Below are positions 1 through 64,000 of a DNA stretch of 64,000 bases, piece after piece. This DNA is from Chytriomyces cf. hyalinus JEL632. Taxonomy: Eukaryota; Chytridiomycota; Chytridiomycetes; Chytridiales; Chytriomycetaceae. Each line of letters opens with the position of its first letter. The first letter of the stretch is position 1. The position numbers were made by a program, and so were the translations under genes. The DNA is taken from positions 62,001 to 126,000 of the forward strand of contig JAIWWG010000063.1 of the NCBI GenBank assembly GCA_025435555.1. Direction: 5' to 3'. Under the pieces are notes generated by a model. It did no database searches. It worked only from the letters and a program-made list of their open reading frames with translations, and was not told the origin of the DNA.

Positions 1-1279
1 GTACGAGAAAGCTTTGGAATCTGCCGGGTGGACTGGTGGACTCATTTACTTGGATGAAGGAGCTGTTCCTACTGTAAGTAACTTCCCAGTTGTTGCATAG
101 AGATGTCCCTGACACTTGTTATCTTTCAGACATGGAACAAGCTCGACCTGTTCTCCAAGGACTACTTTGGTAGCCTGACACGTACTCAGCAGTGCCTCAC
201 TGACGGACAGTTCAGCAAGGCGTCGGGCTTCGTTGACCTCGGCGACAACGGCCGCAGCTGTGTGACCCGCTGCGGCAGCGGAACAATGTGGTCCGCAAAG
301 TACATTGCCGCCAACGTGCTCTCCACTGCCACCACCTACGAGCAGCTGCGTGGAGACGACACCGCCAACTACCACGGTAACCCAACCTGAAATCAAAACT
401 GAAAATTTTCATTGCTAAATGTAAAACATTTTCTACGCGAATATAGGTACTGGACACATGGTTATGGGAGGCAACTGCGACATGGGCAACCCGCTCTGGT
501 CCCCACGCGACCCCCTGTTCTACCTCCACCACACCTACGTTGACAAGATTTACTGGAAATGGCAACAGCTGTGCCCTACCTACGTGACCGACTACGAGGG
601 AAACTTGTCTGCCGGAAAGAACCCAAACCCACTCCTTGGAAACTCACGCCCAGTCAGCCCTACCCTTCCATTGGACTCTTGGGTCGGATTAACCGCTGCA
701 GACGTGTTTGACACAAAGAACGACTTTCTTTGCTATACTTACTCAAAAAGCGCTGGTGACATTGACTATACTGCTGCCAAGTGTCCCAAGGGTCAAACTG
801 CCAATACCAACCCATGGGCAACCAACGGTACCAAAACTCGTCGTCAAGATGAAACTCGTCTCGCCAAACGCGCCGCCACAAAGCTTCCTTCCGGTTCTGT
901 TACAGTTGCTGAAGGCATCAACGGTACCAGCCAAGTACAAGTCACCTGTGCATCCAAGACTTCCAACTACATCATCCCAGCCGGTTGTGTGATCCACAAG
1001 TCCTTCTGTAGTCACATTTCTGTGAAACCTGCCAACTCTGAAGTTGCAAAGAAGGACTCCCACTGTCCCATGGTCATTCGCCCAGCGTGTGAAAAGGAGA
1101 CGGATTATGTCCGTGCAGACAACTTGAAGGCTCCCGAGCCAACGAGTGTGTACCAGTACCCAACCTTTTTGACTGACAAGCAAATTCGTGTGCGTAACAT
1201 GGACCACTGTGGTGTCCGTGCCAGTGATGTGAATGTGATGAGATTGGTGGATGAGTTGAACGCTGGACTCCGAGTTTGA
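1..1279 (+). CDS. Tyrosinase (type-3 copper monooxygenase), 5' partial
   Basis: Tyrosinases oxidise monophenols and o-diphenols to quinones (melanin-type chemistry) with a binuclear copper centre. Three exons are visible: 1-73 (frame starts at base 2), 130-376 and 447-1279, and all junctions keep frame. The CuB half is present: a H-x3-H pair (YHGTGHM) spans the exon 2/3 junction. It is followed by NPLWSPRDPLFYLHHTYVD, which holds the DP-F-LHH..VD signature. The CuA half lies off the left edge. After the core there is a tail of about 200 residues with dibasic sites (TRRQ, AKRAA near the middle of exon 3), consistent with a removable C-terminal extension as in other fungal tyrosinases; cleavage is inferred. 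The family call is firm. The substrate and secretion cannot be judged without the N-terminus. Confidence 0.93.
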
Positions 1280-1979
1280 AGTCGCTGAATTTTGAAATTT
1301 CTAACTATTTAACGTTTTGCTTTTTTCAAATGAGGGCCAAGTCTTGCGCCCAAAACTTAATTCTTCCAATATAAAGATGGATATAGAGTTCTCTATTAAA
1401 ATTCTTGATGGTCTTTTATTTTCTGTTCAAGTGTGGCCATGTAGAAGCCCATAGCGCACGCTCCGCATCAATTTTAGACGCTCTGACGCAATCAAATGTA
1501 AATAAGCCAGCAGCGGAACGAGATACTTTGGTCGCAACCAAAGCATCGACAATCACAACGACAACAACCCTGCCTCTGTCAAAGCTTGAGGGCTTTTTAG
1601 CCGGTGAGTCTATTCTTGCCATAAAGAAAGGACATTTACCTAACAGTTTATGACACATCCTGGAAATAACCCGGACCTAGTAGAAACAACACAAACAACG
1701 ACTGTGTGGACAGATGTGTCACGCAGTAATTCCGCAGACCTTGGTGGAACAGAATACAAAAGACAAAAGAAGAGATATTACCTCTTGTCAGTCTAATAGT
1801 TGATTCATAAATAAATTAAAATAATAATATAGTCTAGTTCTATTCGCAGGTAATTTGTCCTATTAAATGAGTTGTAATAGACATGCAATCAACAGCATTG
1901 AAACAATATTTACCTGATTGCTCAATGCAACAGGGAGGCGAGCCGCTCCAAAATCCTCATGAGATGAAAATCCGACTAG
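1280..1979. other. Intergenic, no supported gene
   Basis: About 700 bases between the tyrosinase stop and the next minus-strand ORF. The early part is AT-rich, with AATATAAAG near 1370 that could serve 3'-end formation of the tyrosinase. An 82-codon plus-strand ORF and its 80-codon antisense partner (about 1405-1658) have low-complexity Thr/Ala composition and no recognisable family. No repeats or RNA gene were seen. Confidence 0.5.
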
Positions 1980-2300
1980 TCAGGCGGTTTCTGTTATTGA
2001 AGAATTCACAATAAGTGACGTGTCCATAAAAAAAAACGAAGTAAACCATACTGATTCTGGAGGATTGGAAGACTTGATTTTACAGACAGAGCGAGTATGC
2101 GCAAGAGACGGGTCTTCGAAATCAGAATCGCCTGTCTCGTAGTTGTCAGGAGGAGTTACGGGTAGAGGTGCTTGGCTCGATGTCGACTTCGCCCACAGTG
2201 TCCTGACATCGGGAGGAAGAGCCTCGTTCTTCGTACTCTTTCCTTCTTTTTTCTGCTTCTTTGTTGGCGTGGTCTTCTCGTTGTTCGGTTTGCGTTTCAT
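1980..2300 (-). CDS. Hypothetical Lys-rich small ORF (possible first exon)
   Basis: A 106-codon ORF starting at an ATG. The N-terminal 25 residues are strongly basic (KRKPNNEKTTPTKKQKKEGK), like a nuclear localisation segment, followed by an acidic/Pro stretch (PVTPPDNYETGDSDFEDP). A possible donor (GTATGG) and acceptor (AACAG) lie inside the 3' third, so the true product may differ near its end. No family is recognised. The biased but non-repetitive composition and the genuine ATG make a gene or first exon possible, but nothing else supports it. Confidence 0.3.
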   Translation of the reverse strand: MKRKPNNEKTTPTKKQKKEGKSTKNEALPPDVRTLWAKSTSSQAPLPVTPPDNYETGDSDFEDPSLAHTRSVCKIKSSNPPESVWFTSFFFMDTSLIVNSSITETA

Positions 2301-2402
2301 TCTAGAAGGTTGGTTTGGACAGAAAATGTTTTCTTTGAAAAACTTGGCTCAAATCCAATGCATTATTCATCACCTGTGTTCAAGTGGTTATCAGACATGC
2401 AA

Positions 2403-2675
2403 TTAATTCACGAGGTAAAACAAACCCAAAGCAATATGGTTCCCGGACAGCGTTATAAGCGTGTACACGACGCTGGGTGGGTACTTAACGTTGTTGAAGA
2501 ATGAAATGAAGCTTGTTCGGACAGGGGGGTGCACGAGTTCTGGGTTGATAGATGTCCAGTTGGATGCGTAGCGGAGTGCGACGCCAAGGGACAGCATGGC
2601 GGCTCCAGCAATCTGTGCGTAATGCTTGAATATGCGTTCCCAAGTCCATCCAATTTTTCGGTGCAAATCTGTCAT
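2403..2675 (-). CDS. Hypothetical small protein with one hydrophobic segment
   Basis: A 90-codon ORF from an ATG, lying 72 bases downstream of the exostosin gene on the same strand. The N-terminus has an amphipathic/aromatic stretch (DLHRKIGWTWERIFKHY) followed by a hydrophobic span (AQIAGAAMLSLGVALRYA) that could cross a membrane once. The layout would suit a small organelle-membrane protein, but that is inference. A GTTAAGT donor-like site near the middle means the C-terminal half could be spliced differently. No family recognised. Confidence 0.35.
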   Translation of the reverse strand: MTDLHRKIGWTWERIFKHYAQIAGAAMLSLGVALRYASNWTSINPELVHPPVRTSFISFFNNVKYPPSVVYTLITLSGNHIALGLFYLVN

Positions 2676-2747
2676 TTCCCAATGTAAGTGAACAACCGAT
2701 CCAACTCAAGTCACTCCACTTTCTCTTCTTCTCACCAACAAACAGTG

Positions 2748-3991
2748 TTACTCCAAAAGCGTGTTGAACGCGTCGCCCGGCCTGGCAGGAAGATTCCAAA
2801 CCAGTTTATCTTGATATCGAATCATCCTTTGCTTCTTACTGGTGACATCAGCTGCTGATACTGCTCGGATCATGGTATCGAGCGTGCCAGCGTCGGCATT
2901 TCGAATTCGTAGCGTGAATGTGTGGTACGGGATTTGTGATTCGAACGGGAGAATGCTATCGTCTGCAAAAATGATTGGGATGGAAATGATGCTGCCAAAT
3001 AGTCTTGGGGACCTATAGAATGGGATTGATAGTGTTGGTTGAGTGTTAGCATTGGAATTTGCAGCCTTACCATGGCGACCAGCCAGATGGGCACAGAGAA
3101 AATCTGTTTCATAGATTATATTTCAGGCTCGTATACGGCGACATGGATAACCAGTGGTAGTCACGTTGAATTTCCGAGTTCCTGCCAATACGTCATGAGA
3201 TCCATGTGCCCTTCTTTCACAAAGTATCGTTCTGGCCATACTGCTCCAAGCTCGCGAATATACTGCCGGACTCCGTGGCTGTACCTTGGATCGTTAATGA
3301 TACGCCAAGATTGGGCGTTTGCGAAACATCCATCCGTCGTTCAAAAACCCGAATGAATTGAAAAGATGCTGAATGTCCAGCCAATCTGGTCTTTTGAATA
3401 TCGACAGAGGTGCTGTGTAGTTTGCGTAAGGCGGAATCACAATATCTTTGACAGGGTTGTGGTTCTTGGCAACCTTTGCATCGGTTGAGCCAAGCGTGGT
3501 TACATGCGCGCAAGAAGAGATTCTGTCGCGGATTGGGGAGTTGTATCTGAGCACTTCCGATGCTTGGTCCCAGCTGTACACGAGCACGTGGTTTCTGCCT
3601 GCACATAAGCGTTTTTAGGGACTGATTTCAACAAATGGGGATTCTCAGAGTCACACCATCTGTCTCGTTCCAGTGCGGATACTTTGCAATGACGCTGTCG
3701 AGAATGTCTGTCAAGTGCTGCGCCTGGAACAACAGCGTTGGTGATGGATGCAGTCGCAGTCAGGTAACACGATTAATTAACTGCTTTCTGCTTGCACAGA
3801 TCCGTGTCCGAAAAGTGTCCAAACGCACAAGCATGGCACACACACGTGGCGTGGTGCGGGATCAGGTACCACGCGGCCTTGGCGGGCACTATCACCGGTG
3901 CCAGTTGCGGCACAAGCACTTCGGTGTAGTACATATCCTGGACACAGGAAGTGGGCACGGGCGGGACTGGGTATCTCGGAAGAAGCGTCAT
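2748..3991 (-). CDS. Exostosin-family (GT47-like) glycosyltransferase
   Basis: Family members transfer sugars in the secretory pathway; the acceptor here is unknown. Exons on the minus strand read 3717..3657, 3598..3349, 3284..3165, 3103..3071 and 3012..2748, with matching phases. Joined, they give the family signatures in order: YPHWNETDGRNHVLVYSWD (the P.W...GRNHV motif), KDIVIPP, LFNSFG/YSHGVRQ, FSLCPSGWSPWSPRLF (the R.FCL.P.G.S..S.R motif) and IIFADDSILPFESQI. The first exon (from ATG 3991) holds YYTEVLVPQLAPVIVPAKAAWYLIPHH, typical of the N-terminal half, but its donor was not resolved. No signal anchor is visible in this model, so the true start may lie further upstream, overlapping the divergent neighbour, or the protein is soluble. 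Family call strong, 5' end weak. Confidence 0.85.
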
Positions 3992-4050
3992 TTAGTGAAC
4001 AAATACTCAGCTTTCTTTGAAGTAAAAAATAAAGTTTAAATTGAACATAA
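3992..4050. promoter_or_regulatory. Short divergent intergenic region, probable shared promoter
   Basis: Only 59 AT-rich bases separate the start codon of the exostosin gene (-) from that of glucosidase I (+). Both products act on glycans in the secretory pathway, so co-regulation is plausible but is inference. No specific factor site is recognised. Confidence 0.4.
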
Positions 4051-7000
4051 ATGCACTTGGTCCTGTCGCTCGCTGTCCTCGCGGCCGGTGCAACGACGGC
4101 AACGGCGTCAGCCAGCAGCAATGCGAGTCTGACGTGGGGATCGTATCGACCGAACGTCTACTTTGGCACGCGCAGTCGCACTCCGGAGACTGTACTGACT
4201 GGGCTCATGTGGCACGATGTGCACGAGTACATCCACTACCAAAGTATGTATCTTTCTCTTCCTTCTGACCACGAATGCAGCGTATCCAAATCATTCATGC
4301 ATCCTTTTATTTTTTATTTTATTTTCCTTTTATTTTCACAAAGAGATGCGGCACTCTTGCGAGCAGGGCGACGAACTCGATTCCTATGCCTGGCTTCAAC
4401 ATGACGCGCGATCATTTGGATCTCAATCGATCAAGGATAAGGATGCGAATGTTCACATTAAAACTGAATTGCTCAAATCTCCCGGCGGAGATCATGGTAT
4501 TTTGAATATCGATTTCTATTTTCGATGACCTTTTGCTGATGAGGTTTTACGCTATCAGGTGGTGACTGGGTTGTCAGAGTGTCGGGCACCCCAATGAATG
4601 AAAGCGAAAGTACGTGTCCCCCGAAAAATCGCGCATCGGCGAAATGTTGTTGCGATGTTAACCCGTTCGAAAATTTTTAGGCTCCGCGATCGCTGTTTAT
4701 TTTTACATGGCGTTAGCTGGCGATGGAAGCTTGGAAATCGTCAACACGAACAGCAAATCAAGAGTGAGTCCCGTTTTTTTTTAACTGATTCGTTTTTTAC
4801 CAACTCTTGATAGGGCTTAGATTCCGTTCAATTGAACGGAAATGTGAATGGCTTAGGCGACTTTTCGTTTTTCATGCATGATGGTGCGTTGTAACGAATT
4901 CATGCGCGCCGAATCTCACTATATTTTCGAAACCATCAGACGAAAACAATGAAGTCCCGTACTTTGCTGAAAAGGAAAGCCGCAAATCTCTTGGAGACGT
5001 TCGAAAAACGCAGTACACCGCGTACAATGCGAAACCAGAGGACACTTGGAAAGTGAAAGGTGTGTGTGTGTATGCTTGTATGGATGCTTTTGTGTGTATC
5101 ACCCTGTCTGAATATCTCGACATCTTTCTCTGCAGATATGGTGCTCGAGCAGTTGCTCCGCGATGCTCAAAGTTGCATTTCGAAGCACTCACAAAATCCA
5201 CCTAATCCTGCTCATGGGTTCTTGTTGCAATCGAACGATGTTCCTGAGGGAAACGTGTTTGTTTTCCAAAAGATGCTGAAGGCGCCGTTTCAAGTGAGTT
5301 TTTCAGTTATTTGTTTTTCATGGGTCGCTTTCATTCTCATGCAGGGTTGCTTCAGTTCGATGTTGCCTTTGTGTCGAAATCGTCCCACCCAGAAAGCGAT
5401 TCATTATCAGTGGAAGATGGTATTTGTCGAACATTTTGCAAATGACGATGGACTGACTTTTGCGCGTTCCGCAAAATAGCTCAACCGCTGCTGGGAGAAG
5501 CGTTGACAAAGAAACTTGAAACTGCTTCCCAAGCGTTTCATGACCGTTTTGAGCGAACATTTCATCTGAAAGATAAGGGATACAATGAGCGACAAGTGGA
5601 ATTTGGAGAGATGATGTTGAGCAACATGTTGGGAGGTGTCGGGTTAGTTGTTTCTTTTTAAATCCATTTTGACCCTTCGAAAACGGGACTAAAGCATGGC
5701 TTCTCAGATACTTCCACGGAACAAATATCGTCGATCGATCGCTTGAAGACTGGGAAGAATCCGAGCCCGTCGATTTTCTGAGTCAGGATTCCGGAAAAGA
5801 AGAAGGAGATGACTATTTCAGCGGGGATGACGATGACTCGGACCCATCTGCTCCAAAGAAACCGCAACCTGCTCCTAAACGTGAAGGTCCAAGCAGTTTG
5901 TTTAGCGCGGTTCCGTCGAGACCATTTTTCCCTCGAGGATTTTTGTGGGATGAAGGGTTCCATGAACTCTTGATTGGCGCTTGGGATAATGATCTGAGTC
6001 TTGAAATTATTTCATCTTGGAGCAGTAAAATTGATGCGAATGGGTGGGTTGCAAGGGAACAAATTCTGGGTGCTGAAAGTGAGAGCAAGGTATGTTTTTG
6101 TTGTTTGAATTGTTGAATATACCTGCTTTTTTAACATTTGATTTGATTTTGCAGGTTCCTGCCGAATTCCAAATTCAGTACGCTCACTTCGCAAACCCAC
6201 CAACGCTCCTCATGAGTCTTCTTAAATTCATGGAGCGACTGAATCAAGCCCAAAACCAAGTCCCGTTCGCCGCATCCGGGTCACAACCCGACTTCAAATC
6301 TTCGCTGGATAACGAAGTGCTCTCGCGACTGCACCTCGATGACCCAGAACTTGCAAAGGAGTACCTCATGCGCGTCTACCCGCAGTTCAAGAGACAATAT
6401 TTCTGGTTCCGGAGAACGCAGTGGGGCGATGTGGACAATTATGGCAGAGAAGGAAAAAGCTCGGAGGCTTACAGATGGCGCGGACGGTCTGGTTACCATA
6501 CGCTGACTTCTGGTTTGATCAACATAGATTTTTCGAACCTCAATTTTCCTCAATGTCATTTTTCTGCAGGTCTTGACGATTATCCACGAGCAATGCCACC
6601 ACAGGGCAGCGAAATCCACGTTGATTTGATCTCGTGGGTTGGGTCTATGGCAAAAGCATTGAAGGCTGTTGCAACTGAACTTGGAATCGAAAAGGATGTG
6701 AAGAAGTACGACAAACACATTTCAAATATTCAGCAAGCATTGGATGGTATTGGAACATCATATTCTTGCCATGCATATTTTCTGATTGTTCATTTCAGAT
6801 TATCATTGGAATGAGGAATCGCAGGCATACTGTGACGCTGTTGAAGTGAATGGTAATTTATCCAAGAGCGACCCCATCCTTTTGCTGATGACTTTGAAAT
6901 GTTAACCTGCCTTTTTGAACAGGAGAATCAACTCATGTAGTTCACCTGGGATACCTGAACCTCTTTCCATTCATTTTGAACATTGTTCCTGAGGACTCGC

Positions 7001-7506
7001 CGAGGATTGAATCCTTTTTGGATCTGATTTCGGATCCTGAAACACTATGGACCGACTTTGGATTGGCATCGCTGTCCAAGAGCGATAAATTTTTCGGTTT
7101 GTTGTCTTAGTGGGCTTCTTTGCCGTGATTGGTTTTTTTAAAGTGCCATTTTGCTTCAAAATAGCGACGGGTGAGAACTACTGGCGCGGCCCAATCTGGA
7201 TGAACATTCAGTACTTGGTGCTCAAGCAGCTGTACCACTACAAGTCTCTTGACAAGCCGTACTCTGAACGTGCGGCTCACATTTATACAAAATTGAGGGA
7301 CAATATCGTACAAAACGTGTTTGAGGTTTGTGTCCATTTTTTATCCTACCTTTCAAAGTATCTGATTTGGCATTTATGACCAGGAATATGAGCGAACTGG
7401 GTACACGTGGGAGCAGTATTCACCGATTGATGGGAAGGGCCAAAGATCTCATCCGTTTACGGGCTGGACGGCGTTGGTGCTTTTGATGATGGCGGAGATA
7501 TATTAG
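4051..7506 (+). CDS. CWH41: Mannosyl-oligosaccharide glucosidase (ER glucosidase I, GH63)
   Basis: Removes the outermost alpha-1,2-glucose from the N-glycan Glc3Man9GlcNAc2 in the ER lumen, the first trimming step. I resolve 16 exons: 4051-4243, 4344-4496, 4559-4609, 4681-4763, 4814-4883, 4940-5059, 5136-5293, 5356-5419, 5480-5642, 5708-6089, 6155-6512, 6570-6746, 6799-6852, 6923-7096, 7165-7325 and 7384-7506. The start has a signal-peptide-like segment ([18 protein letters not shown]) followed by [18 protein letters not shown] and GLMWHD. Later come [33 protein letters not shown] in the (alpha/alpha)6 catalytic domain, and [15 protein letters not shown] with [14 protein letters not shown] at the C-terminus. 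All are GH63 hallmarks. The long single membrane anchor of many orthologues is replaced by a short cleavable-looking signal. The intron density is the highest in the window. Confidence 0.95.
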
Positions 7507-8601
7507 GCTATGTGTGGTGTTGACAGAGGCGTTTGAATTTGAGCGCAATACATGTGTTTTGACCACCAGACAAATGGGACATTTATTTTGCTAATATTTG
7601 CAGAAGGCAACAAGACTGCCCACATTAATCTGCTCACTGTTGCGCAGGCCACGTCGGTGGTAGCTCGTATCCAACAAAGATGATTTCTGCTGAAGACTTT
7701 GAGGGAGATTTTCTCTGAACAGGCAAATCAGATTGCCAACCTCGCCAACTTGGTCCCATCCCGCGATATCCTGGACTACTCGGGATCAGATGGGTTCGGA
7801 CGCAAACACGTCTATTCCAAGTCGGATTGGATGTGGTGTATCTAGTCGAGGCAACTGACACCTTCAGTTGAGCTCTTGTGCCAACCCAAACTGTGCACCG
7901 TGACTTCTGCATACCTTAGTGCTAAAGGGAAAAGTCCAATCGGGTGATGAGAGAGTCACATGAAAACCTCTGTCAACCGTTCCTTTCTGTCACTGGTCGC
8001 CTTAAACCCCCTTCCCACGTCCTAATTTTCAAACAGAATAATCGGCATTTACAAGCGGGTTCACGCTGCTTTATTGAGGTGAGTTTCAATAAGTTGATCT
8101 TCAACAGTTGTCTGAAGCTGTTGCAGACTATCTCACACCCCGATAAAAGACTGGAGGCCCCTTTTGATTCTGAAAACAGAGACAAGACGGAGTGCCAATT
8201 ATTCCCAATTCTTATGGCTCCCTTGATTTCTTTATGGATCAGTTTGGCAAGAATATTGTGGCGTGGCTCTTGTGCAATACCCATTGAATTTGAAAACAAC
8301 ACTTTGCAGCTGTACTTTGCAATACTTGACCTCTTCTTCAGGTGCTCACTGCATCTCAATCACATATTTTCTCACCTGGTGGGGTGGAGAGCCGACGTGC
8401 AGATTTTGAAGTTGGCCATTTTCGAATGAGCCCAAACATGTCCCAACCAAATGAAGGAGGGAAACTCATAATGCTTTGGACACAATGCCTCTGCTGGAAT
8501 CGAATACAACCGATGATGGGCGTGACAATGCTTTGCCTGTGAATTATATCCAGAGTGAAAGGCGAAGCATGAGTGTGATGGCACGAAAGAATAACTCACA
8601 T
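7507..8601. other. Intergenic with probable decayed coding remnants
   Basis: About 1.1 kb after glucosidase I. AATAAA-like signals are weak. A plus-strand stretch near 7680-7850 reads as a protein-like segment (LREIFSEQANQIANLANLV, then DILDYSGSDGFGRKHVYSK) interrupted by stops on both sides. A 161-codon ORF near 7944-8429 has no recognisable family. With the repeat that follows, this looks like an eroded transposon or pseudogene. I cannot assign it. Confidence 0.4.
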
Positions 8602-9475
8602 TGTTGAATATCAGTCTCAAGTGATGGAGCACTGTTTACTTCAATAAAGGTTAATTCTCCCCAATTCATCTCTTATTCTCTACTGCAGATAAAGAAGAGT
8701 CCTGCACCTCACCATTCCACCAACCTCAATACATATGGGCATGAATTATGACATTGAGTAGGGTAAACGTCCAGTAGATAACAAGGAATGAATACATGAA
8801 TCCTCGTGTTCTATAAAGGGTGCAGACTTGTAGATGACGATAGCTTATTCCACTATATGATTTCAACTATTCTTGCTCTAATCAAGCATAAACATGGTTG
8901 GAAAGCAAATGTTAGGAATTTATATGATTCTGGCATAGCTGGAAAGGTTTGCAACTACAGACCCGCAGGTCACTGGTTCAACCCACACTGCTGCCAACTC
9001 CATGCAGCTATCTTCTGATCTTTATAGGGAAATAAGCAGAAGAAGAGGAAATAGAAATCAACTTAGACAAGTATTCTATTACCACTTTTGTATGACTAAT
9101 CTGTCAAGCCAGTCAAGCAATTAATCAATAACCTTACCCACTGGGGGATATTGATGATAATTGACAAGCCTTTGCTGTCAGCCCAGTTCTGATTAATGAA
9201 TCAGCCTGAAAACTGATTTGTGAGCAATGACTCACTTTTTCAGCAATTTCAAACTGGAAAATGACAAATGAGTGATTCCACATCCATAATGACTTTTCTG
9301 ACAGAAAATCTCAATTATGACAAATGAAATGGAAAAAAAGGTGGCTGAGAAGTGAAATTGAAGAAAGCCTAATTAGATTTTATGGGAGACAAAAATGTAT
9401 ATAAGGAGAGCTGTTTTGATGTGTTGTGATTCACCTTAAGATAATAAATACTTATCAGCCCAAGTTCAAAACCAA
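8602..9475 (+). repeat. Dispersed repeat with tRNA-like head (SINE-like), uninterrupted copy
   Basis: This roughly 870-bp sequence recurs in inverse orientation, split in two, at 39368-39013 and 24285-23795. Matching landmarks are the GTTGAATATCAGTCTCAAG start, TTATTCCACTATATGATTTC, the tRNA-like block, AAGCCAGTCAAGCAATTAAT, and the end TTCACCTTAAGATAATAAAT. In its middle is a pol III-type promoter: A box TGGCATAGCTGG (8931-8942) and B box GGTTCAACCC (8975-8984), 32 bases apart as in tRNA genes. No terminal inverted repeats or long ORF were found. Whether the whole 870 bp is one mobile unit, or a SINE sits inside another repeat, cannot be decided from two copies. Confidence 0.8.
8931..8984 (+). 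promoter_or_regulatory. tRNA-like internal pol III promoter (A box and B box)
   Basis: TGGCATAGCTGG fits the A-box consensus TRGCNNAGYNGG and GGTTCAACCC fits the B-box consensus GGTTCRANYCC. Spacing is tRNA-like, but no clean acceptor stem flanks them, so this is a tRNA-derived sequence rather than a functional tRNA gene. The second copy has TGGCTTAGTT, then GTTAAGGTTAGC at the D-arm, which is where the LINE array is inserted. Confidence 0.65.
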
Positions 9476-10836
9476 ACACACATGAGGCAAATACTTGGTA
9501 TATGGCTGGTCCGGAGTTATTCTAGCATGCAACTGGACTTCTTTCTTGAGGCTCGCGTGCAAAGTGACCAGTTTCTCTGCACTTGTCACTGGTGCATATG
9601 AAGCCAGTTCATTCAACGTGCAGAGGGAAAGCTGTCCATTTTGCCACTGGCTCTTTCGAATACTCGTATGAAGTCTCAGTTTGAATCCATGTGCCACTGC
9701 ACTGACTTGTATCAAATGGATGCTGTCGATGCTGGTATCCCTGCAGTCGAAGGATGCGGTCTTGATGCTTGCTGGGGTGCTGCTGCATTTGCAGTTGTAA
9801 AGGATGCTTGTGCTGTCAATGCTGTCTGTCCCGGCATCAGTGTTGGGGATGCTGGTGGTGGGTTGTTGTTGGATGTTGGTGAGTTTGTTCTTGACGCTTT
9901 CTCTTTTGGCAGGAGACTGATTGGTCCATTTCTCTTGACAACTGCGCATGCTCCAAAAAACAACAAGTGAGCAACCAAAACAAACTCCCACCTTCCCAAA
10001 CAACACCTCACTCTAACCAATGATACTCCACTGCTTCACAGCAGGTTCCGCTCGTCGAAGACATGTGACCAATCAAGACAAGTTGGCCCTCTCCTCACAT
10101 CTACACTGTCCAATCTGTCAAGACAAGTTTGTCCTCCCTACCCTTACATGTCATCACCCTGCGTCAAGAACACGTCACGCCAACCTGCCCCAAGATGCGC
10201 CGGTCCACATACCCCCCCTCTCAAGAGCAAAGGAAACTACACCTGTTAGAGCACAGCCATTCTGCATGTTAAAGAAGCAATGGGAACTGCACCCACCAAA
10301 AGAGCAAAAAATGGTTCCAGCACTGAGAGGGGGACTGTGTGGATGATGTGTCAATGGGAGCGTGATGTGGTGTTGTGCAGGAAGATGGGCAGGAGTACGA
10401 GCAAGTGTGGACATATTGAAGCCACTCAGTTGGCTGGCTGGTGGCTTCCCTCATGCCACACTGGCTCAGTCTCCTGTCTTGCATACCTTCTTTCCCTTGA
10501 GTCAAGCAGCTACGCTTGGACAGATGCTTGCTTGGATACTAACCATGTTGTGTTGATTCTTCATGTCAAGTTTTGTTTTTCATCCAACAGATTTCACGTT
10601 CATCCCTGCTTGACTGATCCCATTGCGAATAATCTCACCTTGTGATCAAACTTGGACATGGGCGCTGGATGCCGGATTATTGAGGTGAGTGGTGGGATAT
10701 GATTCAGGGCCTCCTTGCGGCTCCCACTGGAAATGAGAGCAATCTCGGCTGACACTGAATCACTTTTTTCTTATGTTGAATATTCAATAAATGAGCGTGC
10801 CTGTTCTGTTGAATATCTTACAAAACAAAATTTGGT
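9476..10836. other. Low-information stretch between repeat and MULE
   Basis: No gene is supported over about 1.36 kb. ORFs of 80-180 codons exist on both strands around 9455-10020 and 10020-10645. They are mutual shadows with Ser/Thr/Ala-rich or Cys-rich composition and no family signature. Decayed transposon sequence is the likeliest content, by position only. Confidence 0.4.
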
Positions 10837-10844
10837 TTATTTTT

Positions 10845-12944
10845 GGAAAAATATATTTCCCCCCCCTGATTTCGTTATTTCCCCCCCTCCGGCCTCCTTC
10901 TGTCCGAAACACAGCAATCATGCAAGGAAAAAAAAACCAAAAATAGCAGCGCCTTTATTTATCACATGTCCTTGAGTTGTGCCCATTCTGGCCACAATTG
11001 CCACACCTGTATCCAGCCACATATTCAAATTGGGACTTATCCCTTTGATTTGCCCTTTTTTTCGATCCTGCAGGGCGACCACGCTTCTTTGTCAATGGAA
11101 CGGGATTCGAGAGAGACTGTGCGGGGCGGTCTGTGACTTCCTGCAACTGTGCCAATAAGGTAGGAATCTGATCATTGTCGATTGCATAAAGCTTCTGCTC
11201 AAGTAGCTGCAACGCGTGACTCCTTGGACATAGTGGCACTGCAGGTTCGGGAGGCAATGATGGCACTGTTGGAGGGGTATTGAATAGCGGGTTTTGCTGC
11301 AAAGACCATTGTGCATGAATGTCGCTGAGAGAAAATTGACCTCCTTCTTGCATTTTGCTGGCAATTTCGTGCTTGCACGGGAGCCCATAAACGCGTCGAA
11401 ATGCACCAGTGCATTGAGCCAACTCCTTGTTTTTCACCGCCTCTTCATACTGATTTAGCATTTTGTTGAGAGCGAATTGGGAAACCTTCTTGACTAATGG
11501 TTCCATGAAAGGAAGACAGTGTCGATGTGCAACGACCAGTTTTTCGCATTCCATAGTTGCGTTCAACATGGTGAATTGAGTTTGCAGCAGGCGCGTTATA
11601 TTTTTTAAGACAGTCAGCAAGTCGCTGGTACCGATTTTCAGGTGGCGCTTGATTACGAAGTGGCTCCCTTCTCCTCTTGAGCTTGATGTAGTCCCGAAGT
11701 GAGAGTACTGATTGGTCCAACACTGCATGATCTTTTCTTTGTGAATGAGCCAGGTCTCATTCAAGTACTCCACAGCTGGTGCGTTTACAGGATTCCACTT
11801 CTCGACAAAGGCTGTCCAAAGATCAATGAACTGATCGATATCCGGAGCATACATGAATTGATTCCAACCTTTCATAAATTCAGCAAAACCATCAGCAGTC
11901 CATCTAAGCTTTTTGCAATTAGCCAAGATGTTCTTGTTGACATGCCAAATACACAGAAGGTTTTGCGATGATGGAAATACTGCTTTAATGGCTTTCATCA
12001 AAGACAGTTTGCGATCGGTGACAATAATTGCAGGAACAATGACAGCTGCAAACGCTGTCAAGGCCCAGGCATACTCCGCCTCTGTTTCATTACAGAGAAG
12101 CGCAAATCCAGCATTGAAGGTTTCGAAAGTTGCAGTGATCCCAACAATATTCAGAAGCGGCATGCCAAAGCGATTTGTCTTGTAAGTACAGTCCATGACA
12201 AATGTAGTTGAGAATCGTCTGGCAAGATTCGCAGAGATCTGATGCATGAAGAACAGCCCCGAGACAGATCCAGCAGTGTCAACCTTAAGATTGTAAATAA
12301 AGTCACCGCCACTGACTGTTTCGAACAAAGCCTGAATGGAGGATCGACCGGCAAGGAACTCTTTTCGTGCAGCAGCTCTTTCATTGCTGATCACCCTTTG
12401 CGTGGTCCATTGATTACCAAGATTGTTCTTCAGATAGGACAGAATTGTCGAATTTGAAGAGCCTGCATCAGCAAGTACCCGCACAACAGGCTTTTCAGCA
12501 GCGGTGAGCTTTCGTGCAGTTGAATAGCCGCCAATATTCGATGGCAAAGGGTGATTGTGCGTCTCATCAGCCTTGGAAACGGTCCATCTGCCGCCATTCA
12601 CTCTTGCCACAACCTCGAAAGGGCATCCCAGTAATTGACTGGAGGTGTTGCGTTGACGAGATTCTAATGTGAGCCCAAGTCGGTTCCTGTACTCACCACC
12701 ATGATAGCACTTGAAGATTACTCGTTGTTGATCACTGCTCCTGTGGATTGTGACAGATACACCTGCACTGATGTAGTGTGCCTTGACGGCATCAACCAGT
12801 TGTTGGCGTTCGGAAAAAGAACTGAGATTCATGTTGAGAAGAAAAAAAAAACAGCGCTGCCAGTTTCGGACAGAAGGAGGCCAGAGGGGGGGGGGGGGGG
12901 GGGGGGGGAATAACGAAGTCAGGGGGGGGGAAATATATTTTTCC
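10845..12944 (-). mobile_element. MULE (Mutator-like) DNA transposon, apparently complete
   Basis: A 2.1-kb element with inverted termini. The left end runs GGAAAAATATATTTCC, a C-run, TGATTTCGTTATT, a second C-run, then CCTCCTTCTGTCCGAAAC (to about 10912). The right end is its inverse from about 12863, with GTTTCGGACAGAAGGAGG, G-runs, AATAACGAAGTCA and AAATATATTTTTCC. Direct repeats TTATTTTT flank it exactly (10837-10844 and 12945-12952), an 8-bp target-site duplication within the MULE range. The single transposase ORF inside is open throughout. The right-hand G-run has grown to more than 20 bases, against 7-8 C in the left TIR. Confidence 0.9.
10955..12832 (-). CDS. MULE transposase (DDE) with C-terminal zinc knuckle
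   Basis: An intronless ORF of about 625 codons from the first in-element ATG (12832); the open frame upstream runs through the TIR and has no ATG. The N-terminal domain is a FAR1/WRKY-GCM1-like zinc-binding region (VIFKCYHGGEYRN, LLGCPFEVVARVNGGRW, ETHNHPL). The MULE catalytic core follows: first Asp in FVMDCTYKTNRFGMPLL, second in AIIVTDRKLSLMKAI with the typical CIWHVNKNI, and a Glu in the EYLNETW region as candidate third residue. The C-terminus ends with a basic GRPAGSKKR hook and a CX2CX4HX4C knuckle (CGNCGQNGHNSRTC). It cuts and pastes the surrounding element. With no disruption seen and clean TIR/TSD, it may be recently active. Confidence 0.93.
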   Translation of the reverse strand: MNLSSFSERQQLVDAVKAHYISAGVSVTIHRSSDQQRVIFKCYHGGEYRNRLGLTLESRQRNTSSQLLGCPFEVVARVNGGRWTVSKADETHNHPLPSNIGGYSTARKLTAAEKPVVRVLADAGSSNSTILSYLKNNLGNQWTTQRVISNERAAARKEFLAGRSSIQALFETVSGGDFIYNLKVDTAGSVSGLFFMHQISANLARRFSTTFVMDCTYKTNRFGMPLLNIVGITATFETFNAGFALLCNETEAEYAWALTAFAAVIVPAIIVTDRKLSLMKAIKAVFPSSQNLLCIWHVNKNILANCKKLRWTADGFAEFMKGWNQFMYAPDIDQFIDLWTAFVEKWNPVNAPAVEYLNETWLIHKEKIMQCWTNQYSHFGTTSSSRGEGSHFVIKRHLKIGTSDLLTVLKNITRLLQTQFTMLNATMECEKLVVAHRHCLPFMEPLVKKVSQFALNKMLNQYEEAVKNKELAQCTGAFRRVYGLPCKHEIASKMQEGGQFSLSDIHAQWSLQQNPLFNTPPTVPSLPPEPAVPLCPRSHALQLLEQKLYAIDNDQIPTLLAQLQEVTDRPAQSLSNPVPLTKKRGRPAGSKKRANQRDKSQFEYVAGYRCGNCGQNGHNSRTCDK

Positions 12945-12974
12945 TTATTTTTTTGACAAATCCGTCGATAAATC

Positions 12975-14854
12975 ATGGCACAGTCAGTCCACAATCACAG
13001 ACGCGTTTTCCAGCGTATCACTGATCCCTGCGCTTAACGACAACAACAAATCAACAGAATCAGCGCATTCGAAGCAGAACTGCTCGTATCCGAGCTCGCG
13101 TCCAAGTCCGTCACCTTCGAAGACATTGGAACAGCGCGCTGGTTCATGAACCACGAAAACCTGGAGCGCCTCAACATCCAATCACATCTAAACGTACAAG
13201 CGCAGTGCGAAGAGTTTGTGACGGAAGTTTTCTTGACGCATTCAAAGGTTTTTACTTTCAATCTCGTTGTCATGAATTTTGTTTTGATGCTGAGCAAAAA
13301 AACGCAGATTGATTTCCTGGTGCGTGACTTGTTGACCATTGAAGCTTGGAAGCGGAGAGTGTTTCCGAAGGTTTTGGACGTTGCGGCTGCGCATTCCATC
13401 AAGTCGTACATGATTGTGAGTTTATAAATCCGCCTCTCACACAGCAACTTCAACAATATTGCGCGCAATAGTTGTACCACGAAGCCACGTTGGTGAATCT
13501 GCTCGAAATTCTATTTTACAACAAAGAGTCGGTGCTCCAAGTGTCTGACTTGCTCGTGGATATTGTTGACTTCTGCCACCGCAAAATGACGTGTCTCAAC
13601 ACCTGGTGCGTTGCATTTTGAAATAAGAGACAGAATCGGTCTTGACATCGTATGTCAGGGAAGAGCCCATCGAGCCGCCATCAATGGCCCACACCGAACA
13701 ACAATCACTCCTCAAAAGTCAGCGGGACCTCGAATTCGGGATCGCCGTCTCTTCATTGTCCATCTTCCGATACATCACCGATGCTTGCTCCGATCTTCCG
13801 TTGGACGTATTAACACGCATTCTCAACGTCAATGAAATGATCTGTACCTGCGTCTTTTTGATTGAAAACGCGCCTTGGATTCAAAAATCCAGTTCGAATA
13901 AAAAGTACTCGCGCTTTGAAGCGGGCGCATGGAAGGATGTCGAGGATGAGGAAATGCAGCGGCTTGGGAAAGTTGAAGCTCAGGTATGTTGTTGTTGTTT
14001 CTTGCTGCACTGTACCTCTCGTTATTTTCCTCTCGTCAACTAAACATACAACAATTGGAACAGGTCTGGTTGGCACTGTATAACCTCCTCCTGGACGGAG
14101 AGTGCCGCAGGAAACTGATTTACACTGAACACAACAAGGCCGTAATTCTTCGGGTATGTGCAATGCCACTTGAAGCCAACGCTACTGTTTAAAACAAATG
14201 AATCCTACACAGCTAAGATCCTACGTGGAGCCCATCCTAGTTGACCAACTGCCGATGCTTGCACAAGTCCAGCGACACTTGGACGAACTGCTAATCATGG
14301 ACGTGCCCACCTCCATTGAAAAAAGGGGGTTCCTGATAGAGCAGGTGTGTTTTCCTTCGAAATACCTTTCTTCATCAATCAGAACGCAAATTCCTCATTC
14401 TTTCCTGACAACAGGTGCCGGAACTTTCGAGCGAAATCATGAGCAAATGCAATGTCCCTCGACTTTCGGCACGGTTCACAGCGCTTATTCAGGATGAAAC
14501 CAATGGAGCGGAGGGAATGTCTTCCATGGCGCTGGCGAAAAGGTCTGTATCGCGACAAAAACGCTGTTTCCGTTTAATTAACCGCTCGTCAAACTCTTCC
14601 ACAGCATGGCTGCCATGTACGACTTGGATAACCTCGACTCGCTCCTCGAAGATCCAAAATGCGGGAAATGCGGGCGCCTTGCAGAGAATCGATGCTCCAA
14701 ATGTAAAAGCGAGTGGTACTGTAGTCGTCAGTGCCAGGTTCAGTCGTGGCAGAAGCACAAGTCCATTTGTGCATTGATGGAGGAGAGTAACGCGTTCAAG
14801 GAGAACGAGCGGAGGAGCCAACAGCGCGTTTCAACTCTCGTCCAGGAACTTTGA
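12975..14854 (+). CDS. ZMYND10: ZMYND10-like axonemal dynein assembly factor
   Basis: ZMYND10 helps pre-assemble outer and inner dynein arms in the cytoplasm before transport into motile cilia. Exons: 13058-13415, 13472-13605, 13659-13983, 14064-14153, 14213-14344, 14415-14542 and 14605-14854, all in phase. The first exon is uncertain; ATG 12975 can join via GT at 12983. The order of conserved blocks follows the animal protein: MNHENLERLNIQ, TIEAWKRRVFPKV, HEATLVNLLEILFY, DIVDFCHRKM, SLSIFRYITDAC, VWLALYNLLLDGE, ILVDQLPMLAQVQRHL. The terminal MYND zinc finger is CGKCGRLAENRCSKCKSEW followed by YCSRQCQ and HKSIC. The MULE ends only about 30 bases before the candidate start, so most of the original upstream DNA is displaced. 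Confidence 0.93.
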
Positions 14855-15008
14855 ATACTCAACCACAAGTTTGAAACAAGCATTTTGCAAAGAAATAAAG
14901 CAGCTACTTTATAAACCAATGGGGATGAGAGAAAACTACGAGTGACTCATCCAGAGCCCAAACCAATAAAGAATAAAGAACAGAACGCCCCCGAACAAGC
15001 ACACACAA

Positions 15009-18000
15009 TCACTGCTGAAGTTGCTTCTGAGCAGCAGCAATCGCCTCCTCCTCCAGTTTCCGCTGGTTGGTCTCGGCTGTGGCAACAACAGTTTGCAAAA
15101 AGCTCTGCTGCTCCACATTGAGCGATGTCATCAAAACATGGTCTGGCGGACACTGCTTCAGGAATCGAGCAAACTCAATGTATGGGTCAACAGTGTCCAA
15201 CGGGGTCTCAAAGTATGGGTCTTCTTCCAATCCCATGTCGACAAAGTCATTGTAGTCATAATCACCACCTTTGTGTTGACTGAGAAATTTGGAATAGTCG
15301 TCATCGTCGTCTGATGCGTCGCCGTCGACTTCCTTGATTTCTTCTGAAGCTGCAATAAAACAAACCCGTTGAGAATTTGAGCACTAAAAACTTGGCATGA
15401 CATTTCTAACCAGTCTGATCATTCTCATCTTCATCTTCATCATCATCGTCCCTCTGAATCTGTTTCAAGTATTCATTTCGTGCTGTCAACAAAGAATGGG
15501 ATTCAGAATCAAACAAATCAAACGCAGCAAACAAATAAAAACTCACTCTCAAGAGCACCCGGATACTCTTGGAACAGTTTCATCAAGTTTTGCAGCAACG
15601 TGCCCACATGTCCCTGCAAGCTTGGAATCGTGCCCACAGGCAAACTCAGCACGGCCGTCAAAGCAAGAATCGATAACTTCTTGTCATGCACGCGCGAGAA
15701 GCTTTCGAGCTCCTTGAACCAGAGGTAGAAAAAGGTGGATGTTGCGTTGCTTTGTTCTAGGTATTGAAGAGTCGCGAGAGGACTGTGGTACAAGCAGTTG
15801 ATGATCTAATTTTCCCACCAGAAACCAAAAGATTAGCAGTGGAACATTTTGAAATCGTAGCAACTGATGATACCATCTCAAGCAAGTGCACTTTCAAAAT
15901 ATTTTGCAAATCTTGCTCCTGCTTCAAAAAGTTAAGCGCAAGGGCAACAAATGTGGGAATGAAGGGATCAATGTGTCCACGCAGGTTGAGCATCAGACTC
16001 TCTGCAATCATGCATCCGTATGACCGGTCGTCATCTTCAATCTCTTGGTTTTCAGGAGTCAGAATCTGAGGTTGGGCAGGCGGGACATGTCATGAGAAAA
16101 CGGGACAAGCAAAAAACAGTATGCCAAATCAGTAGTTACCTTTTTGACCATTTCCACCATTTCCAAACCGATTGATGGGTTTGCCAAAATGTAGTTTCTA
16201 CCAAAACGAATGTAATTGTCCACAGAGCCAATGATATCTGCAGGATTCGAAAAATACGTTTAAAAACAGGTGGACTCATAAATGCATAAACAAGAGGCAA
16301 AAACCTTCGACGAAAATAATCACGTCCCGGTTGAAAGCGCCGTATAATTCCGCCCAAACTTGCCAGTCCAGTGCAGAGACAGTTTTGGTGCAAGAAACAA
16401 GAGTATCAATAACGTCCAAGCATTCTGTCACCAAATCTGGAAGCAACAAGTCAGATGCCAAGAATCGCAACGTGGAAAGAAAATTTTCGAAAGGCACCTG
16501 AGAAATCGTTTTTGAAAACCTCGATAATCACTGGCGCAAGCAGAGTATCAAGTTCCACCAAAATCACCGGCGCATTTTCCACAGCACTGATCAGACTGCA
16601 GATTGCCTTTAAAATCCCAGCAGCTGTTTCAAGGGGCGACAATGTCTTTTCAAAGTCATCTTCTCCGGCAGCGCTGAGATCGCGCACAATCGACACGAAG
16701 GAGTCTCGCATTTGTGTGCACAACTGCACGGCGAAAGGTGCCAACTCATGCGGGAAGTACGCAGCCAGGTTCTCCATGCCGGTGGTCAGTGTGTCCATGT
16801 CGATTTCACTTGTCAACGCCAACAGAGCTGCAATGAAAGAGAACTGATTAAAACAACTTCGAGCTTGTGATTCATCATCCCAGTCTCATACTTTGCATCA
16901 AGTTTGGAACAAATGGCTTCATGGCCTCAGCAATTGCTTTGTACTCGATAATCAGAGAAATGGTCTGGGCCGCCCAAACTTTCACGGGTAGTTCGCTGTC
17001 TTGAATACCGGCGAGAACAGACTCAAAGATGATTTTTTGGTGCTGTCCAGGAAGCATCGTCAAAAATGAAAACAACCAAAAATGGGTGACAAGTGTCAAA
17101 CCTCTTCGCTGAAGTTGAGGCCATCAAACATTAAAAGAGCCTCGTACGATTGAGCGCGCATGTATCCAAATGGTGATTTGAATTCAGGGAAAATGTGCTG
17201 GGCAAAGAAGACTTCCATTTGATTGTGAACTGGAGATTTCTGTTCAGGCGGACATCGGGGATCAGCACCGATATGGTATGATTGAGTGGAAGGATGAAAC
17301 ATCCTCACCTTTTCATCCATAACAAGGTCAGAAATTCCGATAATCATGCGGATAGCTCCACTCTTTTTTCTCGCCGCGGCTTCATTCGCTGTCGCATCTT
17401 GCGTGCTGATGATATCAATGCTGTTAGAGAAAAGCGATCGATTCGAATTATCACGAAAATCCCCCCACCTTTGCAAAACTTGCATAATAAACAGCATCAC
17501 GTCCTGGAACACCTGCGAAAACCTCTTGCTCACCATCGCGTGCAAAAGATATTCAGCAGCCTCCACAGGATTGACGCGCTCCTCATAACTGTAATCGCCC
17601 ATTTTACGCTGCACATACTCCACTCCATCTTCCTCCCAGAGCTGCGCATCCTCGTTGCTGAAGCAAAGTTGCGGGAAGACGTATTGCGTGAGAAGAGGGC
17701 CGACATGTGGCTTCATGACCGCCCAGGTAGCCTTGTACTTGACACAGTCGGCAAGGAACGTGCTGAGCTGTTGGCGCACATGACGGGTTGTCCATGCACC
17801 TTGAATGCATTTGTTGACTTGGTTAAGGTATGCAGTCGCAATTCCTGGAGCAAAGTGTTGGATGAACACGCCGGCAAATTCGGCGTATTCTTTTTCTTCG
17901 CGGCGGCCACAGTATCTGTGTCATCAAGAAATGAGAGAGCGATTCGTGGTAAATTCCTTAGAATAGTGCGAAGAAAAGACAAAATCACACCTCATCAGGT

Positions 18001-19218
18001 ACATGTGCAAGCACCGGAAGGCCCACTTCTTCACCTTCCACCATTGCTGCTTTTCGCGTTCTTCTTCGTTGGGAAACTTTTCATTCACAAATGACAAGTC
18101 CTTTTCGATGATCTAAGTTGAGAGGCAGAATAGTCATGTGTGTGTCAATGGAAAACGACTGAAAAGTTCGAAGCTTGTATTACATTCACGAACAGAGTTC
18201 CCCACGGAACAAGCGACGACGATTGTTGCAGCGCCGGGGGCAGTTCACGCGACATGGATTTCAGATAGATTTTAACAATCTGAGGAGCGACGAAAGGAAG
18301 GAATCGAATTAAATATCGATGCAGTAATGTGATTTGTTGATGGTGGAAAAGTCACCATTCTCAACATGGCAGCAGCTTCCGGGCTTGATTCTGGGCAGAG
18401 GGTAACGGCAATTGCATGCAAGCCCCCAAAACTAGTTGCGATAATATCGTTAAATTGCGGGAGGGGGTCATTCGCGTGCCATAAGCTTTTTGTGAGCGCG
18501 TGCAGGGCGTTAAGGCCTCCGTAGATAGTTGCGGGGGGATTTTTGGGATCGAGCAAGGCAATCACTGAGGGAAGGAATTCGGGCCAATTTTTGTAGTCCT
18601 TTTGCAGAACTCGTTCAAGGGCGGAGATAAAGAATACGCTTGAAATGGAGTCAGCGTTTTTGCGAGAGAATAGCTACATGAGGAAAGGCACACCTCAGAT
18701 CTTGCTGGACAGCAATGATTGCATTCACAATATGCGCTTTGATGAAAATACGGTCCATGGGGCCAACGAGAACTGTTTCAGCCAAGACGCTTTCTGCGTC
18801 TCTCCAACCCTTGAGCACTCTGTTCTTGAAGTAAATGGCAGCTGAAAAACAGGGGCCCCAGGAGTCAGGTGGTGTATACCAAATGCAATAAAAGGATACA
18901 TGCCACTCTTCTTCACGCCTGCATCCGCCTCCTGACCCATCACAATACGCATCATAGCCTGACACACACCATCGTGAGTCTCAGCCTGTTTAAGCCCTTG
19001 TTCGGCATGCGTGCGCGTTGTAGCGTCGGGAGCGACTGGATGAGATGCAAAAAATGGATGAGTTGCAATGAAATCCACTACTCCCGCTCTCTCGTTCTTC
19101 TCTCTTCTCTGCTGCCACATCCCCAACACATGCATACATGCACCACACACTCACCTGTGTGCGCAAACAGCGACACGAGCGTCGAGACCATTGCGTTCAT
19201 GTCACTCTCGCTGGCCAT
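15009..19218 (-). CDS. Importin-7/8-type karyopherin beta (Nmd5/Sxm1 family)
   Basis: A nuclear import receptor binding cargo and Ran-GTP. Start ATG 19218 (MASESDMNAMVSTLVSLFAHT). The N-terminal importin-beta domain follows through short introns: a THAEQGLKQ segment, then AAIYFKNRVLKGW and IKAHIVNAIIAVQQDLR. Long alpha-helical HEAT-like exons occupy 18565-16450, including GGLNALHALTKS, MDEKVRMFHPSTQSYH and a large exon at 17869-17096. The C-terminus is an acidic Asp run (about 15320-15300), then EEDPYFETPLDTVDPYIEFARFL, the signature of the importin-7/8 branch, and a coiled EEEAIAAAQKQLQQ end at 15009. The number of exons (about 15) is estimated. The overall family is certain; assignment to a single yeast paralogue is not possible. 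Confidence 0.9.
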
Positions 19219-19336
19219 GTTGTTGGTTTGTCCAGATGTTCAAAAAGAAAAAAGAAAGTGAAATGCTCATTTATTTTACTTATTGTTGCTTCTCTTCTCC
19301 TCTTTTGTATGTACACTTTGTTCTCATGGGTTGCGC

Positions 19337-19839
19337 TCAATCCTTCCCGCTCTCGTCCGCGATTCTCTGTAACGCCGTGCTGAGGGCCTGCCTGTCCCCG
19401 TCCAGCGCCGTCTGCAGCACCGACACACGCGACGCAATCCCCGCATTCAGCGTTGCAAAGTCGTTGAGAAGAAGCTGTTGTTTGATGCCCGCAGTCAGAC
19501 TGAGCAGGGCTTCGGCAGAGTGGATCTGTTACGGATGAGTTCATTTGATGAAGGAGCGCATGCACATTGGATGCGACATACAATGTTTGCGGTTGCGCCC
19601 GTTGTCTTCTGATGCTCTTGCGCCACGCGGAGTCTGTCCTTTGTGTCTGCGTTGATCCTGTCTCCAGACGAAGCAGCTGAAGAGGAAGGGTCGCGCATCT
19701 AGGGAATCGGACACGTTAGGCTCTCTCGCCAGCAATCCAACGAACGCGGTCGTACCTTTGCCACTGCGACAATGTGGTCCATGCTGCGTTCAATCTGTCC
19801 AATCAGCCCGTCAAGCGACTTGTTGAGTTCATTCTCCAT
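19337..19839 (-). CDS. MED22: Mediator complex subunit 22 (Srb6-like)
   Basis: A head-module subunit of Mediator, coupling activators to RNA polymerase II. Three exons: first from ATG 19839 (MENELNKSLDGLIGQIERSM), second around 19698-19583, third about 19530-19337. Recognisable Med22 features are the amphipathic N-terminal helix with LIG.IERSMDHIV, the central A.IHSAEALLSLTAGIK and LLNDFATLNAG, and total length of about 125 residues, usual for the family. It is predicted to be mostly coiled-coil. It lies head to head with the proteasome gene, 47 bases apart, and ends 118 bases from the importin start on the same strand. Confidence 0.85.
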
Positions 19840-19886
19840 TTTGGAAATATTTACTTTTTTCTAAACTTTATAAATATCGCAACAAA
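19840..19886. promoter_or_regulatory. 47-bp divergent promoter between MED22 and PSMA6
   Basis: The two ATGs are separated by 47 AT-rich bases (TTTATAAATATCGC is present near 19867). Both genes must start transcription within, or overlapping, each other's 5' region. A shared bidirectional promoter is the simplest reading. Confidence 0.5.
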
Positions 19887-21041
19887 ATGAGTCGAGGCGG
19901 AGGAGCAGGCGGCTGTATGCAACCACTCCAACACGATGCGCCTACCCGAGTGCTAAAATAGTTCTGCCAACAGACGACCGACACATTACCATCTTCTCAC
20001 CTGACGGACACTTGTACCAGGTACCCGCAACTAAGCAGCCATAAAACACGAAATACTCAACGCCCCACAATAACAACAATAACCGCAGGTCGAGTACGCA
20101 TTCAAGGCAATCACAAGTGCTGGCATCACAAGCGTCGCGCTCAAGGGCATGGACTGCGCCGTTGTCTGCACGCAAAAGAAAGTGCCCGACAAGCTGCTCG
20201 ACCCTTCCACCGTCACGCACATCTTCCAGCTGACTCCAGGAATCGGATGCGTCATGACTGGCCTGATCGGTTCGTCATTTCCTTTTCGGCGATTAGTGTT
20301 TTTATTTTATTTTTATTGACGCGTCATCTCCCCCCCGTTTTTACCGCATGCATGCCACCTTTCCTCATATGCTGTATCTGTTTCTCGAATAATTATTTGC
20401 AACCAGCCGATGCGCGTGCTCAGGTTGCCCGTGCCAGAATGGAGGCTGCCGAATGGAAATACAAGTTTGGTTACGAAATTCCCGTTCACATGCTCGCAAA
20501 GCGAGTTGCAAATCTGGCTCAAGTATATACTCAGCATGCTGCCATGAGACCCTATGGAGTCTGTTCGTGTTCTTTCCTTTGTGCGGATTTGCTCAACCTT
20601 AGGAGCTGACGTATCCCATTCGCACACCGTTTAGCAATGATTCTTATTGGGTACGACGATGAAGCTGGAGCGCAAGTTTTCAAATGCGACCCTGCTGGAT
20701 ACTTTGCTGGGTACAAGGGCACCAGTGCTGGAACAAAGGGACAGGAAGCCATGAATCATTTGGAAAAGAAACTGAAAAAGGAGCCTGTACTGAGTGTAGA
20801 GGAAACTGTGGAGGTAATATACAGAATGTTCTTTGCTCTTCCGACTTCAACGCGTTCCCATGGCTAATTTGCGCTCCGTAACCACCAGCTTGCAATCACA
20901 ACTCTGAGCTCCGTTCTCTCGATCGACTTCAAGCCAACAGACATTGAATTGGGCATTGTTACGAAGGATGATCCTGTGTTCCGTGCATTGAGTGTTGCCG
21001 AAATTGAAACGCACATTACACGTATTGTGGAGCGCGACTGA
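19887..21041 (+). CDS. PSMA6: 20S proteasome subunit alpha-1 (PSMA6/Scl1)
   Basis: A structural alpha-ring subunit of the 20S core that helps gate substrate entry. Six exons: 19887-19914, 19974-20020, 20089-20269, 20407-20558, 20635-20813 and 20889-21041. The joined protein begins [19 protein letters not shown] (alpha-type N-terminus with [12 protein letters not shown]), then [59 protein letters not shown] and [12 protein letters not shown]. Length of about 246 residues matches the family. The alpha-6/iota subtype is identified by the N-terminus and the DKLLD..TVTH block. Confidence 0.96.
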
Positions 21042-22650
21042 AGGGGCTGGCGGCGTGGAAGCAAAACAATGAAACTCAAACTTGTGAACTGCCGCGTGTG
21101 TTTCGATTTTATGCGTGGAGCTGGCCTTGTGGGAAAACCAAATACAAACACTCAAACTTGTCTGTTTTTGCATTTTCTGGTCTGGGGGATACTGAATATC
21201 AGAGCCAAGTTTCCGTTGAATGTCAGATCGCTGCGCAATGTCAGTGTACACAACAAAATTCTGATTCCTAAAGTGTGACATGATTTCAGCCACAATGATC
21301 TCTTTGACAAGAGGATGAACATATAAAGTTGCTGCATCAACTGTTCCATCCCAAGCCATGAAGGAGTCAGCTGCAGCAATATCTTCAGTCACAACTCTTG
21401 TCAGAAATCCATCTTGATCCTATAACATAGAATGGTAGATGGTGCTGATTTGGACAGGAGAAACATCTGAACACTCAAGGTGGTCCAAGATCCTTGAGGA
21501 AGGTCTGAGGAATGGGTGGCTACATTTGTCAGTGAATAGAATTAATGGAGATGTGAACACAATCAGTGGGTTTATCTGATAATACAAACAAACAAAACAA
21601 CAGGTAAAGTAAATAACATAAATAAAAACCATCACTTACCACTATGATTTTACTGTGTTGTGCTCTATGCTTTGCAGTGCACTACCTTTTGAGAACTGGA
21701 CAATTCCTATTTATTTTATGGGCAATGATTGCCCCATCACAATGCAATAAATCTAGAAGTATGCTGAAATCAATTGTCTAGGGAGGGTGGCTCTGAACTA
21801 GACATAACAAAGATTGGACTCCTGTCAAGTATAAATCTGTGTCATGTTCCTCTGGGAGGAATCCAAGGCGTCATGGTCCTTGCTGTTTTTGGGTCTTGGC
21901 AGTCTCATATGAAAGTGCCAGTGTTACAAGTCTTCGATTTTGGCCTGATTGCAAACCAGTGTTGCACATGGTCCGTACTGTTAAATACCTGTATGGGTAT
22001 GGTTGGTCTCAATGTCTATTTAGGAGATTTTATTCACGATTTTCCTTTTCTTTCTTTGTTGTTTTCATTTGAGTCTCTTCCACCCATGCATTAGACCAAC
22101 TGACTAACTGCATGTGCTTAGAAACAAAGAGGTTAAGACCCCACAGGATGAACTCCTAGATGGGAACACACGCTACAATAAGAAGTGTGGGGTCCTCATT
22201 CTTGAAAGATTGTCACAATGGCTTGTCTGGGACAAGCATGCACACCTTTTGTTCAATTCGGATCCTGGAAGTGTTGGAGTTGTTGGAGTTAGCCAGAGCA
22301 GCAGGAATGCGTCCATAAGCACCAAAACTCATAGGAGTGCAGGAGACGGGGAGTTGAGCATTTGGAGTATTCTGAGAGTTCTATGAATGATCTGGAGGTG
22401 GGAAGTCGCGCATTTTATGCAGTTTTGGGTGGCACATCAGTTTGTCATGCATCCGGACCGGAAAGGAATGTTTCCGATGTAAAAACGAGGGTTACTGGTG
22501 TAAAAACGAGGGTTACAGGCGAAATTGCGCAATCCACCAATCAGAAGAGATCGGAAGAGCGAGAATCGTGGGACATGAGGGCATGCAATGGGGCACGCTG
22601 CTGAACAGCCTGGAAAAGGGATATAAGAAGGAGTTTTTGTTTTAGTTTTT
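21042..22650. other. Intergenic/repeat-like stretch with one unassigned minus-strand coding fragment
   Basis: A minus-strand fragment at about 21600-21150 reads INPLIVFTSPLILFTDKC, a stop, then DGFLTRVVTEDIAAADSF and ATLYVHPLVKEIIVAEIM. A plausible acceptor (TTATTATCAG) precedes the first block, and one in-frame TAG separates the parts. It looks like the remnant of a real protein or a transposon product, but I do not recognise it. The remainder (21660-22650) shows no gene; short ORFs are unsupported. Confidence 0.4.
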
Positions 22651-22656
22651 CTCTTT

Positions 22657-22773
22657 AAGTTGTTATCTCTGATCTGGCTGTGCACACAACTAACAGTTGC
22701 TGTGTTTAAGGTATTAAAGAAGTTGTTATCTCTGATCTGGCTGTGCACACAACTAACAGTTGCTGTGTTTAAG
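22657..22773. repeat. 54-bp direct tandem duplication upstream of gag remnant
   Basis: Two identical 54-bp units, 22657-22710 and 22720-22773, start AAGTTGTTATCTCTGATC and end GTTGCTGTGTTTAAG, separated by 9 bases. They sit about 30-180 bases upstream of a Copia-like gag start, after a TATAAGAAGG motif (22622), so they may lie in the R/U5 part of a decayed LTR. No second LTR was found. Confidence 0.7.
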
Positions 22774-22834
22774 TTTGGTAGAAAGGCCTCATAGAAATTC
22801 AAACACCTTTTCTCAGAGGCGAAGGGTATCCAAG

Positions 22835-23690
22835 ATGTCAGTCAAAATTGCCAAACCATCCGATAAAGGCACACAAACCGAATGGTCAGCAAACCAACTG
22901 GAGGTCAAGACATGGCTGCAGAACCACATCAGTGACAAAATCTTGCTAGAGATCATGTTCAAAGGACAGATGGTCAAAGGAATCTGGGATCAACTGGTTA
23001 CAGGATACAGCAGGTTGAGTTGGGTTGCAGAAGCAATGCTGGAGGATGAGTTCAGCAAATTGACAATAGAATCAGAGCATGATGTGGACAAGTTCATCAA
23101 AATGTCTGCCTGCATCAACACACAGCTGTCCAAAATCAGTGGAGCGTCCCCAATCTCTGACTGCCAACTCAGCCTCTCCCTTCTGATGCACCTACCTGAC
23201 ACCCTGGCATCTGTCCAATCATCCTTCTTTGCAAAATCCTAATCCAGTCTGCCTGCCTTTGACAATGTTGCTGCCCAAGCTCGAACTGAGGCCCGTCGAT
23301 TAATCGCGAAACAAGAATCTGACGCCAAGTCTGACACAGCCATGGCACAGCAAATTGCACAAGCTAATGCAGCAGCCAATGTGCCTTGAACTATTTGATT
23401 GCAACTTGGTGATTATGACAGTCCACAACCATGCGAACACAAGAACCATTCAAAGGACAAGTGTTTCATGCAGATCAGCTGTCCAAGATGCAATTTGTAC
23501 AGGCACCGGGAGAAAAGGCACGACTCCAATGGCTGCAAGAATCATCAGACGGAGAAGAAGAGTGGGGATGTTTGGGATGCAGGCATTGTGGAAGTCAATA
23601 AAAATGGCTCCACATGGGGACCACTGCCACAATACCTCTTATTCGCAATTTTGTGGATAGCTTCTGCATTGTCCCACATGTGTGCATGAT
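22835..23690 (+). pseudogene. Ty1/Copia-like gag remnant
   Basis: From ATG 22835, 135 codons resemble the UBN2-type gag of Copia retrotransposons: the TEWSANQLEVKTWLQ start, then GIWDQLVTGYS, the LEDEFSKLTIESEHDVDKFI helices, and DCQLSLSLLMHLPDTLASV. A stop at 23242 interrupts it. The same frame continues as a coiled AARTEARRLIAKQESD-like segment to about 23388, and another frame (23399-23590) has Cys/His-rich sequence (CEHKNHSKDKCF, CPRCNLYRHREKRH) like a degraded zinc knuckle. No protease, integrase or RT follows, so this is a decayed fragment. Confidence 0.6.
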
Positions 23691-23794
23691 ATACTGGAAA
23701 GAATCAACTGGGAACACCACCCATCTGAATCAACTGCTCCCACACGTCAAAATATGTGAGGATTTGGTTTCTTGGGCTTTGATGATATTTATTA

Positions 23795-24285
23795 TCTTAA
23801 GGTGAATCACAACACATCAAAACAGCTCTCCTTGTATACATTTTTGGCTCCTATAAAATCTCATTGGGCTTTCTTCAGTTTCACTTTTGAGCGACTCTTT
23901 TTTCCATTTCATTTGTCATTTCATTTCTACAAATGAGATTTGATGTGAAATCATCCATTTTTCATTTGCAGTTTGAAATTGCTGAAAAAGTGAGTCAGTG
24001 CTGACAATTCAGTTTTTCAAGCTGATAAGTCATTCATTACTGGCTGACAGTTAAGGCTTGTTAATTATAATTATTATCCCCACACTGGGTAAGGTTATTG
24101 ATTAATTGCTTGACTGGCTTGACATATTAGTCATACAAAAGTAGTAATAGAATACTTTTCCAAGTTGATTTCTATTTCTTCTTCTTCTGCTTATTTCTCT
24201 ATAAAAATCAGAAGATAGCTGCATGAAGTTGGCAGCAGTGTGGGCTGAACCAGTGACCTGTGGGTCTTTGGTTGCTAACCTTAAC
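23795..24285 (-). repeat. SINE-like repeat, 3' half of the copy interrupted by the LINE array
   Basis: The reverse complement matches 8949-9475: from the GTTAAGGTTAGC D-arm block and AGACCCACAGGTCACTGG, through the B box GGTTCAGCCC and AAGCCAGTCAAGCAATTAAT, to TTCACCTTAAGATAATAAAT. It is collinear with the 5' half at 39013-39368. The two halves were adjacent before the 14.7-kb array was inserted. Confidence 0.85.
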
Positions 24286-24596
24286 GTTTTCAGTTGGTTT
24301 TATTCCGGTACGCTTTAGAAGGACTGGACGTGCAGCACGAAAGAAGGAGAAAACGCATGACTAGATGGGAAAAGATTTGACGGAGAAAAAACCCATAAAC
24401 AGGAGCCCACCCAACACAAAAACCCGGTAGAGATAGTCAATATCAAGAAGGTATAGTGAAAAGAGGATGGATGTTTTGGCAAATAAAAGGTAGAAACGAA
24501 AATCACAAAACAGTGAACACTCAAAGGCTTGAGCTGGCAACAGGTATACAACAGCCTGGCCGCACAATGGGACCAATAGAATAAAGAGAAACAACA

Positions 24597-27500
24597 TTAG
24601 CAGGGTCCGCGAGGACGGCCGCCAATCCCCAAACCACCAGGAAGGGGAACGCGAGGAGGAGCATTGACTTGAGCTTGCCGTCTTGGCCGTGGAGCTTGGG
24701 TCCGAGGAGGTAGAACAGCTGCGAGAGGTTCAAAATGCAGATCGATAATTTGGGTAGCTTGTCCGAGAATTTCGTGATCCAAGTCCTCGCCATCAAGGGG
24801 TTCCAGGTCGCGTGTGATAAACTCGATTTCTTGAGCTGGGGTAGCATCCGAGGCATCGTAGATGGCGTGGTATCCAGTGCAAGTAGTCCGAACTTGTTCA
24901 ATGAGTGTGGCCAGCACCGCCAACTGCGCCGGTTCCTCGTAGTTGAGGGTCCGGAGGCATAGGTCGATCTGGGTCATCCCCATACCAACTTCTGCTGCAG
25001 TCATAGGTCTGGTCACCCCCAACCGTTGGAAGACTTGTGGATCCACTTGAGTACATTCGACAGCATGTTGACGAGAGAGATTCTTGAAGCCATTGCAGTT
25101 GACGCAGTCTTGGTGTGTTGCCACACATCCAAGGAGCCACAGTGTGATGGGTCTTGAGACAACACGAGGGATATAAGCACCGGATTGAACCAATGGATGA
25201 CGTTGATGACGCGTTTTGGGCACGGGCGGGATAAGCACGTAGCATTAAAGTTAAAGAGAGAAGGTGGTACTCATCAATTGCCTTGTCGGGGAGTGAGACT
25301 ACACGTTTCGCAGCCCTGCCAAAGGGTACCAGTGGGTCAACGGATACAAGTGGGTGATCAACAGACAGATTCCGCCAGCGCTTGGCCATAAGGTCAGTGT
25401 TGCTGGACCAGAACTCGTTGTGCCTCATGGATGCAACGTACAGGGACTTGGAGTCTGGTGGGTGCAGCATCTGAGCTTGTAGCATCCGATACATGTGGAC
25501 TGTGAGGTTGGACTCGTCAGTGGAATGATGGAGCCGCCAAAGAAACCCAGCATTGAGAATCTTGGCCCTTGCAGCGATGGGTGTCACCGAGGAGACCTGG
25601 TGAAGTGCTGAAATCGAAGTGTTTCGAGCAACAGAAAAAATAAAACGCAACACCTGGTTTTGAACGAGTTGGGCCATGTGTGCTTCCTCGTCCGAGAGGG
25701 GGCGGAGACACATGCCATACTCCAACTGAGACCGAATGAAGACTGGATACAAACGGAGGGACTGAAGGTACCGGAAGCCGTATGCATTCATGCCTTTGGA
25801 CCGGAGCCAGTTGGCAGTGTTCTTGGCATCACTGCAGCGTTTTTCGAGTTGCTTAGTCATTTCAACACCTTGGTACGACATTGAAACCCCGAGGTACTCA
25901 GCTGAATCAACTTGTTGGACTGCTACACCATCCAATGTGAGCCGGATTGGGTCCCTTGCCAGCACAAATGTCTTGTCAGCACGAAATGTGGTGCCCCGAC
26001 GACGGCCCCATGCCACGCAGAAGTCGACTTGGGCTTGCGCGGTATCGATTCTAGCAAGGTTAGCAGTATCATCAGCAAAAAGAAGCGAGTTGATATCAAA
26101 TCTGGGTCCAGCCAGTGGGCCAACTTTGAAGCAACGTGCTTGGAAATTGGCACGTAGACCCCCGGGGAGTGTGTTGATCGAGGCATTGAACAAAGGAGGA
26201 GCCAGAACCGTTCCTTGTAGTAGGCCACGAAGCACTGGGATGCCTTGACTTTTGTGTCCTAAGACCAAAAGGTGAGCAACGCAATGATCAAACAAAGAAC
26301 GAAGAATCGGGAGCAAGACTCCCCTTGTCAACTCCGGATGTGGGTCCAATGGGTTGGTGGCCAGATCACTCCAGAGCAACTGTCGATTAGTACAATCATA
26401 AGCCGCCATGATGTCCATCAAGATGGTCACCATGGCGGGATTAGCAACCATCAGTTCATGAAGATTAAAAACCTGCTCCATCGTTGAACGTTGTGGCCTG
26501 AAACCACCTTGAGCCATGTCGAGCATCCTATGAGTTAGTACCATGACTTTGGGTCGCAAACACCCTTCAAAAGCCATACGTAGACGCGAGATAAGGGAGA
26601 TGGGTCGGTAGTTTGCAACGTCCATCTTGTCTCCTTTGTTTTTCCAGACAAGCGCCACATTTGCCTTCCCCCACTGTGGTGGCGTTACACGCAGTATCAC
26701 CAGCAGTCGAAAAAACTCGCACATGACTTCCTTGAGCTCCTCAGCCGAATAGGCCAGCATCTCCCCATACACATCATCATCTCCTGTTGCTTTCCCACGT
26801 GGTTGGCATCTCAAGACTTCCGCGATGTCCTCTTCAGAAAAAAGGGGGGTAATGCTTGCGTATTCGAGGGGAACCATGGGCTGGGTGGGGTCAGTCATCT
26901 CCAGGGAACCAGGATCCGGCTGATCGGTACCCGTTGGTTGGGCACCAAAAGTTGTGGAAAAATACGCGCAGTGGTTGTCCATGTGGTTGGGATCCAACCC
27001 ACAGTGGGACCTGTTCCGTCTATGTCTTGCGTTTGCGAGTCGCTTGGCTTCACCGGCTGGATCGTACAAGCGTTCGTCCGCTGTTTTGTTGAATAAACGT
27101 TTTCGTGAGCGTAATTCAGCACGACGAAGAATGACTTTCCATTTTCGAGCACGCGCCCAAAGAACCGCATGGCCAACAGATCCCACAGCACTTTTCGACG
27201 CGTTTCGACAGGCTTCAACAACAATGGATCTGATCTGTGCAACGTGAGACTCGCGCATTGGCGCATGGATACAACCGCCTCGAAACTGCAAAATTCCCGC
27301 TGTTTCGCGTGCTGACTCCACCAGAGCTGTCGAAATCTCCGTCGCGATTTTACCTGCAATAACACGGCGATCTTCCCAAAGAATTGGGGAATTTTCGACG
27401 CGTTTATTGTTTGCATTCACCAACTCCGCGTCAATAAGTTGCGAAATTGCGATGCAGCGGGGAACCAAGTTCGAAATAAAGTCCTCGCAATTTGCGAGGA

Positions 27501-28248
27501 GGTTTCTGATGTTCGTCCGCGTGAATGGTGGTTTTTCGAGACCGTCTGGATACAAAACCGTGAAGATGATGGGGCGGTGATCCGACAAGACAGTTGAATC
27601 ATGTTCGAGCACCTGGAGGTTGGAGACCCGGTTTTTACCAACATCATTAACAAAAACGAGATCGGGGATTCCATGACCTGTTTCCGTGACAGATGTCCAT
27701 TTCCCCTGAGTTGGCGCCACAAAGTTCCAAAACCCGTCATTGACCAGGGTTCGAATCCAGTCGCGCCGCACAGGGTCTTGACAGTTGGCGTGGTCTCCGA
27801 ATTGCTGGTCCCGAGCATTGAAGTCCCCCATGAGGATCATTGGCGCATTGGGATACAGCTGTGTAATGGAAGTAATAAAAATATCGAAATCAAGAAGGTC
27901 TTGTGCCCCCAAGCGAGGCGCAAGATATATAGCAATGACCACCATGTCCCCAATGAGCGAGACACACCAGCGACCGTCATTGTGTTCTGCGATGGATTTA
28001 GTGGTGAAACGATCATCGGTGCGTGCAATGAGCACCCCGTCACGCCCCAGCCGATCTATGTGTGGGGATTCACCGCGTGATTCAGAAATCACGCCCTTGA
28101 GAGGACAGGTGTCGTTCCTAGCTAGAGTGTGTTCAGTTAGTGCGAAAAAAGTAATCGAAAAGTTAGTGATAAGCTGGTCTACTTGCAGTGCTTTCGAGCC
28201 TATGAGGTTTTTGTTAATATTTAATAAAGCAAAGGTTGTCTCAATCAT
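24597..28248 (-). pseudogene. LINE A ORF2: APE endonuclease-reverse transcriptase, frameshifted near its end
   Basis: It opens at ATG 28248, overlapping the ORF1 stop as ATGA. Residues about 1-240 are an exonuclease/endonuclease/phosphatase domain (FALLNINKNLIG, ALTEHTL, MILMGDFNARDQQFGDH, SDHRPIIFTV). The RT, about 510-770, has NYRPISLISRLRMAF, GGFRPQRSTMEQVF, TILMDIMAAYDCTN, LLQGTVLAPPLFN and the catalytic LLFADDTANLA near residue 720. After LSLTLMLRA (about 25235) the frame shifts: compared with element B roughly 20 nt are missing. The remainder (24597-25238), with a CCHC knuckle (CVNCNGFKNLSRQHAVEC), lies in another frame. So the enzyme core is intact but the C-terminal knuckle is lost. 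Confidence 0.88.
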
Positions 28249-29936
28249 TGAGACTCCCCGGATTCTACGCTAAGATTCCAGATTTTCCTGTGCAGCCGGG
28301 CTTTGAGACTAGCATAAGCAAAGTTCTTTGCTTGTGCCATGAGCTCGGACTGCGACAAGATACTCGAACCAACACGCGAAGATGGCACCGTCAATGGGAA
28401 CTTGATCCGTTCTGGAGTTTCCGGCAGCCGTTCCTGTGCTTGGGATTTTTTTTCTTCAAAGTTAGTGCGAGTGATTGAATTTGGGTAAGAAAAATTCAAG
28501 TTATTTTCGAAATAAATATGACGTGCACAAGACTCAATCTGATATGCTGTGAACTCGTCAACATTGGAGCGAGCAATCTCCTGCATCACGCGCACGCCCT
28601 GGCGCATCGCACGCTCGAGCATGGTTCCGCGACGAAGGATGGTTGCTCGCTCCATGCGACTTGCACTCAGCTTTTCGAAGATTCTGTGTTTGGGTGTGTC
28701 GAGAATGTTAGTGGTAATAAAAATTGCTGGTAAATCACTCCCCGGATTGGACAGAGTCGCAATGGCCTCATCCAGGTCCGAGTCCCTGATGAACAACTCC
28801 AGCACGGACTTTTTGATGCCAACGAACGAGATCTCACGAATCGAACGCGGGATTTTGTAGACATCAAACAAGATGGATCGAATTTTGACAAATGGATCTG
28901 TGACAAGATCCGTGCTGTTACCGAGGGGGTTTTCAATAAAAATATTTCGATAAACGACACTCGCCCGAGGAGCTGGTGCCGTTTGTGCATTCGCGCGATT
29001 TTCCTGGATCAGTTTCAAGTTTTCGATAAAATCCGCGTTTGACGCCATCTGGGCATTCGCAATGTGGGTCAATTTTCGCGCTCTGATCTTCTGCTCGAAG
29101 TTCAGGCGCTTTGTTTGCTGTTGCTGTTGTTGCTGCTGCTGTTGTGGGGATGGTTTCGAGACTGCGCGTGCACTTTCGGGTGCCTTCCCCTTCTCAGCTC
29201 CAACAACTTCCCCAACTGGCTTTGCTGCAGCTGCTGCATACGATCCACGGGCAGCGCTCTTTGAACGCGAGCGTTGGACCGCTTTCCCGCCTCTCCCCTT
29301 CACCAATCCCCGTTGCTGCGTCTGCTGTTTTGTGGGTTTCGGTGGCGGAGGCGGGCCCGATACAATTTCGTGGTCACTGGGAGATGAGCGCGGCTCCAAC
29401 AGTGCCTCCAGCTCTGTAATTCGCTGTTGCTGCTGCTTTATGATCGCGTCCTTCTTCTTGAGTTCGAGTTGGAGCAGATCTGTGAGGTCTTTTTTTACTT
29501 TAGAGTTTTTCATGTTGAAAAAATCGTTAAGATTTTTGGCCTTAGCTTCATTAATTCCAAAGATTTCTGAAAGCGCCGCGATTTCGGTGGCCATGCGGTC
29601 CCCGGCATCGCGTTCGTCCATCAGCGATTCGACTCCAGTAGTGGGTGTTGGCGTGTTGGAACGGTGCACTTCATCGTCTTCGGAATCAATTTCAGAATCA
29701 GGCGGTGGAGGGGCAGAATCGAGTGGGGACATTGGTGAGTCAATTGGTGACGAAAATGGGAGTGCACGTTTTCGAGATGGCGTTTTCGAGATCAATAAGG
29801 ACTGCTGTGAATCAATGGCTGAATCAATTGCAGAATCAAAATCCACGATCTGAGAATCTGCTGCCAGCACTGCTTCCGGCTCGAGAGAATTCGAGATCTG
29901 GGACGCCTCTGCAAGCACCGCATCTGGGTCGAGGGA
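28245..29936 (-). pseudogene. LINE A ORF1, 5'-truncated
   Basis: About 560 codons remain, homologous to element B's ORF1 from its SLDPDAVL segment on. Contents in order: Ser/Asp-rich linker, a coiled coil with KKDAIIKQQQQRITELEALL, a Pro/Gln-rich basic region, then the conserved C-terminal domain (NIFIENPLGNSTDLVTDPF, RSIREISFVGIKKSVLELF, ATLSNPGSDLPAIFIT). That domain is shared with B and C and looks like an RNA-binding fold of the ORF1p type. The first codons of the open frame come from element B's 3' tail, so no native start survives. The stop TGA overlaps the ORF2 ATG. Confidence 0.8.
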
Positions 29937-30222
29937 GCTAACCTTAACGTTTTCAGTGTGTTTTATTCCAATACGCTTTAGAAGGAAAAGACATGCATCA
30001 CGAGAAAGAAAAAACGCGCATCGATATGGGAAAACCGTGACTCGGTAAAAAACCCATAACAAGGGGCCCACCCACCACAAAAACCCGGTAGAGATACTTG
30101 TATCAAAAAGGTAGAGTGAAAAGAGGATGGTTGTTATGGCAAAGAAAAGTTGGGAGCGAGATCACACAGAGGTGGGGTGCTCAAAGACTTGAGCGCACGA
30201 CCAATAGAGAAAGAAACAACAG

Positions 30223-33200
30223 CTAGCGGGGTCTGCGAGGACGGCCGCCAATCCCCAGACCACCAGGAAGGGGAACGCGAGGAGCAGGAGCACCGACTTG
30301 AGCAGGCGGAGCACGAGGAGGTCGACGAGAGAGAGTTCGAGGAGGTAGAACAGCTGCGAGCGGTTCAAAGTGCATGTCGACAAGCTGGGTAGTGTGGGCA
30401 AGGATTTCGTGGTCCAAGTCCTCACCATCGAGGGGTTCCAGTTCACGCGTGATGAATTCGATTTCTTGAGCCGCAGTAGCGTCCGAGGCATCGTAGATGG
30501 GTTGGTATCCAGTGCAGGTAGTCCGAACTTGTTCGATGAGAGTGGCCAGCACCGCCAACTGCGCCGAGTCCTCGTAGCTGAGGGTTCGGAGGCAGAGATC
30601 GATCTGGGTCATTCCCAGTCCTAGTTCTGCTGCAGTCATTGGTCGGACCACCCCCAACTGTTGGAAGACCTGGGGATCGACTTGAGAGCATTCAACAGCG
30701 TGTTGACGAGAGAGGTTCTTGAAGCCATTGCAGTTCACGCAGTCTTGGTGGGTCGCAACGCATCCGAGTAGCCAAAGAGTGATGGGTCTTGAAACAACGC
30801 GAGGGATGTAAGTGCCAGCGTGGACCAGTGGATGCCGTTGGGGTCGCTTTTTTGGAACTGGGAGGATCTGTGCAATGCGTGATTTTGAGGCACGGAGCAT
30901 CAACTTTAGCGACAAGGAATGGTACTCATCGATTGCATCGTCTGGGAGGACAAGGAGATGCTTCGCCGCTTTTCCAAATAGGACTGTTGGGTCAGCTGCT
31001 GTGAGAGGGTGATCGACTGACAGATTCCGCCACCGTTTTGCTGCGAGGTCAGTGTTGCTGGACCAAAACTCGTTTTGCCGCGTGGATACAACGTACAACG
31101 ACTGGGAGTCTGGAGGGTGCAACATCCGAGCTTGCAGCATCCGGTACGTGAGCACCGTGAGGTTGGACACGTCTGTTGAGTGGTGGAGTCGCCAAAGAAA
31201 TCCAGCGTTGAGAATCTTGGCCCTTGCTGCAATTGGCGCCACTGACGAAACCTGATGAAGTGCTGAGATCGAAGTGTTCCGAGATACTGAGTAAATAAAA
31301 CGCAACACCTGATTTTGGACAAGTTGCGCCATATGTGCTTCGTCATCTGTAAGCGGCCGAAGACACATGCCATACTCCATTTGTGACCGAATGAAGATGG
31401 GGTACAGCCGAAGGGACTGCAAGTACCGGAAGCCGTACGCGTTCATGCCTTTCGTCCGAAGCCAGTTGGCAGTGTTCTTGGCGTCACTGCAACGTTTTTC
31501 GAGCTGCTTAGTCATTTCCACACCTTTGTGAGACATGAAAACCCCAAGATACTCAGCTGAATCGACTTGTTGGATTGCGTGCCAGCACAAATGTCTTGTC
31601 TGCACAAAACGTTGTTCCCCGTCGACGACCCCACTCCACACAGAAATCGACTTGGGCCTGGGCTGTGTCGATTCTAGCAAGGTTAGCGGTATCATCAGCG
31701 AAAAGAAGCGAGTTAATGTCCAGTTTGGGTCCTGCAGGTGGTCCGACTTTGAAGCAACGTGCTTGAAAATTGGCACGCAGGCCCCCCGGGAGAGTGTTGA
31801 TCGACACATTGAACAGCGGAGGAGCCAACACCGTCCCTTGTAGCAATCCGCGGAGTACTGGGATACCCTGACTTTTGTGTCCGAGAACCAAAAGGTGAGC
31901 AACACAGTGATCAAACAATGAACGAAGGACCGGAATCAAGACTCCCCTGGTCAGCTCTGGGTGTGGGTCCAGTGGGTTGGTCGCGAGATCGCTCCAGAGA
32001 AGCTGTCGATTAGTGCAATCGTAGGCAGCCATGATGTCCATCAGAATGGTCACCATGGCTGGGTTAGCAACCATCAACTCGTGAAGATTGAACACCTGCT
32101 CCATCGTTGACCGCTGTGGCCGGAAACCACCCTGGGCAACGTCAAGCATCCTATGAGTAAGTACCATGACTTTGGGCCGTAGACAACCCTCAAAGGTCAT
32201 CCGTAAACGCGAAATGAGGGAGATGGGACGGTAGTTGGCAACGTCCATCCTGTCTCCTTTGTTTTTCCACACCAGCGCCACGTTTGCTGTTCCCCACTGT
32301 GGTGGCGTTACACACAGTATCACCAACAGTCGGAAAAACTGGCACATCATTTCCCGTAGCTCCTCAGCCGCATAGGCCAGCATTTCCCCGTACACCGCGT
32401 CGTCGCCGGTGGCTTTCCCCCGTGGTTGACAGCGCATGACTTCCTCGACGTCATGTTCAGAGAAGAGAGGGGATACGGAAACATAGGGGAGGGGGACCAG
32501 CGGTTGGGCTGGATCTGTAGCGTCCATCGAAGCTGCATCCGGCTGATCTGTTCCCGTGGGTGGTGCGCCGAAGGTGGTAGCAAAGTGGGCCATGTGGTTG
32601 TCCATATTGTCCGGATCCAAACCACAGTGGGACCGATTCCGTCTATGTCTTGCATTCGCGATTCTCTTAGCTTCCCTGGCTGGATCGTAAAGACGTTCAT
32701 CTGCAGTTTTGTTGAAAAGGCGTTTGCGTGAGCGTAATTCTGCACGTTTCAAGACGACTTTCCATTTTCGAGCGCGTGCCCACAAGACTGCATGACCGAT
32801 GGATCCAACAACACTCTCTGAAGCACGTTTGGTGGCTTCAAGTACGATGGGTTTGAGCTGATCAACGTGAGACTCGCGCATTGGTGCATGGATACAACCG
32901 CCTCGGAATCGAATAACTCCTGCTGCTGATTGTCCCGCATCCACCAAAAGTGTCGAAATCGCGGTCGCAAATTTTTCCGCGATGTTTCGACGCGTTTCCC
33001 ACGTAAGTGCCTCATTTTCCCGTCGTTTGGCGTCGATTCGGGCAAGTTCGGTGTTGATCTGACCCTCGAGGGCTTCGATACCAGGAACCAATGTCGTAAT
33101 AAAGTCGTTGCGCTTCTCGCTCAGTTTTCTGATGTTGGTGCGTGTGAATGGGGGCTTCTCAATGCCATCCGGGAATGACACAGTGAAGATGATTGGTCGG

Positions 33201-33871
33201 TGGTCCGACATGACAGTTGTGTCATGTTCGAGCACCTGTAAGTTCGAAATCCGGTTTTTACCAATATCATTAACAAAAACAAGGTCAGGGATTCCATGAC
33301 CTGTTTCCGTGACAGACGTCCATTTCCCAGAGGTAGGTTTGACGTAGCTCCAGTATCCTTCGTTAGCCAAGTTCCGAATCCAGTCTTTCCGAACAAGGTC
33401 ACTGCAGTCCGCATGGTCACCAAACTGGCGATCACGTGCATTGAAGTCGCCCATCAGAATCTTTGGCGCATTTGGATACAGCTGGTCGATGGAGAGAAGA
33501 AAGTCATCGAATAAAGTTAGTTCAAGTGCCCCAAGACGTGGGGCCAGATAAGCAACAATAACGACAATGTCGCCAATCAACGAGGCACACCAGTGGCCTT
33601 CCTCATGTTCGGCGACAGATTTGGTGGTGAGGCGGTCATTCGTGCGTGCAATCAGCACACCGTCGCACCCCCCTTTATATAAATTCGGCGATTCGCCGCG
33701 TGATTCAGAGATAACGCCCCGGATGGGACATGTATCTCTGGTACCTAGAGTGTGTTCAGTTAGTGCTATATAATCAATTGATAAGTTAGTAATAAGGTGG
33801 TTGATCTCCAAAGCTTTTGAGCCTATGAGGTTTTTGTTAATATTTAATAATGCAAAGGTTGTGTTAATCAT
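30223..33871 (-). pseudogene. LINE B ORF2: APE endonuclease-reverse transcriptase with one internal deletion
   Basis: Start ATG 33871 overlaps the ORF1 stop (ATGA). The endonuclease (KILMGDFNARDRQFGDHAD, SDHRPIIFTV) and RT (NYRPISLISRLRMTF, LLFADDTANLA near residue 720) are intact. At about 31582, after DKTFVLAR, some 34 nt present in element A (coding PIRLTLDGVAV) are missing. The frame shifts and continues in 31582-30223 as QQVDSAEYLGVFMSHKG, through RFIYSVSRNTSISALHQVSS, the CCHC knuckle (CVNCNGFKNLSRQHAVEC) and a Pro/Arg-rich end. So B lost the thumb/linker junction while A lost its knuckle frame; the lesions are independent. Confidence 0.88.
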
Positions 33872-35994
33872 TGCGACTCCCCAGATTCAATGCTAAGGTT
33901 CCAAATCTTGCGGAAGAGTCGCACTTTGAGACTCGCACGGTGAAAGTTTCTGGCTTGCGCCATAAGCTCCCCGTGTGAGAGTTGGTGCGCTCCAACTCGC
34001 TTGGGTGGGATCTCGATTGGGTACGGCATCCGTTCCGGTGTGCTTGGTAAGCGCTCCTGTGCTTGGGATTTTCTCTCAAGAAAGTTGTCGCGGTTAATTG
34101 AATTTGGATACTCGAAATTCAAGTTATTTTCGAAATAAATGTGGCAAGCACAGGCCTCAATTTGGAAGGCCATGTACTCGTCCACGTTAGACCGTGCAAT
34201 CTCCTGCATCACTGTGATGCCTTGACGCATTGCGCATTCAAGCATGATGCCACGACGCAAGATCACCGACCGTTCGACTCTTGCTGGATTTGCGTGCTCC
34301 AGTCTTCTGTGTTGGGGGGTGTCGAGAAGGTTAGTCGTAATAAAGAGAGTTGGAAGACCACTCCCCGGATTGGACAAGGCGTTGATTGCTTCCTCCAGAT
34401 CCGAGTCTTTGACGAAAATTTCCAGCACCGACTTTTTGATACCAACAAATGAAATCTCCCGAACTGTACGTGGGACTTTGTAGATATCAAACAAAATCGA
34501 CCGGATTTTGAAGAATGGATCTGTAACAAGATCCGTGCTGTTACCGAGCGGGTTTTCAATAAAAATGTTTTTATAAGAAACACTCGCCCGGGTGGTCTGC
34601 TCAGAGGTGGGATTGGCTCGGGCTTCCTGGACGCGTTTCAGGTGTGCCAGGAAGTCTTCGCCTGTTGCTGTTTGAGCGTTCGCGATACGATCCAATTTTT
34701 TCACTCTGGACTTCTGTTCGAAGTTCAGGCGCTTTGGTGGCTGAGCTGGCTGACGTTGATGTTGCTGCTGCCTTGGTTTCGAGGCTGCACGCGCGTTTTC
34801 GCGTTCCGCCACTTTTCCGTCTTCAGCAACTCCCACGACAGACTTTGCTGCCGCAGCAGCGTAAGTGCCAACAACAGCACTCTTTGATCGTGAACGTCTT
34901 GCCACTCCACCGCCACGTCCCTTTGTCAGTCCACGTGGCTGCATCTGCTGTGCTGATGGCTGCGGTGGGGGTGGTGGTCTGGATACAATGTCGCGGTCAC
35001 TGGGAGTTACACGAGACTCCAGCAGTGCCTCCAGTTCAGCAATGCGGCGCTCCTGCTGTTTAATCAGGGCGTCTTTCTTTTTGATCTCCTTTTTCAATGC
35101 ATCTGTAATATCCTTTTTGACTTTAGAGTTTTTTAAGTTGAAAAAATTGTTAAGTTTTTCAGCCTTAGCTTCATCGATCCCAAGAATGCTTGACAGCACC
35201 GCGATTTCGGTGGCCTGGTGGTCGCCTCCATCACGTTCATCCACGAGTGATTCCATGCCTGTGGCTGGAGTTGGACTCGCTGGACGATTATCAAAGTCAA
35301 AATCCATGTCTGACATGGCCGCCGATGGTGGCGCCTGGGCAGGTGATGGTGTCGATACGGGTCGTGCGCGTTTACGTGATGGCGTTTTTGACACCATCGT
35401 TGAGGTTTGCGATTTGATTGCGGAGTCAATTGCTGCATCAAAGTCTAGAATCTGAGAGTCCGGTGCGAGAATGATCTCCTGTGAATCAAGTTTCGACGTC
35501 TGTGTGGCATTGACCAACACAGCGTCTGGGTCCAGGGAGTCGGGGACTCCAAACTCAGAGGATTGCGATTGTGTGCATGGTACTCCTTGTGACGATGAAG
35601 TACCTGTGTTTTGGGTGAGTGTCGATGGAAAGCATGATGTAATTGCTTTTTGATTCTTAGCTGGAAGCGTTGTGGTTTTCGGTGCCATTTTCCGCTCTGC
35701 GAGAAGATCTAAGTAAAGTTGGTGAACTTCTTTAGCTTTTTCGACAATGTCCTGAAGTTCTGGATCACTTCCCAGGTTCAGGCAGAATCTGAGGAGGCGT
35801 GGTCTGGAACAAGTAGGATTGTGTCGACAGCAAAGCGATGTGCTTCGGACTCCAAGCGCGTTGGGGTTTCCTGTTCCGCCGGCTGAGAGCTTCTCTTTGC
35901 CACAGATGAAACAGAATAAACGCCCTTGTGCGAGTTTCCACAGGTCTTTCTCAGCCTGTGCGTATTGTTCGCCGCTGGACACTTTTTGTTGCAA
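33868..35994 (-). CDS. LINE B ORF1 protein (zinc-binding, coiled-coil, RNA-binding)
   Basis: The frame is open for 708 codons. Its most upstream residue in this frame is a TTG; the first ATG is MAPKTTTLPAK near 35687. The region before that ATG is clearly coding by comparison with element C (WKLAQGRLFCFICGKEK against WNLAKGHLVCPYCGNRK, then RPRLL.FCL). Real translation therefore starts upstream through splicing or a non-AUG codon. Later parts: Ser/Thr-rich linker with LDPDAVLVNATQ, coiled coil KKDALIKQQERRIAELEALL, basic low-complexity region, and the C-terminal domain with IFIENPLGNSTDLVTDPF and VPRTVREISFVGIKKSVLEI. Presumed role: nucleic-acid-binding partner of the ORF2 enzyme. No internal stop. 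Confidence 0.8.
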   Translation of the reverse strand: MQQKVSSGEQYAQAEKDLWKLAQGRLFCFICGKEKLSAGGTGNPNALGVRSTSLCCRHNPTCSRPRLLRFCLNLGSDPELQDIVEKAKEVHQLYLDLLAERKMAPKTTTLPAKNQKAITSCFPSTLTQNTGTSSSQGVPCTQSQSSEFGVPDSLDPDAVLVNATQTSKLDSQEIILAPDSQILDFDAAIDSAIKSQTSTMVSKTPSRKRARPVSTPSPAQAPPSAAMSDMDFDFDNRPASPTPATGMESLVDERDGGDHQATEIAVLSSILGIDEAKAEKLNNFFNLKNSKVKKDITDALKKEIKKKDALIKQQERRIAELEALLESRVTPSDRDIVSRPPPPPQPSAQQMQPRGLTKGRGGGVARRSRSKSAVVGTYAAAAAKSVVGVAEDGKVAERENARAASKPRQQQHQRQPAQPPKRLNFEQKSRVKKLDRIANAQTATGEDFLAHLKRVQEARANPTSEQTTRASVSYKNIFIENPLGNSTDLVTDPFFKIRSILFDIYKVPRTVREISFVGIKKSVLEIFVKDSDLEEAINALSNPGSGLPTLFITTNLLDTPQHRRLEHANPARVERSVILRRGIMLECAMRQGITVMQEIARSNVDEYMAFQIEACACHIYFENNLNFEYPNSINRDNFLERKSQAQERLPSTPERMPYPIEIPPKRVGAHQLSHGELMAQARNFHRASLKVRLFRKIWNLSIESGESQ

Positions 35995-36853
35995 AGTCCG
36001 GACTGTCCGGACAAAAAAGAAACAAAAGAAGAACCAGCCGCGCGCGAAGCGAACGTGGCAGCCGGTTTTCGAAAGCTCGGTTGGATTCGGGTACCGCGGG
36101 AGGGGTCAGACAGTAAATCCCAGGTCTGGGGGACTGTCGCCTGTGGAGAGAGGGGGTGTTGAGTTGTAAGGAAATAAAGAACACCCACCGGCGCTCTCAA
36201 AATCGATACAACGCCGTGATCACCGCCGTCGATTGTTTTGATAGGTCCGAGAGACTGTGCTCCTGTGATTTGAAGCGTGTCCGACGGTTTTTGATTGAGT
36301 TGGTTGGTGATTGTGTACTTTGACAGCACACAACAACACCAACAAAGAACGAGAACGCGCGACAGTAGACAGCCGCCTTTGTCGCAGATACAAGGTTTTC
36401 GATGCCGGCGATCACAACCAGAGTGGTTTGAGATCGATCCGACTCGATTTGAGAGAGTCTGTGTAGAGAGTGTGAAGTTAGTAAACAACAACTCACTCAC
36501 TTACCGTTGCTTTGATCCAGAAAGAGCACCAATGTGCTTCCTAGATGTTCCTGAGTAGAGTGCCGGGACTGAGAGCACTGTCTGACGTTGCTGTAGCTGT
36601 TGCTGTTGTTGGTGGGCTGTTGGACTATTTTCCAGCACCGCACGCGTTTTTCCTTAACCTTTCCGCTAACCTTAACGTTTTCAGTGTGTTTTATTCCAAT
36701 ACAGCCCCGAGGGGGATCAGACGTGCTTTGCGACAAGGAAAAACGCGTAAACTAGGAGATATTCAGGAAGAATGAATGGACTAAGAGTTTTCTGAGGTAG
36801 ACGGGTGGGAACAGCGAAGACAAGTGGGGGATATCCCAGGCGAGAGAGGAAAG

Positions 36854-36928
36854 TCAGGCCTGGTCGTAATCAAAAGAAAAGACCAAAAGATAAGAGAAAA
36901 GAAAGGAAAGGAAATCCGAGGTTATCAT
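36854..36928 (-). pseudogene. ORF2 stub of element C
   Basis: A 24-residue reading frame (MITSDFLSFLFSYLLVFSFD...) starts at an ATG overlapping the ORF1 stop in the same ATGA arrangement as intact ORF2 in A and B. It ends at TGA 36856-36854, where ORF2 should continue for over 1,100 codons. Only the position and first residues (MI-T) recall ORF2. Confidence 0.5.
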
Positions 36929-39012
36929 GAATCTGCTTCAGCTTGACACTCTGCCAGAGCTGATAGTGGAAAGGCACGAATAAAGTTCTTGACTTGCTGC
37001 TTTGCTTCCTCTTTGGGGAGTTCACATCGCTTTGCAACTAGATTAACTTGCTCCGCTGAGGCTTCGAGGGGGCGGAGTTCTCCGTCTCTGATCAAATTGT
37101 CTGCTGCGGCTTTGAGTGCATCGAGATTTGTACGGGAGATGTCATTTGGGAATAGGAATGGCTTGAGGGATCCTGATTCAAATAGGATAAGGGCTGCTGT
37201 GTAGATTCGGTTCTTCAAGTAGCTGTTGACATTGGATGTAGCCACGCTGCACATGACTGGGACACGTTCACGCAAGGCACGTTCCAGCATGACAGCACGG
37301 CGCCTTACGAGGGCCTCCTCCATCTGCTGTTCACTGGGAGCAAGGTGGGGGGGGAGGCCAAACACTCGGTGGTCTGGTACTTGGGCAAGGTTGGATGTCA
37401 CAAAGATGGACGGAAGACTTGGGTTGAGGGGTGTTGAGAGCTTGGTGATTGCATCATCATAGTCTGAGACCTTGATGAAAATCTCGAGGGTGGACTTGGC
37501 TGCACCAATGTAGCTGATCTCACGGATAGTGCGAGGGACTTTGTACTCGTCAGCAAGGATGCTTCGAATGCGCCGCAGTGGGTTCTGGACAAAACGTGTC
37601 CTGTTCCCAAGTGGGTTCTCGATAATGAAGGACTTGTACTCGACTGGCTCCCGACGAATGGGTGGGTTGGTACGACGTTCTTGTTGCTTCTTGAGATCAG
37701 CCAGTAGTTCCAGATTGGAGGCTGCTTGAGCTGCTGCTGTCTGCTCTTGCTTGGCTTGCTTGAGCTTTTCGGCATACGATGGGAACTGACGAACTGGGTT
37801 TGGTGTGGACGTCTGCTGAACTGCAGCGGCATATGATGCTGGACCATTGGTTGCAGGTGTGCTCCGCAGTGATCCCACCACTGCTCCACCACGGCCAACA
37901 CGCTTACCACCGCGAGAAGGTGCAGCACCACGCTGCTGGACCTGCCATGCCGCCGGTGCTGTCACTGCTGGGGGTCCATTCGATGCTGCTGGTGTTCCAT
38001 GTTCGATGATTTGCCTAAGTTCCTGAATTTCGACGCGCTGCTGCTCAATCTGGTGCTCCTGCTCCGCGATTTTCGATTCCCTGTCTCGTAGTAGCACCTG
38101 GATGGCCTCGCCGTGCTGCTGGTTCGATTGGTTGATGGTTCGTTGAATAAAGCTCATGATCATCTGGGCTTTGTGCTGACTGCCATCAAAGACAGCAGCC
38201 AGATCACTCAGATCGCAATTTAATTCGTTGGTCTCGACAGCAGCATCGTCTAGAGGGGCCGTCGGGGGGTTCTGATGTGCCTGGGGTGGGCTGTCAGACT
38301 CGCGCGCTCGTTTCTGGGCCTGCTTGGGAGTGAGAGGGGACTCAGACTGCACAGGATCGATTTGGGAGGAGGAGGACGAGGAGGAGGAGGAGGCAAGAGA
38401 CCAGTCCCGCTGCATAGCGGGAGTGGTCTCTATGCTCTGGACGAGGTTTCGGGAGGATCCGAGTTGAACTGATGGAGTTGCTGCTGTTGCTGCTGCTTTG
38501 CCACTTGAAAAAGAGAGAATGGGCTGCACCAACTTGGGTGCAGCACCCTTGCCATCACTCTTGCTGGCCATTCCTAGACCGCTTTTTCGCGCTGATTTCA
38601 GATCTGTATAGATCTGCTTGACAGCTTGTGCCTTGGTGAAGATGTCATGTGTTGGTGAGGATGGGTCTTGATCAATACCAAGACAGAACTCCAGGAGCCG
38701 GGGCCTGGAGCACTGGGGACTCTTTTTGCACGCAAGGGATCGTTTGGTTGCACCCAGAGAGTTGAGTTTACGAGCAGCGCCTGCATTGATCTTTCTGTTG
38801 CCACAGTATGGGCAAACGAGGTGGCCTTTTGCAAGGTTCCAGAGTTCGAGTTCTGCAGCACTGTAGATCTCTGCGGGAGAGCTAATACTGAAGGATGGTG
38901 GCTGGTGGCCGGTTGCAGAGAGTGTTGGTGGTGCGGTGGTGGTGTTGGTAGTTGCAGGTTGGCAAGTTGGTGTGCTGATGTCAACAACACGATTTCGAAA
39001 AAGTCTTTTTTT
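36925..39012 (-). CDS. LINE C ORF1 protein
   Basis: The frame is open from the element's 5' edge (and, by chance, on into the tRNA-like flank) with no ATG before MASKSDGKG near 38572. Order of features: N-terminal zinc-binding block (HLVCPYCGNRK, LACKKSPQCSRPRLLEFC), Ser-rich linker, coiled coil (DRESKIAEQEHQIEQQRVEI), Ala/Gln-rich region, and C-terminal domain (FIIENPLGNRTRFVQNPLRR, VPRTIREISYIGAAKSTLEI, LPSIFVTSNLAQVPDHR). It is similar to B over the zinc block and C-terminal domain. About 700 codons without a stop suggests selection or youth. Stop TGA (36927-36925) overlaps an ATG, as in A and B. Confidence 0.8.
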   Translation of the reverse strand, partial: KKRLFRNRVVDISTPTCQPATTNTTTAPPTLSATGHQPPSFSISSPAEIYSAAELELWNLAKGHLVCPYCGNRKINAGAARKLNSLGATKRSLACKKSPQCSRPRLLEFCLGIDQDPSSPTHDIFTKAQAVKQIYTDLKSARKSGLGMASKSDGKGAAPKLVQPILSFSSGKAAATAATPSVQLGSSRNLVQSIETTPAMQRDWSLASSSSSSSSSQIDPVQSESPLTPKQAQKRARESDSPPQAHQNPPTAPLDDAAVETNELNCDLSDLAAVFDGSQHKAQMIMSFIQRTINQSNQQHGEAIQVLLRDRESKIAEQEHQIEQQRVEIQELRQIIEHGTPAASNGPPAVTAPAAWQVQQRGAAPSRGGKRVGRGGAVVGSLRSTPATNGPASYAAAVQQTSTPNPVRQFPSYAEKLKQAKQEQTAAAQAASNLELLADLKKQQERRTNPPIRREPVEYKSFIIENPLGNRTRFVQNPLRRIRSILADEYKVPRTIREISYIGAAKSTLEIFIKVSDYDDAITKLSTPLNPSLPSIFVTSNLAQVPDHRVFGLPPHLAPSEQQMEEALVRRRAVMLERALRERVPVMCSVATSNVNSYLKNRIYTAALILFESGSLKPFLFPNDISRTNLDALKAAADNLIRDGELRPLEASAEQVNLVAKRCELPKEEAKQQVKNFIRAFPLSALAECQAEADS

Positions 39013-39368
39013 GCTAACCTTAACAACTAAGCCAGAATCATATAAATTCCTAACAATTACTTTCAACTATGTTTATGCTTGATCAGAGCAAGAATAGTTG
39101 AAATCATATAGTGGAATAAGCTATCGTCATCTGCAAGTCTGCGCCCTCTATAGAATACAAGTATTCGTGTATTCATTCCTTGTTATAGTATCTACTAGAT
39201 GTTTACCCTACTCAATGTCATAATTTATGCCCATATGTATTGAGGTTGGTGGAATGGTGAGGTGCAGGACTCTTCTTTATCTGCAGTAGAGAATAAGAGA
39301 TGAATCAGGGAGAAATTAACCTTTATTGAAGTAAACAGTGCTCCATCACTTGAGACTGATATTCAACA
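39013..39368 (-). repeat. SINE-like repeat, 5' half of the interrupted copy
   Basis: The reverse complement matches 8602-8951: GTTGAATATCAGTCTCAAG, the TCTGCAGATAAAGAAGAG region, AACATAGTTG, TGTTAGGAATTTATATGATT, then CTGGCTTAGTT (A box) and the 12-mer GTTAAGGTTAGC. The LINE array starts exactly after that 12-mer. Confidence 0.85.
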
Positions 39369-39559
39369 CGAAGGGACATGTTGATGAAGCTTTTCCACAA
39401 TAGTTTTCTTGTGTCATATTTTCTTACGTGTTAGTGCATGAAATAAATTTTTATTTTTTGAACTCCCTGTCACTAATCGCATGCCTGTATATATCCACTA
39501 TCTATCATCTCTCATATTATGACCTTGCGGATATCAACTACTGCATCAACATCGCCCAC

Positions 39560-40337
39560 TGTAACTCCATCAACTGCTTTATCAATACCCATGTCTTCTG
39601 TGTCCCATCCATCCTGTCATGCCCAAATATTGCCCACATTGATCAAGAAATTGTGTAGAATGAAACAAGCTTGCATCCAGTTGCAGGCATGCTTGACATC
39701 CTCCTTATTCCCAATGATGACACGCAATCCCTTAAGTGACTGGAATCGACCTTTAAGAATCCCATTCATGTGTTAGATTCAGATTGTACTTGCGCCTTGT
39801 TGAGCTTGAGATGTTTCGACTGGAGTATGGAGTCACCATGTGTTTTGCAAGTGCATACCCAGAGTCTGCAAGCAGGTATTCGCCTTTTGAAAAAAAAGTT
39901 TTGAGGCTGCCAGTAGAACCCCATGATACTCATGCATGATGGGAGGTCTGTGCAACACCTGCTCCATTCCCACTGCATCCAAGTCGCTCCAGAGCCACAA
40001 GGAGCTGAACATTGACAGCAATCTGCTTTCGACAACCCTTACTTGAGAAAATGGGATGGTGCTTGATTTTTGAGAGAAGATGTTGAAACAAGTCCTGAGT
40101 CATCTGCACATGCACTTGGAGCTCTTTATCTGCCATCTCGAATATGTGGTTTCACATTGCAACAGTATTAGGAATGTGTCGGCAATCTTCAATGGTTCGG
40201 GATGCTTGCACCAAGTGAGAAGTTCTATGTGCTGGATTTGAATCTGATGATGAGTTATTACTTGAGGACCCAGATCTTGCATAAGCAAAGTTCAAAGTTA
40301 GTACACCACAGTCAAACTGACACGCTGAAACGTACAT
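39560..40337 (-). pseudogene. PIF/Harbinger transposase relic
   Basis: Frames shift several times, but diagnostic pieces of a DDE_Tnp_4 transposase follow in order. They are LLSKIKHHPIFSSKGCRKQI and VNVQLLVALERLGCSGNGAG (helix-turn-helix region), then GEYLLADSGYAL (second Asp block), then HEW, HMNGILKGRFQSLKGLRV (the family's LKGRF motif) and WMQACFILHNFLI. The first catalytic Asp block is partly recognisable as DLDAVGM. Multiple stops and frameshifts make it inactive. It lies beside the 5' half of the SINE-like repeat, but a link is unproven. Confidence 0.75.
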
Positions 40338-41015
40338 GGACAGCAGGCAGCGCTGCTTACCTGTACACCGTCACTTGGACCCATGGCTCCCTGCCCAGGT
40401 GGGAGAGTCCCCGTCAGAGGTCCAAGGATACAGTCATATGCACTTTGGACGTTGGTTGGATAGTTTCTTATTCAAATCGTAGCTTTTTAGATTGGTAAAG
40501 GCCCAACAGTCCTTGGGGACGTTCGGGGGATTTCCATCTCGGTTCTTTATAATTTCTACCGTGAAAAAATAGAAAACCATGGAGATACTCACGATTTTCC
40601 ACCCATGAGTGATTCTTTCATGTTCTATTCCAAAGGGTATAAATGGTAGAGCTTCCACAAGGCAAATAAACATCTTCTTAGACCAAAATCATCGTTGTAG
40701 CACCTAGTCCTCAAGTCACAAACCCTCGTACTGCATGCCACCACCATTTGTACCAACAGTTATCATCTTTGTCAAGAGCTTCAAAGAGAAGGCATTGGTT
40801 GATCCCCTCAATGAGAGTTTTACGGCGGCTCTTTCTAAGCATGAATTTGAAACCCCCCTGTTCAAAAATTCGATTTCTGGCCGCCTCCGAAATCAATTTC
40901 TAATTTCTCAAAAATCACTTTTTATTTTTCCAAATTTCTGAATTTGAAACCCCCTATTGTCTTAATATTATTCATAAAAAACCAAACTCCCCCCTTCCCA
41001 TGCAGAAAACCACGT
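40338..41015. other. Intergenic, possible upstream part of the Harbinger relic
   Basis: Nothing firmly coding. Minus-strand ORFs at 40434-40673 and 40711-40896 (with a Trp-rich CWYKWWWHAVRGF piece) could be the N-terminal part or accessory ORF of the Harbinger relic, but no family motif is present. The last 100 bases are the 3' flank of SEN1. Confidence 0.35.
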
Positions 41016-44000
41016 TCACTCTTTCAGATTTGTCACTTCAGTGATTCTAGCGGATGGCCCAAATTCTTGCCGATCCAGGTCAAAGAACATTCTGCGTGCC
41101 TGACAATCTTCCACCAAAGCTCTCCAGTCGTCATTGTTTGAAAGCGATATTTCGCGACCCAGAATGAAGAGCGAGTTTTTGGCCTTGTGATTGCGTGTGT
41201 GAGTAATGACATCTGGCAGGCAAAGGGGATGCTTACTCTCGTCAGAGCCACATTCATACGCCGTTTATCTTTCAGGAATCCAATAGCTTGACCAAGCCCA
41301 GCACGGACAGTTGATAGAATAATAATATCCTGTCACATGTTTCATCTGGTCAACAAAAATCAGAGAGGGCATGGGAGATATCAGACCTTCTCTCTTCCTT
41401 GGAAAGCATCAATCTTTTGCACACAACTTCACGTTAGCTTCGATAACAAGAAACAAATAAAAGAATCCAAACCGTGTTGACGTCCACATAATCCAAAATA
41501 TTGGCTCCAAAGCGCTCCTTGAATTTGTCCCGCATTTTCAACATGTGCATGCGGTAAGGAGTGATCACTGTTTCCTTAAACAATGGCTAGAATTCACAGG
41601 AGCTTCGTCATATGCAAGAGAATAAAACTGAACCTCCAATCCTGGACGCAAACTTGATAAAAAAAATACCCTTCTGTTCAGACAAATTTCATTTAAGTTG
41701 GAGAAAAGAAACGAGCTTACGGACAACCCTGGAAACGACGCACACAATCTCGCAACAAAATTCACACACGCGACAATTTCATCCGGATTGTACAGCGAGT
41801 GCCGTTCACGAAGCTCTCGACCCCATCCAATGTTCAAGAATCTATACGCGGGGTAGTTATCATGTCCATGCCAATCAGCTTTACATTTGACTTCCATATT
41901 ATCCGCGTCAATCAGACGAGAGCCGTAGAATTGGGCTGATGGGAACACACTAATGTGCGGGTGCATACGGTATTGAATACTGAAAAAAGATGATTGTGAG
42001 ACATTCACTTTGAACCATCCGTTGACATGCAAATATACCTCAGCAAGCACACACTGTCTCCGTATAAGCCCATGACTCTCTGGAACAAACTATTTTCGTA
42101 TCCATACCGTTTCGCAGCTGTTGAAAGCACAGTGGGTGGCAGTTGCATTGGATCTCCGACCATGATGCATTTTTTGCAGCCATATCGAAGGGGAATTAGG
42201 GAACTGAGCTCCACAGACTGACATGCTTCATCAATGATAACGGTTGGAAACTCAAAGTTTTGCAAAGTACTCATAATCTCGTGTCCAGCACCTGACAAGG
42301 TGGCCATGCTGCAATTGCGATTGAATGACGGTCACTCATCAAAAAAAAGCTCGTTAAGTTTTAAAAAAATTACATACATGACATCGGCGTCCAACAAAAC
42401 TGAGGCCTTCAGTCTTGCCTTCACGTGATCTGCACTTCCTTCGCGTTCTAACCGCTTCTGCTTCATGGATTTAAACTTTTCATCCACAGTTTTCAATTTC
42501 TCCGTCACGCGTCCAATGGCATTGGAAATGAGCTCCAACTCCTTTACAGAATTGGTTTCCTTCTTTTCTTTCATGCGAAGAGATTCTCTCTCAGCGAGAA
42601 GTTCGCTTTGATGTTTTTCCAGTGCAACCCATTGCGAATTATCGGTCGTGTCGGCGCTGAGTTTTCGGTACTCTGCATCCGCGGCGAGTTTTTCCTTGAC
42701 GAGCGCTTCGATCGTCAGGTCGCGAATGTCGGGGCCGATACTGTCGGAGGTTCCGAGACGCACGATTTTGGGTTGGAATTCTTTGCCTTGAGCATTCAGA
42801 ATGCCCGCCTTCAGTCTTCGTACGATTTCGTCACAAGCTGACAAAGAAAGAACAAATATAAGCACAAAAACGAAAACATTTGACTGATTGAATGAAGACG
42901 CGACTGAAGAACGCACCAGCATTGGACGGCGCGCAAATAAGCAGTCGATTCTTTTTTCCAGTAGCAGACCCAGCTGTTTTGGAAGCGATGACACCACCTC
43001 GTGCACCCATGGATGAAGCAGGTCCTCGAATCGCAGTTCCTCCACCTGGTGCTCTGATCGCATTTCCACCGCCCGGCGCACGAATCGCTGTTCCTCCGCC
43101 TGGCGCTCTGATTGCGGTTCCTCCACCGGGTGCCCTGATGGCATTTCCCACTCCTGGTGCGCTGATAGCAGTAGCAGCGGTGGTGAGTAGTGAACCAACT
43201 AATGAAAGAATCGTCTTGGTCTTTCCGGTACCAGGAGGACTAAAAACAAAATTCGGTTAACCACGACACACCAGACACAAACCCAGCTAAACTAACCCCT
43301 GAATAAGAACAAATCCATTCGTCCGTTGCGTGGCCGTGGCAATTGCCTCCGCCTGCGGCCGATTGGCACCAAAAATGCTCATCGCACGCTCAACACTTCC
43401 TTCCTTCAACACCAGTTTTTTCCGGTACAACGGAGTGATAATCTCTGAACACAATGCCACTTTCGGCAAAGACAGCAAACTCTCATATTCACGCAACACC
43501 GTGGTCATGCTAAAAAGTTTAGTCGCGTTCCATTTGGAGTTGTTGAAAAGGAGCGGTACGACGGTATGGTTGTTTTTGAGAAACACGCGGACGATGTATG
43601 TGCTTTCGCCCTTTCGAACCCACATCTTTTGTACTTTTCCAAGAAAGCTTTTGCGATCGGAAGAAGAGACTCCGCCAGTTTGTTGTATGAAGACGAGGTC
43701 AGCGTCACTGATTCGGCCTCGAGTGTCGTCAAACTGTTGAACGAAAGTGATGTCTACCAAAAAAATCACCCAAATCAGAAGACTGACAAATGTCCTGTAC
43801 CTTCAGAAAAATATTACCATGGAATTCGTCCACCATCAAACACTCGTCCAAAGTCCATGCAAAATGCTTGCTAAAGTCCGTTTCCTCCACTGAAGTCTTG
43901 AACTGCTCCCAACACTCGAGCAGCAAGAGTGGCTCAAACACATTCCCGTAATCATCGTTATTTTCAAACCGAGCTGGGATCGAACGCAGCTCAAACGGAA

Positions 44001-47000
44001 AGTCGGCTGGAACATCTCCCGAGTCATCGACGCGCCATTTCAAAAACACTTTGAACAGTTCGTTCAAGTTTCGCAAACGTGTAGGTTTTTTGGGCACGGG
44101 TGCAGGAGCCGGTTTCTTTTTCAAAGCGGATGCATCGACCACGTTCATGTCCGCGTCCAGGATTTTGATACCTCCTGTAACAGTGCGGAAATCGGATTCT
44201 GAGTCTGAAGAATCGCCACGTGCAATGATAGCGGCGATATTGCGTTTGCGGACAGCTTCATTTTGGAGTCGCTTTTGTTCTGCAAGATGCTCGAGACGCA
44301 GTTGGGAAAGTTTTGACACTGGAGCCGGAGCTGCAGGCTCATTTGATTTTCCGGCTTGCAGTGACGGATGCAGTTCCAACTTTGGTGCTGGCGCTGTGGA
44401 TGCGCCACTTTTGGTTTCAGTATCTCATAAATCCTCAAACAAAAAACTCGAAAACACACACCTTTCTTGACAGTTTCAGTAACTTTGATAAGCTTCGCCG
44501 GTTGCGGCAATTTGACTTCGTCGGCCTTTCTCCTAACAGCCCCACTTGCAGTGACCGCCTCTTCCTTTTTGAAAAACACATCCATAGTCTTTTGCTTCGG
44601 TGGCACCACAGCCGGCACAGGTTCCACAGTTTTCGCCTTCTTGGCATCCATACGATCCAAAAATCGAATCACCCAATCCTCCAACACCTGCTTTTGCGCG
44701 TCTGTCAATCGACTCTTTAAACTTCCATCCGTGTACGTAAGAATCGTTTCAAGCAACGTATCGCCCACATTATACCGGAACCCTTCAGCAACCTTCAAAT
44801 ATGCAAGCGACACGCTCACAGCCTCCTCACGAATCTTGTCGTCCAAAACTCGGTACCATTGAAACATGTTAAAGATGGTATCCATGTAAACGTACTGCGC
44901 GCTCGCAATCAAAAGCTCAGAAATGAGACTATTGCTGTTCCGAAGCAACAGTCGCACGATTTCAAACGTGCCCGCTATAATCCCCTTGATGTCCTTTTTG
45001 ATGCTGAGATCCTGTTTTGCCCATTGCGCACTGGATTTCAAAATCGCGCTCAGGAACGGCCATGTTTTGATCCACAGGTTCGGTTTCTGGTTGTTGAAAC
45101 GGTAACTTTCGTCGCTTTCAAATACGAGAGTGTAGAGTTCAATGAGGAGACTTTGAATCCGTTCAGCGCAACCTAACAAAGGTGGACCGCCCATGGCAGT
45201 GAGGTCACGGAATGTGTTGAGAATGTCAATGACTGTTTCGACCGTATTTTGTTCATTTTTCGTGGTGAGCCAATGAAGCATGCCGGCACAGCTGGGACGT
45301 GTGTGAGTCGTGGTTTAGCTCGATCGAAAATGCGCACGCACAAGGTTTACAAAAAAGGATATTTACGATTCCGACGACGCCCTCTTGATCAAGATATTTG
45401 CTGCCAAGTCCGAAATCTCGTTACTCCGGCAAACAAGACAATACAGCATATCACTCAAAGAAACATTCAAGGCAGAGTATCCAAGACTGCGATGCACAAC
45501 CACCCAGACGTCATTCACTCCTCGATTGAACGCTTCCATGTACTTTTTTTGCGAATCCGTCCAACCCCCTTCTGGAGCCCCTTTTCTCTCCAAATTCACT
45601 TTATCAAACAAAAATACGCGCCCAAAGGATTTAAACACATGCTTAAACAAGACCGGGCGGTTCGATCCAGCAGTCACAAGACTTCTCCAAGACTCTGAAT
45701 GAATCAATGCAGCACCTGGATTCTGTGGATCGAATCCACTACAGTCACGATAAATGTCTTGGAAAGCTTGTTCGAGAGTGTCCATATCGTTGTCTAAGCA
45801 TTCCAGCACCACATGCGTAAGCGCCATTTCCGGGTCACCTTTAGGCGGAGCAGTAACAAGACACCGTGCACAAAGTTTGTCGAGAATCGGTTTCGAGATA
45901 CAAAGTGATCCTGTTCGAGAAAGAATGGGTGCGAGCGCGATGCGCGCACATTCGAGCTGTGCATTCGAAGTCCAGAGTTCCGAGGCTCCAAGGGTATCCA
46001 ATAAAAGAGTTTGAGCTTCGGTCGAGTCACCGGATGATTCAGGATTCGCAAGAGCAAACAGGGACGAAATCAGAGGATCCATCCAAGAAAAACAGGCAGT
46101 CCAAAAGTCTGCAGCATTCGTGTTGAGACTTGCATCATCGAGCCAGAGCGAAGTTTTGACAATCATTTGAAACCAATTGTTGTTGAGGATTGTTGTCCAT
46201 ATATGAATCAAAGAGGATGCAGATTGATTTGGGATTGACGGGGACGCATTACGAAATTTCGCAAAGCAAGTGAGAACATGCGGAAAATAATGATTCGAAA
46301 GCAGAGTGTCCGTTGTAAAGCTATCAATGCCTGGGAATTGCTCCATAAACACTTTGACAGCATCCAACGTGAAGCACGACAAGGTAGCCGCCAGACAAGT
46401 CCATAAAATAGATTTATCGGATGAAGCATTCAAATTGTCGGCACTTTCGCTGTTATCGACAGCCTTCAATTTGTCGACGAGAATTCGCAAAACGGGAAAC
46501 AGAGCATCGAAATCACGGCCTGAGGTAAAACGCGATGGATCCATGGCTCCAAGTGAACTGAGGGCCCACGATCGAGGAGGATCGTTTTTATGTGCGGCAA
46601 GGATAATGAGACCTGGCATGAGTCCAGTCCGCAGCTTGAGCACCTTCTCCCGCTGGGAACGGGGAGACAGAAAGTTGCATGAGAAAAACGGGCGTTCTGC
46701 AATCTATCGATAGTCATGAAAAGTTATACCTGACAGACGACAAGCGCGTGAGTAAAAAGCTTATCCGTCTCCGAGTTTGACAGAAAGTTGTACGGATGGC
46801 TCAGCACCTCGAGTGCAATTATCTGACAATACAGCCGTTTTATAAGCTTCAATAAGCTTGCGATAGTTAAGATACTATGAATACCGAGTAGCGCATACGC
46901 CTTTCCCGCGGGGTATCGGCATCGAGACTACGCAAAGCATTCGAGACACGGGCCGCGTCCTTGTCCCTGAAGACGGCCGTTGCAACCTGGTCCGTGATGC

Positions 47001-47235
47001 CAGAGGCAGTCTTGTGGTAAAATTCGGTGCATTCGAAGCAGGAAAAAGACGCGAGAATTCTGTGTAGTTGGTTGGAAGTGTCGCTGTTTGGGTCCAGAGC
47101 ATACGCTGTCACGATCCTTGTTCCAGCGTCAGTAACATCTCTGCGAGATTCAGGATTCTCTCACCGCGTGTTCGATTCGAGGTCCGACCCTGAAAGCAGG
47201 TGCTGGTGAATGTCCGTCTCTTCCTCGTTGCTCAT
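41016..47235 (-). CDS. SEN1: Sen1/senataxin-type RNA-DNA helicase (SF1B)
   Basis: Sen1 unwinds RNA:DNA hybrids and terminates non-coding and some mRNA transcription in the nucleus. ATG 47235 begins MSNEEETDIHQHLL; the long helical N-terminal domain covers 47120-44145 (large exons 46643-45363 and 45281-44400), followed by a basic linker. The helicase core has GLVLIQG-PPGTGKTKTILSL (motif I, about 43260-43200), LLICAPSNAG (Ia), FPTVIIDEACQSVE (II), KCIMVGDPMQLPPTV (III), SIQYRMHP, and RRMNVALTR (VI) joined to AKNSLFILG. It ends DRQEFGPSARITEVTNLKE at 41016. About a dozen introns. The spacer between motifs I and Ia contains an in-frame nonapeptide repeat. Unlike yeast Sen1 the C-terminal tail is very short. 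Confidence 0.93.
43027..43165 (-). repeat. 27-bp coding minisatellite inside SEN1
   Basis: Four to five near-perfect 27-bp units encode the 9-residue repeat AIRAPGGG(T/N). The last unit is degenerate (AIRGPASSM) and the first is partial (AISAPGVGN). All units stay in frame between Walker A and the LICAPSNA motif. Synonymous differences between units show it is not a sequencing artefact of one unit. Confidence 0.85.
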
Positions 47236-47301
47236 ATTTTCAGAGCTCAGTCAAAAAGAAAAAAACCCCTTCACTTTATTTACGTTTGGCTGAACGAAAT
47301 T
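47236..47301. promoter_or_regulatory. 66-bp divergent promoter between SEN1 and GST
   Basis: The start codons of SEN1 (-) and the GST gene (+) are separated by 66 bases with an A-rich run (AAAAAGAAAAAAACCCC) and no other feature. A shared nucleosome-free promoter is inferred. Confidence 0.4.
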
Positions 47302-48065
47302 ATGTCCAAACAGGCCGCCACTCTCTTCTACACCGCAACAAGCTGTGGCGCGGCCAGCTTCATCTCGGCGCACCGTGCTGGCCTGCTTGGCACTGTCCTG
47401 AACGCGTACAAGGCAGACATCCACACAAAGAAAGTGTTGCAGGGCCCCCTCGCAGGATCGGACTTCTTGGCCGTCAATCCAAAGGTAATTTGAATGATCG
47501 ATTGGTTTCAGGGGTAGTTACAAAGAATGCTAAACCAATTGTCCGCGGAAACAGGGAAACGTGCCCACAATTGTGCTGTCCGATGGAACTGTCCTCAACG
47601 AGAACGTCGCCACATTGCAGTGGATTGCAGATCAGGCCGGTGGAAAAGTCGGGCCAGTTGAGGGGAGCCAGAGGTGAATTATTCTGAGGTCCACTCAATC
47701 AGCACTTTGCATCCTGATCCAAACATGTTTCCAGATACCTCCTAGCGACCAAACTCAGCTGGGTCTCGTCTGAAATGCATGCAATCTGTGCGCCGCTTTT
47801 CAATTCCAGCCTGTCTCCCGAGGTTCGTGGATACGTGCTCGGAGCGTACAACAAGAAGCTGCAGTACTTGAACCAAGTGGAGCTTGAAGGAAAGTCATAC
47901 CTCGTTGGCAATGACTTTAGCGTTGCCGATGCGTACGCGTACATTGTGCTCTCGTGGGCGCGAGGACTGAAGCTTGATCTCAGCCAGTATGCCAATGTCC
48001 AGCAGTACGTGGACAGAATTGCTGGGCTGGATCACGTTCAGCAGGCAAAGCAATTGATGAAGTAG
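47302..48065 (+). CDS. Glutathione S-transferase, beta-class-like
   Basis: Conjugates glutathione to electrophiles or acts in thiol redox chemistry in the cytosol. Exons 47302-47484, 47555-47673 and 47735-48065 join in phase to give about 210 residues, the normal GST length. The N-terminal thioredoxin-like domain has TLFYTATSCGAASFISAHRA, with Cys15 where beta-class enzymes carry their catalytic Cys, then DFLAVNPKGNVPTIVLSDG (cis-Pro) and LNENVATLQWIAD (glutathione gamma-Glu binding). The C-terminal domain has SYLVGNDFSVADAYAYIVLSW (N-capping box S-VAD). It is closest in pattern to bacterial GstA; two introns show that any transfer is old. Substrate unknown. Confidence 0.9.
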
Positions 48066-48160
48066 GTTTCTTCTGTCTCATTTTGCCTGTTGCGTCCATG
48101 CATGCACAAGAAGAGATAAAAGCGCATCGGAAATATTTATTTCCGAAGTTTTTTCTTAAA

Positions 48161-48940
48161 ATGTCACTCACAGCAAAAGAAAGCGACGACTGCGAAGGCC
48201 TTCGAAACGTGTCTGCGATTGGCGCATGGTCCGTGTCTTCACACAAGCATGGCGGTGGATTCGGTGCAGAATCTCTGTGGGACGGCAACCTCGACACCTA
48301 CTGGCAGAGTGATGGTAAGTTCAGCTGACCCAGCTTCCATTCTTTCTGACTCCCTCTCTCTCCCAAGGCCCTCAGCCGCATCTCGTCAACATCCAATTCA
48401 TGCGCAAAACAGACTTGCATCTCATGCGCATCTATCTCGACTACCGACAAGACGAAAGCTACTGCCCATCCAAAATATCCATCCGGGCCGGATCCACCCC
48501 TCAAGACGTGCAGGAACTGCATCTGTTGGAACTTGAAGGTGTGGCCTGATTCTGATGCACCTGATTATTAAGCTGTGCGCTCACTTTGTAATTCCAGAGC
48601 CAAGCGGATGGATTTCTGTTGATCTTCGCGACGAAACCACGGGCCATGCATTGCATGCGCATCTTGTTCAAGTGGCCATTCTTGCGAACCACCAGAATGG
48701 AAAAGATACCCATGTCCGGTAAAATCAAGTTTCTTGAATCGAAAACTTGTCCGAAATTTGGATGTTCATCGCTCGAAATCAGACAAATTCAGTTATACGC
48801 GCCTTTGAAAAACTCGGTGTTGGAGGAAATTCCGTTCTCAACAACAGATTTTCTCATGTAAGCGCTTTTTCTAATCTTGATCTTGTATTCTCTGGTGGGA
48901 CTGATGGACAATTGCAACCAGGTATTCAATGATTCGGTAA
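48161..48940 (+). CDS. APC10: Anaphase-promoting complex subunit 10 (Doc1)
   Basis: A co-receptor for D-box degrons and processivity factor of the APC/C ubiquitin ligase. Exons: 48161-48314, about 48368-48538, about 48599-48719, about 48780-48857 and 48922-48940. The DOC (galactose-binding-like) domain is clear: GAWSVSSHKHGGGFGAESLW, DGNLDTYWQSDGPQPHLVNI, DYRQDESYCPSKI, GWISVDL and QIQLYAPLKNSVLEEI. Stopping at the TAA right after CTCATG would end the protein at FLM. But that ATG contains a good donor (AT^GTAAGC), and the acceptor at 48921 gives FLMYSMIR. The family needs a terminal Ile-Arg tail to dock on TPR subunits, so the spliced end is preferred. Confidence 0.93.
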
Positions 48941-50254
48941 CATGCCTCCTGCCGCACCCTACATGCACACAATATCAAGTTGTATTTAATAAACTTTTTA
49001 TATATTTTTTTTGCGTTGACGTCTGCTGTTTTGCGACTCAGTTGCACTCAGCTTCAACATTGCAATGCAGTCGAGCGCGCAATAGATTTCATTATACAAA
49101 TAACAGAAACAACATCAACAGTTACTTGCACATGTTGCCAAGACAAATATCTGACAACAAAAACAGGCCCGGCAAGTCCTCTTTTCGAACATCCAGTTTG
49201 TCTGCTTTAACATTTTAAGAAAAGGTTCAAAATTTCCGCCCCAGAGTCTGGTCTCAAGTCAACACCTGAGTTAGGCGCTTGCCAGGTGTCTGACCTGGTG
49301 TCATGTTCAAGACTAGCTGAACCAGACATAGTTGCAGCATAGTCACTCTTCCACTGCCCAAGCCACTTGACCATGACATGGGCTGGGCTCCTCTGTCAAC
49401 CGATGCAATGCTTGCCCCTTGGTTGCCTTTGCCGCCTTCATGAGAATTGTTTGGTGAAAACTACTTCCAATCAAAAATGCATCAGAGGAGGCTGACTTCG
49501 CCAGAGGCTTTAGACACATGTTCCCAGGACCAAGCAAAACCAATGGTCTGGATGCACAGTGTGTGAGTCAAGTGATGGTGATCTCAATCCTGCACTTGTG
49601 ATTTTGGGGATTTGACATTTGGCTTGATTTGGATGAGTGTGATTTACTGTGAACGTCAAAGAAAGGTTAAGCATTTATAGCAATGTAAATGTGCGTGTGT
49701 GGGAGCGGGGTGTCTGTGTGGGAGTGGACCCTGGAAATGGCAATCAGCAGGAGAGATGATGTTTCAAGCATCAAAAACCAATATTATTTATCTTGCTGAT
49801 CCTGAAAATGCGGGTCCCTCCACTTGCCTTTTTTTTTTTTTTTTTTGCCTGGCAACGGTGGCAGTGCAGATCAAGCAGCATCTGTTCTGGAAATAAATCC
49901 TGAGTACCTGTGTCTGGGTGCGAGATTTCACCGTGAAAAAAGAGAGGTTCAACTGCAGCGTTTTGCTCTGCCAAAATATATGAAAGCCACCACATCCTCA
50001 AACTTCAAACACCATAAACCAAGGTCGGCCAAGAAGTGTCGATTGGAGTCACCTCTTACTCTCGTTGTAGTTCGCTTTGGAAGGTAAGTGGTGCCGTCAA
50101 ATAAAGCATTGTCGTGATATTGATCTGCCATCGAAATACGCGTGTCACGTAACGCCATTTCAAAGGGCAATGTTGGGGTTGCACTCAATATGATCCATGA
50201 CGACATCATCGCTTTCAAAGGATTTGAAACCATTTCGAATCCCAAAATTCCCCG
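48941..50254. other. Intergenic, nothing recognised
   Basis: 1.3 kb with AT-rich start (poly-T/A near 49000), a 20-base T-run at about 49830, and a GTGTGTGGGAG-type repeat near 49695. Short ORFs on both strands look random. No RNA gene or transposon protein seen. Confidence 0.5.
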
Positions 50255-50262
50255 TATAAAAA
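50255..50262 (+). promoter_or_regulatory. TATA box of the NmrA-like gene
   Basis: TATAAAAA lies 65-72 bases before the ATG at 50327, with a pyrimidine/ACAC-rich leader typical of a short 5' UTR. Confidence 0.6.
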
Positions 50263-50326
50263 TCACCATCACAAAATACAATTCTACTTCAACTCAGAAC
50301 AACACAAACTAGCCACTACACTCACA

Positions 50327-51250
50327 ATGCCAGCATTCAACAACATTGCCATCGTCGGTGGAACCTCTACCATCGGCCAAGCTCTCATCAAAGACCTCCT
50401 CGCTACCAAGGGAGAATTTGCTTCCGTGATTTTACTCACGCGTGATCCAGAGTCAAAGGCTTCCAAAGAACTCATTGCTCTCGGTGCCGAAGCCCGCAAA
50501 ATCCCATCTGACCTGTCTGCAGAGTCCATCCCAGCCCTGGCTGAATCCCTCAAGGGTGTGGATGCACTGGTTTCTGTGGTCGGTGGCCCAGGTATCGGAT
50601 CCCAGGAACACCTGATCCATGCATCAATTCAAGCTGGCGTCAAGCGATTCGTTCCCTCCGAGTACGGCATCGACTTGGACTTGCACGCGTCGAGCATCGC
50701 GTTTGTTGGCGCAAAGGTTCCAATCAGAAAGCTCCTCCGTAGCCCGGAAATTTCATCGAAACTCGAACATACATTCATCGAAAACGGGTTCTTTATTGAT
50801 GGATACTTTTCTCCGTTTCTCAACTGGAGCATTTCTGCTGAGTCTGTGGCTGTCAACATTCCTGGAACGGGAGATGTGCCCTTGACCGTGACTCATCAGT
50901 CGGATGTTGCGCGTTTTATTGCTGAAGTGTTGCGTTCGGATCCAGCACTTTCGCGTAACAAGACGTTGAAGTTTGAAGGAGACCGATTCACTTGGAACCA
51001 AGCGCGCGAACTCGTGTCCAAAGCCATTGTGCCAGTCCCTGGCGTCAAGAGCACGTTTTCGACATCGTACACATCTGTGGAGCAGCTCGAGAAGAAGTTT
51101 GAAACGGCGAAAGGGCATGAATGGGTGCAGCTGCAGCTACTGCTTGCGACTACGCGGGGTCAAGGGCTGCTGTCTCACAACCACAACAAGTTGTTTCCAA
51201 ATGTGAAACCTATCAGTGCCAAGGATTATGTTGCTGGGTTGTTGGCATAG
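50327..51250 (+). CDS. NmrA-like / isoflavone-reductase-like NAD(P)-binding protein
   Basis: An intronless 307-codon gene. The Rossmann nucleotide-binding start is IAIVGGTSTIGQALIKDLL (G-x2-G-x3-G-type loop), with ILLTRDPESKASKE supplying a basic residue after strand 2, which suits NADPH. GVDALVSVVGGPG, the NmrA-family KRFVPSEYGIDLD motif and VPLTVTHQSDVARFIAEVL follow. Members are reductases for aromatic or secondary metabolites, or redox-sensing regulators such as NmrA. Sequence alone does not choose, although an invariant catalytic Lys of the reductases is not obvious at the usual spot. AATAAA at 51275 follows the stop closely. The TATA box and lack of introns set it apart from the housekeeping genes here. 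Confidence 0.88.
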   Translation: MPAFNNIAIVGGTSTIGQALIKDLLATKGEFASVILLTRDPESKASKELIALGAEARKIPSDLSAESIPALAESLKGVDALVSVVGGPGIGSQEHLIHASIQAGVKRFVPSEYGIDLDLHASSIAFVGAKVPIRKLLRSPEISSKLEHTFIENGFFIDGYFSPFLNWSISAESVAVNIPGTGDVPLTVTHQSDVARFIAEVLRSDPALSRNKTLKFEGDRFTWNQARELVSKAIVPVPGVKSTFSTSYTSVEQLEKKFETAKGHEWVQLQLLLATTRGQGLLSHNHNKLFPNVKPISAKDYVAGLLA

Positions 51251-51464
51251 TCTGTTCACGATCGTTGACCATTGAATAAATGCTCTTTATGCATGACTTT
51301 GTTTTTATGTGACAAATTCTCCACTCACCACTTTTAATTACTCGCTTCGGCGCCCATCATTGTTATAGCATAAATACGCGCAATTCCGAATCCTGCAAGG
51401 ATGCCCTTGCTGGTACTGGCGTCGATACCCGTTTCTCACGATCCGCACGCATTTTCCAAACAAG

Positions 51465-51472
51465 TATAAAAA
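51465..51472 (+). promoter_or_regulatory. TATA box of the secreted cysteine-rich gene
   Basis: TATAAAAA lies 71-78 bases before the ATG at 51543, the same distance as in the neighbouring NmrA-like gene. Confidence 0.6.
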
Positions 51473-51542
51473 GGTCGTCTTTTTGTCTCCAAAATATTAT
51501 CCAACACTCGCCTCCTCCTTCAAAACACATTCTTCAGCAAAT

Positions 51543-52100
51543 ATGAAATCCTTCTGCCTCCTTCTCTTGACCGTGGTCTCTCTCATGGTCCAAGTCTCTG
51601 CGACCGGCACATATGCCGGCTCCAAAACTTCAATCGAGAGCCAGCCCTGCCAGACTTTTGGCGCGTACCGTTGCGACGGAACGAGTCTGTTCCAATGTGG
51701 CTACACTACCGGCAACAAGCTCGTCTGGCGTCTTCTGTGGGACTGTGGCAGTGACTTGACATGTACTGTCGTACCTGGAGGCTTCGTGGGATGCACTGCG
51801 CCGGCATATGAAAAACTCACCAAGGAGAAGGAGGAGTATTACGAGGAAGAGTACGATGAATGCAGTGCCGACTACAAGTTTGAAGGCAAGCACTGTCAAT
51901 ACGGAGACTGCGCGGCCAGGTACACGCGCAGTGTTTGCAAGTTTGGAGCGTGGAGATGCAAGGGAAATGCCGTGCAACAGTGTGGATACGTTGCTGGGAA
52001 TGTGCTGCAGTGGAGATGGGTTGGTCAGTGTCCGAAAGGACAGTTTTGCAACGCCAACGGACCGAATGGATTTGTTGGTTGCCAGTTAACCAAGCCATGA
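51543..52100 (+). CDS. Secreted protein with two tandem cysteine-rich domains
   Basis: An intronless ORF of 185 residues from ATG 51543 (an upstream in-frame extension exists but begins without ATG). A signal peptide is evident (MKSFCLLLLTVVSLMVQVSA). Two homologous units follow: about residues 37-77 (CQTFGAYRCDGTSLFQCGY, LVWRLLWDCGSDLTC, GGFVGC) and about 140-182 (CKFGAWRCKGNAVQQCGY, LQWRWVGQCPKGQFC, NGFVGC). They are joined by an acidic EKEEYYEEEYDE linker with four more Cys. The C-x5-RC-x6-QC-W-C-x5-C spacing and aromatic residues recall small chitin- or carbohydrate-binding modules of fungi, such as CBM19-like folds; that is a guess from spacing. Likely extracellular or wall-associated. 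Confidence 0.75.
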   Translation: MKSFCLLLLTVVSLMVQVSATGTYAGSKTSIESQPCQTFGAYRCDGTSLFQCGYTTGNKLVWRLLWDCGSDLTCTVVPGGFVGCTAPAYEKLTKEKEEYYEEEYDECSADYKFEGKHCQYGDCAARYTRSVCKFGAWRCKGNAVQQCGYVAGNVLQWRWVGQCPKGQFCNANGPNGFVGCQLTKP

Positions 52101-52377
52101 TTATGTTTTTTGTTTTGAAGCACCTCTTGCTGTGGTTGTGATTATCTTTTGTGGCGAACCATCAATAAACCTAAGTTTATTTCATCGCAATCAGAACCGG
52201 GAAGTGCAGAAGAGAATTCGTTGGGTGTCAGGTACCTGGAAGGAATTAAAAGCTGAAAGAGATCACCGTCACAGCCGACTATTGGCTTATATTTATAACC
52301 AGCTGGTGCTTATTAAGTCGAGCCTTGGCTCTCATTTTAACTGAAAACAACAATGGACACAGTTTGGTCATACTCAC

Positions 52378-53298
52378 ATGAAAAACTGGGACACAATGAA
52401 TGATACCGCTACGATACTGTCTGAGGCGACCATTTCCTTGGAAAGTATCCAAATGGTCGCAGTATATCTCCACTTTGCAGTGGCACTAGCCACCGCAGTA
52501 GAGCTGGCTCTCTTCTGCGTGTTTGTTCTGGCTTGGGACCATGCCAGCGACACCCACCCCATTGCCACACCAACCAATATTGCTCTCTTTGTCACACTCG
52601 CTTCTGTCGCGGCTGAGGAAACGGCAACAGCAGTTGGACTCTCGAAATCGAAAAAGCTATCCGATGAGAAGGCGGAGCAGTTTATGGCCGACTTATTCTT
52701 CATCACTTGCGAATATTTCTACATCCTGTACTCATGGCAGCGAAGCGAAAAGATTATCAAATTGTCGTTTCCGGAACTGTACACGTTCTTTAGCTGGCTC
52801 ATCCGCTTGTCACCCTTCATTTTGTACCTGCAAATTATCCCGAGTATTGCCAAGTTCATTGCGAACGATCCGTCACATTCTCGAATAATCATGGCTCTCA
52901 ACTGGGGATTCAAGATCCTCGGCGGCGTGGTTGTCCTCGCATGCGATGTCATGTTTGTCGGGTCGTTTGTTCGATTTCTATCACGAACTCGCGGTCCGGA
53001 AGACGAATCAATTCAACCAGACTTCAAAATCATTGCTCAGCATGGAATAATTGCGTGCCTGTTGATATTGATCACGTGGGCCTTGTATCTCGCTGGTACC
53101 CTCATGCCAGGTATCGAGATGAGGAATCTTCTCACAGCATGCTGTGGTGTGTTCATGTTTTCGCTGGCGACGGTACTGTTTGCAATGAAGATTCAGCTGC
53201 ATATTTTGAGGCGGAAAACGCGGCTGAAGCATTCCAGGACGCGCGCGACGAAAGTAAAGCAGACTGAAGACAGCTTGCCTTATAACATGTCTTCGTAG
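52378..53298 (+). CDS. Seven-transmembrane protein of unknown function
   Basis: An intronless 306-codon ORF. Seven hydrophobic spans are visible: about residues 25-52, 68-90, 105-125, 135-160, 172-200, 220-245 and 250-275. A short N-terminus with a possible glycosylation site (NDT) precedes them, and a basic Ser/Arg/Lys C-tail (RRKTRLKHSRTRATKVK) follows, so the topology is GPCR-like with the tail presumably cytosolic. No class signature (DRY, NPxxY, rhodopsin Lys) is seen. It could be a receptor or transporter-like membrane protein. A TATA-like TATAAC lies about 85 bases upstream. Downstream is a secreted-protein-poor, gene-poor stretch. Confidence 0.7.
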   Translation: MKNWDTMNDTATILSEATISLESIQMVAVYLHFAVALATAVELALFCVFVLAWDHASDTHPIATPTNIALFVTLASVAAEETATAVGLSKSKKLSDEKAEQFMADLFFITCEYFYILYSWQRSEKIIKLSFPELYTFFSWLIRLSPFILYLQIIPSIAKFIANDPSHSRIIMALNWGFKILGGVVVLACDVMFVGSFVRFLSRTRGPEDESIQPDFKIIAQHGIIACLLILITWALYLAGTLMPGIEMRNLLTACCGVFMFSLATVLFAMKIQLHILRRKTRLKHSRTRATKVKQTEDSLPYNMSS

Positions 53299-54884
53299 TG
53301 GGGGTGTTTTGGAGAGCGGCTTTTGCTTGGACTTGTGTGATAGGTAATGGCTGGGTGTTTCTTCCCATCGAAGTGTTTGTACCTCGTGCAATACAAAAGG
53401 TAGCTTCTTTATTGTCCGAGTATGCCTCCTTCCACATCAATCCAAAAATGATTACGTGCGGCTTCTCCGGTGAGTTTGCATACAGCTTGATCTGCTTGAG
53501 ACAATGTGTGGCATTGTAGAAGAGCCTTCTTCTAGAGTATGGACTATCTGGCAGTTCTCAAAAGGTTTTGCACACTTTCTCCAGCAAGACGTCGCCATGG
53601 CCAGGTGGAAGTGTAACCCATCCATGAGTGTTGAACTGCTGGGACCTCAAAAAACCAACATTCGAGCCGTATGAGATGATGTCATTGACCAGTTTGATGT
53701 GGAGCCAATCAACATCAAAGTCACTGTAAATGAAGACATCGGCATGATACGTCAACTCCTGCTCCGAATCTCCAGTATTTCTTGCAGGCTCCAATTCTCG
53801 CCACGCCTCACATTGGTGTGTATGAATGAGCTGAAGATGTTATCCGACATGGTGAATCTATGACGATACTTGCGTGTGATGGCGGCAGGCATTTCATTAT
53901 CAGGACGCTCTGATTGGGAGGACACCAGGGGTGAGAGACTTCCTTGACACTTGTCAACCAGCAGTTACCTTTGTCGGGTATGGCGTCAAGATACAGCTGA
54001 AGGATCTGTGGTTTTTTTTTTCCTTATTTTGGCTTTCAAGAAACACATACAGTACGGTATTTTCAACCGTCAGTATTCTCAACCAGCTTCAGCCCAACTG
54101 ATGCAATGATTCTGCCAAAGGTGTCCAAGCGCTCATCAAACCAACGCACGCACGCATATCATAGACTTTGCGAATGTCGACTTCGCACCGTCTTCACTGA
54201 GCCACTCAAGCAACTGTTGGACCCATCCACCCGTTAGAAGCCCAAAAAGCAAATAAAGTAATCTGCGCAAGTGTTGGTCGAATCCAAGTTCTACAGAATG
54301 CATATTCATGGATCAGATCTGAAAGCATGCGCAAAAGTTTATTTTTAAACGTACTTGAACTGTGCCGCTTTGTGCGCGCCACATTCTTGGCCAGGTTCGC
54401 ATCCGAAAATACATCTGCGAAGCACCCCATTAGCGCTCAAGCCTCAACACGAACGCTACAAACCAGCCACAAAATCTCGCAAATTCTCGGGTTTATGCTG
54501 CAACACTTGGCTCATGACATGGTTCAGAATGTCGGTCGCGAAGGTATCGCTCGTTGTCAATACGCGTTCGGATTTGGTTGGAGGTGTTGGATACTCAGCA
54601 CGTGTATGGTAAGAGGCTAGTTTAAACCTCATCTTCGCGCAGAGTCTCGCGTTGCTGGGCTGTGAGAACGCTGGTTTCCATTTTTTTTGTTTTCAAACAG
54701 GCCATGCTTTGACAATTTCAGATTCATTCTAATTCCCCCACCTGCACACACGCAACAAAGCAATCTCAGTTTCATTCAACACTAAAAAGACCCGGCAGAA
54801 ACTCAGATCTAAAACACACCCAAATAACCCTGTTTCAACAAAAATGAGGATATTCCATCATCCCACGCCCCCACTCTAGCGTGC
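53299..54884. other. Gene-poor stretch with decayed minus-strand coding fragment
   Basis: A minus-strand fragment at about 53970-53558 reads RKYRHRFTMSDNIFSSFIHT and, after a frame change, ADVFIYSDFDVDWLHIKLVN and FNTHGWVTLPPGHGDVLLEK, ending at a TTTTGA stop. It looks like the end of a real protein, now broken. No family is recognised. ORFs around 54200-54640 are unsupported. The last 240 bases are the 3' flank of AlaRS. Confidence 0.4.
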
Positions 54885-58565
<3,681 letters not shown>

Positions 58566-59140
58566 TGCGTAGTATGTTGTTGCTGTTGTTGGAAGAGTTT
58601 TTGCGCTGATTCTCGAGGCTGGTTTTGTGATGGCGGCCGCGATTCTTGCCCGAGTCAGGAGTATTTTGTCTTCTTTTTTTATTGCAAGTATTTATGATGG
58701 CCACATGTCCAATTTACAAATTTAGTTATTGCCTTCCCACTTTGCACAGACCAGTGATTCACACGCATGTGGGATATGATTAGTCTGTCTTCACAAAGGA
58801 AGAATAGAATGCCTGCTTGAGAAACCGCGTTTTTGCAGTCATTGATTTTGTGAAGATGGATTCAGTTTGTGGGTTGTGTGGCGTGAGGCGATGTTGCAAG
58901 TGCAAGTATTCTTTACAGTGGCCATATCACACGCAATAAATCTGATTGGACGATGGATATATTTTTGGTCATACCTGGATACCCATTGTAGTAGTGCTCC
59001 AATCATTTCAATGCCGGTGAACAATGATTGGTCTTGGACACAATGCAATGTGCGTCCAGTTTGCCGCCACGCGCCTATAAATAGCCTCCCTCCCAACTGG
59101 CTTAGACAACACCATCCAACACTCACAATCATCTTTGAAA
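58566..59140. other. Divergent intergenic region, AlaRS / secreted repeat gene
   Basis: 575 bases. The AlaRS-proximal part has CAA/TTG-rich repeats (TGTTGTTGCTGTTGTTGG near 58572) and reads through in another frame without a mitochondrial-leader-like start. The other end holds a TATA box at 59076. No gene in between. Confidence 0.5.
59076..59083 (+). promoter_or_regulatory. TATA box of the secreted repeat protein
   Basis: TATAAATA within GCGCCTATAAATAGCC, 58-65 bases upstream of ATG 59141, followed by an ACAACACCATCC-type leader. Confidence 0.65.
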
Positions 59141-60103
59141 ATGAAAACTACCGTACTTCTGGCCGCTTTGTTGGCGCTGCACCAGACCCTGGCTATACCT
59201 CTTCAGCAAAGGGATACTGCGCTTGACCTGCCAAACCGAGACTCATTCAGCGAGTTTGTAAAACGAGGACCAGACGCGTGAGTTTTTTAAAACTGCATCA
59301 CTTGCATTAATCGGCTGATTGTTTTTCACAGACAAATTCACGCCCGAGACCCAAGAAAACACGGCAAACATTCCAAGAAACACGGTGGCCATAAGGAAGG
59401 GCACCACCAGAAAAAGGCTGGTAGCCCGTCTTACCATGTTCCTCGAGATGCTGAATCGCCATTGGACTTGGATCAGCGAGACCCAGTAGTCATGTATCGT
59501 CCACCAAATGTTCGAGACCAGGGAGGCAATACAGACTCACCTCTGGATCTTGACCAACGTGATGATGGTGACGATCAGGATGATGCAGAAGATGAGCCTA
59601 TGGAGGTCGATGGAGGTGATGGTGAGCAAGGAGAACCACACGACCTTGAAGAGCGGGATCAAGACGCGTTGGACCTTGACCAAAGAGACCCGGCCTCTTA
59701 CTTTCCAACAAGGCTCAACACGGTAAACCGCAAAAAGAGAGAACTTCCCTTGAAACGCGGGTTCCTTCCAGCGCCAATCGTCAAAATTAACCGGCGTCCA
59801 CCAAGAGATGCTCCCTCCGACAGCCCACTGGACCTTGATCAGCGGGATCCAAGCTTCCGCCCTCCAATGCCCATCGCCCTTCCAAAAGACTTCAAGAAAC
59901 GACGTGACTCCGACTCTCGGACAGAAGCACGGGACTCAGCCATGGACACTCCCGATCTGGACCAGCGAGACTTGTCCTTCTCTGGGATAGCACCCATCGT
60001 ACGGAACAAGGGCAGCGTGGGGAGACGTGATTTGACTGACGATCTTTCCATCTCGTTCAATGCAATTGCGCCCATCTCTCGGAAAAAGAAAGGGACGAAC
60101 TGA
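59141..60103 (+). CDS. Secreted repeat protein, candidate Kex2-processed multi-peptide precursor
   Basis: Exons 59141-59277 and 59332-60103 join in phase (about 302 residues). A clear signal peptide (MKTTVLLAALLALHQTLAIP) is followed by five copies of a [S/D]-P-LDLDQRD-type motif (ESPLDLDQRDP, DSPLDLDQRDD, DALDLDQRDP, DSPLDLDQRDP, DTPDLDQRDL) and an ancestral-looking ALDLPNRD in exon 1. Between them lie basic processing-like sites (VKRG, RKKRE, LKRG, NRRP, KKRRD, GRRD) and a second repeated element with F...(A/P)PI(V/A/S)..(K/R), seen in FLPAPIVK, FRPPMPIALPK, FSGIAPIVRNK and FNAIAPISRKK. There is a His/Lys-rich block near residues 50-70 and a very acidic block. The layout resembles Kex2-cut precursors of repeated peptides (pheromones, cyclic-peptide precursors), but function is inferred from architecture only. 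No family recognised. Confidence 0.75.
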
Positions 60104-60486
60104 GGATTGCGCTTCTTCACAAATGCAATTACTTATTGGCACCAACCCTTATTATATTCCACATGACCAGCGAGATGGCTTCAGTTGTGTCTTCTTACCC
60201 CATTCGATAGCAATAAATGATATCAAATAATGTTTACGTGGCAAAGTCACCTTTCCACTTGCTTGATACAGTGTTCCCATGCATGAGGCCAGAGCATTCT
60301 GTGCTGTATTTCAAGCAGGGGAGTCACTGCGGTGGTGAGTTCAGAAACCGAATAAAACGGCAAACCAATAATAAAAGCGGTTGCCTGCAAATAAATATCA
60401 ATTATTCCGGCGTGTTTGCGTGGGAACTCTCGAGCAAATCAGTTCACGTCGCTGGCGATCGAAAGCAACTGACAAAGGATACCTCA
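60104..60486. other. Intergenic between secreted repeat gene and RNR1
   Basis: About 380 bases. It holds the 3' flank (GCAATAAATG near 60210) and the RNR1 promoter. The frame in phase with RNR1 stays open upstream from about 60217 but lacks family similarity. A GAATAAAACGGC motif near 60350 is not a 3' end of either neighbour. Confidence 0.4.
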
Positions 60487-63400
60487 ATGAACGAAGAAGA
60501 AGAAGTCGTGTCCGGAAACGGCCTCGCATTTGAAAAAGGAATGCACGGAAAATGGACAAAGTTGAATCGAAAAAAGTATCAGCGAAACACCAAAGCACCA
60601 TTCGGAATGTTTGTTTTTAAACGAGACGGACGGCGAGAGAGAGTTGCGTTCGACAAGATCACTGCGCGAATCAACAAGCTGTGCTACGGCCTTGACCCTG
60701 CTTTCGTCGATGCTGCCCAAGTTGCCCAGAAGGTTTGCATTCTTCCGCTCCCCCTCTTCTTAAATACCCGCCGCCGCGCTGCACGGCTGCATGCGCTTTC
60801 GCTCATGCGCGCCCATTCTATTTATATCTGTCACGCTTGCTCACTGGCAAAAACCTGAAACGCAGGTTATCCAAGGAGTCTACCAGGGCGTCACAACCGT
60901 CGAGCTCGACAACCTTGCCGCCGAGACTGCCGCTTATTTGACGGTATGTCGTTTGCTATCGGGTGTTTTTGCGCATGTTCTCGCATGCTTTCGAATCTTT
61001 TCACTATTTCCAATGTCAATTCTTCGGACATGACTAATCAACAAAATGATTTTATCAACAGACGACTCACCCAGACTACGCAACATTGGCTGCGCGTATC
61101 GCAGTCTCAAATCTGCACAAGGAAACCACGAAACTGTTTTCCACGGTTGTTTCAAACTTGCATACATACTGCCACCCCAAGACAGGCCTGCATCAGCCCA
61201 TGGTCTCCAAAGAGACGCACGACATTATCATGAAGAACGCAGAGGTTCTCAATGCCGCCATCATTTACGACAGAGATTACTCGTACAACTACTTTGGATT
61301 CAAGACACTTGAGCGCAGTTACTTGCTCAAGATTAACGGCGTGGTTGCTGAGAGGCCTCAGCACATGCTCATGAGAGTATCTGTTGGAATTCACGGAGAT
61401 GACATTGATGCCGTTATTGAAACTTGTACGTCTTTTTTGGCGAGTAAACATTTTTTTGCTTGCAGCTGACGGAATTTCTTTCAGATAACCTGCTCTCTGA
61501 GCGATTTTTCACACATGCTTCACCGACTCTTTTCAATGCTGGAACTCCACACCCGCAGCTTTCATCGTGCTTCTTGCTGACAATGAAAGATGACTCAATT
61601 GAAGGAATCTATGAAACCTTGAAAAGCTGTGCCATGATTTCAAAGAGTGCAGGTTTGTTTAAGTTTTTTTTTCGCGTTCTCAAATGCATCCGCTAATATT
61701 TTGCAACAGGTGGTATCGGTATCAACATCCACAAAATCCGCGCGTCCGGATCTTACATCGCTGGAACAAACGGTCACTCAAATGGTATCATTCCTATGCT
61801 GCGTGTTTTCAACAACACTGCCCGTTATGTCGACCAAGGAGGAAACAAGCGGCCCGGAGCGTTCGCCATTTACTTGGAGCCATGGCACGCCGATATTTTC
61901 GAGGTAATATCAATCGAAAAACATCCACATATTCTTCGACACATCCTGATGATTTCTTTATCAGTTCCTCGATTTGAAAAAGAACACTGGAAAGGAAGAG
62001 AACCGTGCCCGAGACCTTTTCTATGCGTTGTGGATTTGTGACTTGTTCATGAAGCGAGTTGAAGCCAACGGCGACTGGTCACTCTTTTGTCCAAGCGAAG
62101 CCCCTGGTCTTGAAGACTGCTGGGGTGAAAAGTTTGAAACTTTGTACGAGTCCTACGAACGGAAAGGCTTGGCCCGTAAAGTTGTCAAGGCCCAAAAATT
62201 GTGGTACGCCATCATTGAGTCTCAAACCGAGACGGGCACCCCATACATGCTGTACAAGGATGCATGCAACAGCAAGAGCAACCAACAGAACTTGGGAACA
62301 ATCAAGTGCAGTAACTTGTGCACTGAAATTGTCGAGTACACTTCCCCAGATGAAATTGCCGTTTGCAACTTGGCCTCCATCTCCCTTCCTGCATTCGTCA
62401 TCAACAAGACTACGTATGACTTCCAGAAGCTTCGTCAAGTAAGCTGATTTTGTGTTTCTTTTTGTTTTGGATGCCTGTGTGTCTGATTTTTTTTTCGTTC
62501 TCAGGTCACAAAAGTGATGACCAAGAACTTGAACAAGATTATCGACATCAACTTCTACCCTGTGATTGAAGCCGAGAACTCAAACAAGCGCCATCGCCCA
62601 ATCGGACTTGGAGTCCAAGGTCTCGCTGACGCGTTTATCAAGATGCGCCTTCCATTTGACTCTGAAGGAGCAAAGGACCTCAACAAGAAAATTTTTGAGC
62701 ACATGTACTTTGCCGCCCTGGATGCATCTTGTGAAATTGCTGAACGCGATGGAAGCTACTCTACCTATGCCGGAAGCCCCGTTTCTAAGGGAATTCTGCA
62801 ACCAGACATGTGGAACATGGATCTGTCAGATAGCGACCTGGACTGGGCATCTCTCCGTGCACGCATTGCTAAGTTTGGTGTGCGCAACAGTTTGCTGATG
62901 GCGCCCATGCCCACTGCAAGCACGAGTCAAATTTTGGGCAACAATGAGTGTTTTGAACCATACACTAGCAACATTTACACGCGCCGAGTACTTGCCGGCG
63001 AGTTTCAAATTGTGAACCCTCACTTGTTGAAGGACTTGACTGAACTTGGACTGTGGAATGATGTCATGAAGAACCGCATTATCGCCGAGAATGGAAGTGT
63101 TCAGAGAATCAGTTCAATCCCAGTGGACATCAAGGCGATTTACAAAACTGTCTGGGAAATTAGTCAAAAAGTGATAATTGATATGGCCGCAGACCGTGGT
63201 GCTTTCATTGGTATGTTGTGGATTTCCACAAATGTCATAGACCGTTCTAATTATGTTATATTTTTCAGATCAATCCCAGTCTTTGAACATTCACTTGGCG
63301 GACCCCAACTACGGCAAGCTTACGAGCATGCACTTTTACGGATGGCGAAAGGGTCTCAAGACGGGAATGTACTACCTGCGTACCCGGCCTGCTGTCGACG

Positions 63401-63561
63401 CCATCAAGTTTACTGTGGACGCTGAAGCTGTGAAGCGTGAGCGTGCTGTTGAAGATGCTGAGAGCGGCGAGAATGCAGAGGAGGCATCAGGAAGCACGAA
63501 TATGGCAGCGATTTCTTGCTCGATTGACAATCGGGATGCATGCGAAATGTGCTCCGGTTGA
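60487..63561 (+). CDS. RNR1: Ribonucleoside-diphosphate reductase large subunit
   Basis: Class Ia R1 subunit: reduces NDPs to dNDPs with a partner R2. Eight exons: 60487-60729, 60867-60942, about 61062-61423, 61485-61651, about 61710-61902, about 61966-62440, about 62505-63210 and about 63270-63561. The ATP cone is [20 protein letters not shown], preceded by a 40-residue N-terminal extension not usual in the family. The catalytic barrel has [20 protein letters not shown] (redox Cys), [40 protein letters not shown], a KCSNLCTEI block, [20 protein letters not shown] (N-x-C-x-E active site) and [17 protein letters not shown]-terminal CEMC pair (DACEMCSG end) would shuttle electrons from thioredoxin. 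The upstream open frame was not used because ATG 60487 has the better context and no similarity lies before it. Confidence 0.95.
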
Positions 63562-63721
63562 TTCTAATGATAAGGTTGTTTTGTTGTTGTCATTGGTTGT
63601 CTCTGTCACCCAGTGTTTTGTTCGAGTTGGGGTCTGTAATTTAAAAATAATAAACGTTTGTTTTTTTACCAAATTGTCATTTAAAAAGTTTGGCTTGTGT
63701 CTGCAATCAAAACAAGATAAA

Positions 63722-64000
63722 ATGCGACATATTCTGGACGCGTCGCAAACACTTGCCCGCGATTTTGTAAGTGCTGGAAGAATGCTCGGTCATGGCATAT
63801 GTGAATGACATGTTCTGTCCAAAGGGGTACTTTGAGTTTACGGAGTATGAGCGGCACTGGGACACGCTGATATCGCACATCCACAACCACGAACCCGTCA
63901 TTCGATATGCCGCATTAAAGGGAACTATGATGGCAGTTCTATCCGTCACGCGTACTGTTGGCAATATCGAAACTCTTATCCGTCTGGTCATGGCCTTGAC
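63722..64000 (+). CDS. Unknown protein, 3' partial at window edge
   Basis: Exon 63722-63766 (MRHILDASQTLARDF) joins in phase, across a 58-base intron (GTAAGT...CAAAG), to 63825 onward (GYFEFTEYERHWDTLISHIH, PVIRYAALKGTMMAVLSVTR, then IETLIRLVMAL), which runs off the window. The second exon is helical and looks like HEAT/ARM-type or similar solenoid sequence, but no family is recognised. An alternative start at ATG 63792 would retain the intron sequence. Confidence 0.55.

Follow-up and report, generated by a model that had tools for sequence, protein, structure and literature searches.

What do retrotransposons recognise when three of them lie head to tail inside a dispersed repeat, with the same 12 nucleotides after each? 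The question is raised by an array on the minus strand (24274-39024) of the window, the 64,000-nucleotide stretch of chytrid DNA analysed here (C203:62001-126000). A sequence-only reading had proposed LINEs that cut in tRNA-like D-arm sequence, and had placed the 12-mer GTTAAGGTTAGC on the minus strand at 39024-39013, 36676-36665, 29948-29937 and 24285-24274. All four copies are there, the first at the outer 5' edge of the array and the others after the 3' end of each head-to-tail unit. They are the only matches in the window with up to one mismatch allowed, and all are exact (shuffle mean 0.14; none of 100 shuffles reached four). Genome-wide the 12-mer is not rare by itself, with five exact matches in 37.8 Mb compared with six for the reversed control pattern; the non-random aspect is that four copies stand at element edges inside 15 kb. 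Read 5' to 3' along the minus strand, and followed by the uninterrupted copy of the host repeat, the features are:

39025 to 39368, minus strand: 5' part of the host repeat, with box A-like TGGCTTAGTTG ending on the first base of the 12-mer
39013 to 39024, minus strand: outer 5' copy of the 12-bp target site duplication (TSD) GTTAAGGTTAGC, adjoining the host repeat; found once in the uninterrupted paralogue L001
36677 to 39012, minus strand: unit 1, ORF1-only non-autonomous LINE relative, 2336 bp; ORF1 frame 36925-39012, no ORF2
36665 to 36676, minus strand: 12-mer separating units 1 and 2, exact match
29949 to 36664, minus strand: unit 2, family A LINE, 6716 bp; ORF1 33868-36105, ORF2 split between reading frames 31553-33886 (endonuclease and reverse transcriptase) and 30223-31935
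29937 to 29948, minus strand: 12-mer separating units 2 and 3, exact match
24286 to 29936, minus strand: unit 3, family A LINE, 5651 bp, 5'-truncated inside ORF1; ORF2 frame 24898-28269 with APE endonuclease and reverse transcriptase
24274 to 24285, minus strand: outer 3' copy of the 12-mer, exact match, with host repeat beyond
23760 to 24273, minus strand: 3' part of the host repeat
8602 to 9363, plus strand: uninterrupted copy of the host repeat, with the 12-mer GGAAAGGTTTGC, 7 of 12 positions matching the telomere 12-mer

Elsewhere in the window there is a MULE/FAR1-like transposase frame of 679 amino acids (10955-12994, minus strand) and an exact 54-bp direct repeat with 63-bp spacing (22657-22773).

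The array had been described as three LINEs, and this holds for units 2 and 3, which are APE-type two-ORF LINEs, but not for unit 1, which is an ORF1-only relative lacking ORF2. The ORF2 frame of unit 3 has an AP-like endonuclease (PF14529, E 9.9e-11) and a reverse transcriptase (PF00078, E 2.3e-15), while a separate ORF1 lies upstream, and in both window LINEs the stop codon of ORF1 overlaps the first ATG of ORF2 in the sequence ATGA. Pfam returned no other endonuclease family in ORF2 up to E 10; in place of the restriction-like endonuclease of the CRE group there is an APE endonuclease. Against the sequences of solved structures the endonuclease domain had no match up to E 10, and ORF2 returned L1 chains alone up to E 1. 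The modelled endonuclease is predicted to have an AP-type fold, with the TRAS1 endonuclease as the closest fold. Thirteen protein relatives were found, the best being a JGI entry with 49% identity. Units 2 and 3 have 75.7% nucleotide identity over 5416 columns, while the nucleotide similarity of units 1 and 2 is confined to the last 26 nt, which are identical, and their ORF1 products have 34% identity. Pfam has nothing for unit 1 at E 0.001, and a relaxed search gives E 0.035 or worse; its relatives are four near full-length copies on C94, C210, C199, and C10 (689-695 of 713 amino acids matched, 95-96%), of which the C210 copy has one internal stop. ORF1 has, by eye, a zinc-ribbon-like cysteine pattern and a coiled coil; its structure prediction (pLDDT 48.7) was set aside. 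No self-cleaving ribozyme at the 5' end or other known RNA was matched in Rfam up to E 5 in five loci, and a hairpin in the 3' tails is unsupported in the six tails folded (z-scores -0.07 to 1.44).

The host repeat is dispersed and about 0.87 kb long. Its copy at 8.9 kb bears GGAAAGGTTTGC at the site, as first reported, and the joined flanks of the array align to that copy at 88% over 770 columns. The uninterrupted copy L001 on C3 is more informative: it reads ...TGGCTTAGTTGTTAAGGTTAGCGACC..., with the exact window 12-mer present once, and since this empty paralogue carries it, the 12-mer was in the target beforehand and is a TSD. A search for the host-repeat site gave 96 matches, compared with three for the control; apart from the edge of the window array itself and two sites with unrelated 12-mers, these are 93 uninterrupted copies, most of them reading GTTAAGGTT(C/T)GC. 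The count of 93 is a lower bound, because the window copy at 8.9 kb is too divergent to be among them. Of the 12 positions of the telomere 12-mer, the window site matches 10, whereas the usual 12-mer of the host repeat matches 9. A tRNA-like block had also been described here, with an A box before the 12-mer and a B box after it. L001 has a box A-like and a box B-like match, but the interrupted copy in the window has no box B match. ARAGORN found no tRNA gene in the window or in the host repeat, and L001 has nothing in Rfam up to E 5.

Family A tails gathered by tail sequence alone, with the flank ignored, gave 22 exact matches at 13 distinct sites. The flanks were not unrelated: GTT follows all 22 tails, and the 13 sites match GTTAGGGTTAGG, which is (GTTAGG)2, at 127 of 156 positions and at 83 of 91 over the first seven (random 12-mers from the window: mean 39.0, maximum 63 in 20,000 sets). 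These 13 sites are the fairer test of the motif, as the C210 and C166 sites came to light only in a search that required telomere-like flanks. That search, with the tail joined to the telomere 12-mer, gave 89 matches with up to three mismatches, compared with one for the control. In this genome (TTAGGG)n serves as the telomere repeat: it forms the ends of contigs C94 and C209, and lies 5.8 kb from an end of C111 and 0.6 kb from an end of C193. Each of the four perfect TTAGGG tracts has a retroelement next to it. In C94 the neighbours are stacked elements; in C111 a family C LINE follows the tract and ends ...ACTGAAAACGTTA at the contig end; in C193 the neighbour is a poly(A) element described below (element T); and in C209 (L068, C209:193400-193648) a family C LINE breaks off within its ORF2 and runs straight into TTAGGG repeats at the contig end, which looks like telomere healing of a broken end. 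Element 3' ends point toward the closer contig end in eight of nine contigs of at least 30 kb, the exception being C66; C49 was left out of this count, and the two contigs occupied by arrays over their whole length, C66 and C78, are uninformative. Insertion into the telomere repeat is found alongside non-telomeric copies at telomere-like 12-mers. Judged by these flanks, the elements aim at telomere repeats, (TTAGGG)n, and not at a tRNA D-arm; we put at roughly 0.87 the probability that APE-type LINEs targeting the telomere repeat have stacked ectopically in the window array.

Two copies have a tRNA gene beside them. In 108 records (359 kb, partly overlapping) ARAGORN found only two tRNA genes, and both adjoin LINE ends: in C2 (L006:468-573) a LINE lies 8 bp upstream of a tRNA-Tyr gene with an 11-nt intron, and in C4 plus (L007:1364-1521) a LINE lies 21 bp upstream of a tRNA-Ile gene, the element pointing away from the tRNA in each case. 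A looser tRNA link is possible, since these are two of the eight flank-unselected sites classed as non-telomeric (C2, C4 plus, C4 minus, C180, C198, C199, C203, and C221). Their number would exceed the chance expectation, the probability of chance being roughly estimated at about 1e-5 for an assumed 1000 tRNA genes, and fits a sequence preference acting in open Pol III chromatin. Targeting could then be dual, with the endonuclease setting a GTTAGGG-like sequence and open or Pol III-bound chromatin setting the place outside telomeres. The shared orientation of the two tRNA-side copies and the position of the window site inside a box A-like repeat agree with this. However, there are two cases only, one of them with a decayed TSD; around the other six sites, the stretches examined contain no tRNA gene; and the host repeat lacks an Rfam match. 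We regard dual targeting as doubtful, though worth keeping in mind. A fixed position beside tRNA genes does not describe most copies, with two such cases against 89 telomere-like matches.

The 12-mers also bear on how the arrays grow. Identical 12-mers stand at both outer edges of seven sites (C2, C221, C199, C210, C4 minus, C198, and C203), those of C180 and C166 are one base apart, and the C4 plus stub has only a candidate TSD with three mismatches. After the 12-mer of the 22 A-type tails there is a same-orientation element in 12, a telomere tract in one, and other DNA in nine, where the element library was partly cut from the same loci and C10:58155, C137:4722, both C203 junctions, and C66:24860 are self-matches that are LINEs by their frames. 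An element follows in 15 of the 15 B tails examined. Together with the single 12-mer of the empty site in L001, this bears out the proposal of a LINE that duplicates its target, restores the site, and stacks head to tail. When tails with a non-canonical 12-mer (41 in all) are paired within contigs, 33 of 36 pairs have the same 12-mer (shuffle mean 3.5, maximum 17), with C10 supplying 21 of the 33; for all 86 tails, which are the 89 matches minus C49, C80, and C111:525511 where the tail or first following base differed, 121 of 149 pairs agree (shuffle mean 43.6, maximum 75). More than one variant of the 12-mer is found within C78 and within C142, and some variants recur on several contigs; in C10, the variant GTTAGGGTTATG comes after A, ORF1-only, B, and C tails alike. 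Such agreement of non-canonical 12-mers even between families points to serial insertion into a renewed site. Also in C10 (C10:56504-56560, L013), a truncated ORF1-only element has the 5' leader of family A, perhaps through deletion between neighbours or a template switch.

Arrays might instead have grown by recombination, through unequal crossing-over or break-induced copying after one insertion. Two C10 units share the same truncation and are 98.3% identical over 1194 bp, family B forms regular 5.45-kb units in C66 and C78, and MoTeR arrays are reported, in the part of PMC7367193 consulted, to grow in this way too. Recombination would thus contribute in places, the C10 units being the clearest instance. 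As the general origin of arrays it is very improbable, given that C10 combines four tail types with one 12-mer, and for the window array it is unlikely, the units there being an ORF1-only unit that has just 26 nt in common with the next one, and two LINEs of 75.7% identity.

Recognition of tRNA-like D-arm or A-box sequence, with a cut inside it, was the original proposal and has even less in its favour. The 12-mer does directly follow the box A-like motif and is present in the intact paralogue, and the copies upstream of tRNA-Tyr and tRNA-Ile have the same geometry. In both of those cases, however, the element lies outside the tRNA and not in its D-arm. Over the 13 unselected sites the D-arm 12-mer matches 109 positions compared with 127 for the telomere 12-mer, and many copies belong to arrays in which telomere 12-mers separate them. 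Of the D-arm-bearing repeat, one copy is seen interrupted while about 93 are intact, and the search with tail and telomere 12-mer found no second interrupted copy with either common 12-mer, the window's being the sole one. The D-arm target was rejected on the 93 intact host-repeat copies, the 89 matches of tail and telomere-like 12-mer, and the better telomere fit at the 13 sites. Least probable of all is that the element RNA carries the 12-mer by 3' read-through of a donor flank, for although array transcripts could conceivably extend into the next 12-mer, a copy is also present at the 5' outer edge and the empty paralogue has it once, and the 12-mers of single-copy sites vary by site and match their own 5' flank, against read-through at the seven sites with identical edges.

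Family D tails (TGAATAAAAGAAACTGAAAAC and close variants) have a different neighbour, as GTAACTTTTAGG, or once GCAACTTTTAGG, comes next in 13 of the 57 C/D tails. These 13 are among the 18 of 57 that differ from the telomere 12-mer at more than three positions; of the rest, C78:1380 and C238:30663 resemble it apart from an indel, those on C1 and C32 are unlike it, and C96:6985 was left unread. The GTAACTTTTAGG-flanked copies are mostly inside another dispersed repeat, where they are also stacked (L031, L032, L034, L035, L094, and L096-L102), and an empty relative of that repeat lies in the window at about 40400-40580. A switch of target in a sister family is possible from these flanks. Element T is a second, poly(A)-tailed retroelement in TTAGGG repeats, lying in the opposite orientation at C94:22266-22811 (L017), C193:248440 (L067), and C76:35224 (L090), with 24 genome matches; residues resembling a reverse transcriptase are seen by eye in L091, where Pfam has nothing. 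As to the host, the genome has matches to chitin synthase (best 556 bits, with a model that also matches 4 of 14 bacterial controls), to the flagellar protein RIB43A, and to the telomerase RNA-binding domain (each 0 of 14 controls), which together point to a flagellated fungus that keeps telomerase.

How such elements might insert can be outlined. The ORF2 endonuclease would prefer GTTAGGG(TTAGG), and the C-rich strand of two TTAGGG repeats would be nicked at CCTAAC^. The nicked strand would prime reverse transcription of an RNA ending ...ACTGAAAAC, and a second nick 12 bp away would give a TSD of 12 bp, as long as two telomere repeats. As the TSD recreates the target, a later element could insert again in the same orientation, and arrays would grow head to tail. 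LINEs would be stacked inside (TTAGGG)n at chromosome ends with their 3' ends outward, and in the window they would stack at a telomere-like 12-mer in a dispersed host repeat. ORF1-only elements would join, probably by offering the same 3' end to the ORF2 of a partner. While the TSD, the target motif, the structure of the arrays, and the sharing of 12-mer variants are observations, the serial order of insertion and mobilisation in trans are, like the nick positions, deductions from them. Under this model the preference among duplex targets would run from (TTAGGG)n through GTTAAGGTTAGC and GTTAAGGTTCGC to GTAACTTTTAGG.

Several telomeric elements have been named, including SART/TRAS, GilM/GilT, Zepp1, MoTeR1, Athena, and Tx1-1_ACar (PMC10088271, in the part consulted). 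The cited passages of PMC4700185 give SART/TRAS of Bombyx and Tribolium two open reading frames, an AP-type endonuclease, and insertion into telomere repeats, all of which resemble the present elements, as does the predicted endonuclease fold. In Bombyx, two telomeric LINE families have opposite orientation (PMC10088271, same part), as element T and the LINEs do here. The hosts differ, however, SART/TRAS being insect elements, and the chytrid elements target TTAGGG rather than TTAGG. SART/TRAS 3' ends are poly(A), whereas the tails of families A, B, C, and D lack it and finish with ACTGAAAAC. The 12-bp TSD of two repeats, the ORF1-only partner, and the ectopic internal arrays are further differences. 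By analogy the chytrid LINEs work like SART/TRAS, a likeness of function rather than placement in the R1 reverse transcriptase clade. MoTeR, FoTeR, and Cnl1 are likewise fungal, telomere-associated, and found in arrays, but according to the passages available from PMC12857005 they group with CRE-type elements and have a restriction-like endonuclease, in contrast to the APE endonuclease and two ORFs here. Ectopic insertions of Cnl1 at telomere-like sequence are described, and the element is said to enter arrays of its own kind (PMC12810828, as excerpted), which by analogy makes it a close parallel on both counts. Tx1 elements are APE-type, but Tx1-1_ACar has a vertebrate host, the anole; its likeness as a telomere-associated LINE is by its listing alone (PMC10088271, the same excerpt). 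Dictyostelium TRE5, in the sections of PMC5911963 consulted, is an APE-type LINE with ORF1 and ORF2 that inserts 40-54 bp upstream of tRNA genes in opposite orientation and requires box B for targeting. Two copies here are likewise upstream of tRNA genes in opposite orientation, but most are at telomere-like 12-mers.

APE-type telomere LINEs were previously known from insects, and the accessible parts of the open-licence literature searched yielded none in fungi; the present findings suggest that fungi have them. In ordinary telomeres TSDs are hard to read because the target is itself repetitive, and for this reason the FoTeR authors could not identify TSDs (PMC12857005, in the part available). 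Mutated 12-mers are natural barcodes, from which the TSD length can be read and which suggest that stacking comes from re-insertion into a renewed site. A broader picture can be offered tentatively, of a zoosporic-fungus-like, telomerase-keeping genome in which a community of APE-type LINEs, an ORF1-only partner, and a LINE-like element of opposite orientation may share one 12-bp dock, two telomere repeats long, that renews itself with a heritable barcode even at internal telomere-like 12-mers, sometimes beside a tRNA gene, while one sister family may have been retargeted to a dispersed repeat. The array sites are a readable natural record of endonuclease target preference, and the sister family with a changed target is material for studying shifts in specificity.
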